Below the pieces are notes generated by a model that did not search any database, was not told the origin of the DNA, and saw only the letters and a program-made list of their open reading frames with translations. 64,000 nt of DNA from Rhizomicrobium sp. (GTDB taxonomy: Bacteria; Pseudomonadota; Alphaproteobacteria; Micropepsales; Micropepsaceae): contig JBBCHM010000001.1 in the NCBI GenBank assembly GCA_037200045.1, forward strand, positions 1,302,001 through 1,366,000, written 5' to 3'. This document shows, one piece after another, positions 1-64,000 of the stretch. Position 1 is the first letter of the stretch. The number at the start of each line of letters is the position of its first letter. A program made the position numbers and the translations under genes.

Positions 1-1
1 G

Positions 2-586
2 GAGATCGTCGCGGTGAAGGTCCCGACCCGGGGCGGCGAGACCAATGTCGCGCTCGACGAGCAGCCCAAGACCGCCAAGCCCGAGAAGATCCCGACCTTG
101 AGGCCGGCCTTCGCCAAGGACGGCACGGTGACGGCGGCGAATTCCTCCTCGATCAGCGACGGCGCCGCGGCGCTGATCCTGTCGAGCGCCGCCGAAGCGC
201 AGAAGCGCGGGCTGAAGCCCATCGCCCGCATCGTGGCGCAGGCGAGCAATGCGCATGAGCCCAAATGGTTCACCACCGCGCCGGTCGGCGCGATCCGGAA
301 GGTGCTCAAGGCCGCCGGCTGGAGCACGGACGATGTCGACCTGTTCGAGATCAACGAGGCCTTCGCCGTCGTGGCGATGATCGCGATGCGCGACCTCGCC
401 CTGCCACATGACAAGGTGAATGTGAACGGCGGCGCCTGCGCCCTGGGCCATCCGATCGGCGCCAGCGGCGCGCGCATCATCGTGACGCTGCTGAACGCGC
501 TGGAAGCGCGCGGCAAGACGCGCGGCGTCGCCGCGCTCTGCATCGGCGGCGGCGAAGCGACGGCGGTGGCGGTGGAGCGGTTGTGA
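2..586 (+). CDS. Thiolase (acetyl-CoA C-acyltransferase), C-terminal part
   Basis: This is the 3' portion of a thiolase; the reading frame is already open at base 2, so the start lies left of the window. Thiolases cleave or condense acyl-CoA/acetyl-CoA and act in beta-oxidation, ketone metabolism and polyhydroxyalkanoate synthesis. Visible family marks are the NEAFA motif, the GGACALGHPIGASGARI block carrying the catalytic histidine, and the terminal CIGGGEA block carrying the second catalytic cysteine. The nucleophilic N-terminal cysteine is outside the window. The stop overlaps the GTG of the next gene, and methylcrotonyl-CoA carboxylase genes follow, so a role at the end of leucine or acyl-CoA breakdown is likely. 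Whether it is PhaA/AtoB-like or a 3-ketoacyl-CoA thiolase cannot be told from this part. Confidence 0.93.
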   Translation, partial: EIVAVKVPTRGGETNVALDEQPKTAKPEKIPTLRPAFAKDGTVTAANSSSISDGAAALILSSAAEAQKRGLKPIARIVAQASNAHEPKWFTTAPVGAIRKVLKAAGWSTDDVDLFEINEAFAVVAMIAMRDLALPHDKVNVNGGACALGHPIGASGARIIVTLLNALEARGKTRGVAALCIGGGEATAVAVERL

Positions 587-830
587 CGGAACAGAAGTCG
601 AAATATCTGGTTTGCTATGATTACGGCCAGGGAGGACTCTGGGCCTTCGTTTGTGCGCATTCCGTGGCCGAAATCACGGCCAAATATCCCGAATTGCTCA
701 TCTTCCCCGAGCCGCCGCTTTTTTACGACAAGTCGCAACTGGATATGATTGCGGCTCAGTTCACCACAGACATCGACGATGAACCGACCGAATGGCTGGT
801 GCAATTGGTCAGCGAGAGAGACAAGGACTT

Positions 831-834
<4 letters not shown>
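583..834 (+). CDS. Small hypothetical protein (83 aa)
   Basis: I do not recognise a family. The GTG start overlaps the thiolase stop (GTGA), and the stop in turn overlaps the GTG of mccB in the same way, so it is almost certainly translated from the thiolase-mccB transcript. The protein is acidic with several aromatic residues, has no membrane segment or signal peptide, and carries a mid-protein stretch [14 protein letters not shown]. Its codon use is less GC-rich than its neighbours (for example AAATATCTGG, TTTTTTACG), which may mean it was added to the operon later. Function unknown. Confidence 0.7.
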
Positions 835-2423
<1,589 letters not shown>

Positions 2424-2424
2424 A

Positions 2425-2826
2425 CTACGGACGAAACGGATTTCGGATCGTCAATCCGCCAACTATCTGACCGTGATGCAGGTCTTCCGTGAACAAGGTC
2501 GTGCACTTCGCCCGTGTCGCCGCCGCCAACAGCATGGAATCGAAGATCGAATATTTGTAGCGCTCGGCGATATCGAGGCCGATATCGTGTGTCGCGATAT
2601 CGAGCGGCACGACCTCGCACGCCGACCGGATCTGATTGAGCAGGTCGCGGACCTTGTTCAAGGGCCGACCGAACTTGCGTGTCGCGACAGCCGCGAACTC
2701 ATTGAGCACTTGGGTGCTGACAGTCCCGCCGTCCGACACCAGGACTTCGACGCGATCCGCTTTCGTGGCGTCCAGCGAAACCAGGTAAAGCAGAACGTTC
2801 GAATCGAAGAAGTCAGTCGCGCTCAT
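2425..2826 (-). CDS. PIN-domain toxin (VapC-like ribonuclease)
   Basis: Putative metal-dependent RNase toxin of a VapBC-type pair. The PIN acidic residues are visible: D near the N-terminus in FFDSNVLLYL, E in QVLNEFAAVA, and D residues in the C-terminal part (IFDSMLLAAA and TEDL). Length (133 aa) is typical. The ATG at 2826 was chosen because it begins the PIN fold directly and lies 14 bases inside the end of the antitoxin gene; a longer reading starting at 2856 only adds antitoxin-overlapping sequence. It is convergent with mccB, one base from its stop. RNA target not predictable. Confidence 0.88.
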   Translation of the reverse strand: MSATDFFDSNVLLYLVSLDATKADRVEVLVSDGGTVSTQVLNEFAAVATRKFGRPLNKVRDLLNQIRSACEVVPLDIATHDIGLDIAERYKYSIFDSMLLAAATRAKCTTLFTEDLHHGQIVGGLTIRNPFRP

Positions 2827-3067
2827 GCGGCTCGTCGAGACGCTGACCGCGCTCATGCGCTTCTTCGCGGTCGAATTTGAAGTCTTTCGGCATCCAGCCG
2901 CGATATTTCCGAATCCGCTTGAGGGCCGCGAGGCGCTTCTGCCGCGCGATGTCCTCCTGCCGTTCGACCGTCACCTCCACCTGGTCGCCTTCCTTCAACC
3001 CGAGCTTCTCCACCAGCGCCTTGGGCAGGCGCACGGCCAGGCTGTTCCCCCATTTGGCGATTTGCAT
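2813..3067 (-). CDS. AbrB/MazE-fold antitoxin (VapB-like)
   Basis: DNA-binding antitoxin partner of the PIN protein. The N-terminus MQIAKWGNSLAVRLPKALV and the following LKEGDQVEVTV are the swapped-hairpin AbrB/SpoVT pattern seen in VapB and MazE antitoxins; the basic C-terminal tail (RKYRGWMPKDF) is the part expected to wrap around the toxin. The 84-residue length is normal. ATG at 3067 begins exactly at the conserved MQIAKWGNS; an alternative start at 3088 would put coding sequence inside the upstream palindrome. The gene overlaps vapC by 14 bases. The perfect inverted repeat directly upstream (3077-3106) is the expected autoregulatory operator. Confidence 0.9.
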   Translation of the reverse strand: MQIAKWGNSLAVRLPKALVEKLGLKEGDQVEVTVERQEDIARQKRLAALKRIRKYRGWMPKDFKFDREEAHERGQRLDEPHERD

Positions 3068-3076
3068 GGCGACCTC

Positions 3077-3106
3077 GATGATATACAATTGAAAATGTAT
3101 ATCATC
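3077..3106. promoter_or_regulatory. Perfect inverted repeat, probable VapB operator
   Basis: Two 11-base arms, GATGATATACA (3077-3087) and TGTATATCATC (3096-3106), are exact reverse complements separated by an AT-rich 8-base spacer. The site starts 10 bases upstream of the antitoxin ATG and lies between it and the divergent flavin-reductase gene. AbrB-fold antitoxins are known to bind such palindromes to repress their own operon. The AT content is far above that of the surroundings. It may also affect the rightward gene at 3139. Confidence 0.75.
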
Positions 3107-3138
3107 TTGTGGCGCGTTTCAAACATCCGGTCGAGCCC

Positions 3139-3708
3139 ATGATCGCCAAGCCCCCCGCCAAACGCGCCTTTCCCGCCGCCCAGGCGCGCCGCTATCTGGA
3201 GCCGGGACCGATCATCCTCATCAGCTCCGCGCACGAGGGCGAAACCGACATCATGACCTGCGGCTGGCACATGATGCTCGGCTATGACCGCGTCGGCTGC
3301 TACATCTGGAACGCGAACCACAGCCACCGCCTGATCCGCGACAGCGGCGAATGCGCGATCAACATTCCGGCGGTCGATATCGCGCCCACCGTGGTGCGCA
3401 TCGGCAATTGCTCGGGCCGCGACACCGACAAATTCGCGGCGTTCGGCCTTGCCAAGGAAAAGGGTCGCAAGGTGTCGGCGCCGCTCATCGCCGCCTGTCC
3501 CGTCAACCTCGAATGCCGCCTGGCCGACGACCGGCTGATCGACGGCTACGAGCTGTTCGTCTTCGATGTCGTAGCCGCCCGCGCCGCCGCGACGCCCCGA
3601 TGGCCCCGGACCATCCACTATCGCGGCGACGGTGCGTTCATGCTGTCGGGCGCGGAGACGCGCAAATGGCGCAAGCTCTTCCGCCCCGCCATGCTGGAGG
3701 ATCCATGA
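3139..3708 (+). CDS. Flavin reductase-like / FMN-binding split-barrel protein
   Basis: Predicted FMN-binding split-barrel protein of the flavin-reductase-like class, which binds flavin for reduction by NAD(P)H or as a flavin-storage fold. The pattern is PGPIILISSAHEGETDIMTCGWHMMLGYD, followed by HSHRLIRDSGECAINIP and later LECRLADDRLIDGYELFVFDV, which matches the barrel core; written here in parts, the key residues lie at about 20-50, 60-75 and 125-150. ATG at 3139 is used (189 aa); a GTG at 3109 is possible but lies immediately beside the palindrome. The stop overlaps the next ATG (ATGA), so it forms a three-gene unit with the ABM and GNAT genes. The physiological substrate is unknown. Confidence 0.82.
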   Translation: MIAKPPAKRAFPAAQARRYLEPGPIILISSAHEGETDIMTCGWHMMLGYDRVGCYIWNANHSHRLIRDSGECAINIPAVDIAPTVVRIGNCSGRDTDKFAAFGLAKEKGRKVSAPLIAACPVNLECRLADDRLIDGYELFVFDVVAARAAATPRWPRTIHYRGDGAFMLSGAETRKWRKLFRPAMLEDP

Positions 3709-4001
3709 TCGTCGTTGCCGGCCACGTCGTCGCCACCGAGGCCAACCGCGCCGAGATGCTGCGCATCGCGCTCGAGCACGTCCACCGCTCCCGCGCCGAG
3801 CCCGGCTGCATCGAGCACGGCGTCTATGTCGATGCCGAGAATCCGCTGAAGCTGCACTTCTTCGAGCGCTGGGCCGACGCCGCCGCGATCCGCGCGCATT
3901 TCGCCGTCCCCGAGTCGCGCGCCTTCGCCAAGCGATTGCGCGCGCTCGCCGCCGATCCCGGCGCGATGCACGTGTTCGAAGCCGCGCTCGCGAAGCTCTG
4001 A
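3705..4001 (+). CDS. Antibiotic biosynthesis monooxygenase (ABM) domain protein
   Basis: A 98-residue protein consisting of one ABM ferredoxin-like alpha/beta domain. This family includes cofactor-free quinone or heme monooxygenases as well as many uncharacterised small enzymes. Typical elements are the opening strand VVAGHVVATEANRAEML, the central EPGCIEHGVYVDAENP, the LHFFERWADAAAIRAHF segment and the terminal hydrophobic strand. ATG at 3705 overlaps the preceding stop, and the gene's TGA shares one base with the ATG of the following acetyltransferase. Pairing with a flavin reductase-like gene hints at oxidation of a small aromatic or quinone compound, but that is inference. Confidence 0.85.
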   Translation: MIVVAGHVVATEANRAEMLRIALEHVHRSRAEPGCIEHGVYVDAENPLKLHFFERWADAAAIRAHFAVPESRAFAKRLRALAADPGAMHVFEAALAKL

Positions 4002-4483
4002 TGCCGCGCGACGCCACCCGCGCCGACTGGCCGGCGACCCTCGCGCTCAACGCAGAGTCGGTGCATGTCCTCAGTCCGCTGGACGCGGCGCGGCTGGCCC
4101 GGCTCGCCGCCGCCGCGTCCTATCTGCGCGTTATGGAAGAGGAGGGCACGGTCGCCGCCTTCCTGCTCGGCTTCGCCAAGGGCGCGGCTTATGACAGCCC
4201 GAATTATCGCTGGTTCGATGCCCGCTTCGACAGCTTCTTCTATGTCGACCGCGTCGTGGTCGCGCCGGCGTTTCGCGGCCGCCGGCTGGCCGACCGGCTC
4301 TACGACGATTTCGAGAGCGCCGCCCGCGCGCGCGGCATCCGCACCGTCGTCTGCGAGGTGAATGTCGCGCCGCCCAACCCCGCCTCGCTCGCCTTCCATG
4401 CGCGGCGCGGTTTCACCGAGATCGGCCGGCAACCTTACGGCGAGGGCAAGACGGTCACGCTTCTGCGCCGCGATCTCGCCTGA
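4001..4483 (+). CDS. GNAT-family N-acetyltransferase
   Basis: Predicted acetyl-CoA dependent N-acetyltransferase, 160 residues. The acetyl-CoA binding motif A is VDRVVVAPAFRGRRLADRLY (about residues 84-103), containing the R/Q-x-x-G-x-G/A type turn as FRGRRLA, and motif B follows as NPASLAFHARRGFTEIG. The start at 4001 shares its A with the stop of the ABM gene, showing coupling. Substrate unknown; some relatives act on amino groups of amino acids or antibiotics, but nothing here specifies one. Confidence 0.9.
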   Translation: MPRDATRADWPATLALNAESVHVLSPLDAARLARLAAAASYLRVMEEEGTVAAFLLGFAKGAAYDSPNYRWFDARFDSFFYVDRVVVAPAFRGRRLADRLYDDFESAARARGIRTVVCEVNVAPPNPASLAFHARRGFTEIGRQPYGEGKTVTLLRRDLA

Positions 4484-4545
4484 GCCGCCCACCGCGAAAC
4501 TTCCCCCAAAGTTCCGCGTTGTCCGCTAGAATACGGTAAACGCAG

Positions 4546-4902
4546 ATGGGGATGACCATGGATCAGATCACGCATTTCCTCAGGGTTATCCTGGATTTCC
4601 TTCGTGAAGGCTATGACTCGGTGAACGCGGTCGAGGGCCTCGTCATCGCTCTTGTCGCGGCGATCATCGCGCCGGCCTGGGACCGGATCTGGGCGGTGGC
4701 GCTCGGCGCCACGCTGGTCCACCTGATCGCCGATGTCCTCATTCCCGTGGTCGCGCGCCACGCCGCCTTCCGCCTGCCGCCGCTGATGGAGTTCGAGTTC
4801 TGGCGCACCGCGGTCGCGCTCTATGTCGGCTATCTGATCGTCATCGCGGTCCTGATGTTCATCAAGCGGATGTTCCTGTCGCCGCCGGCCCACGCGCATT
4901 GA
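4546..4902 (+). CDS. Small integral membrane protein (118 aa)
   Basis: I do not recognise a named family. The sequence shows at least two clear hydrophobic segments: AVEGLVIALVAAIIAPAW (about residues 28-45) together with VALGATLVHLIADVLIPVV, and a final ALYVGYLIVIAVLMFI ending in a short basic tail. Three ATGs are available at 4546, 4552 and 4558; the GGGGATGACC run places the best ribosome-binding sequence ahead of 4558, so the true protein may be four residues shorter. It stands alone between the GNAT gene and mccA. Confidence 0.72.
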   Translation: MGMTMDQITHFLRVILDFLREGYDSVNAVEGLVIALVAAIIAPAWDRIWAVALGATLVHLIADVLIPVVARHAAFRLPPLMEFEFWRTAVALYVGYLIVIAVLMFIKRMFLSPPAHAH

Positions 4903-4989
4903 AACGGCCGGCGGCACTTATCCACAGTCGTTTCGCGAACGCTTGATCGCCGGTATTTCGGCGCCGCGAACTGTGCTTAAACCCGCCCG

Positions 4990-6867
4990 ATGTTCCAGTC
5001 CCTTCTGATTGCCAATCGCGGCGAGATCGCCGTCCGCGTCATCCGCACCGCCCGGCGCATGGGTGTGGTGACGGTCGCGGTCTATTCCGACGCCGACGCC
5101 AAGGCCGCCCATGTCGCGCTGGCCGACAGCGCGATCCGCATCGGCCCGGCGGCACCGGCGCAATCCTACCTCGACATCGGCGCGGTCCTGGCGGCGGCGG
5201 AGGCGAGCGGCGTCGACGCGATCCATCCGGGCTACGGTTTCCTGTCGGAGAACGCGGGCTTCGCCGAGGCCTGCGCGAGCGCCGGCATCGTCTTCGTCGG
5301 CCCGCCGCCCGGCGCGATCCGCGCCATGGGCCTGAAGGACCGCGCAAAGGCGCTGATGGCGAAGGCCGGCGTGCCGGTGGTGCCCGGCTATCTCGGAGAG
5401 GACCAGTCCGCCGAGCGCCTGGCGACAGAGGCCGAGCGCATCGGCTATCCCGTCCTGATCAAGGCGGTCGCCGGCGGCGGCGGCAAGGGCATGCGCAAGG
5501 TGGACGAGGCCGGCGACTTCGCCGCCGCGCTCGCCAGCGCCCAGCGCGAAGCACGCGGCGCCTTCGGCAACGACGCCGTGCTGATCGAGAAATACGTCAC
5601 CCGCCCGCGCCATATCGAGGTCCAGGTCTTCGCCGACGATCGCGGCAACGCGGTGCATCTGTTCGAGCGCGACTGCTCGCTGCAGCGCCGCCACCAGAAG
5701 GTGATCGAGGAAGCGCCTGCCCCCGGCATGCCCCCTGCCGTCCGCGCCGCCATCGGTGCGATCGCCGTGAAGGCCGCCCGCGCGGTCGATTATCGCGGCG
5801 CCGGCACCGTCGAATTCATCGCCGATGCGTCCGAGGGCCTGAGGGCCGACCGCATCTGGTTCATGGAGATGAACACGCGGCTGCAGGTCGAGCATCCCGT
5901 GACCGAGGCGATCACCGGCACCGATCTCGTCGAATGGCAGCTCCGCGTCGCCGCCGGCGAACCGCTTCCGAAACTGCAGCCCGATCTCGCCATCGCCGGC
6001 CACGCCATCGAGGTCCGGCTCTACGCCGAGGATCCGCAGGCCGGCTTTCTCCCCTCGATCGGCACGCTGGAGCGCCTGCGCTTCCCGCAAGGCGTGCGCA
6101 TCGACAGCGGCGTGCGCGAGGGCGATGTCGTGACGCCGTTCTACGATCCGATGATCGCCAAGGTGATCGCCCATGGCCCGACGCGCGACGACGCGATCCG
6201 GACGCTCGCCGCCGCGCTGGACGAAACGCAGATCGCCGGCCTGAAGACCAACAACGCGTTCCTCGCCCGCGCCCTGCGCGAACCCGACTTCCGCGCCGGC
6301 GACATCGACACCGCCTTCATCGAGCGCCACCTGGCCAGCCTCGTTCCGCCGCCCACGCTGCCGCCGCGCATTCTGTCCGCCGCCGCCGATTTCATCGTCC
6401 ATGAACACACGGCCGAAAGCGCCGATCCCTGGGCCGCGCGCGACGGCTTCCGCCTCGGCGGTGCCAAGACGCCCCGTATCGCCTTCGCCGTCGACGGCAA
6501 GCCGGTGTTGGCGCCGGCCGCCGCCTCGCCGGACGCGACCGCGATCCGTCTCGCCAACGGCGCCGTCGCGGTGATGGAAAAGGGCGAGACCTACACGGTG
6601 CGCGAATACGATCCCTTCGACGCCGCCGATGCCGCGGGCTCCGCCACCGACCGCGTCGTGACGCCGATGCCGGGCAAGATCATCCAGGTCCTCGTCAAGT
6701 CGGGCGACGCGGTGAAGCCGGGCCAGGCGCTCGCCGTTCTCGAAGCGATGAAGATGGAGCACACCCTGGCCGCGCCCGGCGCCGCGACCGTGGAGGCCGT
6801 CGCCGTCGCGGTCGGCGATCAGGTCGGCGAGGGCACCATCGTCGTGCGCTTTGTGGTGTCGGCATGA
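4990..6867 (+). CDS. mccA: Acyl-CoA (methylcrotonyl-CoA) carboxylase biotin-carrying alpha subunit
   Basis: Biotin carboxylase and biotin carrier in one chain of 625 residues; it carboxylates its own biotin with ATP and bicarbonate and passes the group to MccB. Order of domains: biotin carboxylase N-domain (LIANRGEIAVRVIRTAR at residues 5-21), ATP-grasp with IKAVAGGGGKGMRKV, the catalytic-site region with FMEMNTRLQVEHPVTE, carboxylase C-domain ending near GLKTNNAFL, a linker, then the biotinyl domain whose EAMKMEH puts the biotinylated lysine at about residue 588. The substrate assignment rests on the nearby unmistakable mccB; a propionyl-CoA carboxylase-type subunit would look similar. The stop overlaps the DUF1489 start (ATGA). 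Confidence 0.94.
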   Translation: MFQSLLIANRGEIAVRVIRTARRMGVVTVAVYSDADAKAAHVALADSAIRIGPAAPAQSYLDIGAVLAAAEASGVDAIHPGYGFLSENAGFAEACASAGIVFVGPPPGAIRAMGLKDRAKALMAKAGVPVVPGYLGEDQSAERLATEAERIGYPVLIKAVAGGGGKGMRKVDEAGDFAAALASAQREARGAFGNDAVLIEKYVTRPRHIEVQVFADDRGNAVHLFERDCSLQRRHQKVIEEAPAPGMPPAVRAAIGAIAVKAARAVDYRGAGTVEFIADASEGLRADRIWFMEMNTRLQVEHPVTEAITGTDLVEWQLRVAAGEPLPKLQPDLAIAGHAIEVRLYAEDPQAGFLPSIGTLERLRFPQGVRIDSGVREGDVVTPFYDPMIAKVIAHGPTRDDAIRTLAAALDETQIAGLKTNNAFLARALREPDFRAGDIDTAFIERHLASLVPPPTLPPRILSAAADFIVHEHTAESADPWAARDGFRLGGAKTPRIAFAVDGKPVLAPAAASPDATAIRLANGAVAVMEKGETYTVREYDPFDAADAAGSATDRVVTPMPGKIIQVLVKSGDAVKPGQALAVLEAMKMEHTLAAPGAATVEAVAVAVGDQVGEGTIVVRFVVSA

Positions 6868-7298
6868 CTCTGCACATCCTCAAGCTCTGCGTCGGCGTCG
6901 AGACGGTCGAGGAGCTGGCGCAATGGCAGGCCGGCCGCGTCCGCGATCAGAAGAAGCGCGGCGTGAAAACGCCCGAACTGATCCACGTCACCCGCATGAT
7001 GCCCAAGCGCAAGGACGAGGTCCTGGACGGCGGCTCGCTCTATTGGGTGATCAAGGGCCAGATCGCGGTGCGCCAGACGCTGATCGACATCCGCCGCGTG
7101 ACCAAGAACGGCACGCCGCATTGCGGCCTGGTCTACGCGCCCGAGCTGGTGCCGGTGCGCCGCCGCGCCCACCGCGCCTTCCAGGGCTGGCGCTATCTCC
7201 CCGCGAAGGACGCCCCGCCCGACGCGCGCGGCGCCAAGGGCCTCGAAAAGCTTCCCGAAAGGCTGCAGGCCGAACTGGTCGAACTGGGTCTTCTGTGA
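6864..7298 (+). CDS. DUF1489 family protein
   Basis: A 144-residue cytosolic protein of a family restricted largely to Alphaproteobacteria and of unknown function. Recognisable blocks are LHILKLCVGVETVEELAQWQ, HVTRMMPKRKDEVLDGGSLYW with VIKGQI, and AHRAFQGWRYL near the C-terminus. The ATG overlaps the mccA stop, so it is co-translated with mccA. It ends 9 bases before the convergent panC. Confidence 0.9.
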   Translation: MTLHILKLCVGVETVEELAQWQAGRVRDQKKRGVKTPELIHVTRMMPKRKDEVLDGGSLYWVIKGQIAVRQTLIDIRRVTKNGTPHCGLVYAPELVPVRRRAHRAFQGWRYLPAKDAPPDARGAKGLEKLPERLQAELVELGLL

Positions 7299-7307
7299 CG
7301 CGGGCGT

Positions 7308-8153
7308 TCACACCGCCATGTTGTCGATCAGCCGCGTCGCGCCGATCTTTGCCGCCGCGAGAATCCGCGCCGGCCGGTCGAGGCTTTCGATCTTTTCCAG
7401 GCTCGCCGCGTCGCGGATCGCGACATAGTCGACGGACTCGAATCCCGCTTCCAGCAGATCGCTGCGCCCGAACTGTTCCGCCACCGCGACGCTGTCGCCA
7501 CGTTTCAACCGCGCGACGGCATCGCGCAGGACAAGATTGAGCCGCCCGGCGATCCGGCGCTGTTCGGGCTTGAGATAGGCGTTGCGCGACGACATCGCGA
7601 GCCCGTCGGCCTCGCGCACGATCGGCCCGCCGGCGATCTCGATCGGCAGGCCGAGATCGGCCGTCAGGCGGCGGATGACCAGAAGCTGCTGGTAGTCCTT
7701 CTCGCCGAAGATGGCGACATCCGGCATCGCCGCGATCAGCAGCTTCGATACGACCGTGGCGACACCCGCGAAGAAATGCGGCCGGAAGTCGGTTTCGAGG
7801 CCATTGGCGGGTCCGCCGACCTCGATCCGCGTCGCGAAGCCTTGCGGATACATCTCCGCGACCGACGGCGCGAAAATCAGGTCGAGCGCGGCCCCGCCGA
7901 GCTTGGCGGCATCGCTCGTGAGGTCGCGCGGATAGCGGTCGAAATCTTCGTGCGGCGCGAACTGCGCCGGGTTCACAAAGATGCTGGCGACGCTCCTGTC
8001 GGCGCGGCTTTGTGTCTCGCGCACCAGCGACAGATGCCCATCATGTAGCGCCCCCATCGTCGGCACCAGCCCGATGCGCGCGCCGTCGCGGCGCCATCCG
8101 GCAATCCGAGCGCGCAGCGCGGCGATGGTCGTGACGATCTCGGGCGTTTTCAT
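7308..8153 (-). CDS. panC: Pantoate-beta-alanine ligase (pantothenate synthetase)
   Basis: Catalyses ATP-dependent joining of D-pantoate and beta-alanine, the last step of pantothenate (CoA precursor) synthesis, in the cytosol. Diagnostic blocks are PTMGALHDGHLSLV (nucleotide-binding HxGH-type motif, about residues 31-44), SIFVNPAQFAPHEDFDRYPR, FGEKDYQQLLVIRR, and the pantoate/ATP loop READGLAMSSRNAYL. The 281-residue length is normal. It is divergent from putA with only 68 bases between the two starts, so the promoters must lie close together. panB and panD are not in the window. Confidence 0.97.
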   Translation of the reverse strand: MKTPEIVTTIAALRARIAGWRRDGARIGLVPTMGALHDGHLSLVRETQSRADRSVASIFVNPAQFAPHEDFDRYPRDLTSDAAKLGGAALDLIFAPSVAEMYPQGFATRIEVGGPANGLETDFRPHFFAGVATVVSKLLIAAMPDVAIFGEKDYQQLLVIRRLTADLGLPIEIAGGPIVREADGLAMSSRNAYLKPEQRRIAGRLNLVLRDAVARLKRGDSVAVAEQFGRSDLLEAGFESVDYVAIRDAASLEKIESLDRPARILAAAKIGATRLIDNMAV

Positions 8154-8221
8154 CGCGCGAACATAGCGCGCCGGGCAGGGGCCGCGCTACAATCGCCTCC
8201 GCCATCCGAACCGACATCGCC

Positions 8222-11200
8222 ATGACGCCGCCGCGCGACGCAATCTCAGCCGCCTATCTCGCCGACGAAGACGCCATCGTGGACCGGCGCATCGCCCAGG
8301 CCACGCTGTCGCCCGCCGAGGCGCGGGAGACCGCCCGCGTCGCGGCCGACCTGGTCGCGCGCATCCGCAAGGCCGGCGGCAAGAGCGGCGGCATCGACGC
8401 CTTCATGCGTGAATACGCGCTGTCGAGCGAGGAGGGCGTGGCCCTGATGTGCCTCGCCGAGGCGCTGCTGCGGGTCCCCGACGCGGAGACCGCCGACCGG
8501 CTGATCCGCGACAAGATCGGCGGCGCGCAATGGGACCGCCACCGCGCCAAATCGGACTCGCTGTTCGTCAACGCCTCGACCTGGGCGCTGATGCTGACGG
8601 GCCGCATCGTCCGCCTGGACGAGACCTCGAAATGGGATTTCGACGGCATCTTCAGGAAGCTGGTCGCCCGTTCGGGCGAGCCGGTGATCCGCCAGGCCGT
8701 CACCTATGCGATGCGCATCCTCGGCCGCCAATTCGTGCTCGGCCGCACCATCGGCGAGGCGCTGAAGGAGGCGAGGCCGCTGGCCGAGAAGGGCTACCGC
8801 TTCTCCTTCGACATGCTGGGCGAGGCCGCCTACACCAAGGCCGACGCGGCGCGCTACGCGCGGTCTTACCGCGATGCCCTCGACGTCATTGCCGCGACGA
8901 CCCCGAAGGACTCCCGCGCGATCTTCGAGCGCCCCAGCCTGTCGGTAAAGCTCTCCGCGCTCCATCCGCGCTACGAATGGGTCAAGCGCGAGCGGGTCTT
9001 CGCCGAGTTGGTGCCGGTCGTGCTGTCGCTGGGCGCCCGCGCCCGCGCCGCCGACATTGCGCTCACCGTCGACGCGGAGGAGGCTGAGCGCCTCGATCTG
9101 ATGCTCGATCTGTTCGAAGCCTTCGGCGCGGCGCCGGAGCTCGCCGGCTGGGACGGCCTCGGCCTCGCGGTGCAGGCCTATCAGAAGCGCGCCATGCCGG
9201 TGCTCGCCTGGCTGATCGATCTGGCGCGGCGCCAGGGCCGGCGCATTCCGGTGCGCCTGGTGAAGGGCGCCTATTGGGACAGCGAGATCAAGCGCGGCCA
9301 GGAACTGGGCCTCGACGACTATCCGGTGTTCACGCGCAAGGCCGCGACCGACACGTCCTACCTCGCCTGCGCCCGCGTCATGCTCGGCGCCGGCGCCGCG
9401 CTCTATCCGCAATTCGCGACCCACAACGCCCATTCGCTCGCCGCGATCGACGCGCTGGCCGGCGGCCGGCGCGACTTCGAATATCAGCGCCTGCACGGCA
9501 TGGGCGAGGCGCTGCACGAGATCCATCGCGAGCTGGGCGGCGTGCCGACGCGCATCTATGCGCCGGTCGGCAGCCATGAGGACCTTCTCGCCTATCTCGT
9601 CCGCCGCCTGCTGGAGAACGGCGCCAACACCTCCTTCGTCAACCGCCTCGCCGACGACGACGCGCCGGTCGCCGACATCATCGCCGATCCGGTGGCCCAG
9701 ATCGCCGCCGCCCATCCGCATCGCAATCCCCGGATCGCGTTGCCGAAGGACATTCTGGGCGAGCGGAAGAACGCGCACGGCTTCCTGCTGAGCGATCCGA
9801 AGATCAGCGAACCGCTGTTGTCGCAGATCGAAGAAATTCTGCGGACCCGCCACGACGCGGCGCCCGTCATTGCCGGCGCGGTGAGCGGCGGCGCGCCGTC
9901 CGAGATTCGAGATCCCACGGATCGCCGCCGGATCGTCGGTACGGTCCTCGAGACCGCCTCGGACGACGCGCGCGCCGCGTTGGCACTGGCGCACAAGGCG
10001 CAGCCTGATTGGGACGCGACGGGCGGCAAGGTCCGCGCCGGCATTCTTTATCGCGCCGCCGATCTCTTCGAGAAGAACCGGCCGCTCCTGATGGCGCTGG
10101 CGGTGCGCGAGGCCGGCAAGACGTTGCCGAACGCCTTGGGCGAAGTCCGCGAGGCCGTCGATTTCCTGCGCTATTACGCGACCCGCGCCGCGCGGACCTT
10201 CGAAGAGCCGCTGCGCCTGCCCGGGCCGACCGGCGAGTCGAACGAGCTGACGCTGCACGGGCGCGGCGTCTTCGCCTGCATCAGCCCGTGGAATTTCCCG
10301 CTGTCGATCTTCGCCGGCCAGGTCGCCGGCGCGCTCGCCGCCGGCAATGGCGTGCTCGCCAAGCCCGCCGAGCAGACGCCGCTGATCGCCGCCGCCGCCG
10401 TCCGGCTGCTGCACGAGGCGGGCGTGCCGGCGAATGTGCTTCATCTGCTCCCCGGCGACGGCCCGCGCATCGGCAACGTGTTGTTCGCCGATCCGCGCCT
10501 TGCCGGCGTCGCCTTCACCGGCTCCACCGACGCCGCCAACGCCATCAACCGCGCGCTCGCCGCGCGCAGCGGCCCCATCGCCACGCTGATCGCCGAGACC
10601 GGCGGCCAGAACGCGATGATCGTGGATTCCACCGCGCTGCCCGAACAGGTCGCGCGCGACGCGCTGGCCTCGGCGTTCGACAGCGCCGGCCAGCGTTGCT
10701 CGGCCCTGCGCGTGCTGTTCGTGCAGGACGATGTCGCCGACAAGATGCTGGCCATCCTGCTCGGCGCGATGGACGAATTGAAGATCGGCGATCCGTTGCG
10801 GCTCGACACCGATATCGGCCCGGTGATCGACGAAGCCGCCCGCGAGATGCTGGAAACCCACGCGGCGCGGATGACCCGCGAGGCCAGGCTGCTGCGCAAG
10901 CTCACGGTGCCGCCGGAATTGTCGAACGGCATCTTCTTCGCGCCGCACGCCTTCGAATTGGATTCCCTCGACCGGCTGAAGCGCGAGGTGTTCGGCCCGG
11001 TGTTGCACGTGATCCGCTATTCCGCCGACAGCCTCGGCAAGGTGTGCGACGCGATCAACGCGACGTCGTTCGGATTGACGCTCGGCGTCCACAGCCGGAT
11101 CGAGGAGACCGCCGATTTCGTCCGCGCCCGCGTCCGGGTCGGCAACATCTACGTCAACCGCAACCAGATCGGCGCCGTGGTCGGCGTCCAGCCCTTCGGC

Positions 11201-11332
11201 GGCGAGGGCCTGTCCGGCACCGGCCCCAAGGCCGGCGGCCCGCACTACCTGCCGCGCTTCGCCCTGGAGCGCACCTACACCGTCAACACCGCCGCCGCCG
11301 GCGGCAACACGGCGCTGCTCAGTTCGAGTTAG
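8222..11332 (+). CDS. putA: Bifunctional proline dehydrogenase / L-glutamate-gamma-semialdehyde dehydrogenase
   Basis: Two-step oxidation of proline to glutamate in one 1036-residue chain. The proline dehydrogenase barrel (about residues 100-470) contains RLVKGAYWDSEIKRGQ and ENGANTSFVNRL; the aldehyde dehydrogenase half (from about 550) contains ISPWNFPLSIFAGQ, ETGGQNAMIVDS, and the catalytic cysteine in SAGQRCSALR at about residue 826. No ribbon-helix-helix domain precedes the dehydrogenase, so unlike the long enteric PutA this one cannot be its own DNA-binding repressor. It resembles the short type known from Bradyrhizobium. Divergent from panC; followed by a REP-like region rather than another metabolic gene. 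Confidence 0.97.
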   Translation: MTPPRDAISAAYLADEDAIVDRRIAQATLSPAEARETARVAADLVARIRKAGGKSGGIDAFMREYALSSEEGVALMCLAEALLRVPDAETADRLIRDKIGGAQWDRHRAKSDSLFVNASTWALMLTGRIVRLDETSKWDFDGIFRKLVARSGEPVIRQAVTYAMRILGRQFVLGRTIGEALKEARPLAEKGYRFSFDMLGEAAYTKADAARYARSYRDALDVIAATTPKDSRAIFERPSLSVKLSALHPRYEWVKRERVFAELVPVVLSLGARARAADIALTVDAEEAERLDLMLDLFEAFGAAPELAGWDGLGLAVQAYQKRAMPVLAWLIDLARRQGRRIPVRLVKGAYWDSEIKRGQELGLDDYPVFTRKAATDTSYLACARVMLGAGAALYPQFATHNAHSLAAIDALAGGRRDFEYQRLHGMGEALHEIHRELGGVPTRIYAPVGSHEDLLAYLVRRLLENGANTSFVNRLADDDAPVADIIADPVAQIAAAHPHRNPRIALPKDILGERKNAHGFLLSDPKISEPLLSQIEEILRTRHDAAPVIAGAVSGGAPSEIRDPTDRRRIVGTVLETASDDARAALALAHKAQPDWDATGGKVRAGILYRAADLFEKNRPLLMALAVREAGKTLPNALGEVREAVDFLRYYATRAARTFEEPLRLPGPTGESNELTLHGRGVFACISPWNFPLSIFAGQVAGALAAGNGVLAKPAEQTPLIAAAAVRLLHEAGVPANVLHLLPGDGPRIGNVLFADPRLAGVAFTGSTDAANAINRALAARSGPIATLIAETGGQNAMIVDSTALPEQVARDALASAFDSAGQRCSALRVLFVQDDVADKMLAILLGAMDELKIGDPLRLDTDIGPVIDEAAREMLETHAARMTREARLLRKLTVPPELSNGIFFAPHAFELDSLDRLKREVFGPVLHVIRYSADSLGKVCDAINATSFGLTLGVHSRIEETADFVRARVRVGNIYVNRNQIGAVVGVQPFGGEGLSGTGPKAGGPHYLPRFALERTYTVNTAAAGGNTALLSSS

Positions 11333-11363
11333 GGTGGGGCGGGTGCTTCCGCCTCCATCTCCA

Positions 11364-11447
11364 CTGTCATGCCCGCGAAGGCGGGCATCCAGCGTCCCAA
11401 GCACCGTTCCTGTTGCTCTGGATTCCCGCTTTCGCGGGAATGACAAG
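11364..11447. repeat. Pair of inverted REP-like palindromes downstream of putA
   Basis: Two palindromic units face each other. Unit one (11366-11391) reads TGTCATGCCCGCGAAGG and continues as CGGGCATCC, forming a GCCCGC/GCGGGC stem. Unit two (about 11417-11447) holds ATTCCCGC-TTT-CGCGGGAAT followed by GACA, and is nearly the reverse complement of unit one. Such GTCATTCCCGCGAAAGCGGGAAT-type elements are common intergenic repeats in proteobacteria. Being directly 3' of putA they may stabilise or end the putA transcript. Confidence 0.8.
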
Positions 11448-11532
11448 TTGTGAGAGGGGCATCAAACTCGCCCTATCGTTCCTACACTTGGAATCGCGCC
11501 TTCGAATGCCGACATTGCGACCGGAGGGACTC

Positions 11533-12234
11533 ATGGCCAGCGACAATCTTCCGTCCAAACCGTCCTCGGCGGGCGACATCGATGCCTTTCTCGGCCGCGC
11601 CGCCAAGCTTCCCACGCTCGCCCAGACCAAGGGGCGCCTGATCTTCGCCATCGACGCGACGATGAGCCGCCAGCCGACCTGGGCCAAGGCGACCGAGATC
11701 CAGAGCGACATGTTCGCCGTCGCGCAATCCATCGGCGGTCTTGCGGTGCAGCTCGTCTATTTCCGCGGCCACGAATTTCGCGCCAGCGACTGGACCGCCT
11801 CGGCCACCGTGCTCGCCAACCGCATGCGCGACGTGACCTGCCGCAGCGGCTTCACCCAGCTTTGCCGGGTGCTCGGCCACGCGGCGGCCGAGGCCGGCCG
11901 GACCAAGGTCGGCGCGCTGGTCTATGTCGGCGATGCCTTCGAGGAAAGCCCGGACGCGGCAGCGGCCGAGGCGGGCAAGCTGGCGCTTCTGGGCGTGCCG
12001 GCCTTCATGTTCCACGAGGGCGACGACCCGCATGCCGGCGCGGTCTTCCGCGACATCGCGCGCCTGACCAAGGGCATCTATGCCCGCTTCGATTCCGGCG
12101 CTGCCAAGCAGCTTCGCGACCTTCTCATGGCCGCCGCGATCTACGCCACCGGCGGCGCCGTGGCGCTGCGCGAGCACGCCGCGAAGACGGGCGGCGAATT
12201 CCTTCGGATCGCCGACCAGATGGACCGCAAATAG
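11533..12234 (+). CDS. Von Willebrand factor A-like domain protein (233 aa)
   Basis: A cytosolic protein that appears to be mostly one VWA domain. The metal-ion-dependent adhesion motif is present as DATMS within RLIFAIDATMSRQPTWAKA (about residues 34-52), and further VWA landmarks include the later VGALVYVGDAFEES with its acidic residue. There is no signal peptide. The ATG at 11533 is supported by a GGAGGG ribosome-binding sequence seven bases upstream. It is immediately followed, with no gap, by a membrane DnaJ-domain gene, so the two are likely a functional pair. The binding partner is unknown. Confidence 0.8.
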   Translation: MASDNLPSKPSSAGDIDAFLGRAAKLPTLAQTKGRLIFAIDATMSRQPTWAKATEIQSDMFAVAQSIGGLAVQLVYFRGHEFRASDWTASATVLANRMRDVTCRSGFTQLCRVLGHAAAEAGRTKVGALVYVGDAFEESPDAAAAEAGKLALLGVPAFMFHEGDDPHAGAVFRDIARLTKGIYARFDSGAAKQLRDLLMAAAIYATGGAVALREHAAKTGGEFLRIADQMDRK

Positions 12235-12945
12235 ATGGGCGAGTTCCTGCTCGGCGCCGTCGTCCTGGTGCTGCTGATCCTTTTGCTGCGCGCCTTCGCG
12301 GGCGCCAATCCGACCGCGCTGGCGAAGGGCCTGCGCTATGTCGGCGCCGGCGTCCTGGCGGCCCTGGCCGTCGGCCTCTTCTTCCTCGACCGGCCGGCGG
12401 TTGCGGTGTTCGTCGCGAGCGCCGCCTGGGGCGTCTTCACCGGCGGCCATGCCTGGCCCGGCGGCTGGCCGCATTTCGGCCGCTGGGGCAAGTCGGCGTC
12501 GTCGCGCGGCCAGACGACCGGCGTGCGCACCTCCTGGCTGGAGATGGAGCTCGATCATGACAGCGGCGAGATGCGCGGCACGGTCCTGCGCGGCGCCCAT
12601 GCCGGAAGGCGCCTCGACCAGCTCGACAAGAAAGCCCTGTCGGAGCTCTACGCCGAAGCCGCATCGGACGATGCGGAAACCAAAAGGCTGCTCGAAGCCT
12701 GGCTCGACCGCACCTTCGGAACCGACTGGCGCCAGGACTTCGAACCCTCGCCGCCCGAACGCGCCGCGACCGGCATGACGCGCGCCGAAGCGCTGAAGGT
12801 CCTCGGCCTCACGGAGGGCGCCTCGGAGGAAGACATCCGCGCCGCGCATCGCCGCCTGATGCTGCAGAACCATCCCGATCGCGGCGGCACCGACTATCTC
12901 GCCTCGAAGATCAACGAAGCGAAAGACATCCTGCTCGGGACCTGA
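12235..12945 (+). CDS. Membrane-anchored DnaJ-domain protein
   Basis: A 236-residue protein with hydrophobic segments at the N-terminus (FLLGAVVLVLLILLLRAF, then YVGAGVLAALAVGLFFL and an AVAVFVASAAWGVFTGG stretch) and a C-terminal J domain. The J domain occupies about residues 180-234 and keeps the essential HPD motif (residues 213-215, in LQNHPDRGGTDYL), so it should stimulate a DnaK-type ATPase at the membrane. The arrangement of N-terminal membrane part plus C-terminal J domain resembles DjlA-like or Tim14/Pam18-like proteins. The ATG follows the TAG of the VWA gene directly. It runs tail to tail with the carboxypeptidase gene with no spacer. Confidence 0.86.
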   Translation: MGEFLLGAVVLVLLILLLRAFAGANPTALAKGLRYVGAGVLAALAVGLFFLDRPAVAVFVASAAWGVFTGGHAWPGGWPHFGRWGKSASSRGQTTGVRTSWLEMELDHDSGEMRGTVLRGAHAGRRLDQLDKKALSELYAEAASDDAETKRLLEAWLDRTFGTDWRQDFEPSPPERAATGMTRAEALKVLGLTEGASEEDIRAAHRRLMLQNHPDRGGTDYLASKINEAKDILLGT

Positions 12946-14623
12946 TCAGCGCGACGACGCCAGCACCGTGAAGCAGGTCTGGCCGCGCTGGGTCAGCCGC
13001 GAGCAGACTTCCCGCGCCTCGCGCTCGACGAACGGCCCGAACCGCGCGCGATAGAGCGTGTGGCCGTCGACGCCCGTGAAGGGGATCACGAGCCGCGCCG
13101 CCTGGCCCAGGATGTCCATCGATTTCTCGGCATAGGACGCGAGCTGGCCGCGTGCCTGGTTGATGTCGGCGAAGGCGCCGATCTGGATCGTCCAGGCCTT
13201 CGGCCCCATCACGACCGGCGTGCCGGCGTCGCCGATGTCGCCCTCGCCGATATCGCTGCGCAGCCGCGCGGCCGGCTTGGCGGTCGGCGCGATGGCGGCC
13301 GCGACCTGCACCGGCTTCGGCTTGACGACCGGCAGGTCGGTGGCGGCGACCAGGACCTGCTGCGGCTTCGCCTTGGGCCTGGGCGCGTTGGCCACCCGGA
13401 TCGGCACGGGGGCCGGCGCCGGGCGCGGCGGCGGCGGGGCGACGGCGACGCGCTGCGGCGGCGGCTGGTAGACCGGAACGGCGGCCGCCGGCGGCGGCGG
13501 CGGGGCCGCCTGCGCCACCACGGGCGCGGTGGTGGGGCGCGGCGGCGGCGGGGCCGCGATCACATTGGCGTCGTCGTCCTGGTCGGTGGTGGCGGCGGCC
13601 TCCGCGGCCTCCTCGTCGTCGGCGGCGGCCGGCGCGACGTCGAGGGTCGCGACCACGGGCGGCGCGTTCACGGCGACGTTGCGCCACGGAACCCCGGCAT
13701 GCGCCACCAGCGTCGGATTGACGGCGATCTTCGCGAACGCGTCGTCGAGCAGGCGGACCATCTCCAGGTCGCGGCGGTGCGCGGTGCGCCCGCCCATCAC
13801 CACGCCGATCACATGGCTTCCGTTGCGCACCACCGACGAGACCAGGTTGAAGCCGGACATGCCGGTGTAGCCGGTCTTGATGCCGTCGGCGCCGTCATAG
13901 CGGCCGATCAGGTTGTCATGGGTGACGTAATTGGTGCCCCGGAAGGTGAAGCCCGGCGTCGCGAAATAGGGGAAATACTGCGGAAAATCATAGGCCAGAT
14001 GGCGCGCCAGGACGAGCAAATCGCTGGCGGTGGTGATCTGCAGCGGATCGGGCAGGCCCGAGGCGTTGTGGTAGAACGTGTCGCGCATGCCGAGCGCCCG
14101 CGCCTTGGCGGTCATCAGCTCGGCGAAATGGCCTTCGGTGCCGCCCAGCGCCTCGCCGATCGCCACCGCGACGTCGTTCGCCGAGCGCACCACGATCGCC
14201 TTGATCGCGGTGTCGACCGGGATCATGTCGCCGGCATAGAGGTGCAGGTTGGTCGGGTGCTGGGTCGCGGCATGCTCGGAGATCGGCAGCATGGTCTGCA
14301 TCGTCACGTCGCCGCGCTTCAGCGCCTCGAACAGCAGATACAGCGTCATCATCTTGGTCAGCGAGGCGGGGGTGGCGCTCGGCCGAGGCGTTGCGGGCGT
14401 AGAGCACCCGGCCGGTCTCGCCGTCGGCGATCAGCGCGGCGTCCTTGCCCGGATCGGTGGCGCCCATCGGTATCGGGATGCGCGCGCGAAAGCCGCCCCG
14501 GTGGTGGTGCCCCCGGGCCAGGGCGGTGTCGGCGCCTGCCGTAAGGGCAAGGGCCAGGACAGCCACCGCGACCAGCGTCCGCATGAGCGCGCCGAAGGCG
14601 GCGCGCGGCTGCTCAGACATCAC
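12946..14623 (-). pseudogene. D-alanyl-D-alanine carboxypeptidase with SPOR domain, frameshifted at the SxxK motif
   Basis: A penicillin-binding-protein-5 (S11) family enzyme that would trim peptidoglycan stem peptides in the periplasm. The signal peptide (MRTLVAVAVLALALTAGADT, from 14584) and the segment ending in NASAERHP are in one frame; the rest of the domain, with SAN (about 14175-14183) and KTG (13870-13878), a Pro/Ala-rich linker, and a C-terminal SPOR domain (QIGAFADINQARGQL to the end), is in another. The switch lies in a run of five G on the + strand (14368-14372). Reading it with four restores HPASLTKMMTL, the catalytic SxxK. As given, no intact enzyme is encoded unless the ribosome slips. 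A sequencing or assembly error in the homopolymer is equally possible. Confidence 0.85.
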
Positions 14624-14796
14624 AGCCCCGTTTCGTTAATGTCGGCGCCCCAAACAGGTTCGATAAGACCAAATCGAAGCTCCTATCGCAATTGGAATTG
14701 ATCGTAGGAAGCCCCCATTTACGAACCGTTAACGCTCAGGTCCATAAGGGTTATTCCCGGTCGGATGGGAACCTTGGGTGCGGTGCAGCATTCCTC

Positions 14797-14827
14797 TTGA
14801 CATAACCGCTGCTGCACTGCATATAGA
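14797..14827 (+). promoter_or_regulatory. Sigma-70-type promoter of the phasin gene
   Basis: A consensus -35 TTGACA at 14797-14802 is followed by an AT-rich -10 region: CATATA (14820-14825, 17-base spacer) overlapping TATAGA (14822-14827, 19-base spacer). It lies about 75 bases ahead of the phasin ATG, and an exact palindrome follows immediately downstream. This is one of the strongest promoter matches in the window, in keeping with an abundant granule protein. Confidence 0.65.
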
Positions 14828-14830
14828 TCA

Positions 14831-14845
14831 TGTTGCACCGCAACA
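14831..14845. promoter_or_regulatory. TGTTGC-N3-GCAACA palindrome, candidate PhaR operator
   Basis: A perfect 6+6 inverted repeat with a 3-base centre lies just downstream of the -10 region. Related TGC/GCA elements overlap the promoter itself (GGTGCAGCA and GCTGCTGCACTGCA upstream). The phasin repressor PhaR of Paracoccus is known to bind TGC/GCA-type inverted motifs near phasin promoters and to be released by polyhydroxyalkanoate granules. The match by motif type and position is good, but no phaR gene is in the window. Confidence 0.5.
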
Positions 14846-14899
14846 AGGCCGCTGGCCGAACCCGACGGTGCGCCATGAACCTGACGAGGAGTATTCATT

Positions 14900-15361
14900 A
14901 TGGCGAAAGCAAAAACGGCCGGCGAGAAGCTCAACGGCACGACGGAGACCATCGAGACCGCGTTCAAGACCGGCACCGAGGCGCTCAAGGCGAATTTCGA
15001 GAAGGCCGTGAAGAGCTACGACCAGCTCCTGGGCTTCTCCAAGGACACGGTTGAGGCCTATGTGAAGGCCGCGAACGTGGCCGGCAAGGGCGCCGAGACG
15101 CTGCACAACGAAATCTACGGCTACTCCAAGGCCGCCATCGAAGGCTCGATCGCCAACGCGAAGGCCCTGATGGCCTCGAAGTCGGCGCATGAGGCGTTCG
15201 AGCTGCAGACCGGCTTCGCGAAGTCGGCGTTCGAATCCTACATCGGCGAGCTGACCAAGCTCGGCGAGCTCATGGTCGCCACCAGCAAGGAATCGCTCGA
15301 GCCGATCCAGGGCCGCGTCCAGGCCTGGGTCGATGTCGTGCAGAGCGCACGCGCGGCTTGA
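14900..15361 (+). CDS. Phasin family protein
   Basis: A 153-residue amphipathic helical protein expected to coat polyhydroxyalkanoate granules. It is rich in Ala, Lys and Glu with regularly spaced hydrophobics, and contains the phasin core segments such as KSYDQLLGFSKDTVEAYVKA and HEAFELQTGFAKSAFESYIG. There is no cysteine or membrane segment. The ATG follows a good AGGAG sequence. It is a single-gene unit: strong promoter at 14797, terminator at 15392. A granule role is inferred; some phasin-domain proteins in Alphaproteobacteria occur outside granule synthesis. Confidence 0.9.
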   Translation: MAKAKTAGEKLNGTTETIETAFKTGTEALKANFEKAVKSYDQLLGFSKDTVEAYVKAANVAGKGAETLHNEIYGYSKAAIEGSIANAKALMASKSAHEAFELQTGFAKSAFESYIGELTKLGELMVATSKESLEPIQGRVQAWVDVVQSARAA

Positions 15362-15391
15362 TCCTCCGCCCGAATACGCCGCAAGGCGTCT

Positions 15392-15428
15392 GAAAAGGCC
15401 CGGGAGCGATCCCGGGCCTTTTCTTTTC
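15392..15428 (+). terminator. Rho-independent terminator of the phasin gene
   Basis: A perfect 14-base stem, GAAAAGGCCCGGGA (15392-15405) and TCCCGGGCCTTTTC (15410-15423), closes on the tetraloop GCGA, a GNRA-type loop, and is followed by a T-rich stretch. It starts 31 bases after the phasin stop. It is the clearest intrinsic terminator in the window. Confidence 0.92.
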
Positions 15429-15503
15429 CGCGCCCGCCGGCCGCGATAACCGCGCCGCCATTGCGTGCTTTATGGGGGCTTTGCTCCGGCCCCTTATGGA
15501 ATA

Positions 15504-15515
15504 GGATGCGCATCC
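15504..15515. promoter_or_regulatory. GGATGCGCATCC palindrome upstream of clpS
   Basis: A perfect 12-base palindrome lies 26 bases ahead of the clpS start, between the phasin terminator and clpS. It is next to an AT-rich TATATTC and TTATGATA stretch. It may be a regulator site for clpSA, but a self-complementary 12-mer can also arise by chance in GC-rich DNA. Confidence 0.3.
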
Positions 15516-15541
15516 CTATATTCGGTTTATGATACGGCGAC

Positions 15542-15895
15542 ATGAAAGACGGACGTGACGGGCGCGGCCAGGGCGGCCAGGGAACACGCGACGGTGACGG
15601 CGCCGGCACGGGCATCGTCACGAAGACGCGGCCGAAGACCAAGAAGCCGAGCATGTACAAGGTGCTCCTGCTCAACGACGACTACACGCCGATGGAGTTC
15701 GTCGTCCACATCCTGGAGAAGATCTTCAACAAGAGCCGGGAACAGGCCGTCGAGATCATGCTGCACGTCCACCGCCACGGCGTCGGCATCTGCGGCGTTT
15801 TCACCTATGATGTCGCCGAAACCAAGGTCGCGCAGGTCATTGAATTCGCCCGCCGCCACCAGCATCCTCTGCAATGCACCATGGAGAAGGAGTAG
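15542..15895 (+). CDS. clpS: ATP-dependent Clp protease adaptor ClpS
   Basis: Adaptor that delivers N-degron substrates to ClpA. After a disordered Gly/Arg-rich N-terminus of about 30 residues comes the ClpS core: [20 protein letters not shown] (residues 39-58, including the substrate-pocket residues), then [20 protein letters not shown] and the terminal [20 protein letters not shown]. The length of 117 residues is usual. It sits 7 bases upstream of clpA, the classic pair. Just ahead of the gene are a 12-base palindrome GGATGCGCATCC (15504-15515) and an AT-rich TTTATGATA stretch that could serve as a -10. Confidence 0.97.
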
Positions 15896-15902
15896 CGTCT
15901 AG

Positions 15903-18233
<2,331 letters not shown>

Positions 18234-18250
18234 GGCTTCGGGAGGTTGAC

Positions 18251-18673
18251 GTGACTCCGCTCGAGCGCATCACTGCGCGCGTCAACCGGCTCGGCGATGT
18301 GAACGCACCTGGCACGCCGCTGCCGCTGCTGACCATTGCGGAGTTCTTCGACGGCAACGACAACGTGGGCAGCATCGGAGCCAATTTACCCGGTTCGCCG
18401 CCCCCCTCCGTCTTTCGCGCCTTGTGCGAGGCGATTGCCGCTCGTGGCGATGTCAAGGATTTGCGCGTCCTGGTCAGCCAATTCGACGAGCCGGATTGGC
18501 CATTCTCGGATGCGATCTATGTGATGACGGCTGCTGAGCCGGAAGAGGTTCTGAGTTGGTTTCCGAAAGAGCTTGCGCCGGACGAAGTCTTCATCCGCCC
18601 TTTCGACGACGACGCGTTCGAACCCTACGACGTTCCGCCGGGGACACGCCCGATCGGTTGCTGGTGGGATTGA
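18251..18673 (+). CDS. Hypothetical protein (140 aa)
   Basis: I do not recognise a family. A GTG start preceded by a GGGAGG-like sequence lies 17 bases after the clpA stop, so it may be read with clpA. The protein is acidic (many Asp/Glu), with LPLLTIAEFFDGNDNVGSIG near residues 24-43, a Pro-rich turn and a C-terminus ending GCWWD. No membrane segment or cysteine cluster. Its composition suggests a soluble, possibly immunity-like or regulatory protein, but nothing supports a specific role. Confidence 0.65.
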   Translation: MTPLERITARVNRLGDVNAPGTPLPLLTIAEFFDGNDNVGSIGANLPGSPPPSVFRALCEAIAARGDVKDLRVLVSQFDEPDWPFSDAIYVMTAAEPEEVLSWFPKELAPDEVFIRPFDDDAFEPYDVPPGTRPIGCWWD

Positions 18674-18689
18674 CGTTCGGGCCGCAGCT

Positions 18690-18793
18690 TTGAACCAACG
18701 CCAATCCGCCATCGACGCCGCCCAGCACGTCATCGATGCCTTCACGGCCGCGTTCAACGCGCGCGACTTCCCGGCATTCGAGGCGACGTTCAA
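18690..18793 (+). repeat. Direct repeat, left copy, flanking the HigBA-like module
   Basis: Left member of a diverged direct repeat of about 104 bases; the right copy is 19575-19679. The two copies bracket the toxin-antitoxin genes. The left copy keeps an open frame (AAQHVIDAF), whereas the right copy has one extra base in a G run. Confidence 0.85.
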
Positions 18794-18812
18794 ACGGAAG
18801 TCGAGGGGTTAG
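18690..18812 (+). pseudogene. Truncated 5' copy of an NTF2-like gene
   Basis: Forty codons from a TTG, in frame, that match the first third of the gene at 19575-19959: QSAIDAAQ, DAF-TAFNARD and PAFEATF are shared. The DNA copies (18690-18793 and 19575-19679) agree at roughly nine positions in ten by eye. After the shared part the frame runs into unrelated sequence and stops where the HigA-like gene ends. No ribosome-binding sequence precedes it. It is a gene remnant or duplication border, not a functional gene. Confidence 0.75.
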
Positions 18813-19147
18813 CGGCCCGCGGCGGTTCGGCGAGTGCGATGCGCTTCTCTTGATGCACTCTTTGGCTCGAACGTGATCTTCAGCTGCGTCCCCGTCGCGC
18901 GGGCATAGCGCCGGAGCGTTTCCAGAGAGGGATTTCCGCGCCCGCCTTCGAGCCTCGCCACGGCGGGCTGCGAGGTGCGCATGCGCTTGGCGATGTCCTG
19001 CTGGGACAGATCGGCACTCGTCCGCGCCGCGATCAGCGCCGCCGCCAGGGCGAATTCCTCGTCCAACGCCGCATAGGCGGCGCGGTACGCGGGGTCCTTC
19101 CGCCACTTGGCGAAACTCTTCTCCACCGGGATCGGCTTGTTCTTCAC
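18809..19147 (-). CDS. HTH (Xre-type) antitoxin, HigA-like
   Basis: A 112-residue DNA-binding protein, putative antitoxin. The helix-turn-helix is ADLSQQDIAKRMRTSQPAVA with the following RLEGGRGNPSLETLRRYARA, in the C-terminal half. The N-terminal part (KSFAKWRKDPAYRAAYAALD) is the usual toxin-contacting extension. GTG at 19147 is supported by its overlap with the toxin stop (GTGA) and by GGAGG just upstream. The toxin-first, antitoxin-second order is the HigBA order. The last codons meet the tail of the truncated NTF2 copy. Confidence 0.88.
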   Translation of the reverse strand: MKNKPIPVEKSFAKWRKDPAYRAAYAALDEEFALAAALIAARTSADLSQQDIAKRMRTSQPAVARLEGGRGNPSLETLRRYARATGTQLKITFEPKSASREAHRTRRTAAGR

Positions 19148-19467
19148 GAAACCTCCTTCGCGCGTTCCCGCGCCAACTCCAACTCGCGCCTCGGCGTCTT
19201 CTCCGTCTTCTTGACGAAGGTACGCAAGACCACGATCCGCCGCGCCGACGCCGTCATGTAGACGGCACGAGCGATGCCGTCGCGCCCCGTCAGTCGCATC
19301 TCCCAGAGCCTGCCTTCGAGATGCTTCACATAGGGCTCGTGGACCTTTTCGAGCCCATTGTCGCGGATGAGGGTTACGATCCGCTCGAACCTGGCGCGCA
19401 TATCGGCCGGCAAGGCGTGCAACTCGGCCGGTGCGGCGGCGTTCACAAAAACAACCGTCCAGTTCAC
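19144..19467 (-). CDS. HigB/RelE-superfamily toxin (phage Gp49-like)
   Basis: A 107-residue protein of the RelE/ParE superfamily, Gp49-like group, likely an mRNA interferase acting at the ribosome. The characteristic run is LEGRLWEMRLTGRDGIARAV followed by a conserved VVLRTFVKKTEKTPRRELE tail. GTG at 19467 is chosen because a clear GGAGG lies six bases upstream; a longer start at 19515 would place coding sequence in the AT-rich promoter. It overlaps the HigA-like gene by four bases. Confidence 0.88.
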   Translation of the reverse strand: MNWTVVFVNAAAPAELHALPADMRARFERIVTLIRDNGLEKVHEPYVKHLEGRLWEMRLTGRDGIARAVYMTASARRIVVLRTFVKKTEKTPRRELELARERAKEVS

Positions 19468-19480
19468 GCTCGCCTCCCGT

Positions 19481-19503
19481 ATATACCATGTATGATATAT
19501 ATG
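19481..19503. promoter_or_regulatory. AT-rich promoter/operator region of the HigBA-like module
   Basis: An AT-only patch in otherwise GC-rich DNA contains an imperfect inverted repeat CATGTAT-GAT-ATATATG (19487-19503, six of seven pairs) and -10-like hexamers read leftward. It lies just upstream of the toxin start. HigA-type antitoxins usually bind such palindromes. The match is weaker than the VapB site at 3077. Confidence 0.4.
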
Positions 19504-19574
19504 CAAAGTTGTCAAGCCAGCCGTCGGATGTGTATCGGACGCCGACGTCTAGATGTTGCTGAGGGAGATCGACT

Positions 19575-19679
19575 TTGACCGACCGCCAATCCGCCATCGA
19601 CGCCGCTCAGGGCGGTCCTGGATGCCTTCATGACCGCGTTCAACGCGCGCGACATCCCGGCCTTCGAGGCGACGTTCAA
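19575..19679 (+). repeat. Direct repeat, right copy, flanking the HigBA-like module
   Basis: Right copy of the repeat described at 18690-18793. It is preceded by GAGGGAG at the right distance for the TTG, so this copy keeps the original translation signals. Compared with the left copy it has an extra G at about 19610-19612, which shifts the frame after codon 12. Confidence 0.85.
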
Positions 19680-19959
19680 TTTTCCTTCTGTGCGGCTGGC
19701 ATCGAACACGATGGTCATCCTGAACAAGGGCGACATGACGCCGGAGCGTTTCACGACCGGTGCGCTGGCGGAGTGGGACCACTCCGCCTGGGAGCGGCGC
19801 GCCGTCATCCATGCCGGCGCCGACAAGGTGCACATCGACACGCGCTTCACCCGCTACCGCAAGGACGGCTCGGTGATCGGCGGCTTCGACTCGATCTACG
19901 TCATCACCTGCGAGAACGTCCATTGGGGCGTGAAGGCGCGGTCGTCCTTCGCCCCCTGA
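19575..19959 (+). CDS. NTF2-like (SnoaL-type) protein, frame disturbed near the 5' end
   Basis: Small cone-shaped-fold protein of the NTF2-like superfamily, of unknown ligand. From ATG 19630 an intact 109-residue frame runs to 19959: MTAFNARDIPAFEATFNFPS, then TTGALAEWDHSAWERRAVIH, VHIDTRFTRYRKDGSVIG and SIYVITCENVHWGVKARSSF. The natural start is probably the TTG at 19575, which has a GAGGGAG ribosome-binding sequence, but one additional G near 19611 separates those first twelve codons from the rest. Either translation restarts at 19630, or the gene is damaged, or there is a base-calling error. The dispersed element at 19958 begins at its stop codon. Confidence 0.7.
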
Positions 19960-20148
19960 AAAATATTTTCGCGCAACAAAATATCGTTCGCCGCGCTGCA
20001 GCACTCGGACATATCCCACACCCATCGGGAAAATCTCCGCGTTCTCCGCGCCTCCGCGTGAGTCTGGTCGTGGATAAGTCCGCATACGGATTTATTTCCG
20101 CGCGCCCCTTGAACCGAGTCGGTCTACGCACCAAATCACACAAATCCT
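19958..20148 (+). repeat. Dispersed ~190-bp intergenic element, copy A
   Basis: This stretch, which otherwise has no gene, is matched by 35671-35872 on the opposite strand. Shared blocks in order are GAAAAATATTT-CGCG, CAACAAAATATCGTT, a CTCCGCG array (TCCGCGTTCTCCGCGCCTCC), GTGGATAA, and the terminal CCCCTTGAACCGAGTCGGTC with CACCAAATCAC. The left end coincides with the stop of the NTF2-like gene. No open frame or promoter of note was seen in it. Confidence 0.85.
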
Positions 20149-20319
20149 GACAATTGCATCCGGACGAAAGGCGGCGCTTCGGCGCCCGCCACGCATTCGC
20201 CGCATCGGCGAGGAAAGGCAGCCATGCGCGAAGCCGCTATCCAGGAACAAACGCCAAGTCCGGCAAGGGCTTGGACGTCATCGGCGCCAATCGAACCGCT
20301 TTTTCGCTTCGAAGGATGG

Positions 20320-20565
20320 TCAGTCCCGCCGGCTCATCGCATTGGCGACCCAGCGGGCACGGCGGTCTTCACGGGCGCTGTTGATCGCCAGAACGGCGTG
20401 CACGAAGGCAATGAGCCACAGCAGGAAGCCCGCATGGAAGAAGATGATCGTGACCCAGCAGACGATCGCCAGAATGTAGAGGATGAAGTTGAACAGCGCC
20501 GAGATCGGCTTGCCCGTCAGGAGCAGCGCGAGCGGCGAACAGAAGATCGCGACCAGGTAGATCAT
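20320..20565 (-). CDS. YqaE/Pmp3 family small membrane protein
   Basis: An 81-residue protein with two hydrophobic segments: IYLVAIFCSPLALLLTG (residues 2-18) and ILYILAIVCWVTIIFFHAGF with the following LLWLIAFVHAVLAI, then a basic tail. The layout and the CSPLALLLTGK motif recall the Pmp3/UPF0057 family of small stress-related membrane proteins. ATG at 20565 is preceded by GGAG. About 170 bases to its right on the other side of the repeat region (20149-20319) hold no gene. It follows the ABM gene on the same strand after 28 bases. Confidence 0.75.
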   Translation of the reverse strand: MIYLVAIFCSPLALLLTGKPISALFNFILYILAIVCWVTIIFFHAGFLLWLIAFVHAVLAINSAREDRRARWVANAMSRRD

Positions 20566-20593
20566 GGCTCCGATATAGCCATCACCGCGCCGC

Positions 20594-20884
20594 CTACAAG
20601 GGATTGCCGTAATGCTGCACGACCGGAAACGGCTCGTAGAACCCATGCAACAGCTCGCGCCAGGGGCCGTAGCGGTCCGACTGGCGGAAGCCGACGCTAT
20701 GGGCCTCGACCGAGCTCCACCACACCAGCATCAGATAGCGGTCCTTGGTCTCGACGCAGGGCCGCACTTCCATTTTCTGGAAGCCCTCCGTCGCCTCGAT
20801 CAGCGGCCGGGCCTTCGCCAGCGCGGCCTCGAAGGCCGCCGCCTGGCCTTTCCTGATGTTGAGGATGGCGTGCTCGACGATCAC
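20594..20884 (-). CDS. Antibiotic biosynthesis monooxygenase (ABM) domain protein
   Basis: Single-domain 96-residue ABM-fold protein. Characteristic parts are IVEHAILNIRKGQAAAFEAA, IEATEGFQKMEVRPCVE, YLMLVWWSSVEAHSVGFRQS and the FYEPFPVVQHY ending, which resembles the group with a C-terminal FYxPxPxVxHY motif. GTG at 20884 overlaps the HIT stop (GTGA), so it belongs to the HIT-COG3146-RidA run. Substrate unknown. It is not closely similar to the ABM protein at 3705. Confidence 0.85.
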   Translation of the reverse strand: MIVEHAILNIRKGQAAAFEAALAKARPLIEATEGFQKMEVRPCVETKDRYLMLVWWSSVEAHSVGFRQSDRYGPWRELLHGFYEPFPVVQHYGNPL

Positions 20885-21297
20885 AGCGCGGCCTTGATCT
20901 TGTCCGCGATCGGCAGCAGCGTCTTGGGATCGACCATCTTGCGGCCGTGGAAATTCATGTCGAGCCCATGATCGCGCGGCAGGATATGGAAGTGCAGATG
21001 CGGCACCGACTGGCCCGAGGCCTTGTCGTTGAGCTGGACCAGCATGATGCCGGGAACGCCGAGCGCCTTTTTCACCGCGGCGGCGACCTTCTGCGTCGTC
21101 TTGATCGCGGCGGCGGCGCCCTCGGGCGAAAGATCGAAAATGGTCTCGGCCGCCTCCTTGGGGATCACCAAAGTGTGGCCCTGCGTCGCCGGCATGATGT
21201 CCAGGAAGGCGAGGGTGAGGTCGTCCTCGTAAATCGCGATCTTCGGCAACTCGCCGCGCAGGATCTTCGCGAAGACGTTGTTGGGATCGTAGGCCAT
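20881..21297 (-). CDS. HIT family nucleotide-binding hydrolase
   Basis: Histidine-triad phosphoramidase/hydrolase of 138 residues. The triad is in VPHLHFHILPRDHG (HLHFHIL). The N-terminal part YDPNNVFAKILRGELPKIAI and the following DIMPATQGHTLVIPKE fit the Hint-type proteins. Likely acts on nucleoside phosphoramidates or dinucleotides in the cytosol. Its ATG shares one base with the stop of the COG3146 gene. Confidence 0.94.
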   Translation of the reverse strand: MAYDPNNVFAKILRGELPKIAIYEDDLTLAFLDIMPATQGHTLVIPKEAAETIFDLSPEGAAAAIKTTQKVAAAVKKALGVPGIMLVQLNDKASGQSVPHLHFHILPRDHGLDMNFHGRKMVDPKTLLPIADKIKAAL

Positions 21298-22475
21298 CAG
21301 TCCTCCTCCGGCGCTTCGACTTTGCGGAACGGCCCGCGCTCGGCCAGTTCCTCGATATGTTCGGCGACGGCCGCGCGCTCGCGTTTCAGATAGTCGTCGA
21401 CGGCGCGGCGCAGGCCCTCATGCGCGATGTAATGCGCGCTGTAGGTCGGCGTCGGCATGTAGCCGCGCAGCAGCTTGTGGGCGCCCTGGGCGCCCGCCTC
21501 GACCTTGGTGAACTTGTTCTGAATGGCGAAGTCGATCGCCTGATAATAGCAGGTCTCGAAATGCAGGAACGGCACGAACTCGGTGCAGCCCCAGTTCCTG
21601 CCGTAGAGCACGCCGCCGCCGGAGAAGTTCAGCGCGCCGGCGATGGTGCGGCCGCCGCGCCGCGCGAAGATGAGGACGACCTGGTCGGCCATGGCGGCGC
21701 CGATCCGGCTGAAGAAGTCACGGGTGAGATAAGGCCGGCCCCATTTGCGCCCGCCGGTGTCCATGTAGAACGCGAAGAACTGGTCCCAATCGGCCTCGGT
21801 GATGGCGCTGCCCGTGCGCCAGTCGAATTCGATGCCGGCCTCGCGCACCGCGGCGCGTTCCTTGCGCAGGTTCTTGCGCTTCGAAGAGGAAAGTTCGGCA
21901 AGGAACTGATCGAAGGTATCGTAGCCGCGGTTTTCCCAATGGAATTGCTGATCGGTGCGCTGGAGATAGCCAATGGCGCCGGCCGCGCGCCATTCGTCTT
22001 CGGTCAGGAAGGTGATGTGCAGCGACGACGCCTTCAACTCGCGGACCGCCGTGGCGCCGGTCGCCAGCAGGGCCTCGCGAACCGCCGCGACATCGGCGCC
22101 CGGCGCGACCAGCAGGCGGGGGCCGGTCACCGGCGTGAACGGAACGGAGCATTGCAGCTTGGGATAGTAGTCGCCGCCGGCGCGTTCCAGCGCGTCGGCC
22201 CAGGCGGAATCGAAGACGTATTCGCCCTGGCTGTGGTTCTTCAGATAGGTCGGCAGGAGGCCGACGATCCGGCCCTCATGTTCGATGACGAGATGCGACG
22301 GCCGCCAGCCGGTGCGCGCCGTGGCCGAGCCGGATTCCTCGCAGGCCGCGAAGAATTCGTAGCGGGTGAAGGGGTGCGGATCGGCGACGCCGTCCGGATT
22401 GGCGCAGGCGTTCCAGGCGGCTTTGCCGATCTCGGCGGCGCGTCCGGCGATGCGGGCTGTGAATTCGCCGGTCAC
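21297..22475 (-). CDS. COG3146 family protein (FemAB/GNAT-like acyltransferase)
   Basis: A 392-residue protein of a proteobacterial family with a double GNAT-like fold, related to peptidoglycan-bridge acyltransferases. Recognisable blocks are PHPFTRYEFFAACEESGSA, GWRPSHLVIEHEGRIVGLLP, YPKLQCSVPFTPVTGPRLL, SSKRKNLRKERAAV, and VEAGAQGAHKLLRGYMPTPT. The GTG start overlaps the RidA stop. The family's substrate is not established. Confidence 0.88.
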   Translation of the reverse strand: MTGEFTARIAGRAAEIGKAAWNACANPDGVADPHPFTRYEFFAACEESGSATARTGWRPSHLVIEHEGRIVGLLPTYLKNHSQGEYVFDSAWADALERAGGDYYPKLQCSVPFTPVTGPRLLVAPGADVAAVREALLATGATAVRELKASSLHITFLTEDEWRAAGAIGYLQRTDQQFHWENRGYDTFDQFLAELSSSKRKNLRKERAAVREAGIEFDWRTGSAITEADWDQFFAFYMDTGGRKWGRPYLTRDFFSRIGAAMADQVVLIFARRGGRTIAGALNFSGGGVLYGRNWGCTEFVPFLHFETCYYQAIDFAIQNKFTKVEAGAQGAHKLLRGYMPTPTYSAHYIAHEGLRRAVDDYLKRERAAVAEHIEELAERGPFRKVEAPEED

Positions 22476-22933
22476 GCGATCTCGAACACCGCTTCGACCT
22501 CGGTGGCCACGTTGCGCGGCAACGAGCCCGCGCCGACCGCGGCGCGGGCGTGTTTTCCGGCCTCGCCGAACACCGCGACGAACAGGTCCGAGGCGCCGTT
22601 GGCGACTTCCGGATGCTGCGCGAAGCCGGGAACGGCGTTGACGAAGACGGTGACTTTCACCACGCGCTTGACGCGGTCTAGGTCGCCGCCGCAGGCCGCC
22701 TTGGCCTGCGCGATCACGTTGATGGCGCAGAGCCGCGCCGCCGCCTTGCCGTCTTCCAGGCTCAGTTCCTGGCCCACGGTGCCGACATATTTCAGCCCGT
22801 CGGTGGTGATGGTGACCTGACCGGAAACGTAGACGAGGTTGCCGCTGACGACATAGGGCACATAGCTCGCCACCGGTGCCGGCGGGCTGGGAAGCACGAT
22901 GTCGAGTTCTTTCAGGCGATGGTCGATGCTCAT
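22472..22933 (-). CDS. RidA family protein
   Basis: A 153-residue member of the Rid/YjgF family, enamine/imine deaminases that protect enzymes from reactive 2-aminoacrylate-type intermediates. The C-terminal ARAAVGAGSLPRNVATEVEA carries the arginine and glutamate expected for the active site; earlier GNLVYVSGQVTI is also typical. ATG at 22933 gives the usual N-terminus (MSIDHRLKELDIVLP). It is longer than the shortest RidA proteins, as in the YjgH/UK114-like subgroups. Divergent from aguA. Confidence 0.9.
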   Translation of the reverse strand: MSIDHRLKELDIVLPSPPAPVASYVPYVVSGNLVYVSGQVTITTDGLKYVGTVGQELSLEDGKAAARLCAINVIAQAKAACGGDLDRVKRVVKVTVFVNAVPGFAQHPEVANGASDLFVAVFGEAGKHARAAVGAGSLPRNVATEVEAVFEIA

Positions 22934-22993
22934 GTGTCGTCCTCTCGAGTGCAAAACATTATCGCGGGCCGGCGCGGCGCGCTATAAGCGAGC

Positions 22994-24040
22994 ATGACCA
23001 AACGGCTGGATGCCGACGATCCGTGTCCCGCGCGCGACGGCTATGCGATGCCGGCCGAGTGGGCGGCACATGCGCACACCTGGATGTGCTGGCCCTGCCG
23101 CACGGAGGCCTGGGGCGGCCCGGAAGGCTTGCTGCGCGCCAAACAGGCAACCGCGCGCGTGGCGCGGGCGATCTCGACCTTCGAGCCCGTCATCATCGCG
23201 GCTCGTCCGACGGACGCGGCCGAGGCGAAACTGGCGACGCAGGGCAAGACCGCGGTCTTCGAGGTGCCGCTGGACGATTCCTGGGCGCGCGACATCGGCC
23301 CGACCTTCGTGACCTCGCCGGACGGCAGGCGGGCCGCGGTGCAGTGGCAGTTCAACGCCTGGGGCAACAAATATCATCCGTGGACGGAGGACGCCCAGTT
23401 CGCGACCCGGGCCGCCCGGCAGGCCGACGTTCCGGTTTACATCGCACCGCTGGTTTGCGAGGGCGGGGCGATCCACACGGATGGGGAGGGCACGCTGATC
23501 ACCACGGAGCAATGTCTGCTCAATCCCAACCGCAATCCGCATCTCGACCGCCAGCAGGTCGAGGAGCGGCTGGCACTTTATACCGGCGCGCGCCGGGTCA
23601 TCTGGCTCGGCGAAGGCTTTTCCGACGACGAGACCGACGGCCATATCGACAACATCGCCTGCTTCGCGGCGCCCGGCCGCGTCCTGGTCGGCGTGCCGTC
23701 GTCGCGCGGCCATCCGGATTTCGAACCGGTCATGGAAACCATTCGCCGCCTCGAAGATGCGCGCGACGCGCAGGGCCGCCGCATCGAGATCGTCGAGCTG
23801 GAGCAGCCGCGCAAGGCCGGCAGCGATTGGCGCGGCCGGCCGCTGCAGGCCAGCTATGTGAACTTCTATCTCGCCAATGGCGGCGTGGTCATGCCGGGCT
23901 TCGACGATCCGAACGATGAAAAGGCCCGCGCCGCGCTGGCCGATTGTTTCGCGGGCCGCGATGTCCTTCAGATCCACGCGCTCGACATCGTCGCGGGCGG
24001 CGGCGGCATTCACTGCATCACGCAACAGGAACCGGAATGA
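22994..24040 (+). CDS. aguA: Agmatine deiminase
   Basis: Hydrolyses agmatine to N-carbamoylputrescine and ammonia. The 348-residue protein shows the guanidino-group-modifying fold: MPAEWAAHAHTWMCWP at residues 16-31, DSWARDIGPTF, GGAIHTDGEGT, DGHIDNIACF with the catalytic histidine, and the terminal GGGGIHCITQQEP carrying the nucleophilic cysteine. The stop overlaps the aguB start (ATGA), forming the classic two-gene path to putrescine. Confidence 0.96.
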   Translation: MTKRLDADDPCPARDGYAMPAEWAAHAHTWMCWPCRTEAWGGPEGLLRAKQATARVARAISTFEPVIIAARPTDAAEAKLATQGKTAVFEVPLDDSWARDIGPTFVTSPDGRRAAVQWQFNAWGNKYHPWTEDAQFATRAARQADVPVYIAPLVCEGGAIHTDGEGTLITTEQCLLNPNRNPHLDRQQVEERLALYTGARRVIWLGEGFSDDETDGHIDNIACFAAPGRVLVGVPSSRGHPDFEPVMETIRRLEDARDAQGRRIEIVELEQPRKAGSDWRGRPLQASYVNFYLANGGVVMPGFDDPNDEKARAALADCFAGRDVLQIHALDIVAGGGGIHCITQQEPE

Positions 24041-24897
24041 GGAACGTCACCTTCGCCGCGACACAGTTCGCCTGCTCCTGGGATCGCGCGGCGAATGTCG
24101 CCAAGGCCAAGGATCTCGTGCGCGACGCGGCCGGGCGCGGCGCGAACGCCATCCTGATCCAGGAACTTTTCGAGACGCCTTACTTCTGTCAGGACCAGTC
24201 GGCCGACTACTACAAGCTCGCCGCGCCGTTCGAGGGAAATCCGCTGATAGTTGCGATGGCGGAACTCGCGAAGGAGCTCCGCGTCGTTTTGCCCATCAGT
24301 TTTTTCGAGCGTGCGGGCCATTCGCACTTCAACTCCCTTGCCATGATCGATGCAGACGGTACCGTGCTCGGGCTGTATCGGAAGTCGCACATTCCCGATG
24401 GGCCGGGCTACCAGGAAAAGTTCTACTTCACGCCGGGCGATACCGGCTTCAAGGCTTGGCGCACGCGGTTCGGGACTTTCGGTGCCGCGATCTGCTGGGA
24501 CCAGTGGTTCCCCGAGAGTGCGCGCGCCATGGCGTTGATGGGTGCCGAAGCCCTGTTCTATCCGACCGCGATCGGCAGCGAGCCGCCGCCGGCGCCTCCG
24601 GTCGACAGCCGCGACCATTGGCGCCGCGTGATGCAGGGCCATGCCGGCGCGAACTACATGCCGCTGATCGCCTCCAATCGCATCGGCACCGAAAAAGGCT
24701 TGGCGGGCGAGATCACATTCTACGGTTCCTCCTTCATCGCCGGCCCGACGGGCGCGATCGAGGCGGAACTGGACCGAACGCACGAAGGCGTGGCGACCGC
24801 GACTTTCGATCTCGACGAGATCGCGAAGGCGCGGGCGTCTTGGGGTTTGTTCCGCGACCGGCGGCCGGATCTGTACGGACCGCTGGTCGGGCATTGA
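24037..24897 (+). CDS. aguB: N-carbamoylputrescine amidase
   Basis: Nitrilase-superfamily amidase that converts N-carbamoylputrescine to putrescine, CO2 and ammonia. The catalytic triad is visible: Glu in LIQELFETPYFCQ, Lys in GLYRKSHIPDGPGY, Cys in GAAICWDQWFPESAR. Length 286 residues is normal. ATG at 24037 overlaps the aguA stop; upstream in-frame codons belong to shadow sequence inside aguA. An arginine decarboxylase that would supply agmatine is not in the window. Confidence 0.96.
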   Translation: MRNVTFAATQFACSWDRAANVAKAKDLVRDAAGRGANAILIQELFETPYFCQDQSADYYKLAAPFEGNPLIVAMAELAKELRVVLPISFFERAGHSHFNSLAMIDADGTVLGLYRKSHIPDGPGYQEKFYFTPGDTGFKAWRTRFGTFGAAICWDQWFPESARAMALMGAEALFYPTAIGSEPPPAPPVDSRDHWRRVMQGHAGANYMPLIASNRIGTEKGLAGEITFYGSSFIAGPTGAIEAELDRTHEGVATATFDLDEIAKARASWGLFRDRRPDLYGPLVGH

Positions 24898-24909
24898 CGG
24901 AGTAAGACC

Positions 24910-25710
24910 GTGAAACGTGTCGTCTTCCTGGCCGCTTTGCTGGCGGCAACGATGTCCGCCGCGCAGGCGGTACCGGTCGTGCTGGGTTCGCACCGCGCGC
25001 AATACGACGTGACGCTCGCCTCGACGCAGCCGGGCGGCATGGTCGCGGTGCGCGGCCACAGCGTGATCGAATTCCGCGACGTCTGCACCGGCTGGACCAC
25101 GACGCAGCGCTTCATCGCCGACATGACGGATGGCAAGGCGAGCGCGCTGCACAGCGATTACATCGTTTCCTCCAGCGAGGATAAGCAGGGGCGGCAGATC
25201 CGCTTCAAGGTGCGCAATTTCGTCAACGGCAAGGCGACGCAGCATTTCGACGGCACCGGCATTCTCGCCTCGACCGGCGGCGAGGTGCGGATGACCTCGC
25301 CGCACGGCCAGCATTTCGCGCTGCCCAACGGCACGCTGCTGCCGACCCAGCACACGCTGGCGGTGTTGCGCGCCGCGGCAGCGGGCCACGATTCCTTTCA
25401 CCAGACGGTGTTCCAGGGCGGCGACAGCACCGATCTCTACGACACCGCGACGGTGATCGGCCGTCCGGTATCGAAGGCGAAGCTGAAGGACGACAGCGCC
25501 GTGGACGGCAATGGCCTGCTCGCGGGATTGTCCGCCTGGCCGGTCCTGATCAGCTATTTCCCCCACGACTCGCAGGGCGAGCGCGCGGACTATGAAGTGG
25601 CCTATCGGCTCTACGCGAACGGCGTGATCTCCTCGATGACGCTGATCTATCCGAATTTCACGATGAAGGCCGAACTGGTGAAGCTGGAAAAGCTACCGTC
25701 GAAGTGCTGA
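24910..25710 (+). CDS. EipB-like periplasmic protein (DUF1849)
   Basis: Secreted 266-residue protein of the DUF1849 family; the Brucella member EipB supports cell-envelope integrity in the periplasm. An N-terminal signal peptide ([18 protein letters not shown]) is followed by [11 protein letters not shown], and the two cysteines known to form a disulfide in EipB are kept, one in RDVCTGWTT and one as the last residue (LPSKC). GTG start with GGAG upstream, 12 bases after aguB. Its 3' end overlaps the convergent dinB by 18 bases. Confidence 0.9.
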
Positions 25711-26964
25711 GCGCGCCGCGCGGCCTTTCACGACGGCTTCACCGCCGAACTTCGCGCGGACCTTGTCCATCGCCCGCTCGGTCGCGGCGCGCTTGGCCGA
25801 ACCGTCGTCGACCAGATCGGCCGGATCGCAATCGGTATCCGGCGCGAGCTGGCTGATGCCGACGCCGAGCAGGCGGAAGGCGGTGCCGTCGGCTTCGCGG
25901 CGCAGGGCCTCCCGCGCGGTTCTGAAGATGCGGTCGGCAAGCTGGGTCGGGGAGTCCAGCGAAACGCTTCGCGTGCGGGTTCGAAATCCCGCCGTCTTCA
26001 GCTTGAGCACGACGGTGCGTCCGCCATGGCCGGAGGCCTTGGCGCGGGCTGAAACGCGCTCGGCCTGCCGCCACAATACCGCTTCGAGGTCCTCGAATTT
26101 CGCGATGTTGGTATCGAACGTCGTTTCGGAAGAGATGCTCTTGAGTTCACCGTCGGGATCGACCTTGCGGCTGTCCTGCGCATGGGCGAGATGGTGCAGC
26201 CACAGGCCGGTGTTGCCATAGCGCCGCGCCAGATCCTTTGCCGCCATGTCCTGGATCTGGCCGATATGGGTGATGCCGTCCTTGGCGAGGCGCGCCTGCA
26301 GCGCCGCGCCGGCGCCGCGGATGAAACCGACCGGCTTGTCGCGCAGGAAGGCGACGGCCTCCGCCTCGCCGATCACCGCGAAGCCGCGCGGCTTGTCGAG
26401 TTCGCTGGCGAGCTTGGCGAGGAATTTGTTGAAGCTGAGGCCGATGGAGACCGTGATCCCGACTTCGATTTCGATCCGTTTCGCCAGCCGTGCCATCAGC
26501 TTGGCGGGCGCAAGGCCGTGGAGCATTTGCGTGCCGGAAAGATCGAGAAACGCCTCGTCCAGCGACAGCGGTTCGACCTGCGGCGTCAGTTCCAGCATCA
26601 TGCCGCGGATCGCCTTGGCGGCGGCGGTATATTTGGCGAAGTTCGGCTTGATGACGACGGCCTTCGGACAGAGTTCGAGCGCCTTGAACATCGGCATCGC
26701 CGAACGCACGCCGTCGATGCGCGCGACATAGCAGGCGGTCGACACCACGCCGCGGCGCGAGCCGCCGCCGACGATCACGGGCTTGTCGCGCAATTCGGGA
26801 TTGTCGCGTTTTTCGATTGCCGCGTAGAACGCATCGCAGTCCATATGCGCGATGGCGAGGCTGTCGAGTTCGTCGTGCGCGAGCAGGCGAAGGCTGCCGC
26901 AGGTCGCGCATCGTTTCGCGCCCGCTCGCGCGTCCGCCAGGCAGTCGCGGCAGAAGGCACTCAC
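25693..26964 (-). CDS. dinB: DNA polymerase IV with N-terminal zinc-ribbon-like segment
   Basis: Y-family translesion polymerase, 423 residues. The first part holds a four-cysteine cluster (FCRDCL and RCATCGS, residues 4-23) that occurs in alphaproteobacterial DinB proteins and may bind zinc. The palm follows with [18 protein letters not shown] and [13 protein letters not shown], which carry the catalytic acidic residues, then thumb and little-finger domains. GTG at 26964 overlaps the ROK stop (GTGA); a longer open frame beyond it is only shadow of the ROK gene. A beta-clamp motif was not confidently seen at the C-terminus. Confidence 0.95.
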
Positions 26965-27878
26965 CCTGCGGCCGCCGCTTCGGCCTCGCTCCACAGCCAG
27001 GCCGCGCCGCGCACGCCGCTCGAATCGCCGTGGCGGTTCTTGACGATCCGCGTGCGTCCTTCCGGCGTGAAGGCATAGCTTTCCACCCGGGCGGGCAGCT
27101 CGTCGTAGATGGCGTCGATGTTCGACAAACCGCCGCCGATCACGATGGCGTCCGGATCGAGCACGTTGACGATGGTCGAAAGCGAGCGCGCGAAGCGATC
27201 GTAGAAGTCCTCCATCGCGGCACGGGCTGCCGGGTCGCCGGTCGCCGCAGCCGTCGCGATGTCCGGACCGCGAAGGTCGCGGCCCGTATGGCGCTTGAAA
27301 TCGGCGGCAAGTCCCGTGCCGCTGATCCAGGCTTCGATGCAGCCCTTGCGGCCGCAATAGCATTGCGGGGCTGCTTCGATCTCATCGGGCCGGGGCGCGG
27401 GCAGGGGATTGTGGCCCCATTCGCCGGCGATGCCGTGGGCGCCCGCCAGCACGCGCCGTCCGACGCTGACACCGCCGCCGCAGCCGGTGCCGACGATCAC
27501 GCCGAACACCACGTCCGCGTCGGCGCCGGCCCCGTCGCTGGCCTCGGACAGCGTAAAGCAATTCGCGTCGTTGGCGACGCGCACCGGCCGGCCGAGCGCC
27601 GCCGCGAGGTCGCGGTCGAGCGGATGGCCGATCAGCCGGGTGGAGTTGGCGTTCTTCACCAGGGCCGTATTGCGGCTGATCGTTCCGGGTATCGCGACGC
27701 CGACCGTGCCGGTCGTGCCGAGCTTCGCTTCCGCCGCGCGCACGAGGTCGCGCATGGCGCGGATCGTATCGTCATAGACGGTTTGCGGCGTGGGTATCCG
27801 CTCGCGCAAGGTCACGCGGCTGCCATCCAGCGCGACGATCTCGATCTTCGTTCCGCCGAGGTCGATTCCGAGCCGCAC
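26961..27878 (-). CDS. ROK family sugar kinase
   Basis: A 305-residue sugar kinase of the ROK family (fructokinase, glucokinase or N-acetylglucosamine kinase type). The N-terminal phosphate-binding loop is [12 protein letters not shown]; the catalytic aspartate region and the zinc motif [15 protein letters not shown] (CxCGxxGCxE type) are present, the latter preceded by [10 protein letters not shown]. Which sugar is phosphorylated cannot be told; closest pattern is fructokinase-like. GTG start; its upstream neighbour ends at the next base. Confidence 0.92.
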
Positions 27879-28532
27879 TCAGTGCCCCGCTTCGTCGAGG
27901 CGCGCATGGACGAAGGCGCCGGCCTCGGCCCAGTCGTTGGCGCGCAGATGGGCATGGGTGGCCGGCGGCAGCAGCGGCTTCAGCCTTTCGTCGCCGATCA
28001 GATGGATGCGGAACACCTCCGGCGCCGCTTCGGCGACCGAAGCCAGGTGCTGCGGGATGTCGTCGACGAAGAAGGACGCGGCCGCGCGCGACGTCAGCGC
28101 CTTGACGGCGGGGCCCTTGGGTCCGCTGTTCGCCACGACCGGAAAGTGCAGGCCGTGTATTTGAAGATTGCGCAGGCGCGCCGGGGCCTGCGCCTCGGAA
28201 ATATTGGTCAGCACGACCACATCGGCGCGTGCCCCGAACGAGGCAAGCGCGTCGGCGGCGCCTTCCACGAGGTCGAGCGAATCAAGGTCGCCGCGGAATG
28301 CGTCGAGCAGCGCGGTGACTTCGACGTCGAGTACGGGCGTGTTGTCGTCCAGGCGCTTCACATTGCCGTGCAGGCGATAGCTCGACAGGTCGAGGTAAAG
28401 CCCGTTGTTCCGCAGGAAGCGGTCGAAGCCGTCGACGAATCGCAGCAGCACCTCGTCGGCATCGACGATGACGAGCGGCCGCCCGGGGCTCAGTCTGGCG
28501 CTCGCCGCGCCGATGTCGAAACGCGCGCTCAT
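27879..28532 (-). CDS. HAD-superfamily hydrolase-like protein
   Basis: A 217-residue protein with HAD signatures in order: motif I VIVDADEVLL (residues 20-29), motif II ending VVLTNI, a conserved lysine in SGPKGPAVKAL, and motif IV SFFVDDIPQHL. The cap is small. It should be a phosphatase, but the substrate is unknown. It lies between a ROK kinase and DUF3572 in a four-gene run ending in dinB, and its start overlaps the DUF3572 stop (ATGA). Confidence 0.85.
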   Translation of the reverse strand: MSARFDIGAASARLSPGRPLVIVDADEVLLRFVDGFDRFLRNNGLYLDLSSYRLHGNVKRLDDNTPVLDVEVTALLDAFRGDLDSLDLVEGAADALASFGARADVVVLTNISEAQAPARLRNLQIHGLHFPVVANSGPKGPAVKALTSRAAASFFVDDIPQHLASVAEAAPEVFRIHLIGDERLKPLLPPATHAHLRANDWAEAGAFVHARLDEAGH

Positions 28533-28807
28533 CCGGCCAGGACGTGCCTTGCCAGGTGGATATCGCGCGATTCCAGCGATTCGCCGTCGCAGAAACCGGT
28601 CAGAAGCGCATCGTCGGCCAGCAAAAAGTCCAACACCGAGCCGAGCAGTTCCGGCTCGGCCGCCCGGTCGCGCAGATCCTGCGGTTCCACGCCCGACAGG
28701 GCCAGGAAGCGATCACGGCTATCGGACAGATTCATCAGATACGCCAATCCTTTGAGCGCCAAAGTTTCCGCGCTCTCGCGCGCCATTTGTCCGCGGGCCT
28801 TCATCAT
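28529..28807 (-). CDS. DUF3572 family protein
   Basis: Small helical protein (92 aa) of a family of unknown function common beside divK in Alphaproteobacteria. Typical sequence is ESAETLALKGLAYLMNLSDS with RDRFLALSGVEPQDLR. Start is uncertain among ATGs at 28807, 28804 and 28786; the last gives MARESAETLAL, which would also be a sensible N-terminus. First gene of the leftward run DUF3572-HAD-ROK-dinB, divergent from divK. Confidence 0.85.
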   Translation of the reverse strand: MMKARGQMARESAETLALKGLAYLMNLSDSRDRFLALSGVEPQDLRDRAAEPELLGSVLDFLLADDALLTGFCDGESLESRDIHLARHVLAG

Positions 28808-29162
28808 GTCCGCATTCTGTGGCCGGGGCTTGGCGCGACACAAGGGACCGCCGGGACACCGGAGAAGGACGGCGTGCAGACGAGCCTTTGTTCCTCGGGG
28901 TCGAAACAAGTTATATCGACGAACCGCACCTGCCGGTTGTATTGCCGCGAGGCCGCCGGCGAAACGGCTTTAGGTCGTTGGAATCGCGCGGAAAACGGCT
29001 GCGGCCAAATGCGCGGCCAAGCGCCGCCGCCAAGGTTTCGTTGAGGGAGCGTTAAGACATCCGATCTAATACTGCGCCTACCCGGGGGCCAGTCCGCAGA
29101 ATTTCGTACGCGGCCATTGGCTTAGGCAGCGATTGGGCGCGCGGGAGCTGGAGTGTGACCTC
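28808..29162. promoter_or_regulatory. Intergenic region between DUF3572 and divK
   Basis: About 355 bases without a credible gene. It should contain the promoters of both the leftward DUF3572-dinB run and the rightward divK-pleD operon. A weak rightward match is TTGTTC (28888-28893) with TATATC (28912-28917), 18 bases apart. A single GTTAAG half-site occurs near 29051, but the second TTAA half of a full CtrA box is absent. GC content drops only locally. Confidence 0.4.
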
Positions 29163-29537
29163 ATGGACGTCAAGACCAAGACCGTGCTGATCGTCGAGGA
29201 CAACGAGCTCAACATGAAGCTGTTCCACGATCTGCTGGACGCCCATGGCTACAACATCCTGCAGACCAAGGATGGCATGGAAGCGCTCGACATCGCGCGC
29301 GAGCATCGCCCCGACCTCATCCTGATGGACATCCAGCTTCCCGAAGTGTCGGGCCTGGAAGTCACCAAATGGCTCAAGGAAGACGATTCGCTGAAGGCGA
29401 TTCCGGTCGTCGCCGTCACCGCCTTCGCGATGAAGGGCGACGAGGAAGTCATCCGGCAGGGCGGCTGCGAGGCTTACATCTCCAAGCCGATCTCCGTCAC
29501 GAGTTTCCTGGACACTGTCCGCCGGTTCATCGGGTAA
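29163..29537 (+). CDS. divK: Single-domain response regulator DivK
   Basis: Receiver-only protein (124 aa) that, in Caulobacter, relays PleC/DivJ phosphorylation to control CtrA and cell polarity. Near-identity in blocks to Caulobacter Div[40 protein letters not shown] with the phosphoacceptor at D56, [14 protein letters not shown], and [12 protein letters not shown] with the conserved lysine. ATG at 29163 was chosen over upstream in-frame codons because it matches the family N-terminus. It is followed after 10 bases by pleD, as in Caulobacter. Confidence 0.97.
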
Positions 29538-29547
29538 GGCACACGCC

Positions 29548-30924
29548 ATGACGGCGCGCGTTCTGGTCGTCGACGACATCCTCTCCAACGTCAAGCTTCT
29601 CGAGGCGAAGCTGACGGCGGAATATTTCGAGGTCGTCAGCGCGTTCAACGGGCTGGAATGCCTCGCCAAGATCGATCAGGCGGCGCCCGACATCGTGCTT
29701 CTCGACGTGATGATGCCGGGCATGGACGGCTTCGAGGTCTGCCGCCGCATCAAGAACAATCCCAAGACGGCTCATATCCCGGTCGTAATGGTCACGGCGC
29801 TGGACCAGCCGTCCGACCGCGTCGCGGGCCTGGATGCCGGCGCCGACGATTTCCTCACCAAGCCGGTCGACGACGCGGCACTGTTCGCCCGGGTGCGCAG
29901 CCTGGTGCGCCTCAAGATGATGACCGACGAATTGCGGATGCGCGAGACGACCGGCCAGAGCATGGGTCTGATCGATCCGGCGGCGACACTGATGGACGCC
30001 AATCCGACCGGCCGCATCCTGATCATCGAGGACCGGCCGGAATCGGTCGCCTGGTTCGCCAATGCGCTGCAGCCCGGCGGCCATGAGGTCGCTTCGGTCG
30101 ATACCTTCGAGGAAGCGCTGGTGCGCGTGCGCGGCGGCGACTACGACCTCATCGTGGTCAGCCTTGGCATGCGCGGCTTTGACGGGCTGCGGCTGTGCTC
30201 ACAGCTCCGCTCGCTGCCGGAAGGGCGCAACGTGCCGATCCTTGTCGTCGTCACCGATGGCGACCGCCGCAAGCTCAACCAGGCGCTCGAAATGGGCGTC
30301 AACGACTATCTCACCCGTCCGGTCGACAAGAACGAGCTGGTGGCGCGCGTCCGCACCCAGCTGCGCAAGAAGCGCTATTCCGACCGGCTGCGCCACAACG
30401 TGCAGCTCAGCCTGGAGATGGCGATCACCGACCAGCTCACCGGCCTGCACAATCGCCGCTACATGGCGCGTCACCTCGACAATCTGGTGTCCAACGCGGT
30501 GCGCAGCGGCAAGCCGCTTGCCTTCCTGATCATGGACATCGACTTCTTCAAGGCGGTCAATGACGGGCACGGCCACGACATCGGCGACGAGGTGCTCAAG
30601 GAATTCGCCAACCGCATCTCCGCCAATGTCCGCGGCATCGACTTGGCCTGCCGTTATGGCGGCGAGGAATTCGTGGTCGTCATGCCGGACACCGACATGA
30701 ACCTCGCCTATTCGATCGCCGAGCGCCTGCGCAAGAGCATCGAGACGACACCCATCGTGATCTCGCGGGCACCCGGCCGGCTCGCCATCACCATCTCCAT
30801 CGGCATCGCGGGCACGCAAGGACCGGGCGACATGGCTGAAGCGCTGCTGCACCGCGCCGACCAGGCGCTCTACAGCGCCAAGCGCAACGGCCGCAACCGC
30901 GTCGTCACCGCGGCGGCGGCGTAA
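29548..30924 (+). CDS. pleD: Diguanylate cyclase response regulator PleD
   Basis: Makes cyclic di-GMP upon phosphorylation and governs the motile-to-sessile transition in Caulobacter. Domain order in 458 residues: REC1 (phosphoacceptor D53 in IVLLDVMMPGMDG), REC2 (about 150-270) where the acceptor aspartate is replaced (VVSLGMRGFDG), and a GGDEF domain with GGEEF at residues 371-375. The inhibitory I-site RxxD is kept as RGID at 362-365, exactly five residues before GGEEF, so product inhibition is expected. The degenerate REC2 matches the dimerisation adaptor seen in the known structure. Confidence 0.97.
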   Translation: MTARVLVVDDILSNVKLLEAKLTAEYFEVVSAFNGLECLAKIDQAAPDIVLLDVMMPGMDGFEVCRRIKNNPKTAHIPVVMVTALDQPSDRVAGLDAGADDFLTKPVDDAALFARVRSLVRLKMMTDELRMRETTGQSMGLIDPAATLMDANPTGRILIIEDRPESVAWFANALQPGGHEVASVDTFEEALVRVRGGDYDLIVVSLGMRGFDGLRLCSQLRSLPEGRNVPILVVVTDGDRRKLNQALEMGVNDYLTRPVDKNELVARVRTQLRKKRYSDRLRHNVQLSLEMAITDQLTGLHNRRYMARHLDNLVSNAVRSGKPLAFLIMDIDFFKAVNDGHGHDIGDEVLKEFANRISANVRGIDLACRYGGEEFVVVMPDTDMNLAYSIAERLRKSIETTPIVISRAPGRLAITISIGIAGTQGPGDMAEALLHRADQALYSAKRNGRNRVVTAAAA

Positions 30925-30954
30925 CGTTCCTCGGGGCTTGTCCCTCCAACGTAC

Positions 30955-31713
30955 TCACAGCGCCTGGCCGTCGTCCACGGTCAGCAGCGAGCCGGTGATG
31001 GCGCGCGAGGCGTCGGATGCGAGCAGCAGGAGCATGCCGTCGAGATCGCTCTCCCGCGCGAGGCGCTTGCGCGGAAAGCTTGCGACCTGCGCCTTGCCCT
31101 TGTCGGAGGCGAACCATGCGTCGTTCAACTCGGTCTCGATGAAGCCGGGGCAGAGCGCGTTGACGTTGATGCCCTTGCGGGCCCATTCGCGCGCCAGGCA
31201 CTGGGTCATCATCGCGACTCCGGCCTTCGAGATGCAGTAGGGTGTGACGCCCGGCAGCACGCGATAGGCGCCGATGGACGCGATGTTGATGATGCGCCCT
31301 TCCCGCTTGCCCGCGATCATGCGGCGGCCGACCTCGGTTGCGAGGAGGAAGGGCGCGCGCAGATTGGTCGCCATCACCTTGTCGAAATCGTCCGCCGAGA
31401 TTTCCACCGAAAGGCCGAGCACGCTGAGGCCGGCGTTGTTCACCAGAATGTCGATCGGGCCGAGCGCGGCTTCGGCGGCATCGAGCGCCGGCGCGATGGC
31501 GGCGGCGTCGGTCACGTCGAGCGGGATCGCGGCGGCGCGGCCGCCGGCGGATTCGATTTCGGCTTTCACCTCCGCGAGACGGTCGGGGCGGCGGCCGGAT
31601 AGCGCGACCGCCGCCCCGGCACCGGCCAGGATTTTCGCGAAGTGCCGTCCGAGGCCGCTGGTCGCACCCGTCACGAAGGCGACCCGGCCGGCAAGGTCAT
31701 TCCGATCGGTCAT
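30955..31713 (-). CDS. Short-chain dehydrogenase/reductase (SDR)
   Basis: Classical SDR of 252 residues. The nucleotide-binding motif is VTGATSGLGRHFAKIL (residues 14-29), NNAG follows in ILVNNAGLSV, the catalytic serine is in NIASIGAYR, and the YxxxK pair is in TPYCISKAGVAM. The acidic-lacking end of strand 2 (LSGRRPDRL, with Arg residues) suggests preference for NADP. C-terminal SLLTVDDGQAL is usual for the class. Substrate unknown. It converges with pleD with 30 bases between stops. Confidence 0.92.
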   Translation of the reverse strand: MTDRNDLAGRVAFVTGATSGLGRHFAKILAGAGAAVALSGRRPDRLAEVKAEIESAGGRAAAIPLDVTDAAAIAPALDAAEAALGPIDILVNNAGLSVLGLSVEISADDFDKVMATNLRAPFLLATEVGRRMIAGKREGRIINIASIGAYRVLPGVTPYCISKAGVAMMTQCLAREWARKGINVNALCPGFIETELNDAWFASDKGKAQVASFPRKRLARESDLDGMLLLLASDASRAITGSLLTVDDGQAL

Positions 31714-31784
31714 GTATCTCTCGCAAACTCAAGATGTTGCGCATTGTTTTGCGGTTTCGGCATCTTTCTTGGTAAGCTTCCGCC

Positions 31785-32444
31785 ATGCAGATCGACGTCG
31801 TCTCCGACACGGTGTGTCCGTGGTGTTTCATTGGCAAGCGCCGACTCGGCCGCGCGCTGGCGATGCGGCCGGATGTCCCGGTCGAAGTATTCTGGCGGCC
31901 CTATCAGCTCGATCCCACGATCCCGCGTGAAGGCGTCGACCGGCGGGCCTATATGAAAGCCAAGTTCGGCGACTCGCCGCGCACCGCCGCGATGGGCGAG
32001 ACGATCCGCGGCGAAGGCGCCGGCGAGGGCATCGACTTCGCCCTCGATAAAATCGTCAAGTCGCCCAATACGCTGGACTCGCACCGGCTGATCCGCTGGG
32101 CCGGCGGCGCGGGCGTGCAGGACGACGTGGTCGAGCGGCTGTTCAAGGCGTATTTCATCGAAGGGCGCGATATCGGCGATCCCGGTGTCCTGACCGATGT
32201 GGCCGGCGAAGCCGGAATGGACACGGTCCTGGTGCGTAATCTGCTCGCCGGCGATGCCGATTACGCACTCGTCGAGCGCGAGGCGGGCATGGCCAACCAG
32301 ATGGGCATCAGCGGCGTGCCGACCTTTATCTTCGACAGCAAGTTCATGATCTCGGGCGCGCGCGAGCCGGAGATCCTGGCGCGGGTCATCGACAAGGCGC
32401 TGCAGGCTAGGGACGAGCAGGCGGCGGGCCGATCGGCGCCGTGA
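31785..32444 (+). CDS. DsbA-family oxidoreductase (FrnE-like)
   Basis: Cytosolic thioredoxin-fold protein of 219 residues resembling the FrnE/2-hydroxychromene isomerase-like DsbA group. The active-site CxxC is VSDTVCPWCFIGKRRLG (residues 7-23), and the family's helical insertion and MGISGVPTFIFDSKFMISGA block are present. No signal peptide, unlike the periplasmic DsbA-like pair at 58.7-60.1 kb. The last 38 bases overlap the convergent gene at 32407. Confidence 0.9.
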   Translation: MQIDVVSDTVCPWCFIGKRRLGRALAMRPDVPVEVFWRPYQLDPTIPREGVDRRAYMKAKFGDSPRTAAMGETIRGEGAGEGIDFALDKIVKSPNTLDSHRLIRWAGGAGVQDDVVERLFKAYFIEGRDIGDPGVLTDVAGEAGMDTVLVRNLLAGDADYALVEREAGMANQMGISGVPTFIFDSKFMISGAREPEILARVIDKALQARDEQAAGRSAP

Positions 32445-32805
32445 CCGAATTGGTCTCCGATAGCACTTTCACCTGGACCGTCGCGTAGCGCGGCAGCGGG
32501 AACACCGCCGTCGCGGTGACCGGCAGCAGCGCCTGGATCACGACCTCGCCGGCACCCGGCGGCGAGGCGAGGAACTCGATCACCTCGGTGTCGGATTCGG
32601 GAACGCGAAATTCCTTCATGTGCAGGCGCGGCAGTTTCCAGCCGCCGCTTCGCACCGCGCCCGTCGCGCTGACCACGAGACGGTTCCGGACGATCGCGGC
32701 GGTGACCTTGTCGATCTTGAAGACCAGCGTCGGGGCCGCATCCGCGCCGGTTGCCGTAGCGGCGGCAAGGGCGAAGATCAGGCCGGCGAGAACGGTATGG
32801 CGCAT
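32407..32805 (-). CDS. Secreted hypothetical protein (132 aa)
   Basis: No family recognised. An N-terminal signal peptide ([22 protein letters not shown], cleaved around residue 24) is followed by a mostly beta-type sequence: [60 protein letters not shown]. No cysteines. Probably a small periplasmic beta-sandwich protein. ATG at 32805 is preceded by AGGGGAAGAG. It overlaps the end of the FrnE-like gene tail to tail. Confidence 0.75.
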
Positions 32806-32881
32806 GCTCTTCCCCTTCTGTTGTCCTGTCCGAAACGGACGGCTAAGAGGGAAATGCGGCGCAATTGCGATGAGGGTTTGC

Positions 32882-34000
32882 ATGGGTCCCCTGAAGGGCA
32901 TTCGGATCGTGGAATTCGCCGGAATCGGGCCGGGTCCCTTCGCGGCGATGCTGCTGTCCGACATGGGCGCCGAGGTCATCCGCATCGATCGCAAGGGCGG
33001 CCGTTCGCCGTCGAACGGCGAAGTGACCTATCGCGGCCGCAAGGCGGTGGCGCTCGACATGAAGAAGCCCGAGGCCGTCGAGGCGGCGCTGGAGCTGATC
33101 GACCGGGCGGATGCGCTGATCGAAGGCTTCCGCCCCGGCGTGATGGAACGGCTGGGCGTCGGACCCGATGTGTGCCTCAAGCGCAATCCGAAACTCGTCT
33201 ATGGCCGCATGACCGGCTGGGGCCAGACCGGACCGCTGGCCAGCGCGGCGGGCCACGACATCAACTACATCGCGCTCACCGGCGCGCTGCACGGCATCGG
33301 TCCGGCCGGCGGCAAGCCGGTGCTGCCGCTCAACCTGGTCGGCGATTTCGGCGGCGGCGCGCTCTATCTCGCCTTCGGCGTGGTGTGCGGCATCCTGGAG
33401 GCGCGGGCCTCGGGCAAGGGCCAGGTGGTCGATGCCGCGATGACCGACGGCGCGGCGTCGCTGATGGCGATGTTCTACGGCATGACGGCGATGGGCATGT
33501 GGAAGGATGAGCGGGGTGCGAACCTGCTCGACGGCGCGGCGCATTTCTACGACACCTATGAGACCAAGGATGGCAAGTTCATCGCGCTCGGCTCGATCGA
33601 GCCGCAATTCTACAAGGAGCTGATGGAGCGGGCGGACATCACCGATCCGGCGTTCGCGGCGCAGATGGATCGGGATGCGTGGCCTTCGCTGAAAGAGAAG
33701 CTTGCGGTCGTGATCAAGACCAGGACGCGCGACGAATGGGATGCGATCATGTTGGGCTCCGATGTCTGTTATGCGCCGGTGCTGTCCTTGGCTGAGGCGC
33801 CGAAGCATCCGCACAATGTGGCGCGGCAGGCCTTCGTCGAGATCGGCGGCGTGACGCAGCCGGCGCCGGCACCGCGCTTTTCGCGCACCGTGCCGCAGGT
33901 GCAGGGACCGCCGGAGGGCGCGGACAGCGCCGGCGCGCTGGCCGCGTGGGGCTTCTCGCCGGACACCATCGCAAAACTGACAAGTGCGGGTGCGATCTAG
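32882..34000 (+). CDS. Alpha-methylacyl-CoA racemase (CaiB/BaiF CoA-transferase family)
   Basis: Epimerises the 2-methyl group of branched acyl-CoA esters. The 372-residue chain follows the racemase members of the family rather than the transferases: [20 protein letters not shown] at the start, [11 protein letters not shown], then [18 protein letters not shown], and [16 protein letters not shown]. In the characterised mycobacterial enzyme the catalytic residues are H126 and D156; here the matching residues are at about H125 (AGHDINY) and D155 (VGDFGGG). Neighbouring mcc and thiolase genes are too distant to be an operon. Followed after 6 bases by a histidine phosphatase. Confidence 0.93.
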
Positions 34001-34006
34001 AGATTC

Positions 34007-34741
34007 ATGAGCGCGCTTCCCGGAACGGCTTCGCGCCGGCGCATCTATCTGATGCGGCACGGCCATGTCGACTACCTCGCCAGGCATGTCGCGGCGGAAG
34101 GCGCGATCAACATCGTGCCCTTGACGACGCGCGGGCGGCTCCAGGCGGAAGCGGCGGGCGCCGCGCTTTCGCATGTCGTCTTCGACCGCGCGGTTTGCTC
34201 GGGCTATCCGCGCACCCATCAGACGGCGTCCCATGTGCTGGCGGCGCAGACGGCGCCGCCGGCGCTTGCGATCGACGCGGACCTGGTCGAGATCGCCGGC
34301 GGGCAGATGAACCCGCCGCCCACGAGCCGCGCCGAACTGATCGAGCGCATGAAGGTGCGGTTCTCCGAGGCGGGCAATCCGGGCGCCACCAACCATGATG
34401 GCGGCGAGGAATATGCGAAGGCGCAGGCGCGGGCGGTGGGTGCGCTGAAGCGGCTGCTCGGCGAGGCGGGCTGGCACACGGCGCTGGTGGTGGCGCATGA
34501 GGGCATCAACCGGCTGGTGCTGAGCTGGGCCTGCGGCGCGGGGCTTTCCGCGATGGGCGCGTTCGAACAGGATACGGGGTGCATCAACGTCCTCGACTTC
34601 GACCTCGATGCGGAGGGTGGGATCGTGCGGGCGATGATCAAGTCGGTGAACCTCACGCCGTACAACTGGCTGAAGCACGGGATGAACATGACGAGCCTGG
34701 AGGCGATCTTCGAGCGCGACGCGACGGAGGAGCTGCGCTGA
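34007..34741 (+). CDS. Histidine phosphatase family protein
   Basis: A 244-residue phosphoglycerate-mutase-like phosphatase. The phosphohistidine is in IYLMRHGHVDYL (residues 10-21), the second histidine in VVAHEGINRLVLSW. It is likely cytosolic, with no signal peptide. Being six bases downstream of the racemase gene suggests co-transcription, and a phosphatase acting on a CoA-linked or small phosphate metabolite is possible, but unproven. Confidence 0.9.
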   Translation: MSALPGTASRRRIYLMRHGHVDYLARHVAAEGAINIVPLTTRGRLQAEAAGAALSHVVFDRAVCSGYPRTHQTASHVLAAQTAPPALAIDADLVEIAGGQMNPPPTSRAELIERMKVRFSEAGNPGATNHDGGEEYAKAQARAVGALKRLLGEAGWHTALVVAHEGINRLVLSWACGAGLSAMGAFEQDTGCINVLDFDLDAEGGIVRAMIKSVNLTPYNWLKHGMNMTSLEAIFERDATEELR

Positions 34742-34790
34742 CGCGTCAGCCCTCTTCATTCATCGATCGGGCCATGACATCGGTGTGACT

Positions 34791-35573
34791 CTAGATCGCC
34801 AATTCGCACCACACCGGGACGTGGTCGGAGGGTTTCTCGCGTTCGCGGACGTATTTGTCGATGGCGCAGGTCTTGAGGCGGTCGGCGGCCTGGGGCGTCA
34901 ACATGATGTGGTCGATGCGGATGCCGTTGTCGCGCTCGAACGAGCCGGCGAAATAATCCCAGAACGTGTACCGGTGCGGCTCGGCATTGCAGGCGCGGAA
35001 GGCGTCGGTGTAGCCGAGGTTCGCGAGCTTGCGGAACGCGGCGCGCGATTCGGGCTGATACAGCGCGTCCTTCATCCAGTTCTTCGGATCCTTGCAGTCT
35101 TCCGGCATCGGAATGATGTTGTAGTCGCCCATCAGGGCCACGGCTTCCTCGCCCGCGAGCAGCGCCTTGGCGCGCTTGTGCAGCCGCTCGTGCCAGGCGA
35201 GCTTGTAGGTGAATTTCTCCGTGCCGAACGGATTGCCGTTGGGCGCGTAGATCGAGGCGACGCGCACCACGCCCGCCGCGCCGGGGATCACCGCCTCCAT
35301 GTAGCGCGAATGGTTGTCTTCGTCGTCGCCGGGCAGGCGCGGGGTCACGTCCTCCATCGGCCGCTTGGAGAGGATCGCGACGCCGTTGTAGCTCTTCTGT
35401 CCGTGTACGGCGCAATTATAGCCGAGGGCCTCGAACGCCTCGCGCGGGAATTGCTCCTCCTGGCATTTCAGTTCCTGCAGGCAGACGACATCGGGGTTGG
35501 CTTCCTTGAGCCACAGCACGGCCGCGTCGAGGCGCGTGCGGATCGAATTGACGTTCCAAGTGGCGAATTTCAT
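34791..35573 (-). CDS. xth: Exodeoxyribonuclease III
   Basis: AP endonuclease/3'-5' exonuclease of base-excision repair, 260 residues. All endonuclease-exonuclease-phosphatase motifs are present: MKFATWNVNSIRTRL at the start, VVCLQELKCQEEQFP, ALMGDYNIIPMPEDCKD, RIDHIMLTPQ and PSDHVPVWCEL. ATG at 35573 gives the family's exact N-terminus; a longer open frame upstream is rejected. It converges with the histidine phosphatase gene with 49 bases between. Confidence 0.96.
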   Translation of the reverse strand: MKFATWNVNSIRTRLDAAVLWLKEANPDVVCLQELKCQEEQFPREAFEALGYNCAVHGQKSYNGVAILSKRPMEDVTPRLPGDDEDNHSRYMEAVIPGAAGVVRVASIYAPNGNPFGTEKFTYKLAWHERLHKRAKALLAGEEAVALMGDYNIIPMPEDCKDPKNWMKDALYQPESRAAFRKLANLGYTDAFRACNAEPHRYTFWDYFAGSFERDNGIRIDHIMLTPQAADRLKTCAIDKYVREREKPSDHVPVWCELAI

Positions 35574-35670
35574 GGCGGCCCTCGATGAGGCGGCAAGTCT
35601 AGCGGGGATTCGGCGCGCGGTCTCGCGCCGGCGACGCGTTGGCGTCGTCCGCGGTCTGCTCATAGCTGTT

Positions 35671-35872
35671 GGGATATGCGTGATTTGGTGCCTGGACCGA
35701 CTCGGTTCAAGGGGCCGACGAAAATTTTTCCGGACGCGATTTTATCGGCCGTTATCCAACGGAGGACTTACGCGGAGCCGCGGAGGACGCGGAGGAATCT
35801 GTTTTGCCGCGTGGATAAGTTTTTCGGGCGCGTTGCGGCCAACGATATTTTGTTGCCGCGAAATATTTTTCT
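35671..35872 (-). repeat. Dispersed ~190-bp intergenic element, copy B
   Basis: Reverse-complement relative of 19958-20148. Reading the minus strand from the right end: GAGAAAAATATTTCGCGG, CAACAAAATATCGTTGGCCG, a middle with CTCCGCGTCCTCCGCGGCTC and TTGGATAA, and CCCCTTGAACCGAGTCGGTC ending in CACCAAATCACGC. As in copy A, the element begins right at the stop codon of the preceding gene (the hydrolase). It fills the gap between xth and the hydrolase; no gene was seen inside it. Confidence 0.85.
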
Positions 35873-37161
35873 CAGTGCGTTTTGATGAAGCTCGCGATGG
35901 TGTCGACGAGGCCGGGCGCGAGCGGGAGGCTCGGATCGGTTTCGGCCACGCCGGGCGGCGGAAGCTTCAGCGCATGCGTCATGCCCGGCACGACCAGCAA
36001 GGTCGCGTCCGGCCGCGCGGCGGCGAGCGCCTTGGCGTCCTCGACCAGGATGTTGCGGTCGGCGTCGCCCTGCACGATCAGCACGGGAACGGTCAGCCGC
36101 TTGAGCAGCGCGGCCGGATCGAGCGCGATCTCCGAGAGGACATAGGGCTGCAGGCTGGGGCGGAACAGCAGATCGTTCGCCGGCCGGTCGACCGTGCGGC
36201 CGGCGGAAAGCGCGTCGATGGCGTCGTAATAGGATTTGCGCTGGTCGTCCGGCAGGTGGGCGAGCTGGGCGCGCAGCACCTCGGCCATCGTCCGCCCCGG
36301 ACCGGCCAGGAGGATGAGGCCGCAGATGTCGGGATTGTCCCGCGCCGCGAGCTCGGCGATCAGCGCGCCTTCGCTATGGCCGGCGAGCCAGACGCATTTC
36401 GCGCCGGTTCGGGCCATCAAATCCTTGGCCCAGGCCTTGGCGTCGTCGACATAGTTTCCGACGCGCATATCGGCTTCGCCATGCATCGCGGCGGCGCTGC
36501 CGCCGACGCCGCGCTTGTCGGTGCGCAGCGAGGCGATGCCCTGCAGGGCCAGTCCGTAGGCCAGCAGGCGCTGCGTATCGGCTTTGTAGCCGAAGGTCGG
36601 GGAATTGCCGTTGCGGTCGGTTGGGCCGGAGCCGGCGATCATCAGGACCGCCGGCGGCGACGGCGCGGCGCCGGCATAGGCGAGCGTGCCGGCCAGCCTG
36701 TCGCCGCCGAGGTTCAGCGACCGGTCGGTTTCGGCGATGCCGGCGGGGCGCGGCAGCGTGGCGGGTTGCGCGGGCGCGGGGGTGCCGAGCGGGTGCCAGG
36801 CGAGGGCCAGGGGAACGGCCACGCCGCGCTGGCTCCAGGTGCCCGTCAAGGCTTTTCCGTCCGGCGCGAGAACGCCGTCGAACCTGCCGGCGATCAGGGG
36901 AATGTCGAGCACGACCCTGTCGCCGTCGCGGGAAGCGGTCGCCACCGGCATTTTGACGCCGCCCTGGTCGACGCTGATCAGCGTCGCCGATATCCCGGCG
37001 GCGACGGTCTCGATGTGGAAGACGATGCGCAGCTTCTGGGGGCCGGCGACGATGGTGCCGCTCCAGTCGCCGTCGATGGCGGGCTGCGCCGCGCCCGCGC
37101 CCAGCGGCAGCAATAGGGCGCAGGAGAAGAGCAGGACGGCGAGAGACAGGCGCTCGATCAT
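35872..37161 (-). CDS. Secreted alpha/beta hydrolase
   Basis: A 429-residue exported hydrolase. A signal peptide (MIERLSLAVLLFSCALLLPL to about residue 24) precedes an N-terminal beta-rich domain (DGDWSGTIVAGPQKLRIVFH, found in a group of YfhR/YqkD-like esterases), then the alpha/beta fold. The catalytic triad can be read: nucleophile in LAGHSEGALIAE, aspartate in IVQGDADRNI, histidine in PGMTHALKLP. Its start overlaps the SdpI-like gene's stop, so it is the third gene of the SdpR/SdpI operon. Substrate unknown. Confidence 0.88.
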   Translation of the reverse strand: MIERLSLAVLLFSCALLLPLGAGAAQPAIDGDWSGTIVAGPQKLRIVFHIETVAAGISATLISVDQGGVKMPVATASRDGDRVVLDIPLIAGRFDGVLAPDGKALTGTWSQRGVAVPLALAWHPLGTPAPAQPATLPRPAGIAETDRSLNLGGDRLAGTLAYAGAAPSPPAVLMIAGSGPTDRNGNSPTFGYKADTQRLLAYGLALQGIASLRTDKRGVGGSAAAMHGEADMRVGNYVDDAKAWAKDLMARTGAKCVWLAGHSEGALIAELAARDNPDICGLILLAGPGRTMAEVLRAQLAHLPDDQRKSYYDAIDALSAGRTVDRPANDLLFRPSLQPYVLSEIALDPAALLKRLTVPVLIVQGDADRNILVEDAKALAAARPDATLLVVPGMTHALKLPPPGVAETDPSLPLAPGLVDTIASFIKTH

Positions 37162-37796
37162 ATGTTGTCCCCTTTCAGGCGGGCCCGCTTCTGCCGGGCG
37201 AAGTGCCACGACGCGCCGATCACCACGATCGCCGTCGCCAGCGTGGCGCCTGTCGCGATCCGGGTCGTCGCCGACGCGTCGAAGATGAGCGCGGCGTTGA
37301 GGACGACGAAGCCGCAGATCACGAAGATCCAGCCGCCGAAGCGGTGCGTCTTGTCCCAGACTTCGTCGTCGGCGAGGGTCCAAGGGGTTCGGATGCCGGC
37401 GAAATGATTGGGCCGCAGCTTGCCGCTCACATTGCCGATGACGATCAGCGCGATTCCGGATGCGGCATGGACAAGGTTCGGACCGGCCCAGGCGAGATGG
37501 AACACCGGGCCCAGGGCGACGCTGAAGCTTGCCGCCGACATCGACGTGACGGCAAGCCAGATCGCGCCATAGGCCGATTGCGATTGGAAAAGATTGCGGC
37601 CACGGGGTGTGATCCACGGTACGGCGGCGAACAGGAGCCAGAACAGCGCCGCCAGGGCCGGGATGAAGAAGAGCAGCGCCACGCGGGCGAAATTGGCGGC
37701 GAGCGCGACCGGCATTCGCAGTGCGATCACGGCCGCCACGGCGAACATGCCGAGGACGAGAAGGGCGCTGACGGCGGCGTAGGGCTTGGCGATCAT
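37158..37796 (-). CDS. SdpI-family membrane protein
   Basis: A 212-residue multi-pass membrane protein with about six hydrophobic segments. The SdpI signature NHFAGIRTPWTLADDEVW with DKTHRFGGWIFV is unmistakable (about residues 131-155). In Bacillus, SdpI gives immunity to the SdpC killing factor and also sequesters its repressor SdpR. The presence of an ArsR-type gene immediately upstream, overlapping it by 4 bases, repeats that sdpRI arrangement, but no toxin gene is visible here. It is longer than some SdpI proteins because of an additional N-terminal hydrophobic region. Confidence 0.9.
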   Translation of the reverse strand: MIAKPYAAVSALLVLGMFAVAAVIALRMPVALAANFARVALLFFIPALAALFWLLFAAVPWITPRGRNLFQSQSAYGAIWLAVTSMSAASFSVALGPVFHLAWAGPNLVHAASGIALIVIGNVSGKLRPNHFAGIRTPWTLADDEVWDKTHRFGGWIFVICGFVVLNAALIFDASATTRIATGATLATAIVVIGASWHFARQKRARLKGDNI

Positions 37797-38095
37797 GCGA
37801 GGCCCTTGGCGGCGCGCGCGCGGCGCGGCTTGGGCTGGCCGATGCCGAAACCGTCCGCGAAGCCGAGCAGGGCGTCTTCGAGCACCGAAAGATTGAGGCG
37901 GTAGGTGACGGTGGTGCCGCTCTTCTCGGCGGTGACGAGGCCGGCGTCGCGCAGGATGGTGAAATGTCCCGACAGTGTCGGCTTGCTGACGCTGAAATGC
38001 GACGCGATCTCGCCGGCATTCATGTTGCGCGCGCGCAGAAGCTGAAGGATGCGGCGGCGGGTCGGATCGGCGAGGGCGCGGAAGACGAGGTTCAT
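37793..38095 (-). CDS. ArsR-family repressor (SdpR-like)
   Basis: A 100-residue winged-helix regulator. N-terminal NLVFRALADPTRRRILQLLR, recognition helix region HFSVSKPTLSGHFTILRDAG and wing KSGTTVTYRLNLS are the SdpR/ArsR pattern; metal-binding cysteines are absent, so it is not a metal sensor. It leads the operon ArsR-SdpI-hydrolase. The perfect palindrome one base upstream of its ATG (38097-38120) is almost surely its own operator. Confidence 0.93.
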   Translation of the reverse strand: MNLVFRALADPTRRRILQLLRARNMNAGEIASHFSVSKPTLSGHFTILRDAGLVTAEKSGTTVTYRLNLSVLEDALLGFADGFGIGQPKPRRARAAKGLA

Positions 38096-38096
38096 G

Positions 38097-38120
38097 TTCG
38101 GTATTTAGGCAAATACCGAA
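38097..38120. promoter_or_regulatory. Perfect 10+10 palindrome, probable SdpR-like operator
   Basis: TTCGGTATTT (38097-38106) and AAATACCGAA (38111-38120) are exact reverse complements around AGGC. The site abuts the repressor's ATG, leaving no room for a ribosome-binding sequence between; the mRNA may be leaderless or nearly so. An AT-rich run (TTAAAATTC) next to it could hold the -10 or -35. Confidence 0.78.
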
Positions 38121-38164
38121 TTAAAATTCAAGCGCGAAACGCGGCGTGCCGGGGGGAAAACCGC

Positions 38165-38506
38165 TTAGACCGAGAAGCTGGTGCCGCAGCCGCAGGAGGA
38201 TTGGGCGTTGGGGTTGTTGACCTTGAAGGCGGCGCCGATCAGGTCGGTGGAGAAATCGATCTCCGCGCCCTTCAGGAAGTCCAGGCTGACCGGATCGATC
38301 AGCACCGTGGCGCCGTCGCGCTCCACCACCAGGTCGTCGTCCATCCGCGCGTCGTCGAGCGCGAAATTGTACTGGAACCCCGAGCAGCCGCCGCCGGTCA
38401 CCGCCAGCCGGAGCATGGTGGGCGCGGGTTCCGATTTCAGGATGTCCGCGATGCGCTTGGCGGCGCGGGCGGAAACGGTCACGGGCAGGGCGGTTTCGAC
38501 GGTCAT
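38165..38506 (-). CDS. erpA: Iron-sulfur cluster insertion protein ErpA
   Basis: A-type carrier of Fe-S clusters (113 aa). The three ligand cysteines are in GGGCSGFQYNF (about residue 41) and SSCGCGTSFSV (the C-terminus). DPVSLDFLKGAEIDF and FKVNNPNAQ match ErpA/IscA. It stands alone between the SdpR-like gene and a repeat hairpin, and is on the same strand as the sdp-like operon but with its own spacing of 69 bases. Confidence 0.94.
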   Translation of the reverse strand: MTVETALPVTVSARAAKRIADILKSEPAPTMLRLAVTGGGCSGFQYNFALDDARMDDDLVVERDGATVLIDPVSLDFLKGAEIDFSTDLIGAAFKVNNPNAQSSCGCGTSFSV

Positions 38507-38547
38507 CTTCTCTATCTAGTACGCCGGGGCGCTCTAAAAAAGGGGCT

Positions 38548-38606
38548 CACGCGGAGGCGCGGAGACGCGGAGGGGCGAAACTCCGCGTCCTCCGCGGCTC
38601 CGCGCG
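38548..38606. repeat. CGCGGAG-array inverted repeat (hairpin)
   Basis: The left arm (38548-38572) holds three CGCGGAG units, the right arm (38581-38606) three CTCCGCG units, with GGGCGAAA between. The arms are nearly perfect complements. The same unit occurs inside the dispersed elements at 19958 and 35671 and in the hairpin at 51858. It lies between erpA and the GFA gene, where it could stop or stabilise transcripts. Confidence 0.8.
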
Positions 38607-38632
38607 CGGAATAAGCCGGTGCGGACCGGGGT

Positions 38633-39031
38633 TTACCACGGCGATTGGCGATGGCGCGGCGCCGCGTCGGTGGTGTCGAACCAGCCGATGTCGCTTTCGG
38701 TCCAGATATGCAGGTCCGGCTTGACCAGCGCGGGGTCGTCCAGCGTGGCGGCGTTGACGCCGATCCGCGCCGCGCCGTCGCGGCGGAAGACAAGCTGGGT
38801 CCCGCAGGCGCCGCAGAACTCCCGCTGAACCTGCGCCGTCGAGCGATAAAGGGCGGGCGCGCCGCGCGTGTAGCGAAAATCGGCCGCTCCGACATTCGCG
38901 AAAGCGGCGAACGCGGCGCCGAGCGATCTTTGGCAGGAGCGGCAATGGCAGATGACGGTCCGGACCACCTCGCCCTCGACGGCATAGCGCAACGCGCCGC
39001 AATGGCAGCCGCCTTCGATCGGTGCGCTCAC
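38633..39031 (-). CDS. GFA-family glutathione-dependent formaldehyde-activating-like protein
   Basis: A 132-residue zinc-binding protein of the GFA fold. Zinc-ligand cysteines are in GGCHCGALRYAV, VICHCRSCQRSLGAAFA and FCGACGTQLVFRRDG, typical of the family. The name reflects one member that binds glutathione; most members have unknown substrates. GTG at 39031 is chosen because an ATG of the same frame is only found far upstream and a nearby MAITIP reading hits a stop. Confidence 0.87.
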   Translation of the reverse strand: MSAPIEGGCHCGALRYAVEGEVVRTVICHCRSCQRSLGAAFAAFANVGAADFRYTRGAPALYRSTAQVQREFCGACGTQLVFRRDGAARIGVNAATLDDPALVKPDLHIWTESDIGWFDTTDAAPRHRQSPW

Positions 39032-39153
39032 GGACGCGGCTCGCGGGGGACGGGAATTGTGATGGCCATGGCGCCAATCTAACGCCGGCACCACAGGGCG
39101 CGGCGTGCGGAATTTGGATAGCCCCCATGCGCCGGCCATGACAAATTGCGGGC

Positions 39154-40464
39154 ATGCAGAGTCGCGAGACCGCACAGCCGCCCGGCCGCCTTCTCCCGCC
39201 GATCTACCTTCCCCCGGCCGAACGCGCGTCCTTCGCGGCGCGGCCTTCCGACAGCCGGGGGCGGTTCTTCGCGGAGCCGGAGAGCGCGACGCGGACCTGC
39301 TATCAGCGCGACCGCGACCGGATCATCCATTCCGCCGCCTTCCGGCGGATGAAGCACAAGACCCAGGTCTTCGTGCAGCATGAGGGCGATTATTACCGCA
39401 CAAGGCTGACGCATTCGCTGGAGGTGGCGCAGATCGCGCGCAGCCTAGCGCGCGTGCTGGCGCTGGACGAGGACCTGGCCGAGAGCCTGGCGCTGGCGCA
39501 CGACCTCGGCCACACCCCGTTCGGCCATGCCGGCGAGGAGGCGCTGAACGCCGTAACCGAATCCATCGGCGGCTTCGATCACAACGCCCACGCGCTGCGG
39601 CTGGTGACCAAGCTCGAACACCGCTATGCGGCGTTCGACGGGCTGAACCTGACCTGGGAGACGCTGGAGGGGCTGGTCAAGCACAACGGACCTTTGATTT
39701 CCCCCCTCCGCCCTTCGCCGGCCGAGGGGCCGGCTACGGGCACCTCCCCCGCCGGCGCTCCGCGCGCGGGGGAGGCGGGCCTTTCTTCGCGGCCGATGGT
39801 ATTGCCTGGGCCGATCCAGTCCTTCGACGCGCGCTGGACGCTCGATCTGGCGCACTGGCCGTCGCTGGAGGCGCAGGTGGCGGCGATGGCGGACGACATC
39901 GCCTATGTGAACCACGACATCGACGACGGTTTGCGGGCCGAGCTGTTCACCATCGACGATCTCGCCGGCGCGCCGCTGGCGGGCGAGCATGTCCGCGAGG
40001 TCATCGCGCGGTTCGGGCGGCTCGAACTCGGGCGCTTCATCGGCGAGCTCGTCCGTACACTGATGAGCCGGATGGTCGACGACCTGTTGGCGCAAACGCG
40101 GGCGCGGATCGCCGCGGCGGGACTGGCCTCGGCGCGGGATGTCCGCGCGCAGGCGCTGGCCCTGGCGGCGTTTTCCCCGGCCATGGGGTCGCAGGTGGAG
40201 GCGCTCAAGCGCTTCCTGTTCGCGCACATGTATCGCCATCCGCGCGTGATGGTTCCGATCGGGCGGGCCAAGGCGGTGGTCGCGGAATTGTTCGCGGCGT
40301 TCAGCGCGGAACCCGCCAAAATGCCCGCCGACTGGGCGGCGCTGTGCGGCGCGCCGGGCGACGCGGTGACCGGCGGGGTGGTGCGCGATTACATCGCGGG
40401 GATGACCGATCGCTACGCCTTGCTGGAATATGGCCGGGTTTTCCGCGAGGTTATCGAGCTTTAG
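39154..40464 (+). CDS. dgt: Deoxyguanosinetriphosphate triphosphohydrolase-like protein, with in-frame REP insertion
   Basis: HD-domain dNTP triphosphohydrolase (436 aa) that limits dNTP pools. HD motifs are TRLTHSLEVAQIARSLAR and LALAHDLGHTPFGHAGEEAL, then DDIAYVNHDIDDGL. Between KHNGPL and the conserved segment near SFDARWTL lies an extra Pro/Gly/Ala-rich stretch (about residues 182-213) encoded by a REP-like palindrome (39697-39782). The insertion keeps the frame and adds around 30 residues at a surface loop, so the enzyme may still work. It is upstream of the SPOR-nagZ-scpAB group. Confidence 0.93.
   Translation: MQSRETAQPPGRLLPPIYLPPAERASFAARPSDSRGRFFAEPESATRTCYQRDRDRIIHSAAFRRMKHKTQVFVQHEGDYYRTRLTHSLEVAQIARSLARVLALDEDLAESLALAHDLGHTPFGHAGEEALNAVTESIGGFDHNAHALRLVTKLEHRYAAFDGLNLTWETLEGLVKHNGPLISPLRPSPAEGPATGTSPAGAPRAGEAGLSSRPMVLPGPIQSFDARWTLDLAHWPSLEAQVAAMADDIAYVNHDIDDGLRAELFTIDDLAGAPLAGEHVREVIARFGRLELGRFIGELVRTLMSRMVDDLLAQTRARIAAAGLASARDVRAQALALAAFSPAMGSQVEALKRFLFAHMYRHPRVMVPIGRAKAVVAELFAAFSAEPAKMPADWAALCGAPGDAVTGGVVRDYIAGMTDRYALLEYGRVFREVIEL
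39697..39782. repeat. REP-like palindrome inserted within dgt
   Basis: The segment contains CCGGCC-GAG-GGGCCGG and, after a GGGCACCTCCCCCGC block, its partner GCGCGGGGGAGG. CCTCCCCCGC/GCGGGGGAGG form a long stem. Palindromes of the CCTCCCCCGC...GCGGGGGAGG type are familiar intergenic repeats of GC-rich alphaproteobacteria; here it lies in a coding sequence without breaking it. Confidence 0.72.
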
Positions 40465-40534
40465 GCCTTGCCGGTGCCATGATTCGGGCGCGGACGGGTG
40501 CTAGATTGGTTTCAAGAGAATCGGAGCCGGAGCC

Positions 40535-41350
40535 ATGGCCAATTTCGAGAGAGGATCGGACGACGTTCGCGTGTTCGACGCCGCCGAGGACGAGGAAGAC
40601 GTCGAAGGCTCGCGCCTTCCGCTTCTGATCGTCATCGCGCTGCTCGTGCTGGCGGCGTTCGGCGCGGTGGTCTGGCTCGCCTATCAGAAGGGCGTGCAGC
40701 AGGGCCATGCGGAGGCGCCGCGCGTGATCGCGGCCGCGCAGGGACCGGCCAAGGTCGCGCCCGAGAATGCCGGCGGGACGCCGACGCCCTATACGGGTCT
40801 CAAGATCTATCAGCAGCCCGCGCCGTCGGACGCGGAGGCCAGCGGCGATACCGCGCCGCCCTCGAACGATGCGATGAAGCCGGCGCCGGCTCCCGTCCAG
40901 GCGACGCCGGCCCCGCCGCCGCCCAAGCCTGTCGCTACGGCGCCGGTGCAGACGCCGGCCGTGACGGCGCCGCCGCCGGCCGCGCCCAAGCCGGCGCCGG
41001 TTGTCGCCAAGCCCGCGCCGGTCGAGCCGAAGACTGTGCCGGCCCAGACCGTGGCAGCGCCGCCCAAGCCGGCGCCCGCGCCCGTCGTGGCGCCGGCCGC
41101 GCCCGCCGGGTCCGGGTTGCTGCAGATCGGATCGTACAAGTCGGAGGCGGACGCGAATGCCGCCTGGGCCGCGTACAAGGCCAAGCACGCTTCGCTGGTG
41201 AGCGGATTGTCGTCCGATGTGAAATCGGCGGACCTCGGGGCCAAGGGGACTTGGTACCGCCTGCGCATCGTGGCGGGCAGCAAGGCCGAGGCGAGCGCTT
41301 TGTGCGCCAAGCTGAAGGCCGAAGGCGGCGATTGTCTCCTGGCCAAATAA
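40535..41350 (+). CDS. SPOR-domain inner-membrane protein
   Basis: A bitopic protein of 271 residues. Short cytosolic acidic N-terminus (about 28 residues), one membrane helix (LPLLIVIALLVLAAFGAVVW), a long periplasmic Pro/Ala/Lys linker, and a C-terminal SPOR domain (GLLQIGSYKSEADANAAWAA to end, about 195-271) which binds glycan strands stripped of peptides at division sites. The position upstream of nagZ-scpAB is conserved in Alphaproteobacteria. A division-site role is inferred from the domain. Confidence 0.9.
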   Translation: MANFERGSDDVRVFDAAEDEEDVEGSRLPLLIVIALLVLAAFGAVVWLAYQKGVQQGHAEAPRVIAAAQGPAKVAPENAGGTPTPYTGLKIYQQPAPSDAEASGDTAPPSNDAMKPAPAPVQATPAPPPPKPVATAPVQTPAVTAPPPAAPKPAPVVAKPAPVEPKTVPAQTVAAPPKPAPAPVVAPAAPAGSGLLQIGSYKSEADANAAWAAYKAKHASLVSGLSSDVKSADLGAKGTWYRLRIVAGSKAEASALCAKLKAEGGDCLLAK

Positions 41351-41371
41351 GCCGGGCGGAAGAGCAGGGGC

Positions 41372-42400
41372 ATGCGAACACGCGCGATCTATGGCTGCGC
41401 CGGCTTGGAGCTTGGCGCCGCGGAGCGGGATTTTTTCCGCGAGGTTCAGCCTTGGGGATTCGTCCTGTTCGCACGGAACATCGATACGCCCGACCAGATC
41501 CGCGCGCTGGTGGCGGCGCTGCGCGAGACGGTCGGCGATGCGCGCGCGCCGGTGCTGATCGACCAGGAAGGCGGGCGCGTGGCGCGGCTGAAGCCGCCCG
41601 TGTGGAAGGCCAGGCTGCCCGCGGCGCGCTTCGGAGAAATCTATGCGGCGAACCATGAAGCGGCGCTCGAAGCGGTCTACCTGAACGCGCGGTTGATCGC
41701 GCACGATTTGACGGAGCTCGGCATCAACGTCGATTGCCTGCCGGTGCTCGATGTGCCGATCGAGGGTGCCGATGCGGTGATCGGCGACCGTGCCTTTGCC
41801 CACGATCCCGCGGCGATCATCGATCTGGGCCGGGCGCAGATCGAGGGACTGCTGGAGGGCGGCGTGCTGCCCATCATGAAGCACATTCCCGGCCATGGCC
41901 GCGCCACGGCCGATTCGCATCTGGCGCTGCCGCGCGTCGCGACCGAGGCCGAGGAACTCAGCGCCACGGATTTCGTGACCTTCCGCAGTCTCAACACCTG
42001 CCCGATGGCGATGACGGCGCATGTCGTCTACGAGGCCATCGATCCCCAGCGCCCGGCGACCACCAGCCCGAAAGTGATTCGCGACGTGATTCGCGGCGAG
42101 ATCGGTTTCGACGGCCTGTTGATATCGGACGATCTTTCGATGAACGCGCTGGACGGGCCCTTGCCGGTGCGTACAAAGGCGGCTCTGTTTGCGGGCTGCG
42201 ATGTGGTGCTTCACTGCAACGGCAAGATGGATGAGATGGCCGAAGTGGCATCCGAGGTGAAGGAACTGGACGGGCAGGCGCTGCGGCGCGCGGAACATGC
42301 GCTGTCGCATCTGAGCGTGCCCGACGCGTTCGATCCGGCGGCCGCCGAGGCGCGCCTCGCCGAGCTCATGGCCGCCAATCACGCCGGCGTGAGCGCATGA
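41372..42400 (+). CDS. nagZ: Beta-N-acetylhexosaminidase NagZ
   Basis: Glycoside hydrolase family 3 enzyme releasing N-acetylglucosamine from anhydromuropeptides in peptidoglycan recycling. Motifs: LIDQEGGRVARLKPP (residues 66-80), MKHIPGHGRATADSHLALP with the catalytic His, and the nucleophile aspartate in LLISDDLSMNAL. The 342-residue length is usual for cytosolic NagZ. Its stop overlaps the scpA start (ATGA). Confidence 0.96.
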   Translation: MRTRAIYGCAGLELGAAERDFFREVQPWGFVLFARNIDTPDQIRALVAALRETVGDARAPVLIDQEGGRVARLKPPVWKARLPAARFGEIYAANHEAALEAVYLNARLIAHDLTELGINVDCLPVLDVPIEGADAVIGDRAFAHDPAAIIDLGRAQIEGLLEGGVLPIMKHIPGHGRATADSHLALPRVATEAEELSATDFVTFRSLNTCPMAMTAHVVYEAIDPQRPATTSPKVIRDVIRGEIGFDGLLISDDLSMNALDGPLPVRTKAALFAGCDVVLHCNGKMDEMAEVASEVKELDGQALRRAEHALSHLSVPDAFDPAAAEARLAELMAANHAGVSA

Positions 42401-43221
42401 GCGACCCGGGCGAGAATTTCGGCGATTTCGACGCCATCGTGGCCCCGGCCGACGAAGCGCTGATGATCCATGTCGACGGCTTCGAAGGGCCGCTCGACCT
42501 GCTCCTGACCCTGGCGCGCAACCAGAAGGTCGACATCGCCAAGATCTCGATTCTGAAGCTCGCGGACCAGTATCTCGAATTCATCGAATCCGCCAAGAAG
42601 ATGAACCTGGAGCTGGCGGCCGACTATCTGGTGATGGCGGCGTGGCTGGCCTATCTCAAGTCGCGGCTCATCCTGCCGCAGCCGCCTTCGGTGGACGGCG
42701 AACCGTCGGCCGACGAGATGGCGACGCGGCTGCGCTGGCGGCTGCAGCGGCTGGAGGCGATGCGCCAGGCGGCGGCGCGGCTGATGGCCGGCGACCGGCT
42801 GGGGCGCGACGTGTTCGGGCGCGGCGATCCGGAGCCGGTCAATGTCGTCAAGCTCAAGACCTACAAGGACACGCTGTTCGACCTTCTGACCGCCTATGCG
42901 ACGCAGCGCACCAAGACGCTGGGCGGCCGGACCTATGTGCGCCAGCACGCGCCGGTGCTCCTGATCGAGGAGGCCCGGGCGCGGCTGGAGCGGATGCTGG
43001 GCCGCATCGCCGACTGGAGCGGGCTGGAGCGGCTTCTGCCGTTCGAATGGTCCGGCGGGCAGCGGCGGCGCTCGGCCATCGCGTCCACGCTGTTGGCCTG
43101 CCTGGAGCTGGCGCGGGACGGGCGGATCGAGATCCGCCAGATGGCGCCGTTCGAAGAGGTTTATATTCGCGACAAGATCGCAGCTTTTTCAGTCGACGAA
43201 ACAGCAAAGGTCACGCCATGA
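42397..43221 (+). CDS. scpA: Segregation and condensation protein A
   Basis: Kleisin subunit that bridges SMC heads; works with ScpB (next gene) and SMC (55210-58668). The N-terminal part has the kleisin signature HVDGFEGPLDLLLTLARNQK (24-43), then DIAKISILKLADQYLEFI, AADYLVMAAWLAYLKSRLIL; the C-terminal winged helix is near the end (EIRQMAPFEEVYIR). 274 residues. The start and stop each overlap a neighbour by four bases. Confidence 0.95.
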   Translation: MSDPGENFGDFDAIVAPADEALMIHVDGFEGPLDLLLTLARNQKVDIAKISILKLADQYLEFIESAKKMNLELAADYLVMAAWLAYLKSRLILPQPPSVDGEPSADEMATRLRWRLQRLEAMRQAAARLMAGDRLGRDVFGRGDPEPVNVVKLKTYKDTLFDLLTAYATQRTKTLGGRTYVRQHAPVLLIEEARARLERMLGRIADWSGLERLLPFEWSGGQRRRSAIASTLLACLELARDGRIEIRQMAPFEEVYIRDKIAAFSVDETAKVTP

Positions 43222-43961
43222 GTGGAGTCGCCCGCCTGGTCGCCAAGATCGAAACGGAAATGGGAGTGGAAGTGGAACAAGAGGGGGCCGAGTTTGCGGC
43301 CGAGACGCCGGCGGAAGCTGTGGGCGTAAACCCCGAGCATTTGCGCATGATCGAAGCGCTGCTGTTCGCCGCCGGCGAGCCGCTGGATGCGAAGGCGCTG
43401 TCAACATCTTTGCCGGAAGGCGCGGACGTGCCGGCGCTGCTGGCCGAGCTTCAGGCGGGCTATGAGAAACACGGTGTAAACCTTTCGAATGTCGCGGGAA
43501 AATGGCAGTTCCGCACCGCGCCGGACCTCGCTTTCCTGCTGCGCAAGGAGCAGCCCGAGCAGCGGCGGCTGAGCCGCGCCGCGATCGAGACTCTGGCGAT
43601 CATCGCCTATCATCAGCCGGTGACGCGGGCGGAGATCGAGGATATTCGCGGCGTCATGTTGTCCAAGGGGACGCTTGATGTCCTCATGGAAATTGGCTGG
43701 GTGAAGATCCGCGGCCGCAAGAAGACGCCGGGCCGGCCGGTGACCTTCGGCACGACGGAGACTTTCCTGGTCCAGTTCGGGCTGGAGAATGTGAACCACC
43801 TGCCGGGCGTGGACGAGCTGAAGGCGGCCGGCTTCCTGGAAGCCATCCCGCCCGCCGGCTTCGACGTGCCGAGCCCGAGCGACGAGCTGGGGCCGGACGA
43901 AGACCCCTATACCGGCGAGGAAGAAGCCGATCTTGCGACCGGCGGGCCGGAGCTGAACTAG
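43218..43961 (+). CDS. scpB: Segregation and condensation protein B
   Basis: Winged-helix partner of ScpA in the SMC complex, 247 residues. Two winged-helix domains are visible: LRMIEALLFAAGEPLDAKAL, RRLSRAAIETLAIIAYHQPV with TRAEIEDIRGVMLSKGTLDV, then GWVKIRGRKKTPGRPVTFGT. An acidic C-terminal tail (DELGPDEDPYTGEEEADL) follows. ATG overlaps the scpA stop. In many Alphaproteobacteria tatABC would follow; here the order breaks and the RiPP-like locus begins. Confidence 0.95.
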   Translation: MSGVARLVAKIETEMGVEVEQEGAEFAAETPAEAVGVNPEHLRMIEALLFAAGEPLDAKALSTSLPEGADVPALLAELQAGYEKHGVNLSNVAGKWQFRTAPDLAFLLRKEQPEQRRLSRAAIETLAIIAYHQPVTRAEIEDIRGVMLSKGTLDVLMEIGWVKIRGRKKTPGRPVTFGTTETFLVQFGLENVNHLPGVDELKAAGFLEAIPPAGFDVPSPSDELGPDEDPYTGEEEADLATGGPELN

Positions 43962-43969
43962 GCGGTGCG

Positions 43970-44701
43970 TCAGGCCGGCGAAACCAGCGTCGCGAGTGCG
44001 GCGAACGCGGCGAGCTCCGCGGCGCCGGTCGCGAGCGTCATCGCATAAAAGCGGCGGGCGGTCGCGGGATCGAACCAGTTCCATTTGCGGGACCGTCCCC
44101 GGATCGCGACGCCGTCGACCAGCGCGAAGGCCGCGATCGCGGGCGCGGCGGCCCAGGCCGGGCCGCCGGCGATCGCGAGATAGACCAGGCCGCGCGAGCC
44201 GACATGGCCGAGCGTGGCGCCGAGCCGCTCGATGAACAGCATGTGGCGCACCCAGGGTGAGAGCCGGGCGCCCGCCAGCCAGGCTTCCAGCACTTGCGGA
44301 TCCAGTCCGCGCAGCCGTTCGGCGATGCCGCTGGCCAGCACGAAGGCGATCTCGCTCGAAGACGCGCCGATGCCGAAAGCCACGATGCCGCTTGCATCGG
44401 GGCGCACGCCCGACCAGAGGACGGCGGCGGCCAGCAGGCCGAGTTCGTCGACCGCCGAGAACAGGCCCCACGCGGCGGCGCCGGCGATGCCGGCTTCCAC
44501 GCGCCGGCGCACGCCCGAAAGGCGCATCAGGCCAAATTTCACCGCGACCGCCACGGCCCAGCTCGCGGCGCCGATCGCCAGGCACGGTCCGGCGGACGGC
44601 GCGGCGAAGCCGAGCGCCAGCGGCGGGACGATCATCAGCGCCAGGGTGCCGAACAAGGACGGCAGGCCCGACGGCACGGCGGACTGTGGAACTGGCGTCA
44701 T
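43970..44701 (-). CDS. Multi-pass integral membrane protein next to the RiPP-like genes
   Basis: A 243-residue protein with about seven hydrophobic segments (SLFGTLALMIVPPLALGFAA, LAIGAASWAVAVAVKFGLM, GIAGAAAWGLFSAVDELGLL, AFGIGASSSEIAFVLASGIA, LGHVGSRGLVYLAI and others). Glu/Ser residues within segments three and four and a His in LGHVGSRG recall intramembrane protease-like YhfC or CPBP proteins, but the exact motif is not present and I do not assign it. It is divergent from the radical SAM gene, sharing the AT-rich 44702-44830 region. It could serve as immunity, processing or export protein, or may be unrelated. Confidence 0.7.
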   Translation of the reverse strand: MTPVPQSAVPSGLPSLFGTLALMIVPPLALGFAAPSAGPCLAIGAASWAVAVAVKFGLMRLSGVRRRVEAGIAGAAAWGLFSAVDELGLLAAAVLWSGVRPDASGIVAFGIGASSSEIAFVLASGIAERLRGLDPQVLEAWLAGARLSPWVRHMLFIERLGATLGHVGSRGLVYLAIAGGPAWAAAPAIAAFALVDGVAIRGRSRKWNWFDPATARRFYAMTLATGAAELAAFAALATLVSPA

Positions 44702-44760
44702 GGAAAACCGGGCTTTTCATGGATTCAATGGATGTTGCAAGTATTCGTATAGTATTACTG

Positions 44761-44788
44761 TTGACAACCTTGAGTTATATTATATTCT
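44761..44788 (+). promoter_or_regulatory. Promoter of the radical SAM/peptide operon
   Basis: TTGACA at 44761-44766 with TATTCT at 44783-44788 (16-base spacer), inside an AT-rich stretch that contrasts with the surrounding DNA. Upstream, AGTATT occurs twice with an 11-base period (44740-44756), which looks like a one-turn regulator site. A start of transcription near 44795 would lie just past the ATG at 44792, supporting the ATG at 44831 as the real start. Confidence 0.6.
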
Positions 44789-44830
44789 CCAATGAACGTC
44801 GTGACGCAGACCTGTAAAGGCGCTCGCTCC

Positions 44831-46390
44831 ATGATTGTTCTTCTGATCGCTCCGCCCATCATGGACTATGTGCAAGGTCGGCTGGTGTCGATCGCGATGG
44901 ACGCGCATCGCGAATGCCCGCCCTACGGGATGTATCTGCTGGTCAGCATTCTGCGCGCGCAGGGCCACGAGGTGATCTTCGCCGACCTGATTTCCGACGG
45001 CACCTCCTCGGTGAGCGCCTATGATGACGCCATCGCGCGGGCCGAGCTGGTCGGGATCGGCGCCACGTCGATGTCGTGGCCGACGGCGGTGGCGGTCCTG
45101 AAACAGGTTCGCGAACGGCGCCCCGACGTGCCGGTGGTCGCGGGCGGCATCCATCCCACGATGTTCGACCGCTATGTGCTGACCGCGTTTCCGGTCGACT
45201 ACATCATCCGCGGCGAGGGCGAGATCGGCCTGGCGGCGCTGGCCCAGGCGCTGGAGCGCGGCGGCGACCTTGCCACGGTGCCCAACCTGTCGTGGAAGAC
45301 GCCCGAAGGGGAGATCGTCCGCAATCCGCTGCACCAGTTGATCGCGCCCGAGGCGCTGCCCGATTTTCCGCTGCCCGACTACAGCCGGCTTCCGGAGGGG
45401 ATCTACAGCGCGCTGTCGATCGAATCCTCGCGCGGCTGCGCCTTCGATTGTTCGTTCTGCAGCACGTCCTACCGGCGGACCTGGCGCGGCATCGAGCCGG
45501 AGGCGTTTGTCGACCGGCTGGAGACGATCATGCCGCATGCCGGGCGCACGACGCTCGGCAACATCCACATCATCGACGACGAGTTCTCGATGAACCCGGC
45601 GCGCGCCACCCAGATCGCCAAGGTCATCGCCCGCCGCGGATTGAATCCGGCGCTGGTGTTCGATTCGCGCGCCAACGACCTTCTGAAGGAAGGCTATGTC
45701 GACGCCATCGCGCCGTTCACCAGCCAGTTCCTGGTCGGCGCGGAATGCGGCTATGACGAGGGGCTCGGGCGCATCGGCAAGGGCACGACCTGCGAGAAGC
45801 TCGACCTCGCGGCGGGCATCCTGGCGAAATACGGCATCGCCGGGCGCGCCGATTTCTCCTTCGTTCTCGGGCTGCCCTGGGAGAGCCGGGCGGAGGTCGA
45901 GAAGACCATCGCCTTCGCGGTGAACCTGCACGCCACCTATGGCGTGCGCATCCTGCTGCAATGGTATTGCCAGATCCCCGGCTCGCGCCTGTGGGACGAG
46001 GCGCAAGCGCGCGGCGCGGTCACCGAGGCGATGTACGACGATTACGGGTTCTTCAGCGACCTGTATCTGTTCCGCAGCGGCGTCAACCTGACGCCCGACG
46101 AGATCTACGCGATCTCGGACAAGGTGGCCGGCGTATTGACGCTGGCCCAGGTCCAGTACCCCACGCACAACATGATCGAATACGCGTTTCCCGATCCGGT
46201 CGCGCGCTACTACCCCCGGATCCTGCAGAGCTTCCACGACACCGGGCTTGCCAGCCTGCGCGACGTCGCCCGTCCGCAAGGCCACAAGCAGAAATCGCGC
46301 GAGGCCAGGCGCGAGAAGCCCGCCGCGACGCGGGTGGGAATTCCATTGCGGCACTTTGAAGGAGTCCACCAGAAAGGAAGTGTGACATGA
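44831..46390 (+). CDS. Cobalamin-binding-type radical SAM protein, likely RiPP-modifying enzyme
   Basis: A 519-residue enzyme with an N-terminal B12-binding-like Rossmann domain (about 1-140: IVLLIAPPIMDYVQGRLVSI, AELVGIGATSMSWPTAVAVL, VPVVAGGIHPTMF) and a radical SAM domain. The cluster cysteines are C203, C207, C210 in RGCAFDCSFCSTSYRRTW, the classic CxxxCxxC. Later blocks such as FSFVLGLPWESRAEVEKTI and LLQWYCQIPGSRLWDEA match B12-rSAM proteins. Such enzymes C-methylate or epimerise residues in proteusins and related peptides and include the 'RiPP maturation radical SAM protein 1' group. ATG 44831 is preferred; 44792 is the longer option (532 aa). Its stop overlaps the peptide gene (ATGA). 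The exact chemistry is unknown. Confidence 0.86.
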   Translation: MIVLLIAPPIMDYVQGRLVSIAMDAHRECPPYGMYLLVSILRAQGHEVIFADLISDGTSSVSAYDDAIARAELVGIGATSMSWPTAVAVLKQVRERRPDVPVVAGGIHPTMFDRYVLTAFPVDYIIRGEGEIGLAALAQALERGGDLATVPNLSWKTPEGEIVRNPLHQLIAPEALPDFPLPDYSRLPEGIYSALSIESSRGCAFDCSFCSTSYRRTWRGIEPEAFVDRLETIMPHAGRTTLGNIHIIDDEFSMNPARATQIAKVIARRGLNPALVFDSRANDLLKEGYVDAIAPFTSQFLVGAECGYDEGLGRIGKGTTCEKLDLAAGILAKYGIAGRADFSFVLGLPWESRAEVEKTIAFAVNLHATYGVRILLQWYCQIPGSRLWDEAQARGAVTEAMYDDYGFFSDLYLFRSGVNLTPDEIYAISDKVAGVLTLAQVQYPTHNMIEYAFPDPVARYYPRILQSFHDTGLASLRDVARPQGHKQKSREARREKPAATRVGIPLRHFEGVHQKGSVT

Positions 46391-46695
46391 CCGACGTACA
46401 TCCGAGCGAAGTGAAATATGCCGAGGCGATGCGCAAGGTGTTCACCGACGCCGCGGTGCAGAAGAAACTGGAGCATGATCCGGTCGGGACCCTGGAAGGG
46501 CTCGGCTTCGATCTCAGCGCCGACGCCAAGCACAAGCTCAAGGCGGGCGGCGCGGCGCAGGCCGAACTGGGCGTCGCCGCGGTCCCGGCGGTGCTCGTGC
46601 GGGTCGTGACGAGCGGCACGCGTCCCGCCGTGAGCGTGGTCGTGCAGTCTTCGACCTTCGCATCGACGCGGGGCAAGGCGGCCGAACTCGACTGA
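46387..46695 (+). CDS. Putative RiPP precursor peptide with NHLP-like leader
   Basis: A 102-residue peptide. The leader (about 1-55) has KVFTDAAVQKKLEHDPVGTL followed by EGLGFDLS, resembling nitrile-hydratase-like leaders (pattern: aromatic, D, hydrophobic, LxxDPxxxLxxLG). A Gly-Gly pair at residues 54-55 offers a cleavage site. The remainder is rich in valine (ten between 63 and 86) and holds two imperfect repeats, PAVLVRVVTSGT and PAVSVVVQSST. No cysteine occurs in the whole peptide, excluding lanthionine or sactionine bridges; C-methylation or epimerisation of Val fits better. ATG has AGGAAG six bases upstream, within the end of the enzyme gene. Confidence 0.78.
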   Translation: MTDVHPSEVKYAEAMRKVFTDAAVQKKLEHDPVGTLEGLGFDLSADAKHKLKAGGAAQAELGVAAVPAVLVRVVTSGTRPAVSVVVQSSTFASTRGKAAELD

Positions 46696-46703
46696 ACGGC
46701 AGC

Positions 46704-46734
46704 GAGGGCGCGGGCGGTTTCGCCGCGCGCCCTC
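46704..46734. terminator. GC-rich hairpin between the peptide gene and rnd
   Basis: Arms GAGGGCGCG and CGCGCCCTC (46704-46712, 46726-46734) enclose a smaller GGCG-GTTT-CGCC hairpin with one bulged G. It starts 9 bases after the peptide stop and lies 18 bases before the convergent rnd stop. There is no T run, so it may act as a stabilising or rho-assisted structure rather than a strict intrinsic terminator. Confidence 0.6.
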
Positions 46735-46751
46735 TCATGCCGCTTGCCGGA

Positions 46752-47906
46752 TCAGTCCTCCAGCTCCACCACGACCGCTTCGCCGCCTTCCAGCGCGATG
46801 GCGAGGTCGCCCTTGCGCAGGGCCAGCGCGTCGTTGCCGAAGACCTGGGCGCGCCAGCCATGCAGGGCGGGAACGCCTTCGTCTTCCAGCGCCGCCAGGC
46901 GCTCGATGTCGTCGGCGTTGGCGATCAGGCGCGGCGCGACGCCGACGGCCTCGGCGCGCAGGCGCAGCAGGGTCTTCAGAAGATCGACCGCGGCCTGCGA
47001 CGGCTCGCGGCGGCGGCGCGGGCGGTCGTGCTCCAGCGGCTCGGGCGGCTTGGCGTGGCGGCCTTCCTCGATGGCGTCCATCAGCGTCTTGCCCAGCCGC
47101 GAATTGGCGAAGCCCTTGGGCACGGCGCGGATGCGTTCCAGCGCCTCGGCATCCTCCGGCGGATGGGCGGCGATCTCCATCAGCGCCTCGTCCTTGAGGA
47201 CGCGGCCGCGCGGGATGTCGCGCGCCTGGGCCTCGCGCTCGCGCCAGGCGGCGAGCGCGGCGATCATCGCCAGGAAGCGTTTGTTGGAGGTACGCGGCTT
47301 CAGCCGCTTCCAGGCGATCTCGGGCTGCATCGCGTAGAGGTCGGGGTCCTGCAGCGCGGCGATCTCCTCCTGCACCCAGGCGGCGCGGCCGGTCTTCTCG
47401 AGCTGCTTCTTCAGATATTCGTAGATCGTGCGCAGATGGGTGACGTCGCCGATCGCGTAGTCGAGCTGCTTCTGGCTCAGCGGCCGGCGCGACCAATCCG
47501 TGAAGCGCGAGGATTTGTCGATCTCGACATGGGCGATCTTGCGGCACAGCGTTTCATAGGACGCCGCATCGCCGAAGCCCGCGACCATCGCGGCGATCTG
47601 GCTGTCGAACAAGGGATCGGGGATCATGCCGCCCTGGTGGTGGAAGATCTCGATGTCCTGCCGCGCGGCGTGCAGCACCTTGACGATGCCGGGCTTCTTC
47701 AACAGCTCGTAGAACGGCGCCAGATCGATGCCCTCGGCCAGGGGGTCGACGATGGCCTCGACGCCGGGCGCCGCCACCTGGATCAGGCAGAGCTTGGGCC
47801 AATAGGTCTGGTCGCGCATGAACTCGGTGTCGAGCGCGATATAGGGCGCGTCCTCCAGGTCGGCGATGAGGGCGCCGAGGTCGGCATTGTTGTCCACGAT
47901 CCGCAT
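46752..47906 (-). CDS. rnd: Ribonuclease D
   Basis: 3'-5' exoribonuclease for tRNA and stable RNA ends, 384 residues. The DEDD exonuclease motifs are ALDTEFMRDQTYWPKL (residues 26-41), VLHAARQDIEIF, and LDYAIGDVTHLRTIYEYL. An HRDC domain follows (about 210-290, from REREAQARDIPRGRVLKDEA), and a C-terminal second HRDC-like helical part ends the protein. It is convergent with the RiPP operon and is followed by the secreted phosphatase-like gene's own unit. Confidence 0.95.
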   Translation of the reverse strand: MRIVDNNADLGALIADLEDAPYIALDTEFMRDQTYWPKLCLIQVAAPGVEAIVDPLAEGIDLAPFYELLKKPGIVKVLHAARQDIEIFHHQGGMIPDPLFDSQIAAMVAGFGDAASYETLCRKIAHVEIDKSSRFTDWSRRPLSQKQLDYAIGDVTHLRTIYEYLKKQLEKTGRAAWVQEEIAALQDPDLYAMQPEIAWKRLKPRTSNKRFLAMIAALAAWREREAQARDIPRGRVLKDEALMEIAAHPPEDAEALERIRAVPKGFANSRLGKTLMDAIEEGRHAKPPEPLEHDRPRRRREPSQAAVDLLKTLLRLRAEAVGVAPRLIANADDIERLAALEDEGVPALHGWRAQVFGNDALALRKGDLAIALEGGEAVVVELED

Positions 47907-47945
47907 CGGATCGTGATAGCGGATTCGCGCGGCGCTTGCGCGCGG

Positions 47946-49835
47946 CTATTTGGCCTTCAGGCCGACCGTCCGGCCCGGAATGCCGCCGGCGTCGAAATAG
48001 CGGACGCCGCCTACGTCCTGGTACTCCAGAACGGTGGCGAGGCCGCCGGCGCCGGGGGCCGAGCGGAGCGTGCCGGAGGTCGCCTTGACCGGCGCGCCGC
48101 CCGCCAGGGCCTCGGTCGCGGGGCGGCCGGTGAGGGTGCCGGGACCCGCCAAAGATATCCCCAGGATATGGGCGATGGTCGGCGCGATGTCGGCGTTGCT
48201 GACCGGCGCGGTGTCGACGAAGCCCTTGCGGAAGTCCGGGCCGATGGCGGCCATGAAGTTCCGCGTGTCGGCGCGGCTGAAGGTGCCGTGCATGCCCTGG
48301 CCGGTGTGGAGCGGCGTGTCGGCGATCTCCACGGTGCAGAGCAGGGCCTGGGGCGCCGTGCAGCCCTTGGCGAGGAAGGAGCGGAAGCCGACCACGATGG
48401 CGGGCCGCGGCACGTTCGAGGAACCGATCAGGTTGATCTTGCTCATCGGCAGGGCGCCGGCGAAGGCGGCGGGATCGGCGCCCAGCAGCGCGTCGTTGAC
48501 GAACAGCGCGCCGACATAGGGCGCCGAGACCAGCTTGGCGAAGACCGCCTTGGCGGTCGCGGCGCCGTTCGGTCCCGGCGCGTAGATGAAGTCCGAGCCG
48601 CCATTCGAGGCGACGATGGCCACCGGCGCGTCCGGCGTCGGGCCGATCAGGGCGTTGCCTTGGCTCGGGCGGTCGCCGTCGTCGCGGATGATCTCGGTGT
48701 TGGAGCGGTCGGGATCGAACAGCTTCTGGCCCCCCAGCCACGCGGCGACGTCGAAGGCGAGGAAGCCCTGAGGCAGCGAGGCCGGCGGCGTCGAACCGTC
48801 GGCCGGCGGGGTGCCCTTGGCGATGGTCGAGAAGCCGTGATCGGCGGTGACGAAGATGTCGGTGTTGCCGTCCTGGCCGGCGAGCTTGAGCGCCTCCATC
48901 AACACGCGGAGCTGGAAGTCGGCGCTGGCGATGGCGATGCGCGCCGACGGGCTGTTGATGCCGGGGACGAGACGGCCCTCGCTGTCGATCGCCGAATGCT
49001 GCGTCGCGTCGGGATCGCGCGACCAGTACAGCATCACGAAGGGCTTGCCGTTGTCCTTGAGGTCGGGAACCAGCGCCTGGGCGGCGATGGAGACCAGCCA
49101 GGCCTGCTGCGTCAGGTTCGGCGCGCTGGTGAAGGCGGGGCGGTCGTCGCCGGAGACGGCGAAGGCCTCGGCGCCGAGCGCGCCGTTCAGCCTGGTGCTC
49201 CTGGTCGGCGTGCCGTCGGCATTGGCCGGGCGGTTGGTGGCGTCGTCGATGAAGACGCCGAGCGGATCGTCGACGCGCGCGTCCTTGGCATCGAGCGAGC
49301 CGAGGTTCTGGATCGCGGCCGGACCTTTCTTGCCGAGGATGGCGGTGTTGAAGCCGGCGGCGCGCGCGGCGCCGATCAGCGTGGTCTGGCCCATATAGCC
49401 GTCGTGGAAATGGTCCTTCACGTCGCGCAGGACGCAATCGTCCTCCAGGAAGGTCACGACCGCGCCGAGGCGGCAGGGCACGGGGAAATCGACGAACAGC
49501 GTGTTGCCGTAATCGCCGGTGTCGCCGAGATAGTGGCCCGAGGCGATGGCCGAGGCGTTGGCGGTGGTGACCGTGGGATAGATCGAATGGCTGTTGGCGA
49601 AATCGACGCCGTCCTTGCGGATGCGGGCGAAGGTCGGCGCCACGTCGGGATTGACGCTGTCGTAACGCAGGCCGTCGGCGACGAAGACGATCACGTTGTG
49701 CGGCTTGCCCGGGGCGGCGGGCGCCGTTTGCGCCGGCGGGATCGGCTTGGCGTGGCGGGCCGGCTTGGCTGAGGCGGGCAGGGCGACGGCGAAGGCCAGG
49801 GCGGCAAGGACGGCGAGACGGATCGGCTTCATCAA
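47946..49835 (-). CDS. Secreted alkaline-phosphatase-superfamily (nucleotide pyrophosphatase/phosphodiesterase type) protein
   Basis: Exported hydrolase of 629 residues. A signal peptide (MKPIRLAVLAALAFAVALPA, cleaved near ASAKPA) precedes the AlkP-fold catalytic domain. Metal-binding positions are seen in NVIVFVADGLRYDSVNP, the nucleophile threonine in YPTVTTANASAIASGHYLG, and DIFVTADHGFSTIAKG. Further conserved His/Asp residues lie in TPLHTGQGMHGTF. It may release phosphate from nucleotides or phosphodiesters in the periplasm. Two initial ATG codons (49835, 49832) are possible. It lies between rnd and aspS in opposite orientation to aspS. Confidence 0.9.
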   Translation of the reverse strand: MMKPIRLAVLAALAFAVALPASAKPARHAKPIPPAQTAPAAPGKPHNVIVFVADGLRYDSVNPDVAPTFARIRKDGVDFANSHSIYPTVTTANASAIASGHYLGDTGDYGNTLFVDFPVPCRLGAVVTFLEDDCVLRDVKDHFHDGYMGQTTLIGAARAAGFNTAILGKKGPAAIQNLGSLDAKDARVDDPLGVFIDDATNRPANADGTPTRSTRLNGALGAEAFAVSGDDRPAFTSAPNLTQQAWLVSIAAQALVPDLKDNGKPFVMLYWSRDPDATQHSAIDSEGRLVPGINSPSARIAIASADFQLRVLMEALKLAGQDGNTDIFVTADHGFSTIAKGTPPADGSTPPASLPQGFLAFDVAAWLGGQKLFDPDRSNTEIIRDDGDRPSQGNALIGPTPDAPVAIVASNGGSDFIYAPGPNGAATAKAVFAKLVSAPYVGALFVNDALLGADPAAFAGALPMSKINLIGSSNVPRPAIVVGFRSFLAKGCTAPQALLCTVEIADTPLHTGQGMHGTFSRADTRNFMAAIGPDFRKGFVDTAPVSNADIAPTIAHILGISLAGPGTLTGRPATEALAGGAPVKATSGTLRSAPGAGGLATVLEYQDVGGVRYFDAGGIPGRTVGLKAK

Positions 49836-49958
49836 GGGAATCCTCTATTCTGTCCGTAGCTTAGGCCGGGTTTCGCGACAGTTTCACTATGCCCGTCCGG
49901 GCCTTGACCGCGACACGGATACCCGTCAAACACCGCTGCTTTCAAAGGTTTTTTCGCC

Positions 49959-51758
49959 ATGCATGCCTATCGGACCCACACTTGCGGCCAGCTTCGCAAG
50001 AGCGATGTCGGACAGACCGTCCGGCTCTCCGGCTGGGTCAACCGGCGGCGCGATCATGGCGGGCTGCTGTTCATCGATTTGCGCGACCATTACGGCATCA
50101 CGCAATGCGTGGTCGAGCCGGACGAGCCGGCTTTCGCCGAGTGCGACAAGGCGCGCTCCGAATGGGTGCTGACGCTGACCGGCCGCGTCGTGGCGCGGAC
50201 GGCGGAGACCGTCAACAAGGACCTGCCGACCGGCGAGGTCGAGATTCGCATCGACGCGGTGACGGTGCAGGCGACGGCGCCGGAACTGCCGGTGCCGGTG
50301 TTCGGCGACCTCGACTACCCTGAGGAGACGCGGCTGAAATACCGCTTCCTCGATTTGCGCCGCGAGCGGCTGCACAGGAACATCGTGTTGCGCTCCAAGA
50401 TCATCCAATCGCTCCGCACACGGATGATCGGGCAGGGCTTCACCGAATACCAGACGCCGATCCTGACCGCGAGCTCGCCCGAAGGCGCGCGCGATTTCCT
50501 GGTACCGTCGCGGCGCTATCCGGGGCATTTCTACGCGCTGCCGCAGGCGCCGCAGCAGTTCAAGCAGCTCATCATGGTGGCGGGCTTCGACCGCTATTTC
50601 CAGATCGCGCCGTGTTTCCGCGACGAGGACGGCCGCGCCGACCGCTCGCCGGGCGAATTCTACCAGCTCGACATGGAGATGAGCTTCGTTACCCAAGAGG
50701 ACGTGTTCGACGCGATCCAGCCGGTGCTGCTGGGGACCTTCGAGGAATTCGCGGAAGGCCGGAAGGTGTATGCGGAGGTGCCGCACATCACCTATGAAGA
50801 CGCGGCGCTGAAATACGGCACCGACAAGCCGGACCTGCGCAATCCGATCGTGATCTGCGACGTGTCGGACGTGTTCGCGCGCGACGACGTGGCATTCAAG
50901 GCGTTCAAGGGCAAGACGGTGCGGGCGATCCCGGCGCCGGGCGCCGCCGCGCAGCCGCGCTCGTTCTTCGACAAGCTGAACGACTGGGCGCGCAGCGAAG
51001 GCGCGGCGGGATTGGGCTACGTGATCTTCGAAGCCGACGGCGACAAGATCGTGGGCAAAGGTCCCATCGCCAAGTTCATCCCCGAAGCGGCGCAAGCGGA
51101 ACTGATCGCGCGCGCCGGCATCAAGGCGGGCGACGCGCTGTTCTTCGCCGCTGACAAGACCGAGCGGGCCGCGAAGCTCGCCGGGCTGGCGCGCACGCGC
51201 ATCGGCACGGAACTGAAGCTGGTCGAGGAGGGCGTCTTCAAGTTCTGCTGGATCGTCGACATGCCGATGTATGAGTGGAACGAGGACGAAAAGCGCATCG
51301 ATTTCGGGCACAACCCGTTCTCGCTGCCGCAGTTCCCGACGCCCGATTTCATGGCGCTGGACGCCGAGCGCGACCGCGAGACGATCCTGGGCATCAAGGT
51401 CTTCCAGTACGACATCGTGTGCAACGGCTATGAGATGCTGTCGGGCGCGGTGCGCAACCGCGACCCCGAGGTGATGCTGAAAGCGTTCGAGATCGCCGGC
51501 AGCGGCCGCGATTTCACCGAGAGCAAGTTCGGCGGCATGCTGAACGCGTTCCGCCACGGGGCGCCGCCGCATGGCGGCTGCGCGGTGGGCCTGGAGCGCG
51601 TGGTGATGCTGCTGGCCGGCGAGGAGAACATCCGCGAGGTCACGATGTTCCCGATGAACCAGCAGGGCCAGGACCTCCTGATGAACGCCCCGACCGAGGT
51701 GCTGCCCAAGCAGCTGCGCGAACTGCATATCCGCGTGGTGCAGCCGGAGAAGGCGTAG
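49959..51758 (+). CDS. aspS: Aspartyl-tRNA synthetase
   Basis: Class II synthetase of the bacterial type, 599 residues. N-terminal OB fold ([20 protein letters not shown] and [19 protein letters not shown]), catalytic motif 1 to 2 with [19 protein letters not shown] and [20 protein letters not shown], the bacterial GAD insertion (about 290-420), and motif 3 [18 protein letters not shown] near the end. The extra C-terminal helix is usual. Whether it also charges tRNA-Asn (as many alphaproteobacterial AspRS do) cannot be decided from the window. ATG at 49959. Confidence 0.97.
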
Positions 51759-51857
51759 ACCGCGCGATTGCTCGGATTGACCGTATTTTCGCGGTCGCTC
51801 AGGCCGACGAGGCGCGGCTCTGGATCGGCAGCACGATCACTCATGGAAGATTCGATT

Positions 51858-51911
51858 CACGCGGAGAACGCGAAGAACAAGAAGCTTCCGCGTTCTCCGC
51901 GGCTCCGCGTG
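51858..51911. repeat. CGCGGAG-type inverted repeat near the end of aspS
   Basis: The left arm CACGCGGAGAACGCG (51858-51872) pairs with the right arm CGCGTTCTCCGCGGCTCCG... (51889-51911). The units match those at 38548 and in the dispersed elements. No gene occupies 51759-52010, which holds this hairpin and the one at 51955. Confidence 0.75.
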
Positions 51912-51954
51912 TGTCCTTGTTGCGCGCGACCAGGATGCGCAAGCAGCGGCCGTG

Positions 51955-51995
51955 ATCATCGTCATCGCCGGGACAAGCCCGGCGATGACGATGAT
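51955..51995. terminator. Perfect 18-bp hairpin between aspS and atpF (bidirectional terminator/REP)
   Basis: ATCATCGTCATCGCCGGG (51955-51972) and its exact complement (51978-51995) enclose ACAAG. The GTCATCGCCGGG/CCCGGCGATGAC core is a common alphaproteobacterial intergenic repeat. It lies between the convergent aspS and ATP synthase operon ends, so it is well placed to separate them in both directions. Confidence 0.75.
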
Positions 51996-52010
51996 TGGGA
52001 TGGGGAAAGC

Positions 52011-52502
52011 CTAGTTCAGCTTGCTGCCCAGCGACTTGATGCTGGTCTCGATCATCGCGGCGGCGCGGGCTTCGTCCAGCCGGGCGGCGATCAGCTTCTC
52101 GGCGGCGGCGGTCGCGGCGTCGGCGGCGAGCTGGCGGATCTCCGACATCGCGGCGGCCTCGGCCTGGGCGATCTTGTCCTGCGCGACCTGGGCGCGGCGC
52201 GCGATCTGCTGGCTCAATGTCGCGCGCGCCTCGACGGCGAAACGCTGCGCTTCCGCCTTGGCCTCGTCGACGATGGATTGCGCTTCGCGGTCGGCGCCGG
52301 CCGCCTTGGCCTTCAGGCCGGCCAGCGTCGCCGCGGCCTCCTCGCGCAGGCGGCGCGCCTCGTCGAGCTCGGCCTTGATGACGGCGGCGCGCGAATCGAG
52401 CAGGCCGGCGACCATCTTCGGCACGCCGACATAAAGCAGGAGGCCGATCACGGCGACGAAGCCGACCGCGACCCAGGTTTCGGGTTCCAGAAGGAATTCC
52501 AT
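52011..52502 (-). CDS. atpF: F0F1 ATP synthase subunit b
   Basis: Peripheral-stalk subunit linking F0 to F1, 163 residues: one N-terminal membrane helix (EFLLEPETWVAVGFVAVIGL with LLYVG) then a long amphipathic helix rich in Ala, Glu, Arg. Start ATG with the next subunit's stop 2 bases upstream. It is the last gene of the operon atpI-atpB-atpE-b'-b on the minus strand. Alphaproteobacteria carry two diverged b-type subunits, as here. Confidence 0.95.
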   Translation of the reverse strand: MEFLLEPETWVAVGFVAVIGLLLYVGVPKMVAGLLDSRAAVIKAELDEARRLREEAAATLAGLKAKAAGADREAQSIVDEAKAEAQRFAVEARATLSQQIARRAQVAQDKIAQAEAAAMSEIRQLAADAATAAAEKLIAARLDEARAAAMIETSIKSLGSKLN

Positions 52503-52504
52503 GG

Positions 52505-53047
52505 TCAGCTTCCCGTGGCGGTGCGGACCGCGGCGGCCGCGTCGTCGGCCGAGACGGTCTCGCCGGTCAGATGGGCGACGATGGCGATGGCCGCTTCCTC
52601 CGCCGCCTTGACGACCTGCGAGCGCGCCGCGTCGCGCGAGGCGGCGATGCGGGCCTCGGCGGTGGCGATGTCGTCATGCGCCTTGGCGCCGGCCGCGGTG
52701 CGGTCGCGCTCGAGCTCGTCGGCGATCGCCTTGCGGTTGGCGTCGGCCAGCGACTGGGCGCGGGCGCGGGCGCCGGCGAGCGCGACCTGGTAGCTGGCCT
52801 CCGCGGCTTCGGCGCCGCCGCGGTCCTTCTGCGCCGCCGCCAGATCGTCGGCGATGCGGTGGCGCCGCGCCGTGATCGTGCCGGCGATGCGCGGGCCGGC
52901 GACGCGCCACAACACGACGAACAGGAAGGCGAAGGTGATCGCGAGCCAGAACAGCTGGCTCGGGAACGTCTCCGTCTTGAACGGCGGAAAACCGGCGCCC
53001 TTGTGAGGAGCCGCCCCCGTCGTCGCCGTGGTCGCCGCGTCCGCCAT
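52505..53047 (-). CDS. F0F1 ATP synthase subunit b'
   Basis: Second, diverged b-type stalk subunit of 180 residues. A short Thr/Ala-rich N-terminus with PFKTETFPSQLFWLAITFAF forms the membrane helix, and a charged helix (IADDLAAAQKDRGGAEAAEA and onward) makes the stalk. ATG at 53047 is two bases before the c-subunit stop, so translation is coupled. An upstream start at 53110 would read into atpE and is rejected. Often named atpG or atpF2 (b'). Confidence 0.94.
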   Translation of the reverse strand: MADAATTATTGAAPHKGAGFPPFKTETFPSQLFWLAITFAFLFVVLWRVAGPRIAGTITARRHRIADDLAAAQKDRGGAEAAEASYQVALAGARARAQSLADANRKAIADELERDRTAAGAKAHDDIATAEARIAASRDAARSQVVKAAEEAAIAIVAHLTGETVSADDAAAAVRTATGS

Positions 53048-53049
53048 TA

Positions 53050-53277
53050 TCAGAACGCGAACAGGATGAGCAGCGCGATGACGAGGCCGAACAGGCCGGT
53101 GGCTTCGCACAGCGCGAAGCCGAGGAGCAGGTTGGTCGACTGGGTGGCCGCGGCGCCCGGGTTGCGCAGCGCGCCCGACAGATAACTGCCGAACACGTTG
53201 CCGATGCCGATGCCGGCGCCGACGAGGGCGATACAGGCAAGGCCCGCGCCGATCATTTTCGCTGCTGCGAGATCCAT
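53050..53277 (-). CDS. atpE: F0F1 ATP synthase subunit c
   Basis: Proteolipid of the rotor ring, 75 residues with two membrane helices: [20 protein letters not shown] and a C-terminal [19 protein letters not shown]. The proton-binding Glu is the E in ALCEATGLF. The loop RNPGAAATQ between helices carries the conserved polar contact. ATG at 53277 chosen as the family's N-terminus. Confidence 0.97.
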
Positions 53278-53296
53278 GGTGTGACTTCCTTTGCGT

Positions 53297-54058
53297 TCAG
53301 TGATGGTCGTGGAGGTGGAGGGCTTCGTTGAGGTAGATGCAGGTGAGGATCGCGAAGACATAGGCCTGGAGGAACGCGACCAGCAGCTCCAGCAGCATGA
53401 TCGCGACGATCAGCGCCATCGGCGCGATGGAGAGGATCGAGAGCACGCCGCCGGCGCCGCCGAGCAGCACGACGAAGCCGCCGAACACCGCGAGCATGGT
53501 GTGGCCGGCCAGCATGTTGGCGAAGAGACGCACCGAAAGGCTGATCGGGCGGGTGAGGAAGGAAATCACCTCGATCGGGATCAGCAGGATCAGCAGATAC
53601 CACGGTGCTTGCGGCACGAAGAGCTTCAAGAAGCCGATGCCGTGCTTGGCGAAGCCGACGATCAGCACCGTCAGGATCACCAGGCAGGCCAGCGCGAAGG
53701 TCACGGCGATCTGGCTGGTCACCGTGAACGAGCCGGGGATCATGCCGAAGAAATTGCTGAACAGCACGAAGATGAAGAGCGTGAAGACGAAGGGAAAGAA
53801 TTTCAGCCCGTCCTCGCCCGCCGCGCTCTGCAGCATGTTGGCGACGAATTCGTAGGACAGCTCCGCCATCGACTGGCCGCGCGACGGCACCAAGGCGCGG
53901 CGCGACATGGCCAGCGTGAGGAACAGCGAGGCGGCGACCGCGACGATGATCATCAGCAGCGCCTGGTTGGTGAAATAGATGTCGTGACCCGCGATGGAGA
54001 GGAGCGGCCGCGCGATGAGCGGCTTGACCTCGAACTGCTCCATCGGGTTTAGCGCCAT
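53297..54058 (-). CDS. atpB: F0F1 ATP synthase subunit a
   Basis: Membrane stator subunit (253 aa) that forms the proton half-channels. The essential arginine is in [40 protein letters not shown] near the N-terminus, [20 protein letters not shown] in the middle and [12 protein letters not shown] at the end are typical. ATG at 54058 follows the atpI stop after ten bases; a second start five codons later (MEQF) is possible. Confidence 0.96.
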
Positions 54059-54068
54059 CGCCACGGGG

Positions 54069-54413
54069 TCAATTCTCCTCGTCGTCCCTGACCGAGGGGG
54101 CTGGCCCATGGGCCGCCATCTCGGCGTTGATTTCTCCGGCCGCGCGCATCACGTTGCGGATTCCCGCCGCGGCGCCCAGCACGAACAGCACGATGAGGAA
54201 GACCGGTTTGGTATGGACACCGAAATGTCCGAACAGCCAGTCGATGCCCCATCCCAAGGCGCCGCCCACCAGCAGCGCCGCCACGAGCTCCGTCGCGAAA
54301 CGGGAGGCGATGCCCAGTTGCGTCGGCGCCGCCCGCTTCACGGGCGCGGCGTGCTTCGCCTGGGCTTCGTCCAGCCGCTTGCCGAGATCGCGCAGATTTC
54401 GAGGGTCGGGCAT
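54069..54413 (-). CDS. atpI: ATP synthase protein I (AtpI/AtpZ-type)
   Basis: Small accessory membrane protein (114 aa) encoded at the head of the F0 operon. Two hydrophobic segments are seen, ATELVAALLVGGALGWGIDW and PVFLIVLFVLGAAAGIRNVM, with a basic N-terminus and acidic C-terminus. The family helps assembly of the c-ring or ion supply. The operon promoter should lie in 54414-54590, where no gene is seen. Confidence 0.9.
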   Translation of the reverse strand: MPDPRNLRDLGKRLDEAQAKHAAPVKRAAPTQLGIASRFATELVAALLVGGALGWGIDWLFGHFGVHTKPVFLIVLFVLGAAAGIRNVMRAAGEINAEMAAHGPAPSVRDDEEN

Positions 54414-54590
54414 CGAAGACCTTCCCGTCTCTTTTGGCCGAAATTCCGCGCTAAACCGGCCTTCGCGGCTCGCTCGAAGGCGCGCGGAACATAGGGTTGG
54501 GTTTTGGAGGTGTCAACAACGCAAGAATGGCCGTAAGTAGCGGAACTTGCTGGCAAAATATGAGGCGCGGCGATATGCGCGCCGGTTCCT

Positions 54591-54926
54591 CTACCAATTC
54601 AATTCCACCAACCGAGCACCGGTATCGAAGCGATTCAGGATCGTGGAGAAATCTCTCTCGAATCGATAGAGCAATTGCCAGTTGGAACAATTGCCCAAGC
54701 AAACGCGCAAAACACGGGGGCCAGGCGTAGCTGCGGCCGGCACGATGAAGTCGGCATCTTTGGTGACGATGATAGCCTCGCGCTCGATGGCATAGCGCCA
54801 GATATCCTTATCCTCCGCTTGGCCCAGACCCAGGTCGAGGACGTGAATTCCATCATGACCCTTGGTTCGGAGATAAGGAACCAATTGTCGAGGGATATGG
54901 ACGTCGCAGACGAAGAAAACGCCCAT
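54591..54926 (-). CDS. DUF5615 PIN-like protein, probable toxin
   Basis: A 111-residue PIN-like protein. Acidic residues fitting the PIN active site are at D in VFFVCDVHIPRQLVPYLR, ED in GLGQAEDKDIWRYA and D in IIVTKDADFIVP. DUF5615 proteins occur almost always with a DUF433 partner, as here, and are thought to be toxins of a toxin-antitoxin pair. It follows the DUF433 gene by 8 bases. GC content is lower than in the neighbours. Confidence 0.85.
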   Translation of the reverse strand: MGVFFVCDVHIPRQLVPYLRTKGHDGIHVLDLGLGQAEDKDIWRYAIEREAIIVTKDADFIVPAAATPGPRVLRVCLGNCSNWQLLYRFERDFSTILNRFDTGARLVELNW

Positions 54927-54934
54927 TCTCGGGG

Positions 54935-55168
54935 CTATTCCGCAGCTTTGACGACGGGATGCTCGAGCGCGTTTGCGGCGTATGCCAGGGCCGCGCGAAT
55001 GTCATCGGCCTCAAGGAAATCGAAGTCGGCCAATATCTCCTCGGGTGTCATACCGCCAGCGAGCATCTGGAGAATGTCGATGACGCGCATGCGGTAACCC
55101 CTGATGCAAGGGCGGCCGCTCATCTTGCCCGGCTCGACGGTGATGCGCTTCAGCAGGTCTTCCGACAT
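54935..55168 (-). CDS. DUF433 protein, probable antitoxin
   Basis: A 77-residue helix-turn-helix-like protein. The family block is ITVEPGKMSGRPCIRGYRMR followed by VIDILQMLAGGMTPEEILAD and FDFLEADDIRAALAYAA. ATG at 55168 is used; upstream in-frame ATGs exist but would read into the short spacer before smc. Pairing with DUF5615 indicates an antitoxin, a genetic inference. It is placed directly downstream of smc. Confidence 0.87.
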   Translation of the reverse strand: MSEDLLKRITVEPGKMSGRPCIRGYRMRVIDILQMLAGGMTPEEILADFDFLEADDIRAALAYAANALEHPVVKAAE

Positions 55169-55209
55169 GGTCGTTAACATAGCGCAATCGGCCAAAAAGG
55201 GCCACTTGC

Positions 55210-58200
55210 CTACTCCGCCGCCACCTTCTCGGCCTGGGCGAGGGTCACGGAGACGAGCTGGCTGACGCCGCGCTCCGCCATCGTCACGCCGAACAGGCGG
55301 TGCATGCGGCTCATCGTCAGCGCGTGGTGGGTGATCACCAGGAAGCGCGTGTCGGTCAGGCGGGTCATCTCGTCGAGCATGTTGCAGAAGCGCTCGACAT
55401 TGGCGTCGTCGAGCGGCGCGTCCACCTCGTCCAGCACGCAGACCGGCGCCGGGTTCACCAGGAACACCGCGAAGATCAGCGCCATCGCGGTCAGCGCCTG
55501 CTCGCCGCCCGACAGCAGCGCCAGCGACTGGAGCCGCTTGCCCGGCGGGCGGGCGAAGATCTCCAGGCCGGCTTCGAGCGGGTCTTCCGATTCGGTCAGC
55601 GTGAGCTTGGCCTCGCCACCTTCGAACAGCTTGCCGAACAGCGTCTGGAAGTTGGCGTTGACCTTCTCGAAGGAGGCGATCAGGCGCTCGCGGCCTTCCT
55701 TGTTCAGGCTGGTGATGCCGCGGCGCAGGCGCTCGATGGCGCCGACGAGGTCGTCGCGGTCGGCGATGAAGGCCTGCAGCCGGGTCTCGTGCTCGGCCGC
55801 CTCTTCCTCGGCGCGAAGGTTTACGCCGCCGAGCTGCTCGCGCTCCTGCTTGAGCTTCTCGACGCGCTTGTCGGCCTGTTCGAGCGGGGGCAGTTCTTCG
55901 CCCTCCCTGATCTCGGCGCGTTCGGGCAGGTCTTCCGGCGTCGCTTCCAGCTCGTCGCGGATGCGGTCGCGCAGTTCGGCGATGCGCGCGTTGGCGGCTT
56001 CGAACAGCGCCTGGCCGCGGGCGCGTTCCTCGCGGGCGGCGGAGAGCGCGGCGTCGGCGGATTTCGCCGCCTTGTCGGCTTCGGCGAGAACGGTCTCGGC
56101 GACGGCGCGGGCGTCGGCCGCTTCCTGCCGCGCGACATCGGCCGCGCCGATGGCGTCGAGCAGCGCGCCGCGCTTGGCGGCGATCGCTTCGGGCAGGGCC
56201 TCGGCCGTGGCGAGTTCGGCGGAGAGTTCCTCGCGGCGGCGCTCCAGTTCCTCGATATGGCTGAGCGCGGCCTGGCGGCGTTCTTCCCAGCGACCGCGCT
56301 CGTCGGCGATGGCCGTGAGCCGGCGGGCGCGGACCTCGCCCTCGCGCTTGAGGCCATCGAAGGTGGCGCGCGCTTCGGAGTAGGCGGTGCGCGCCTCGGC
56401 ATTGCGGCCGCGCGCGGTCGCGACATCGTTGGTGAGCGTCACGCCGTCGCCGAGCTGTTCCAGCTCGGTTTCGGCGGCGCGGCGCGATTCGAGCGCGGCG
56501 TCGTGGCTCTGCGTCAGGCGGCGGATTTCGGCTTCGAGCGAGGCGAGCTGCGAGGCGCGCTCGGCGGCGGCGCGGGCGGCCTTGGTCGCGAAATCCTGCG
56601 CGGCGATCAATGACTGGTCGAAGTCGCGCTGCTCGCGCTCGGCGGCGCGTTCGGCGTCGCGGGCGGCGACCGCGGCCTCCTTGGCGGCGGTCCAGGTGGC
56701 GAACACCGCGGCGCGGCGCTCGCGCGCGCCTTCGATCTCAATATCGAGCGCGGCGAGGCGGTTCTTCTGCGACAGGCGGATGGCGGCGGCGGACGGCGCG
56801 TCGGCGCTCGCCGAATAGCCGTCCCAGCGCCACAGATCGCCGCGCGGCGAGACCAGGCGCTGGCCGGGCTTGAGTTCGAGCTGCAGGCCCTTGCCCTGAT
56901 CAGGAAACACGACGCCGGTCAGCGCCAGGCGGCGCGCCAGCGCGCTGGGACCCTTCACGAAATCGCCGAGCGGCCTTGCGCCCTCGGGCAGCGGCGCGCC
57001 TTCGTAATAATAGAGTCCGAGATCGCGCCAGTGATGCGGCGAGGCCTCGTCCAGCGGCGCGTCGAGATCGTCGCCCAGCGCGGCGGCCAAGGCCGCCTCG
57101 TAGCCGGGCTGCACGGTCACCGCATCGACCAGCGGCGGAAAGAGATCGTGGCCGTCGGGACGCAACAGGTCGCCCAGCGCCTTGGCCTCGGCCGACAGGC
57201 GCTGCCATTCGCGCTCCGCCTCTTCGAGCGGCGTGCGGGTCTCGCTTTCGATCCGCTGCGCCTCGGCGAGCGATTCGCGCGCGGCGGCGGCGGCGGCACG
57301 CGCCGTCTCGGCCAAGGCACGGGCACGTTCGGCGGCGTCTTCCGCGTCGCGGACGTCCGGCGCCTGGGCGGCTGCTTGCATCGCGGCGTTCAGGCGGGCC
57401 TGGGCCTGCTGAAGCTGGGCGGCGCTGGTCTCGGCGAGCGCGCCGGCGAGTTCGCGCGAGCGTTCGGCGCTCGCCTTGCGGGCGTTCCACTCGGCGAGTT
57501 CGGCGGTGAGGCGTTCGAGCGTCTTTTCTGCCTCTCCCAGCGCTTCGTTCAGGCTCGCGGCAAGCGCGTCGGCTTCGACGAGTTCGTCGGCGGAGCGGGC
57601 GATGGCGGCTTCGAGCGTCTCGGTTTCGGACGAGAGCGTGCCGAGCGCCGCCTGCGCGTCGTTGTCGAGCACGCGGTCGCGTTCGATATCCTGTTCGGTC
57701 TGGCCGATGCGCTGGCGCAAGCGCTGCGCGGTCTCGCGCGCGCGGGCCTCTTCCCGTTCGAGCTGTTCGCGCTCGACGGTGAGGCGGTGCAAAGCGGCGT
57801 TGCGTTCGGCCTCGGTCTGGCGCAGCGGCGGCAATCCGCTGGCCGCGTTCGCCTGCGCGGTCGAGGCTTCGGCCGCCAGCGCGGTGCAGGCTTCGACCGC
57901 GGCGATCGCGGCGGCGAGATTCTCCTCGTCGGCGCGCAGGCGCAGTTCGGCGGCGGTCCAGCGCAGGTGATGCGCCAGCGCCTCGGCCTTGCGGATATGG
58001 CCGGAGAGGTTGCGGTAGCGCGAGGCCTGGCGCGCCTGGCGCTTGAGGCTGGCGAGCTGGCCTTCGACCTCGTGGATGACGTCTTCCAGCCGGCCCATAT
58101 TGGTTTCGGCGGCGCGCAGGCGCAGCTCCGCCTCATGGCGGCGCTGGTGCAGGCCCGCGATGCCGGCGGCCTCTTCCAGGATGGCGCGGCGCGCCAGCGG

Positions 58201-58668
58201 CTTCTGGCTGATCAGCAGGCCGATCTGGCCCTGGCGCACGAAGGCGGTCGAGCCGGCGCCGGACGACGCATCGGCGAAGAAAAGCTGCACGTCGCGCTGG
58301 CGCACGTCGCGGCCGTTGATGCGATAGACCGAACCGGCCTCGCGCTCGATGCGGCGGGAGACTTCGATCGAATCGTATTCGTTCCAGGCGCCGGTGGCGG
58401 TGCGGTCGGTGTTGTCGACGAACAGCGTGACCTCGGCCATGTTGCGGGCCGGGCGCCCGCCGGAGCCGGCGAAGATCACGTCGTCCATCTCGCCGCCGCG
58501 CAGCGAGGACGGGCGCGTCTCGCCCATCACCCAGCGCAGCGCGTCGAACAGGTTGGATTTGCCGCAGCCATTGGGCCCGACCACGGCGGTCAGCCCGGGC
58601 TCGACATGCAACTCGGTCGGTTCGACGAAGGACTTGAAACCCGACAGCCGGAGCCTGGTGAACTTCAA
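55210..58668 (-). CDS. smc: Chromosome segregation protein SMC
   Basis: Condensin-type ATPase, 1152 residues. Head halves: Walker A in VVGPNGCGKSNLFDALRWVM (residues 31-50) and, at the C-terminus, signature LSGGEQALTAMALIFAVFLV with Walker B VCVLDEVDAPLDDANVERF. Long Ala/Glu/Arg-rich coiled coils flank a hinge at about 490-620 (DLFPPLVDAVTVQPGYEAAL and following). Works with ScpA/ScpB, encoded 12 kb away. ATG at 58668 begins MKFTRLRLSGFKSF, the usual start. Confidence 0.97.
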   Translation of the reverse strand: MKFTRLRLSGFKSFVEPTELHVEPGLTAVVGPNGCGKSNLFDALRWVMGETRPSSLRGGEMDDVIFAGSGGRPARNMAEVTLFVDNTDRTATGAWNEYDSIEVSRRIEREAGSVYRINGRDVRQRDVQLFFADASSGAGSTAFVRQGQIGLLISQKPLARRAILEEAAGIAGLHQRRHEAELRLRAAETNMGRLEDVIHEVEGQLASLKRQARQASRYRNLSGHIRKAEALAHHLRWTAAELRLRADEENLAAAIAAVEACTALAAEASTAQANAASGLPPLRQTEAERNAALHRLTVEREQLEREEARARETAQRLRQRIGQTEQDIERDRVLDNDAQAALGTLSSETETLEAAIARSADELVEADALAASLNEALGEAEKTLERLTAELAEWNARKASAERSRELAGALAETSAAQLQQAQARLNAAMQAAAQAPDVRDAEDAAERARALAETARAAAAAARESLAEAQRIESETRTPLEEAEREWQRLSAEAKALGDLLRPDGHDLFPPLVDAVTVQPGYEAALAAALGDDLDAPLDEASPHHWRDLGLYYYEGAPLPEGARPLGDFVKGPSALARRLALTGVVFPDQGKGLQLELKPGQRLVSPRGDLWRWDGYSASADAPSAAAIRLSQKNRLAALDIEIEGARERRAAVFATWTAAKEAAVAARDAERAAEREQRDFDQSLIAAQDFATKAARAAAERASQLASLEAEIRRLTQSHDAALESRRAAETELEQLGDGVTLTNDVATARGRNAEARTAYSEARATFDGLKREGEVRARRLTAIADERGRWEERRQAALSHIEELERRREELSAELATAEALPEAIAAKRGALLDAIGAADVARQEAADARAVAETVLAEADKAAKSADAALSAAREERARGQALFEAANARIAELRDRIRDELEATPEDLPERAEIREGEELPPLEQADKRVEKLKQEREQLGGVNLRAEEEAAEHETRLQAFIADRDDLVGAIERLRRGITSLNKEGRERLIASFEKVNANFQTLFGKLFEGGEAKLTLTESEDPLEAGLEIFARPPGKRLQSLALLSGGEQALTAMALIFAVFLVNPAPVCVLDEVDAPLDDANVERFCNMLDEMTRLTDTRFLVITHHALTMSRMHRLFGVTMAERGVSQLVSVTLAQAEKVAAE

Positions 58669-58705
58669 ATGCTGTGCGCCGTCCTACGCTTTAAAGCCGG
58701 CGGTG

Positions 58706-59368
58706 CTACTTTTTCGCCAGCAGTGAATCCAACTTCGCCTTGATCTCGGGCCATTGCGCGCCGGCCGTCTGCACTTCGCCGTTGATGACGAAGGTCGGCG
58801 TGCCGTTGATCCCGTACCGCGTCTGGGCGTCCTGCGAGACGGCCATGACGCGGGCATTCTTGTCCTTGTCCCGCATGCAGGCGACGGCTTGATCGGCGCT
58901 CATACCGGCGATTCGCGCCTGGCCGACCAGTCCGCCCTCGACGTCCTGCACGCCGTTTTCCGGGTCCCACTTGTCCTGATTCCGGTAGAGCTGGTCAATG
59001 AACGCGAAATAGTTATCCGCAGGCAAACAGCGGGCGAGCGACTCGGCGGCGACGTCGGGCTGGCCGATGGGGAAGACGCGGAAGATGTAAAAGACCTTGC
59101 CGGTGTCGATATACTGCGATTTGAGGACCGGGATGCCTTCCTCGTTGAACCGCGCGCAGTGCGGGCACATCGGCGCGGCATATTCGATGGCGACGATCTT
59201 GGCCTTGGGATTGCCCAGCGTCCGGTCCTCGGCGGTGAGGTTGGTGCTGGCGCCGGCCGCCGGAACGATGGCCGCCCCGCCCGAATTTCCCATCACGTAC
59301 CAGGCGACGGCGCCGAGAACGACCAGCGCCAGGACGACGGCACCGACAAGGATCTGGTTGCGACTCAC
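58706..59368 (-). CDS. DsbA-like thiol:disulfide oxidoreductase (CPHC)
   Basis: Membrane-anchored periplasmic thioredoxin-fold protein of 220 residues. An uncleaved-looking N-terminal helix (QILVGAVVLALVVLGAVAWY) is followed by a DsbA fold: YAAPMCPHCARFNEEG with the CPHC site, FYIFRVFPIGQPDVAAESLA and the cis-Pro loop INGTPTFVINGE. GTG at 59368 is favoured by GGAGAG just upstream; an overlapping TTG at 59383 would contain that ribosome-binding sequence. It is paired with a similar gene at 59455. Confidence 0.9.
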   Translation of the reverse strand: MSRNQILVGAVVLALVVLGAVAWYVMGNSGGAAIVPAAGASTNLTAEDRTLGNPKAKIVAIEYAAPMCPHCARFNEEGIPVLKSQYIDTGKVFYIFRVFPIGQPDVAAESLARCLPADNYFAFIDQLYRNQDKWDPENGVQDVEGGLVGQARIAGMSADQAVACMRDKDKNARVMAVSQDAQTRYGINGTPTFVINGEVQTAGAQWPEIKAKLDSLLAKK

Positions 59369-59454
59369 GGGCGCTCTCTCCAATTTGGAACCGCCTGCTT
59401 TTGGCAGACCGGCCGCAAAGCTTCAATGCCGGCAAGACAGCGCGGAACAGGGGG

Positions 59455-60117
59455 CTATTTCAAGAGCTTGGCGTCGAGGGCGGCTTTCATGGCCGTCCAG
59501 GGCCATTCGCCGCTATAGGCCTTCTGGCCGTCGACGATGAAGGTGGGCGTGGCATTGACGCCGTAGCGGGTGGCGCCGTCCTGCGCGATCCGCAGGGTGC
59601 GGGCCTGGGTGTCCTTGTCGTCGATGCACTGGCCGGCCTTGTCTTCCGGCATGCCGGTGGTGGCGGCCATCGCGATCAGCGCGGCGCGCACGTCGAGGAT
59701 GGTGTGGCCGTCGGGGTCCCATTTCTCCTGGTTGCGGAAGAGGAAGTCGATGAAGGCGAAATACCGCGACCGGGGCAGGCAGCGCGCGATGCCTTCGGCG
59801 CCGATATCGGGATCGCCGATGGGAAAGACGCGGAAGGTGTAGAACACCTTGCCGGTATCGATGTACTCGGCCTTCAGCCGGGGAAATTCGTTCATGTCGA
59901 AGCGGGCGCAGATCGGGCACATCGGCGCGGCGTATTCGATCATCTTGATCGGGGCGTCGGGCGAGCCGAGCGTGAATTCGTAGTCGGCGGGCGTGGCGGC
60001 CTGGGCGTCGGCGGACGGGGTTTCGTCGTCGCGCTCATGCGACGTGTACCAGGCGAAGATGCCGAGCCCGACCAATGCCAGGACGATGATGCCGAGGAGG
60101 ACCTGGTTGCGGTTCAC
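59455..60117 (-). CDS. DsbA-like thiol:disulfide oxidoreductase (CPIC)
   Basis: Paralogue of the preceding protein, also 220 residues: helix QVLLGIIVLALVGLGIFAWY, then a DsbA fold with EYAAPMCPICARFDMNEFPR (CPIC active site), FYTFRVFPIGDPDIGAEGIA and the loop VNATPTFIVDGQKAYSG. GTG start preceded by GGAG. The tandem arrangement upstream of smc and downstream of the DUF721 gene is typical of Alphaproteobacteria. The different active-site dipeptides (PH versus PI) suggest different redox potentials or roles. Confidence 0.9.
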   Translation of the reverse strand: MNRNQVLLGIIVLALVGLGIFAWYTSHERDDETPSADAQAATPADYEFTLGSPDAPIKMIEYAAPMCPICARFDMNEFPRLKAEYIDTGKVFYTFRVFPIGDPDIGAEGIARCLPRSRYFAFIDFLFRNQEKWDPDGHTILDVRAALIAMAATTGMPEDKAGQCIDDKDTQARTLRIAQDGATRYGVNATPTFIVDGQKAYSGEWPWTAMKAALDAKLLK

Positions 60118-60173
60118 CTTGTGCGCTCCTCGCGCCGGTTGCTCCGCCGTTTTGGCAGAGCGCCCAAGATCGT

Positions 60174-60671
60174 TCAATCGGCACCGCGTCCGCGGGTGCG
60201 CTGGCGGGCGAGATTGAGCAGGGCCTGGCCGAGCTCCGGCGGTCCCTGCCAGCGCCGCGCCGGATCGGCGGACGAGGGATCGGTGGGCTTGGGACGTTTC
60301 GGCGGCGGCGGATGGCGCTCGGCCAGCGGGCCCTGCACGAAGCGCAGGCGCACGACGGCGACGCGGCCGAGATAGGAATTGATCCGGGCGCACAGCGCGC
60401 GGCTCTCGTGCTGAAGGAACAGGGCCGCCGCCGGCTCGGCCTTCAGGGTGAGCAGGCCGCCGCTCGCCGTTTCGGAGAGCCGGATCGGGCGGGCGAGGCG
60501 CGCGGTCTCGGCGCCGGCGATCTCGGCCCAGCGCAGCACGAGCGAGGGATCGGCGAAACCGGCGCGCGCGAAGGCGGTCCGGGCGGCAAGCGTCGCGTCG
60601 CCGCCGACCTCGCCGATCCAGCCGCGACGCTTGGGCGGTTCTGGTTGTTTCTCGGACTTCTCTTGCGCCAT
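60174..60671 (-). CDS. DUF721 (DciA-like) protein
   Basis: A 165-residue protein with the DUF721 core LVLRWAEIAGAETARLARPI (about 41-60) and following LLTLKAEPAAALFLQHESRA. The family includes DciA, which helps load the replicative helicase DnaB in bacteria lacking DnaC. The N- and C-terminal parts are Pro/Arg-rich and probably disordered. ATG at 60671, nine bases from the divergent mutY start, so both promoters are tightly packed. DnaB loading is a family-based inference. Confidence 0.85.
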   Translation of the reverse strand: MAQEKSEKQPEPPKRRGWIGEVGGDATLAARTAFARAGFADPSLVLRWAEIAGAETARLARPIRLSETASGGLLTLKAEPAAALFLQHESRALCARINSYLGRVAVVRLRFVQGPLAERHPPPPKRPKPTDPSSADPARRWQGPPELGQALLNLARQRTRGRGAD

Positions 60672-60680
60672 GGTGCGAGT

Positions 60681-61778
60681 ATGCCCGCCTCCACGAAGAA
60701 GAAGCAAAAGCCGACCGGCGTTTCCGCACGGCAACTGCTCGATTGGTACGACGCGAACCGGCGCAGCCTGCCATGGCGCGCCAAGCCGGGACGCCGGGCC
60801 GATCCGTATCATGTGTGGCTCTCGGAGATCATGCTGCAGCAGACGACGGTGCAGGCGGTCGGCGCCTATTACGTCAAGTTCCTCAAGGCGTGGCCGACGG
60901 TCGGCGCGCTGGCCGCCGCCGAGCAGGACGAGGTGCTGACCGCCTGGGCCGGCCTCGGCTATTACGCGCGGGCGCGCAACCTGCATGCGGCGGCGAAGGT
61001 CGTGGCGGGCGAGATGGGTGGTGCGTTTCCGGAGAGCTTCGAAGGCTTGCGCGCGCTGCCGGGCGTCGGCGACTACACCGCCGGCGCGATTGCGGCGATC
61101 GCGTTCGACCTGCCGCATGCCGCGATGGATGCCAATGCCGAGCGGGTGATCGCGCGGGTGTTCGCGATCGGCGAGCCGCTGCCGAAATCCAAGCCGGCGA
61201 TGCGGGAGGCGCTGCAGGCGCTGGTGCCGGCGAAGCGGGCAGGGGATTTCGCGCAAGCGCTGATGGATCTGGGCTCGCTGATCTGCACGCCGAAGCGGCC
61301 GGCCTGTCCGCGCTGTCCGTGGTTCGAGGATTGCGAAGCGCGGCGGCGCGGCATCCCGGAAGAATTGCCGGTGAAGGCGCCGAAGATGGTGCGGCCGCTG
61401 AAGCGCGGCGCGGCGTTCGTGGCGCGCGACGCGGAGGGCGCGGTGCTGCTGGTGAAGCGGCCCGAGAAGGGGCTGCTCGGCAACATGATGCAGCCGCCGC
61501 TGGGGGCGTGGGGCGAGGATTTTCCGACTCGCGACGAGGCGCTGAAACAGGCGCCGTTCCAGGCCGATTGGCATAAGCGCGTCGGCATCGTCCGCCACGG
61601 CTTCACGCATTTCGAGTTGGAGATCGAGGTGTATGTGGCGGAGGTCGCGAAGCGGCCGCCGGTCGCCGGCGCTGTCTGGGCAGGCGACCTCGCGGCCGTC
61701 GCGCTGCCCACGGTGATGAAGAAGCTCGTCGAGCATGCCTTTCCCGATGAAGGGCCGCTCTTCGCGCGACGGCGCTAG
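60681..61778 (+). CDS. mutY: A/G-specific adenine glycosylase
   Basis: Removes adenine mispaired with 8-oxoguanine, 365 residues. Helix-hairpin-helix LPGVGDYTAGAIAAIAF, catalytic Asp in AAMDANAERVIARVF, the E in WLSEIMLQQTTV, and the [4Fe-4S] cluster cysteines CTPKRPACPRCPWFEDC are present, followed by a C-terminal MutT-like domain that recognises 8-oxoG. ATG at 60681. It converges with the membrane protein gene 2 bases later. Confidence 0.96.
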   Translation: MPASTKKKQKPTGVSARQLLDWYDANRRSLPWRAKPGRRADPYHVWLSEIMLQQTTVQAVGAYYVKFLKAWPTVGALAAAEQDEVLTAWAGLGYYARARNLHAAAKVVAGEMGGAFPESFEGLRALPGVGDYTAGAIAAIAFDLPHAAMDANAERVIARVFAIGEPLPKSKPAMREALQALVPAKRAGDFAQALMDLGSLICTPKRPACPRCPWFEDCEARRRGIPEELPVKAPKMVRPLKRGAAFVARDAEGAVLLVKRPEKGLLGNMMQPPLGAWGEDFPTRDEALKQAPFQADWHKRVGIVRHGFTHFELEIEVYVAEVAKRPPVAGAVWAGDLAAVALPTVMKKLVEHAFPDEGPLFARRR

Positions 61779-61780
61779 CC

Positions 61781-62206
61781 TCACCGGAACGACCAGGAGC
61801 GCCAGCCCTTTGCCAGGACGTAGCTGAGCAGCGTCACCACGGCGAGGCTGCCGTCGACCATCACGATGTTGCTGCTATCGTCCGAGACTGACGCGCCGGC
61901 GATGTGCGTCGGCACGATGAACAGCACGAAGATCGTGATCGCCGCCTTGTGGAAGAAGGCGAGCTCCCAGATGCCGGGCAGGCGGCGCGGCAAAAGGCCG
62001 AGCAGGATGAAGAGGCCGGCGAAGACCAGGAAGGCCAGCATCCGCCACGCCTCGATGTTGATCCGCGCTGGCGCGATGGCGTGGAAGCCGAGCGCGGCAT
62101 TGGCGAAGGCGCCAATCGAGGCGATGCCGAGGACGAGCATCAGGAGGCGCGCGAGGCGGTCGCGGGCGGGCGAGACGCCGGGCTGCCGGGTGGATTGGGA
62201 CGTCAT
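61781..62206 (-). CDS. Four-helix membrane protein (141 aa)
   Basis: No named family is recognised. After a short polar N-terminus, four hydrophobic segments are visible: LLMLVLGIASIGAFANAALG, MLAFLVFAGLFILLGLLPR, AAITIFVLFIVPTHIAGA and VDGSLAVVTLLSYVLAKGW. It stands between mutY and the divergent LysR gene with 96 bases to the latter, a usual setting for a LysR-regulated gene, so the regulator may control it. Function unknown. Confidence 0.72.
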   Translation of the reverse strand: MTSQSTRQPGVSPARDRLARLLMLVLGIASIGAFANAALGFHAIAPARINIEAWRMLAFLVFAGLFILLGLLPRRLPGIWELAFFHKAAITIFVLFIVPTHIAGASVSDDSSNIVMVDGSLAVVTLLSYVLAKGWRSWSFR

Positions 62207-62302
62207 CGATGGTCTCCCGTTTGGGTCTGCATCCTTTCAAGATTGGCGCGTCCGGCTGTAAAATAAATTGCTGAGCTTCGTTCTTCTGCTATAGGAAAAA
62301 CC

Positions 62303-63229
62303 ATGAGCCAGGAGCCGGATTGGACGCTTTACCGGACGTTCCTCACTGTCATGCGGCATGGCTCGCTGTCGGCGGCGGCTCGCCTGCTGGACCTGACGCA
62401 ACCCACCGTCGCGCGGCATATCGCGCTGCTCGAAGCGGCGCTGGAGGTGGATTTGTTCCTGCGCTCGCCGCGCGGCCTGTCGCCGACCGACATCGCGCGC
62501 GATCTGCTGCCGCAAGCCGAGGCGATTGCCGCCGCCGCGGCGACGCTGATGCGGACGGCCGAGAGCGGCAAGGGCGAGATGACGGGCTGCGTGAAGATCA
62601 GCGCCAGCGAGAACATGGGCGTGGAGCGCCTGCCGCCGATCCTCGCCGCGCTGCGCCGTCAGCATCCGCGGCTCGATATCCAGCTCGTGCTGTCGGACGA
62701 TGTGCAGGACCTGTTGGCGCGCGAGGCGGACGTTGCTGTCCGGCAGGCGATCCCGACGCAGAACGCGCTGTTCGTCAAAAAGCTGGCGCCGACGGCGATC
62801 GGGCTTTATGCCCATCGCGCCTATCTGGAGCGTAGGGGCGAGCCGCGCTCGCTCGATGCGTTAGGCGATCACGATCTTATCGGCTTCGATACGCAGACGC
62901 CGGCGCGACGCGCGGTATCGCAGGGGTTTCCGGAGCTGAAGAATCTGCGCTTTGCGTTACGGGCCGACAGCGACCTGGCGCAGCTTGCCGCAATCCGGTG
63001 CGGCTTGGGGATCGGCCTCACGCAAGCCAACATCGCGGCCCTCGATCCGAACCTGAAGCGTGTGCTGGCAGACAAGTTCTCTTTCGAGCTGCCGCTTTGG
63101 ATCGCGATGCACGAAGACCTGAAATCGAGCGCCATCTGCCGCGCAGTGTTCGATGCGCTGGCGAAGGGCCTTTCAGCGCCGGTTCGCTGGTCCGGGAAGG
63201 GAATTGTAAACCAAGCCCTCGACTTTTGA
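62303..63229 (+). CDS. LysR-family transcriptional regulator
   Basis: A 308-residue regulator. The N-terminal helix-turn-helix (TVMRHGSLSAAARLLDLTQP with TVARHIALLEAALEVDLFLR, about 15-55) and the periplasmic-binding-like effector domain (from about 90) match the family. Divergent from the small membrane protein, which is a likely target. The effector is unknown. Confidence 0.93.
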   Translation: MSQEPDWTLYRTFLTVMRHGSLSAAARLLDLTQPTVARHIALLEAALEVDLFLRSPRGLSPTDIARDLLPQAEAIAAAAATLMRTAESGKGEMTGCVKISASENMGVERLPPILAALRRQHPRLDIQLVLSDDVQDLLAREADVAVRQAIPTQNALFVKKLAPTAIGLYAHRAYLERRGEPRSLDALGDHDLIGFDTQTPARRAVSQGFPELKNLRFALRADSDLAQLAAIRCGLGIGLTQANIAALDPNLKRVLADKFSFELPLWIAMHEDLKSSAICRAVFDALAKGLSAPVRWSGKGIVNQALDF

Positions 63230-63301
63230 GCGCGACGTCCCCCGCCGCGCCTGTGAGGCGGCAGTTCCTCGCCTTAAATATCCTGGCGAGGAGGACACCA
63301 G

Positions 63302-64000
63302 ATGGCGATTCCGCAAGCGCGTAGACGGATAGGCCGGCGTGCCGCGCGCCGCCTGGCTCTCAGCGAGGCACAGGGCCATCGTTGCTGTTATTGCGGCATC
63401 GCATTGGCTGACCCCAGCGTGAGCCCCAACTCGGCGACTCTAGAGCACGTGATTCCGATGGCGGCCGGCGGCTGGGACGGCTGGCTGAACACCGTCGTCG
63501 CCTGCCGGCTCTGCAATTTGGGACGGGGGGCGATGGTGGCCACGTCCTATTTCGGTCTGGTCCGCAAATTTGGCCGTGACGGCGCGCGTGAGAGGGGGCT
63601 GGCTTGGTATCGACGCCAGATGCTGCGCGGACGAGACGGCGCGAGCCGTGTCTGCCGCGAACAGCATCGTTCCGCTCCGCTCTATCGTATGCTGGCGCAG
63701 GTCGGCAGCGGCTGGCGGCGCGCGGTTAGGCGAGATCGGCCCGCAGCCGCTGACGCAGCACGTCGATCGGTACCAGCGCGCCGTTGTGCTCGTATTGCCA
63801 GAAGGTCCAGCCGTTGCACGCATCGAGCCCCTGCACATGCGCGCCCATCTGGTGGATCGAGCCCGTCGCGTCCGCCGTCACCAGCGTGCCGTCGGCGCGC
63901 ACCTTGGCGCGGTGGCGCTTCTGGGTGCCGTGCAGCACGGTGCCCGGCGGCAGGAGGCCGCGCTCGACCACCCAGCCGAACGGGATGCGCGGCTCGGAGC
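63302..64000 (+). CDS. HNH endonuclease (reading frame open to the window edge)
   Basis: ATG at 63302 has AGGAGG seven bases upstream. The HNH domain is HRCCYCGIALADPSVSPN, then ATLEHVIPMAAGGWDGWLNT and VVACRLCNLGRGAM, with the zinc-knuckle CxxC pairs and the catalytic histidine. The frame has no stop codon before the window ends, so from 63726 it runs antisense over ccrM; a natural stop (TAG at 63727) lies in another frame. The true C-terminus is probably near 63725, with the stop lost or a frameshift near the end. Codon use (AGG, CGA, GTT) is unlike the neighbours. Likely a DNA nuclease of unknown role. Confidence 0.72.
   Translation, partial: MAIPQARRRIGRRAARRLALSEAQGHRCCYCGIALADPSVSPNSATLEHVIPMAAGGWDGWLNTVVACRLCNLGRGAMVATSYFGLVRKFGRDGARERGLAWYRRQMLRGRDGASRVCREQHRSAPLYRMLAQVGSGWRRAVRRDRPAAADAARRSVPARRCARIARRSSRCTHRAPAHARPSGGSSPSRPPSPACRRRAPWRGGASGCRAARCPAAGGRARPPSRTGCAARS
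63726..64000 (-). CDS. ccrM: CcrM-type adenine-specific DNA methyltransferase, C-terminal part
   Basis: The C-terminal 91 residues of a GANTC adenine methyltransferase; the start lies beyond the right edge. The visible part is the C-terminal domain: SEPRIPFGWVVERGLLPPGT, HRAKVRADGTLVTADATGS, GAHVQGLDACNGWTFWQYEH with a final LRPID-like segment VPIDVLRQRLRADLA. This matches the C-terminal DNA-recognition domain of Caulobacter CcrM. The enzyme marks the cell-cycle state of the chromosome in Alphaproteobacteria and would work with the divK-pleD signalling seen at 29 kb. Confidence 0.92.
   Translation of the reverse strand, partial: SEPRIPFGWVVERGLLPPGTVLHGTQKRHRAKVRADGTLVTADATGSIHQMGAHVQGLDACNGWTFWQYEHNGALVPIDVLRQRLRADLA

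Follow-up and report, generated by a model that had tools for sequence, protein, structure and literature searches.

The locus behind scpB in this Rhizomicrobium genome raises the question of whether one radical SAM enzyme and one small peptide make up a complete RiPP system, and what chemistry such a system would perform. The preliminary description of the window, by which we mean the whole 64,000-nucleotide stretch of DNA that was analysed, had read the locus as one enzyme for one peptide, with no protease. The pair and the RiPP gene families named there held up; a third gene, encoding an integral membrane protein, had been missed (Table 1). Our main reading, to which we give a probability of roughly 0.6, is that the three genes form a RiPP cassette, acquired horizontally, whose B12-radical SAM enzyme C-methylates a conserved Val-rich core and whose membrane protein acts as partner.

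Table 1. Features of the three-gene locus, in window coordinates.
Feature	Position	Strand	Remarks
B12-binding/radical SAM enzyme gene	44831..46390	+	519 aa
Precursor-like peptide gene	46387..46695	+	102 aa, Cys-free
Integral membrane protein gene	43970..44701	-	243 aa, weakly YhfC-like; between scpB and the enzyme gene
Overlapping divergent sigma-70-like promoter sites	44740..44788	both	consensus matches only
GC-rich hairpin	46690..46757	+	lies where the peptide gene and rnd converge; may act as a terminator in both directions; lacks a T run
Insert of ~2,790 bp	43956..46745		relative to the empty site of G035; ends known within a few bases

The cassette appears to have been gained horizontally as one block. 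The closest genus relative (G035, locus L043), whose scpB is 88-89% identical, represents an empty site in which the stop codons of scpB and rnd overlap. When the window was compared with this genome by BLASTN, 42301-43955 and 46746-48248 aligned to adjoining positions, leaving in the window a single insert that carries all three genes. The scpB regions of 15 genus relatives contained nothing that matched the membrane protein or the enzyme; rnd lay within 1.5 kb behind scpB in nine of these and within 25 bp in three (L043, L047, L049), while in the remaining 12 scpB had a different neighbour or the contig was not traced further. A search for terminal repeats of the insert gave only a 10-bp inverted match within coding and hairpin sequence, which was unconvincing, and inspection of the insert by eye showed no transposase or integrase, its other open reading frames overlapping the trio in other frames.

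Linkage between the genes extends beyond this genome. A homologue of the membrane protein adjoins the enzyme in 8 of 20 loci (the window, L009, L010, L013, L017, L020, L022 and L023), and searching the 20 genomes with a profile (E<=0.001) returned the same eight only, always beside the enzyme and with no second locus in any of the 20. The case for counting the membrane gene as part of the system rests most strongly on this joint arrival and on the linkage in eight genomes, and the account of one enzyme, one peptide and no protease is incomplete for this reason. The membrane gene is divergent from the enzyme in the window and L017, and in L009, L010 and L013 it comes directly after the peptide gene; in L022, which has no peptide, it is broken and was scored as two overlapping pieces. 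The complete trio is present in 7 of the 20 loci, and in the enzyme tree the eight membrane-gene loci are spread over three distinct branches (3 changes, compared with a shuffled mean of 6.5). An all-against-all comparison of flanking open reading frames, setting aside antisense and other-frame ones that overlap the enzyme, revealed no gene beyond the enzyme, membrane protein and peptide that was common to more than three loci.

The enzyme is rare, and sporadic across several phyla. A single pattern-based scan of genome contigs, reaching close relatives only, yielded 18 loci; adding the window and G407 gives a set of 20 different enzyme loci, in which L007 is not counted because it repeats L023 and L041 takes the place of its shorter version L006, all others being kept. 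The scanned loci span Pseudomonadota, Actinomycetota, Acidobacteriota, Myxococcota and Thermodesulfobacteriota, and include one Aegiribacteria, one unplaced bacterium and one Methanosaeta, with identities to the window enzyme of 40-67%. The enzyme was present in 1 of 96 genomes of the order at E<=1e-60 (the window genome only) and in 3 of 386 genomes of a class sample at E<=1e-50, the window genome counted. At E<=1e-80 it was found in 1/151 genomes of the Aurantimonas family, 2/248 of the Rhodopseudomonas family, 2/246 of the genus Streptomyces and 1/179 of the Methylocystis family, counts that include the seed genomes and come from samples or draws from larger groups. The maximum-likelihood enzyme tree, in which the deep part is unsure, with long branches and open forks, disagrees with organism phylogeny: one starred branch unites an alphaproteobacterium, an acidobacterium and a myxobacterium, and the rows nearest the window enzyme are Aurantimonas, then Actinomadura. 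Among 72,556 plasmids there was no match to the enzyme (E<=1e-40), the peptide (E<=0.01) or the membrane protein (E<=0.001). Viral carriage was considered and set aside, viral contigs giving remote relatives only (22-30% identity).

As first described, the enzyme stop and the peptide start share ATGA (46387-46390), with AAGGAAG just upstream, and an identical -4 overlap occurs in Aurantimonas coralicida (L017). The longest open reading frame for the enzyme begins at 44792, only 3 nt past a -10 hexamer. In the relatives the alignment starts at 44831, and this position is probably the true start. The membrane gene reads away from the enzyme on the opposite strand across a 129-bp gap, and this divergent intergenic stretch has 43% GC, compared with 61-74% in the surrounding 500-base windows. 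The AT-rich promoter attributed to the unit is there, as a sigma-70-like TTGACA-16-TATTCT at 44761-44788 ahead of the enzyme, but it is not the only one: a promoter-like site on the minus strand (44767-44740) lies ahead of the membrane gene, and the scan found two sites where 0.5 were expected in shuffles. The same scan gave no site in the intergenic stretch of L017 (62% GC), which speaks against a promoter conserved across loci. The hairpin noted behind the unit folds at -45.6 kcal/mol (z -5.3, within 46690-46760); it lacks a T run and had no entry in the terminator scan.

The identification of the enzyme was upheld. Its matches to PF02310 (B12-binding, 58.9 bits) and PF04055 (Radical_SAM, 40.1 bits) pass the Pfam cut-offs, and CxxxCxxC occupies residues 203-210 counting from the ATG at 44831, with C203, C207 and C210 invariant in 20/20 aligned enzymes; an N-terminal B12-binding domain, a radical SAM domain and this motif together mark a B12-binding radical SAM enzyme. 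It falls outside all curated NCBIfam models that it matched. Against the RiPP maturation radical SAM C-methyltransferase model (TIGR03975), which the preliminary description had named as a check, it scored 51.5 bits (cut-off 281.85) and is not a member. The top profile was BchE (105 bits, cut-off 481), the second ApyD (93.4 bits, cut-off 750), and the HpnR, Mcr-Gln and Trp methyltransferase profiles also matched, far under their own cut-offs. Epimerisation, suggested earlier beside C-methylation, is little favoured by a score of 11.9 bits against TIGR04517/PoyD (cut-off 325). PDB profile matches were to OxsB (the best), TsrM, TokK and CysS. Trp83, invariant in 20/20 enzymes, stands behind GIGATSMS, past strand 3, in the loop that holds TokK Trp76, OxsB Asn186 and TsrM Arg69 according to the comparison in PMC13331322. 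It aligns 2 residues beyond TokK Trp76, and because of this shift its role as the under-cobalt residue is suggestive only. The C-terminal tail of the window enzyme reads PLRHF, and the corresponding P.R[HR][FI], a motif defined post hoc from the alignment, is found in 9/10 enzymes with a downstream NHLP-like peptide and 0/10 others, a difference inflated by kinship among the loci; the tail may be a contact for the downstream peptide. A defence function was rejected, the single weak PADLOC match of the enzyme (PDC-M51A, 38.3 bits) being taken as superfamily likeness; PADLOC gave no match for the peptide or the membrane protein.

Residues up to about 62 of the window peptide form an NHLP-clan part (Os1348/TIGR04509-like), followed from about 63 to 102 by a Val-rich, conserved part (VAAVPAVLVRVVTSGTRPAVSVVVQSSTFA...). 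An NHLP-like peptide adjoins the enzyme in 14/20 loci (the window, L008, L009, L010, L011, L012, L013, L014, L016, L017, L019, L020, L023 and L041), confirming that the pair persists side by side in distant genomes. A precursor gene beside a modifying enzyme, conserved together, is the arrangement by which a RiPP system is recognised. The peptide profile found one copy (E<=0.01) in each of these 14 genomes and a weaker match, beside other radical SAM genes, in the Methanosaeta genome, for a total of 15/20. The other six enzyme loci have no adjoining NHLP-like peptide, indicating that the enzyme subfamily is wider than the peptide: the genes found instead in L015 and L018 are for a quite different YAAP-repeat protein that has an I42 domain and for a further radical SAM enzyme, and no candidate peptide was seen beside the enzyme in L021, L022, L024 and L025.

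The leader assignment stood for the family more firmly than for the window peptide itself. At E<=0.1 NF038399 matched 12 of the 14 peptides, TIGR04509 11, Frankia_peptide (PF14407) 7 and TIGR03793 5, mostly under the curated cut-offs where scores were given. The window peptide scored 20.4 bits against NF038399 (cut-off 40), whereas its relatives L013 (45.9) and L009 (45.1) exceeded the cut-off; L014 reached 31.7 and L017 25.3. Matches to TIGR03793 (cut-off 50.9 bits) had a best E of 5e-4, with scores of 15.2 and 15.4 bits in the two cases given, and do not amount to membership; the window peptide had no match to this model at E<=1.

A fast-evolving core had been named as a feature to look for, and the opposite was found. 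For six pairs picked by closeness among the 14 peptides, core and leader identities (%) were 82/45, 65/44, 73/42, 42/26, 53/28 and 64/62, so that the C-terminal part was at least as conserved as the leader in all six, clearly in five and barely in the last; this goes halfway towards the C-terminal conservation of a normal folded protein that the preliminary description had named as evidence against itself. Between the window and L017, the core had a dN of 0.16 and the leader one of 0.43, with dS of 0.7-1.4 (simple Nei-Gojobori estimates, near saturation). Core conservation and the low core dN suggest that the product is under purifying selection. NHLP peptides as defined by Haft in 2010 have a Gly-Gly motif at the end of the leader and then a hypervariable core (PMC2887384); the present alignment has no conserved GG column, and its core is conserved. 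Divergence of the C-terminal part is seen between clades (L008, L011, L012 and L019 compared with the window), while the near group (the window, L009, L010, L013, L017, L020 and L023) shares a pattern of approximately V.T..GT.P.V.V.V. Val and Ile make up 6-14 of the best 24 residues of the C-terminal part. Spacing of Val by two, considered as a sign of a beta-helix or of epimerisation, did not rise above shuffling in 13 of the 14 peptides (p>0.05), exceeding it in L008 alone (p 0.04).

Several known systems resemble the cassette in part. Like the proteusins (polytheonamide PoyA/PoyC), it combines an NHLP-clan leader, a B12-binding radical SAM enzyme and a Val-rich, Cys-free core; unlike them, its enzyme fails TIGR03975, its leader is under the TIGR03793 cut-off, its core is conserved, and the window pair has no adjoining epimerase or lanthipeptide synthetase and does have a membrane protein. 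The Os1348 family (NF038399), the most frequent NCBIfam match of the peptides, is a related short NHLP-clan protein. Its cluster OS3 in Pseudomonas sp. Os17 differs in partners, which are an acetyltransferase, a predicted peptidase, a SagB-type dehydrogenase and efflux genes (PMC7726476), and the term 'radical SAM' is absent from the main text of that paper. The ApyD/PbsB-type RiPP enzymes share the B12-binding and radical SAM domains, but the present enzyme is far under the ApyD cut-off, no MNIO gene lies beside the pair, and the core has no Tyr or Trp. Within open-licence full-text literature, mostly judged from listings and partly in searches aimed elsewhere, we did not find the cassette described.

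We propose that the peptide would serve as precursor, its NHLP-clan-like leader binding the enzyme and its conserved Val-rich C-terminal part forming the core. Unactivated carbons of this core, most plausibly in Val side chains, would be C-methylated by the one B12-dependent radical SAM enzyme. The divergently transcribed membrane protein would then act on the modified peptide at the membrane, by cleavage as a distant YhfC-type intramembrane protease, or by export or immunity. B12-radical SAM enzymes mostly methylate unactivated carbons, methylation being the commonest reaction of the class, and PoyC reportedly methylates Val C-beta in polytheonamide. Given the gene families involved, the peptide is very probably the substrate of the enzyme, and C-methylation is probably the reaction; Val is a tentative choice of target.

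For the membrane protein, a simple hydropathy scan gave about 6 hydrophobic segments, and 19 columns are invariant in the eight sequences, including E117, E158, R159, H166, R170 and D196. YhfC (PF10086), an intramembrane metalloprotease family of similar length and multi-pass topology whose Glu, GxG..E and ER motifs are partly matched, was the only Pfam family matched by more than one member (3/8, best E 3.3e-4); L010 (16.4 bits) and L020 (14.2 bits) lay under the gathering cut-off of 24.2, and the window protein had no match to it. An hhalign comparison with seven YhfC proteins (from nine loci, leaving out L078 and L081 as wrong ORFs, and also the split hits L082-L083) ran collinear yet fell short of significance (probability 0.2%, E 0.39), making YhfC homology a weak lead from Pfam. 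The seven YhfC sequences have invariant EE, GHGGGGE, ER and H..D residues. The membrane family keeps E117 and ER in 8/8 rows and the Glu of ELG in 7/8, but the second E of EE and both YhfC His (in GHGGGGE and H..ID) are replaced, and an invariant H166 is new, so that the conserved residues of YhfC are not all present. Because the profile comparison was not significant and the two His are missing, we do not place the protein in the family, and protease function is a possibility that we advance with some doubt. The chances are close to even that the protein provides immunity or export instead. Its faster divergence than the enzyme in five pairs (42% against 69% identity between the window and L017), the loss of the two His, and the 7/14 enzyme-peptide loci that do without it would suit such a role, whereas E117, the E158-R159 pair and the invariant H166 have been kept as a possible metal site, and YhfC is the one Pfam family with matches from several members.

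The enzyme could also modify the peptide by another B12-radical SAM reaction, such as a cross-link, ring formation, or methylation of Thr, Pro or Arg, which we consider rather unlikely. The B12-radical SAM enzyme PbsB is described as cross-linking ortho-Tyr (PMC12257519), and the best PDB match here, OxsB, is termed a non-methyltransferase (PMC13331322). The top profiles were BchE, an oxidative cyclase, and ApyD rather than TIGR03975, and the best-conserved residues of close cores are GT.P.V, not Val alone. However, the window core offers a single Phe and is devoid of Tyr, Trp, Cys and His, leaving little for thioether or aromatic cross-links of known kinds; the frequency of methylation in the class and, suggestively, the position of Trp83 near TokK Trp76 also weigh against other chemistry.

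A bolder form of the C-methylation proposal is distinctly unlikely. According to it, the cassette would represent a mobile minimal RiPP class in which a new, divergently transcribed family of YhfC-related intramembrane metalloproteases cleaves the product, C-methylated in its conserved Val-rich core, within the membrane. If true, RiPP maturation by intramembrane proteolysis would be seen here for the first time, and the conserved product would perhaps be signalling or membrane-modifying.

It is very unlikely that the peptide is a small folded regulatory or partner protein, with a C-terminal part that works unmodified and an enzyme whose substrate is a small molecule or a lipid, as might be argued from the conservation of its C-terminal part, the six enzyme loci that lack it and the hopanoid and BchE enzymes among the profile relatives, since NHLP-clan leader matches occur in 12/14 peptides, the C-terminal part diverges between clades, and no other substrate-like or metabolic gene is common to more than three loci.

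The preferred reading, a C-methylating RiPP cassette with a membrane partner, singles out a subfamily of B12-radical SAM enzymes that the curated models do not cover, and assigns to it likely substrates and a dedicated membrane partner. At 2.8 kb the cassette is small enough for whole expression, and the question is testable because named strains carry the same three genes, among them Aurantimonas coralicida DSM 14790, Rhodopseudomonas and Methylocystis suflitae. A conserved core is unusual for NHLP-type peptides, and it argues for a defined function of the product rather than that of an arms-race antibiotic.

The C-terminal tail motif P.R[HR][FI], picked post hoc among the 20 enzymes compared, was present in 9 of the 10 with a downstream peptide and in none (0/10) of the others; the window enzyme carries it.

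In the partner peptide of genome G407, the C-terminus consists of a very hydrophobic stretch resembling a membrane anchor and, after it, several consecutive Arg residues. Two Cys lie in the C-terminal part of the Methanosaeta NHLP-like peptide, and its gene is flanked on both sides by other genes whose products look like B12-type radical SAM enzymes. Lanthipeptide-synthetase-like genes were additionally seen in two loci, as a LanL-like gene preceded by a second small, Cys-containing ORF in Actinomadura, and as a HopA1-LanC fusion gene upstream of the Cys-free peptide in Luteitalea.

The Myxococcus locus appears to be decayed. Its membrane gene contains an internal TGA, the match to its enzyme starts at residue 70, and a peptide sought in this genome was not found.

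Coordinates of features in the window and in loci with related genes
Feature	Locus	Coordinates	Remark
P.R[HR][FI] motif	window	gene 44831-46390	C-terminal tail of enzyme
Partner peptide, 205 aa	L041 (G407)	8730-9344	
NHLP-like peptide, 83 aa	L072 (Methanosaeta)	1468-1719	
Lanthipeptide-synthetase-like gene	L008 (Actinomadura)	10073-13016 (region)	
Lanthipeptide-synthetase-like gene	L020 (Luteitalea)	4665-7013 (region)	
Myxococcus locus	L022	7364-9353	
Chagasin-type Inhibitor_I42 domain protein	L015	2661-3635	6 YAAP repeats; adjoins window-enzyme relative
Chagasin-type Inhibitor_I42 domain protein	L018	7134-8381	13 YAAP repeats; adjoins window-enzyme relative
TPR-containing SPASM radical SAM enzyme	L015	3831-5351	
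TPR-containing SPASM radical SAM enzyme	L018	8414-9991	

The B12-radical SAM enzymes of L015 and L018 share 52-54% identity with the window enzyme, and the gene sets of these two loci look like another modified-protein system, with a repeat core.
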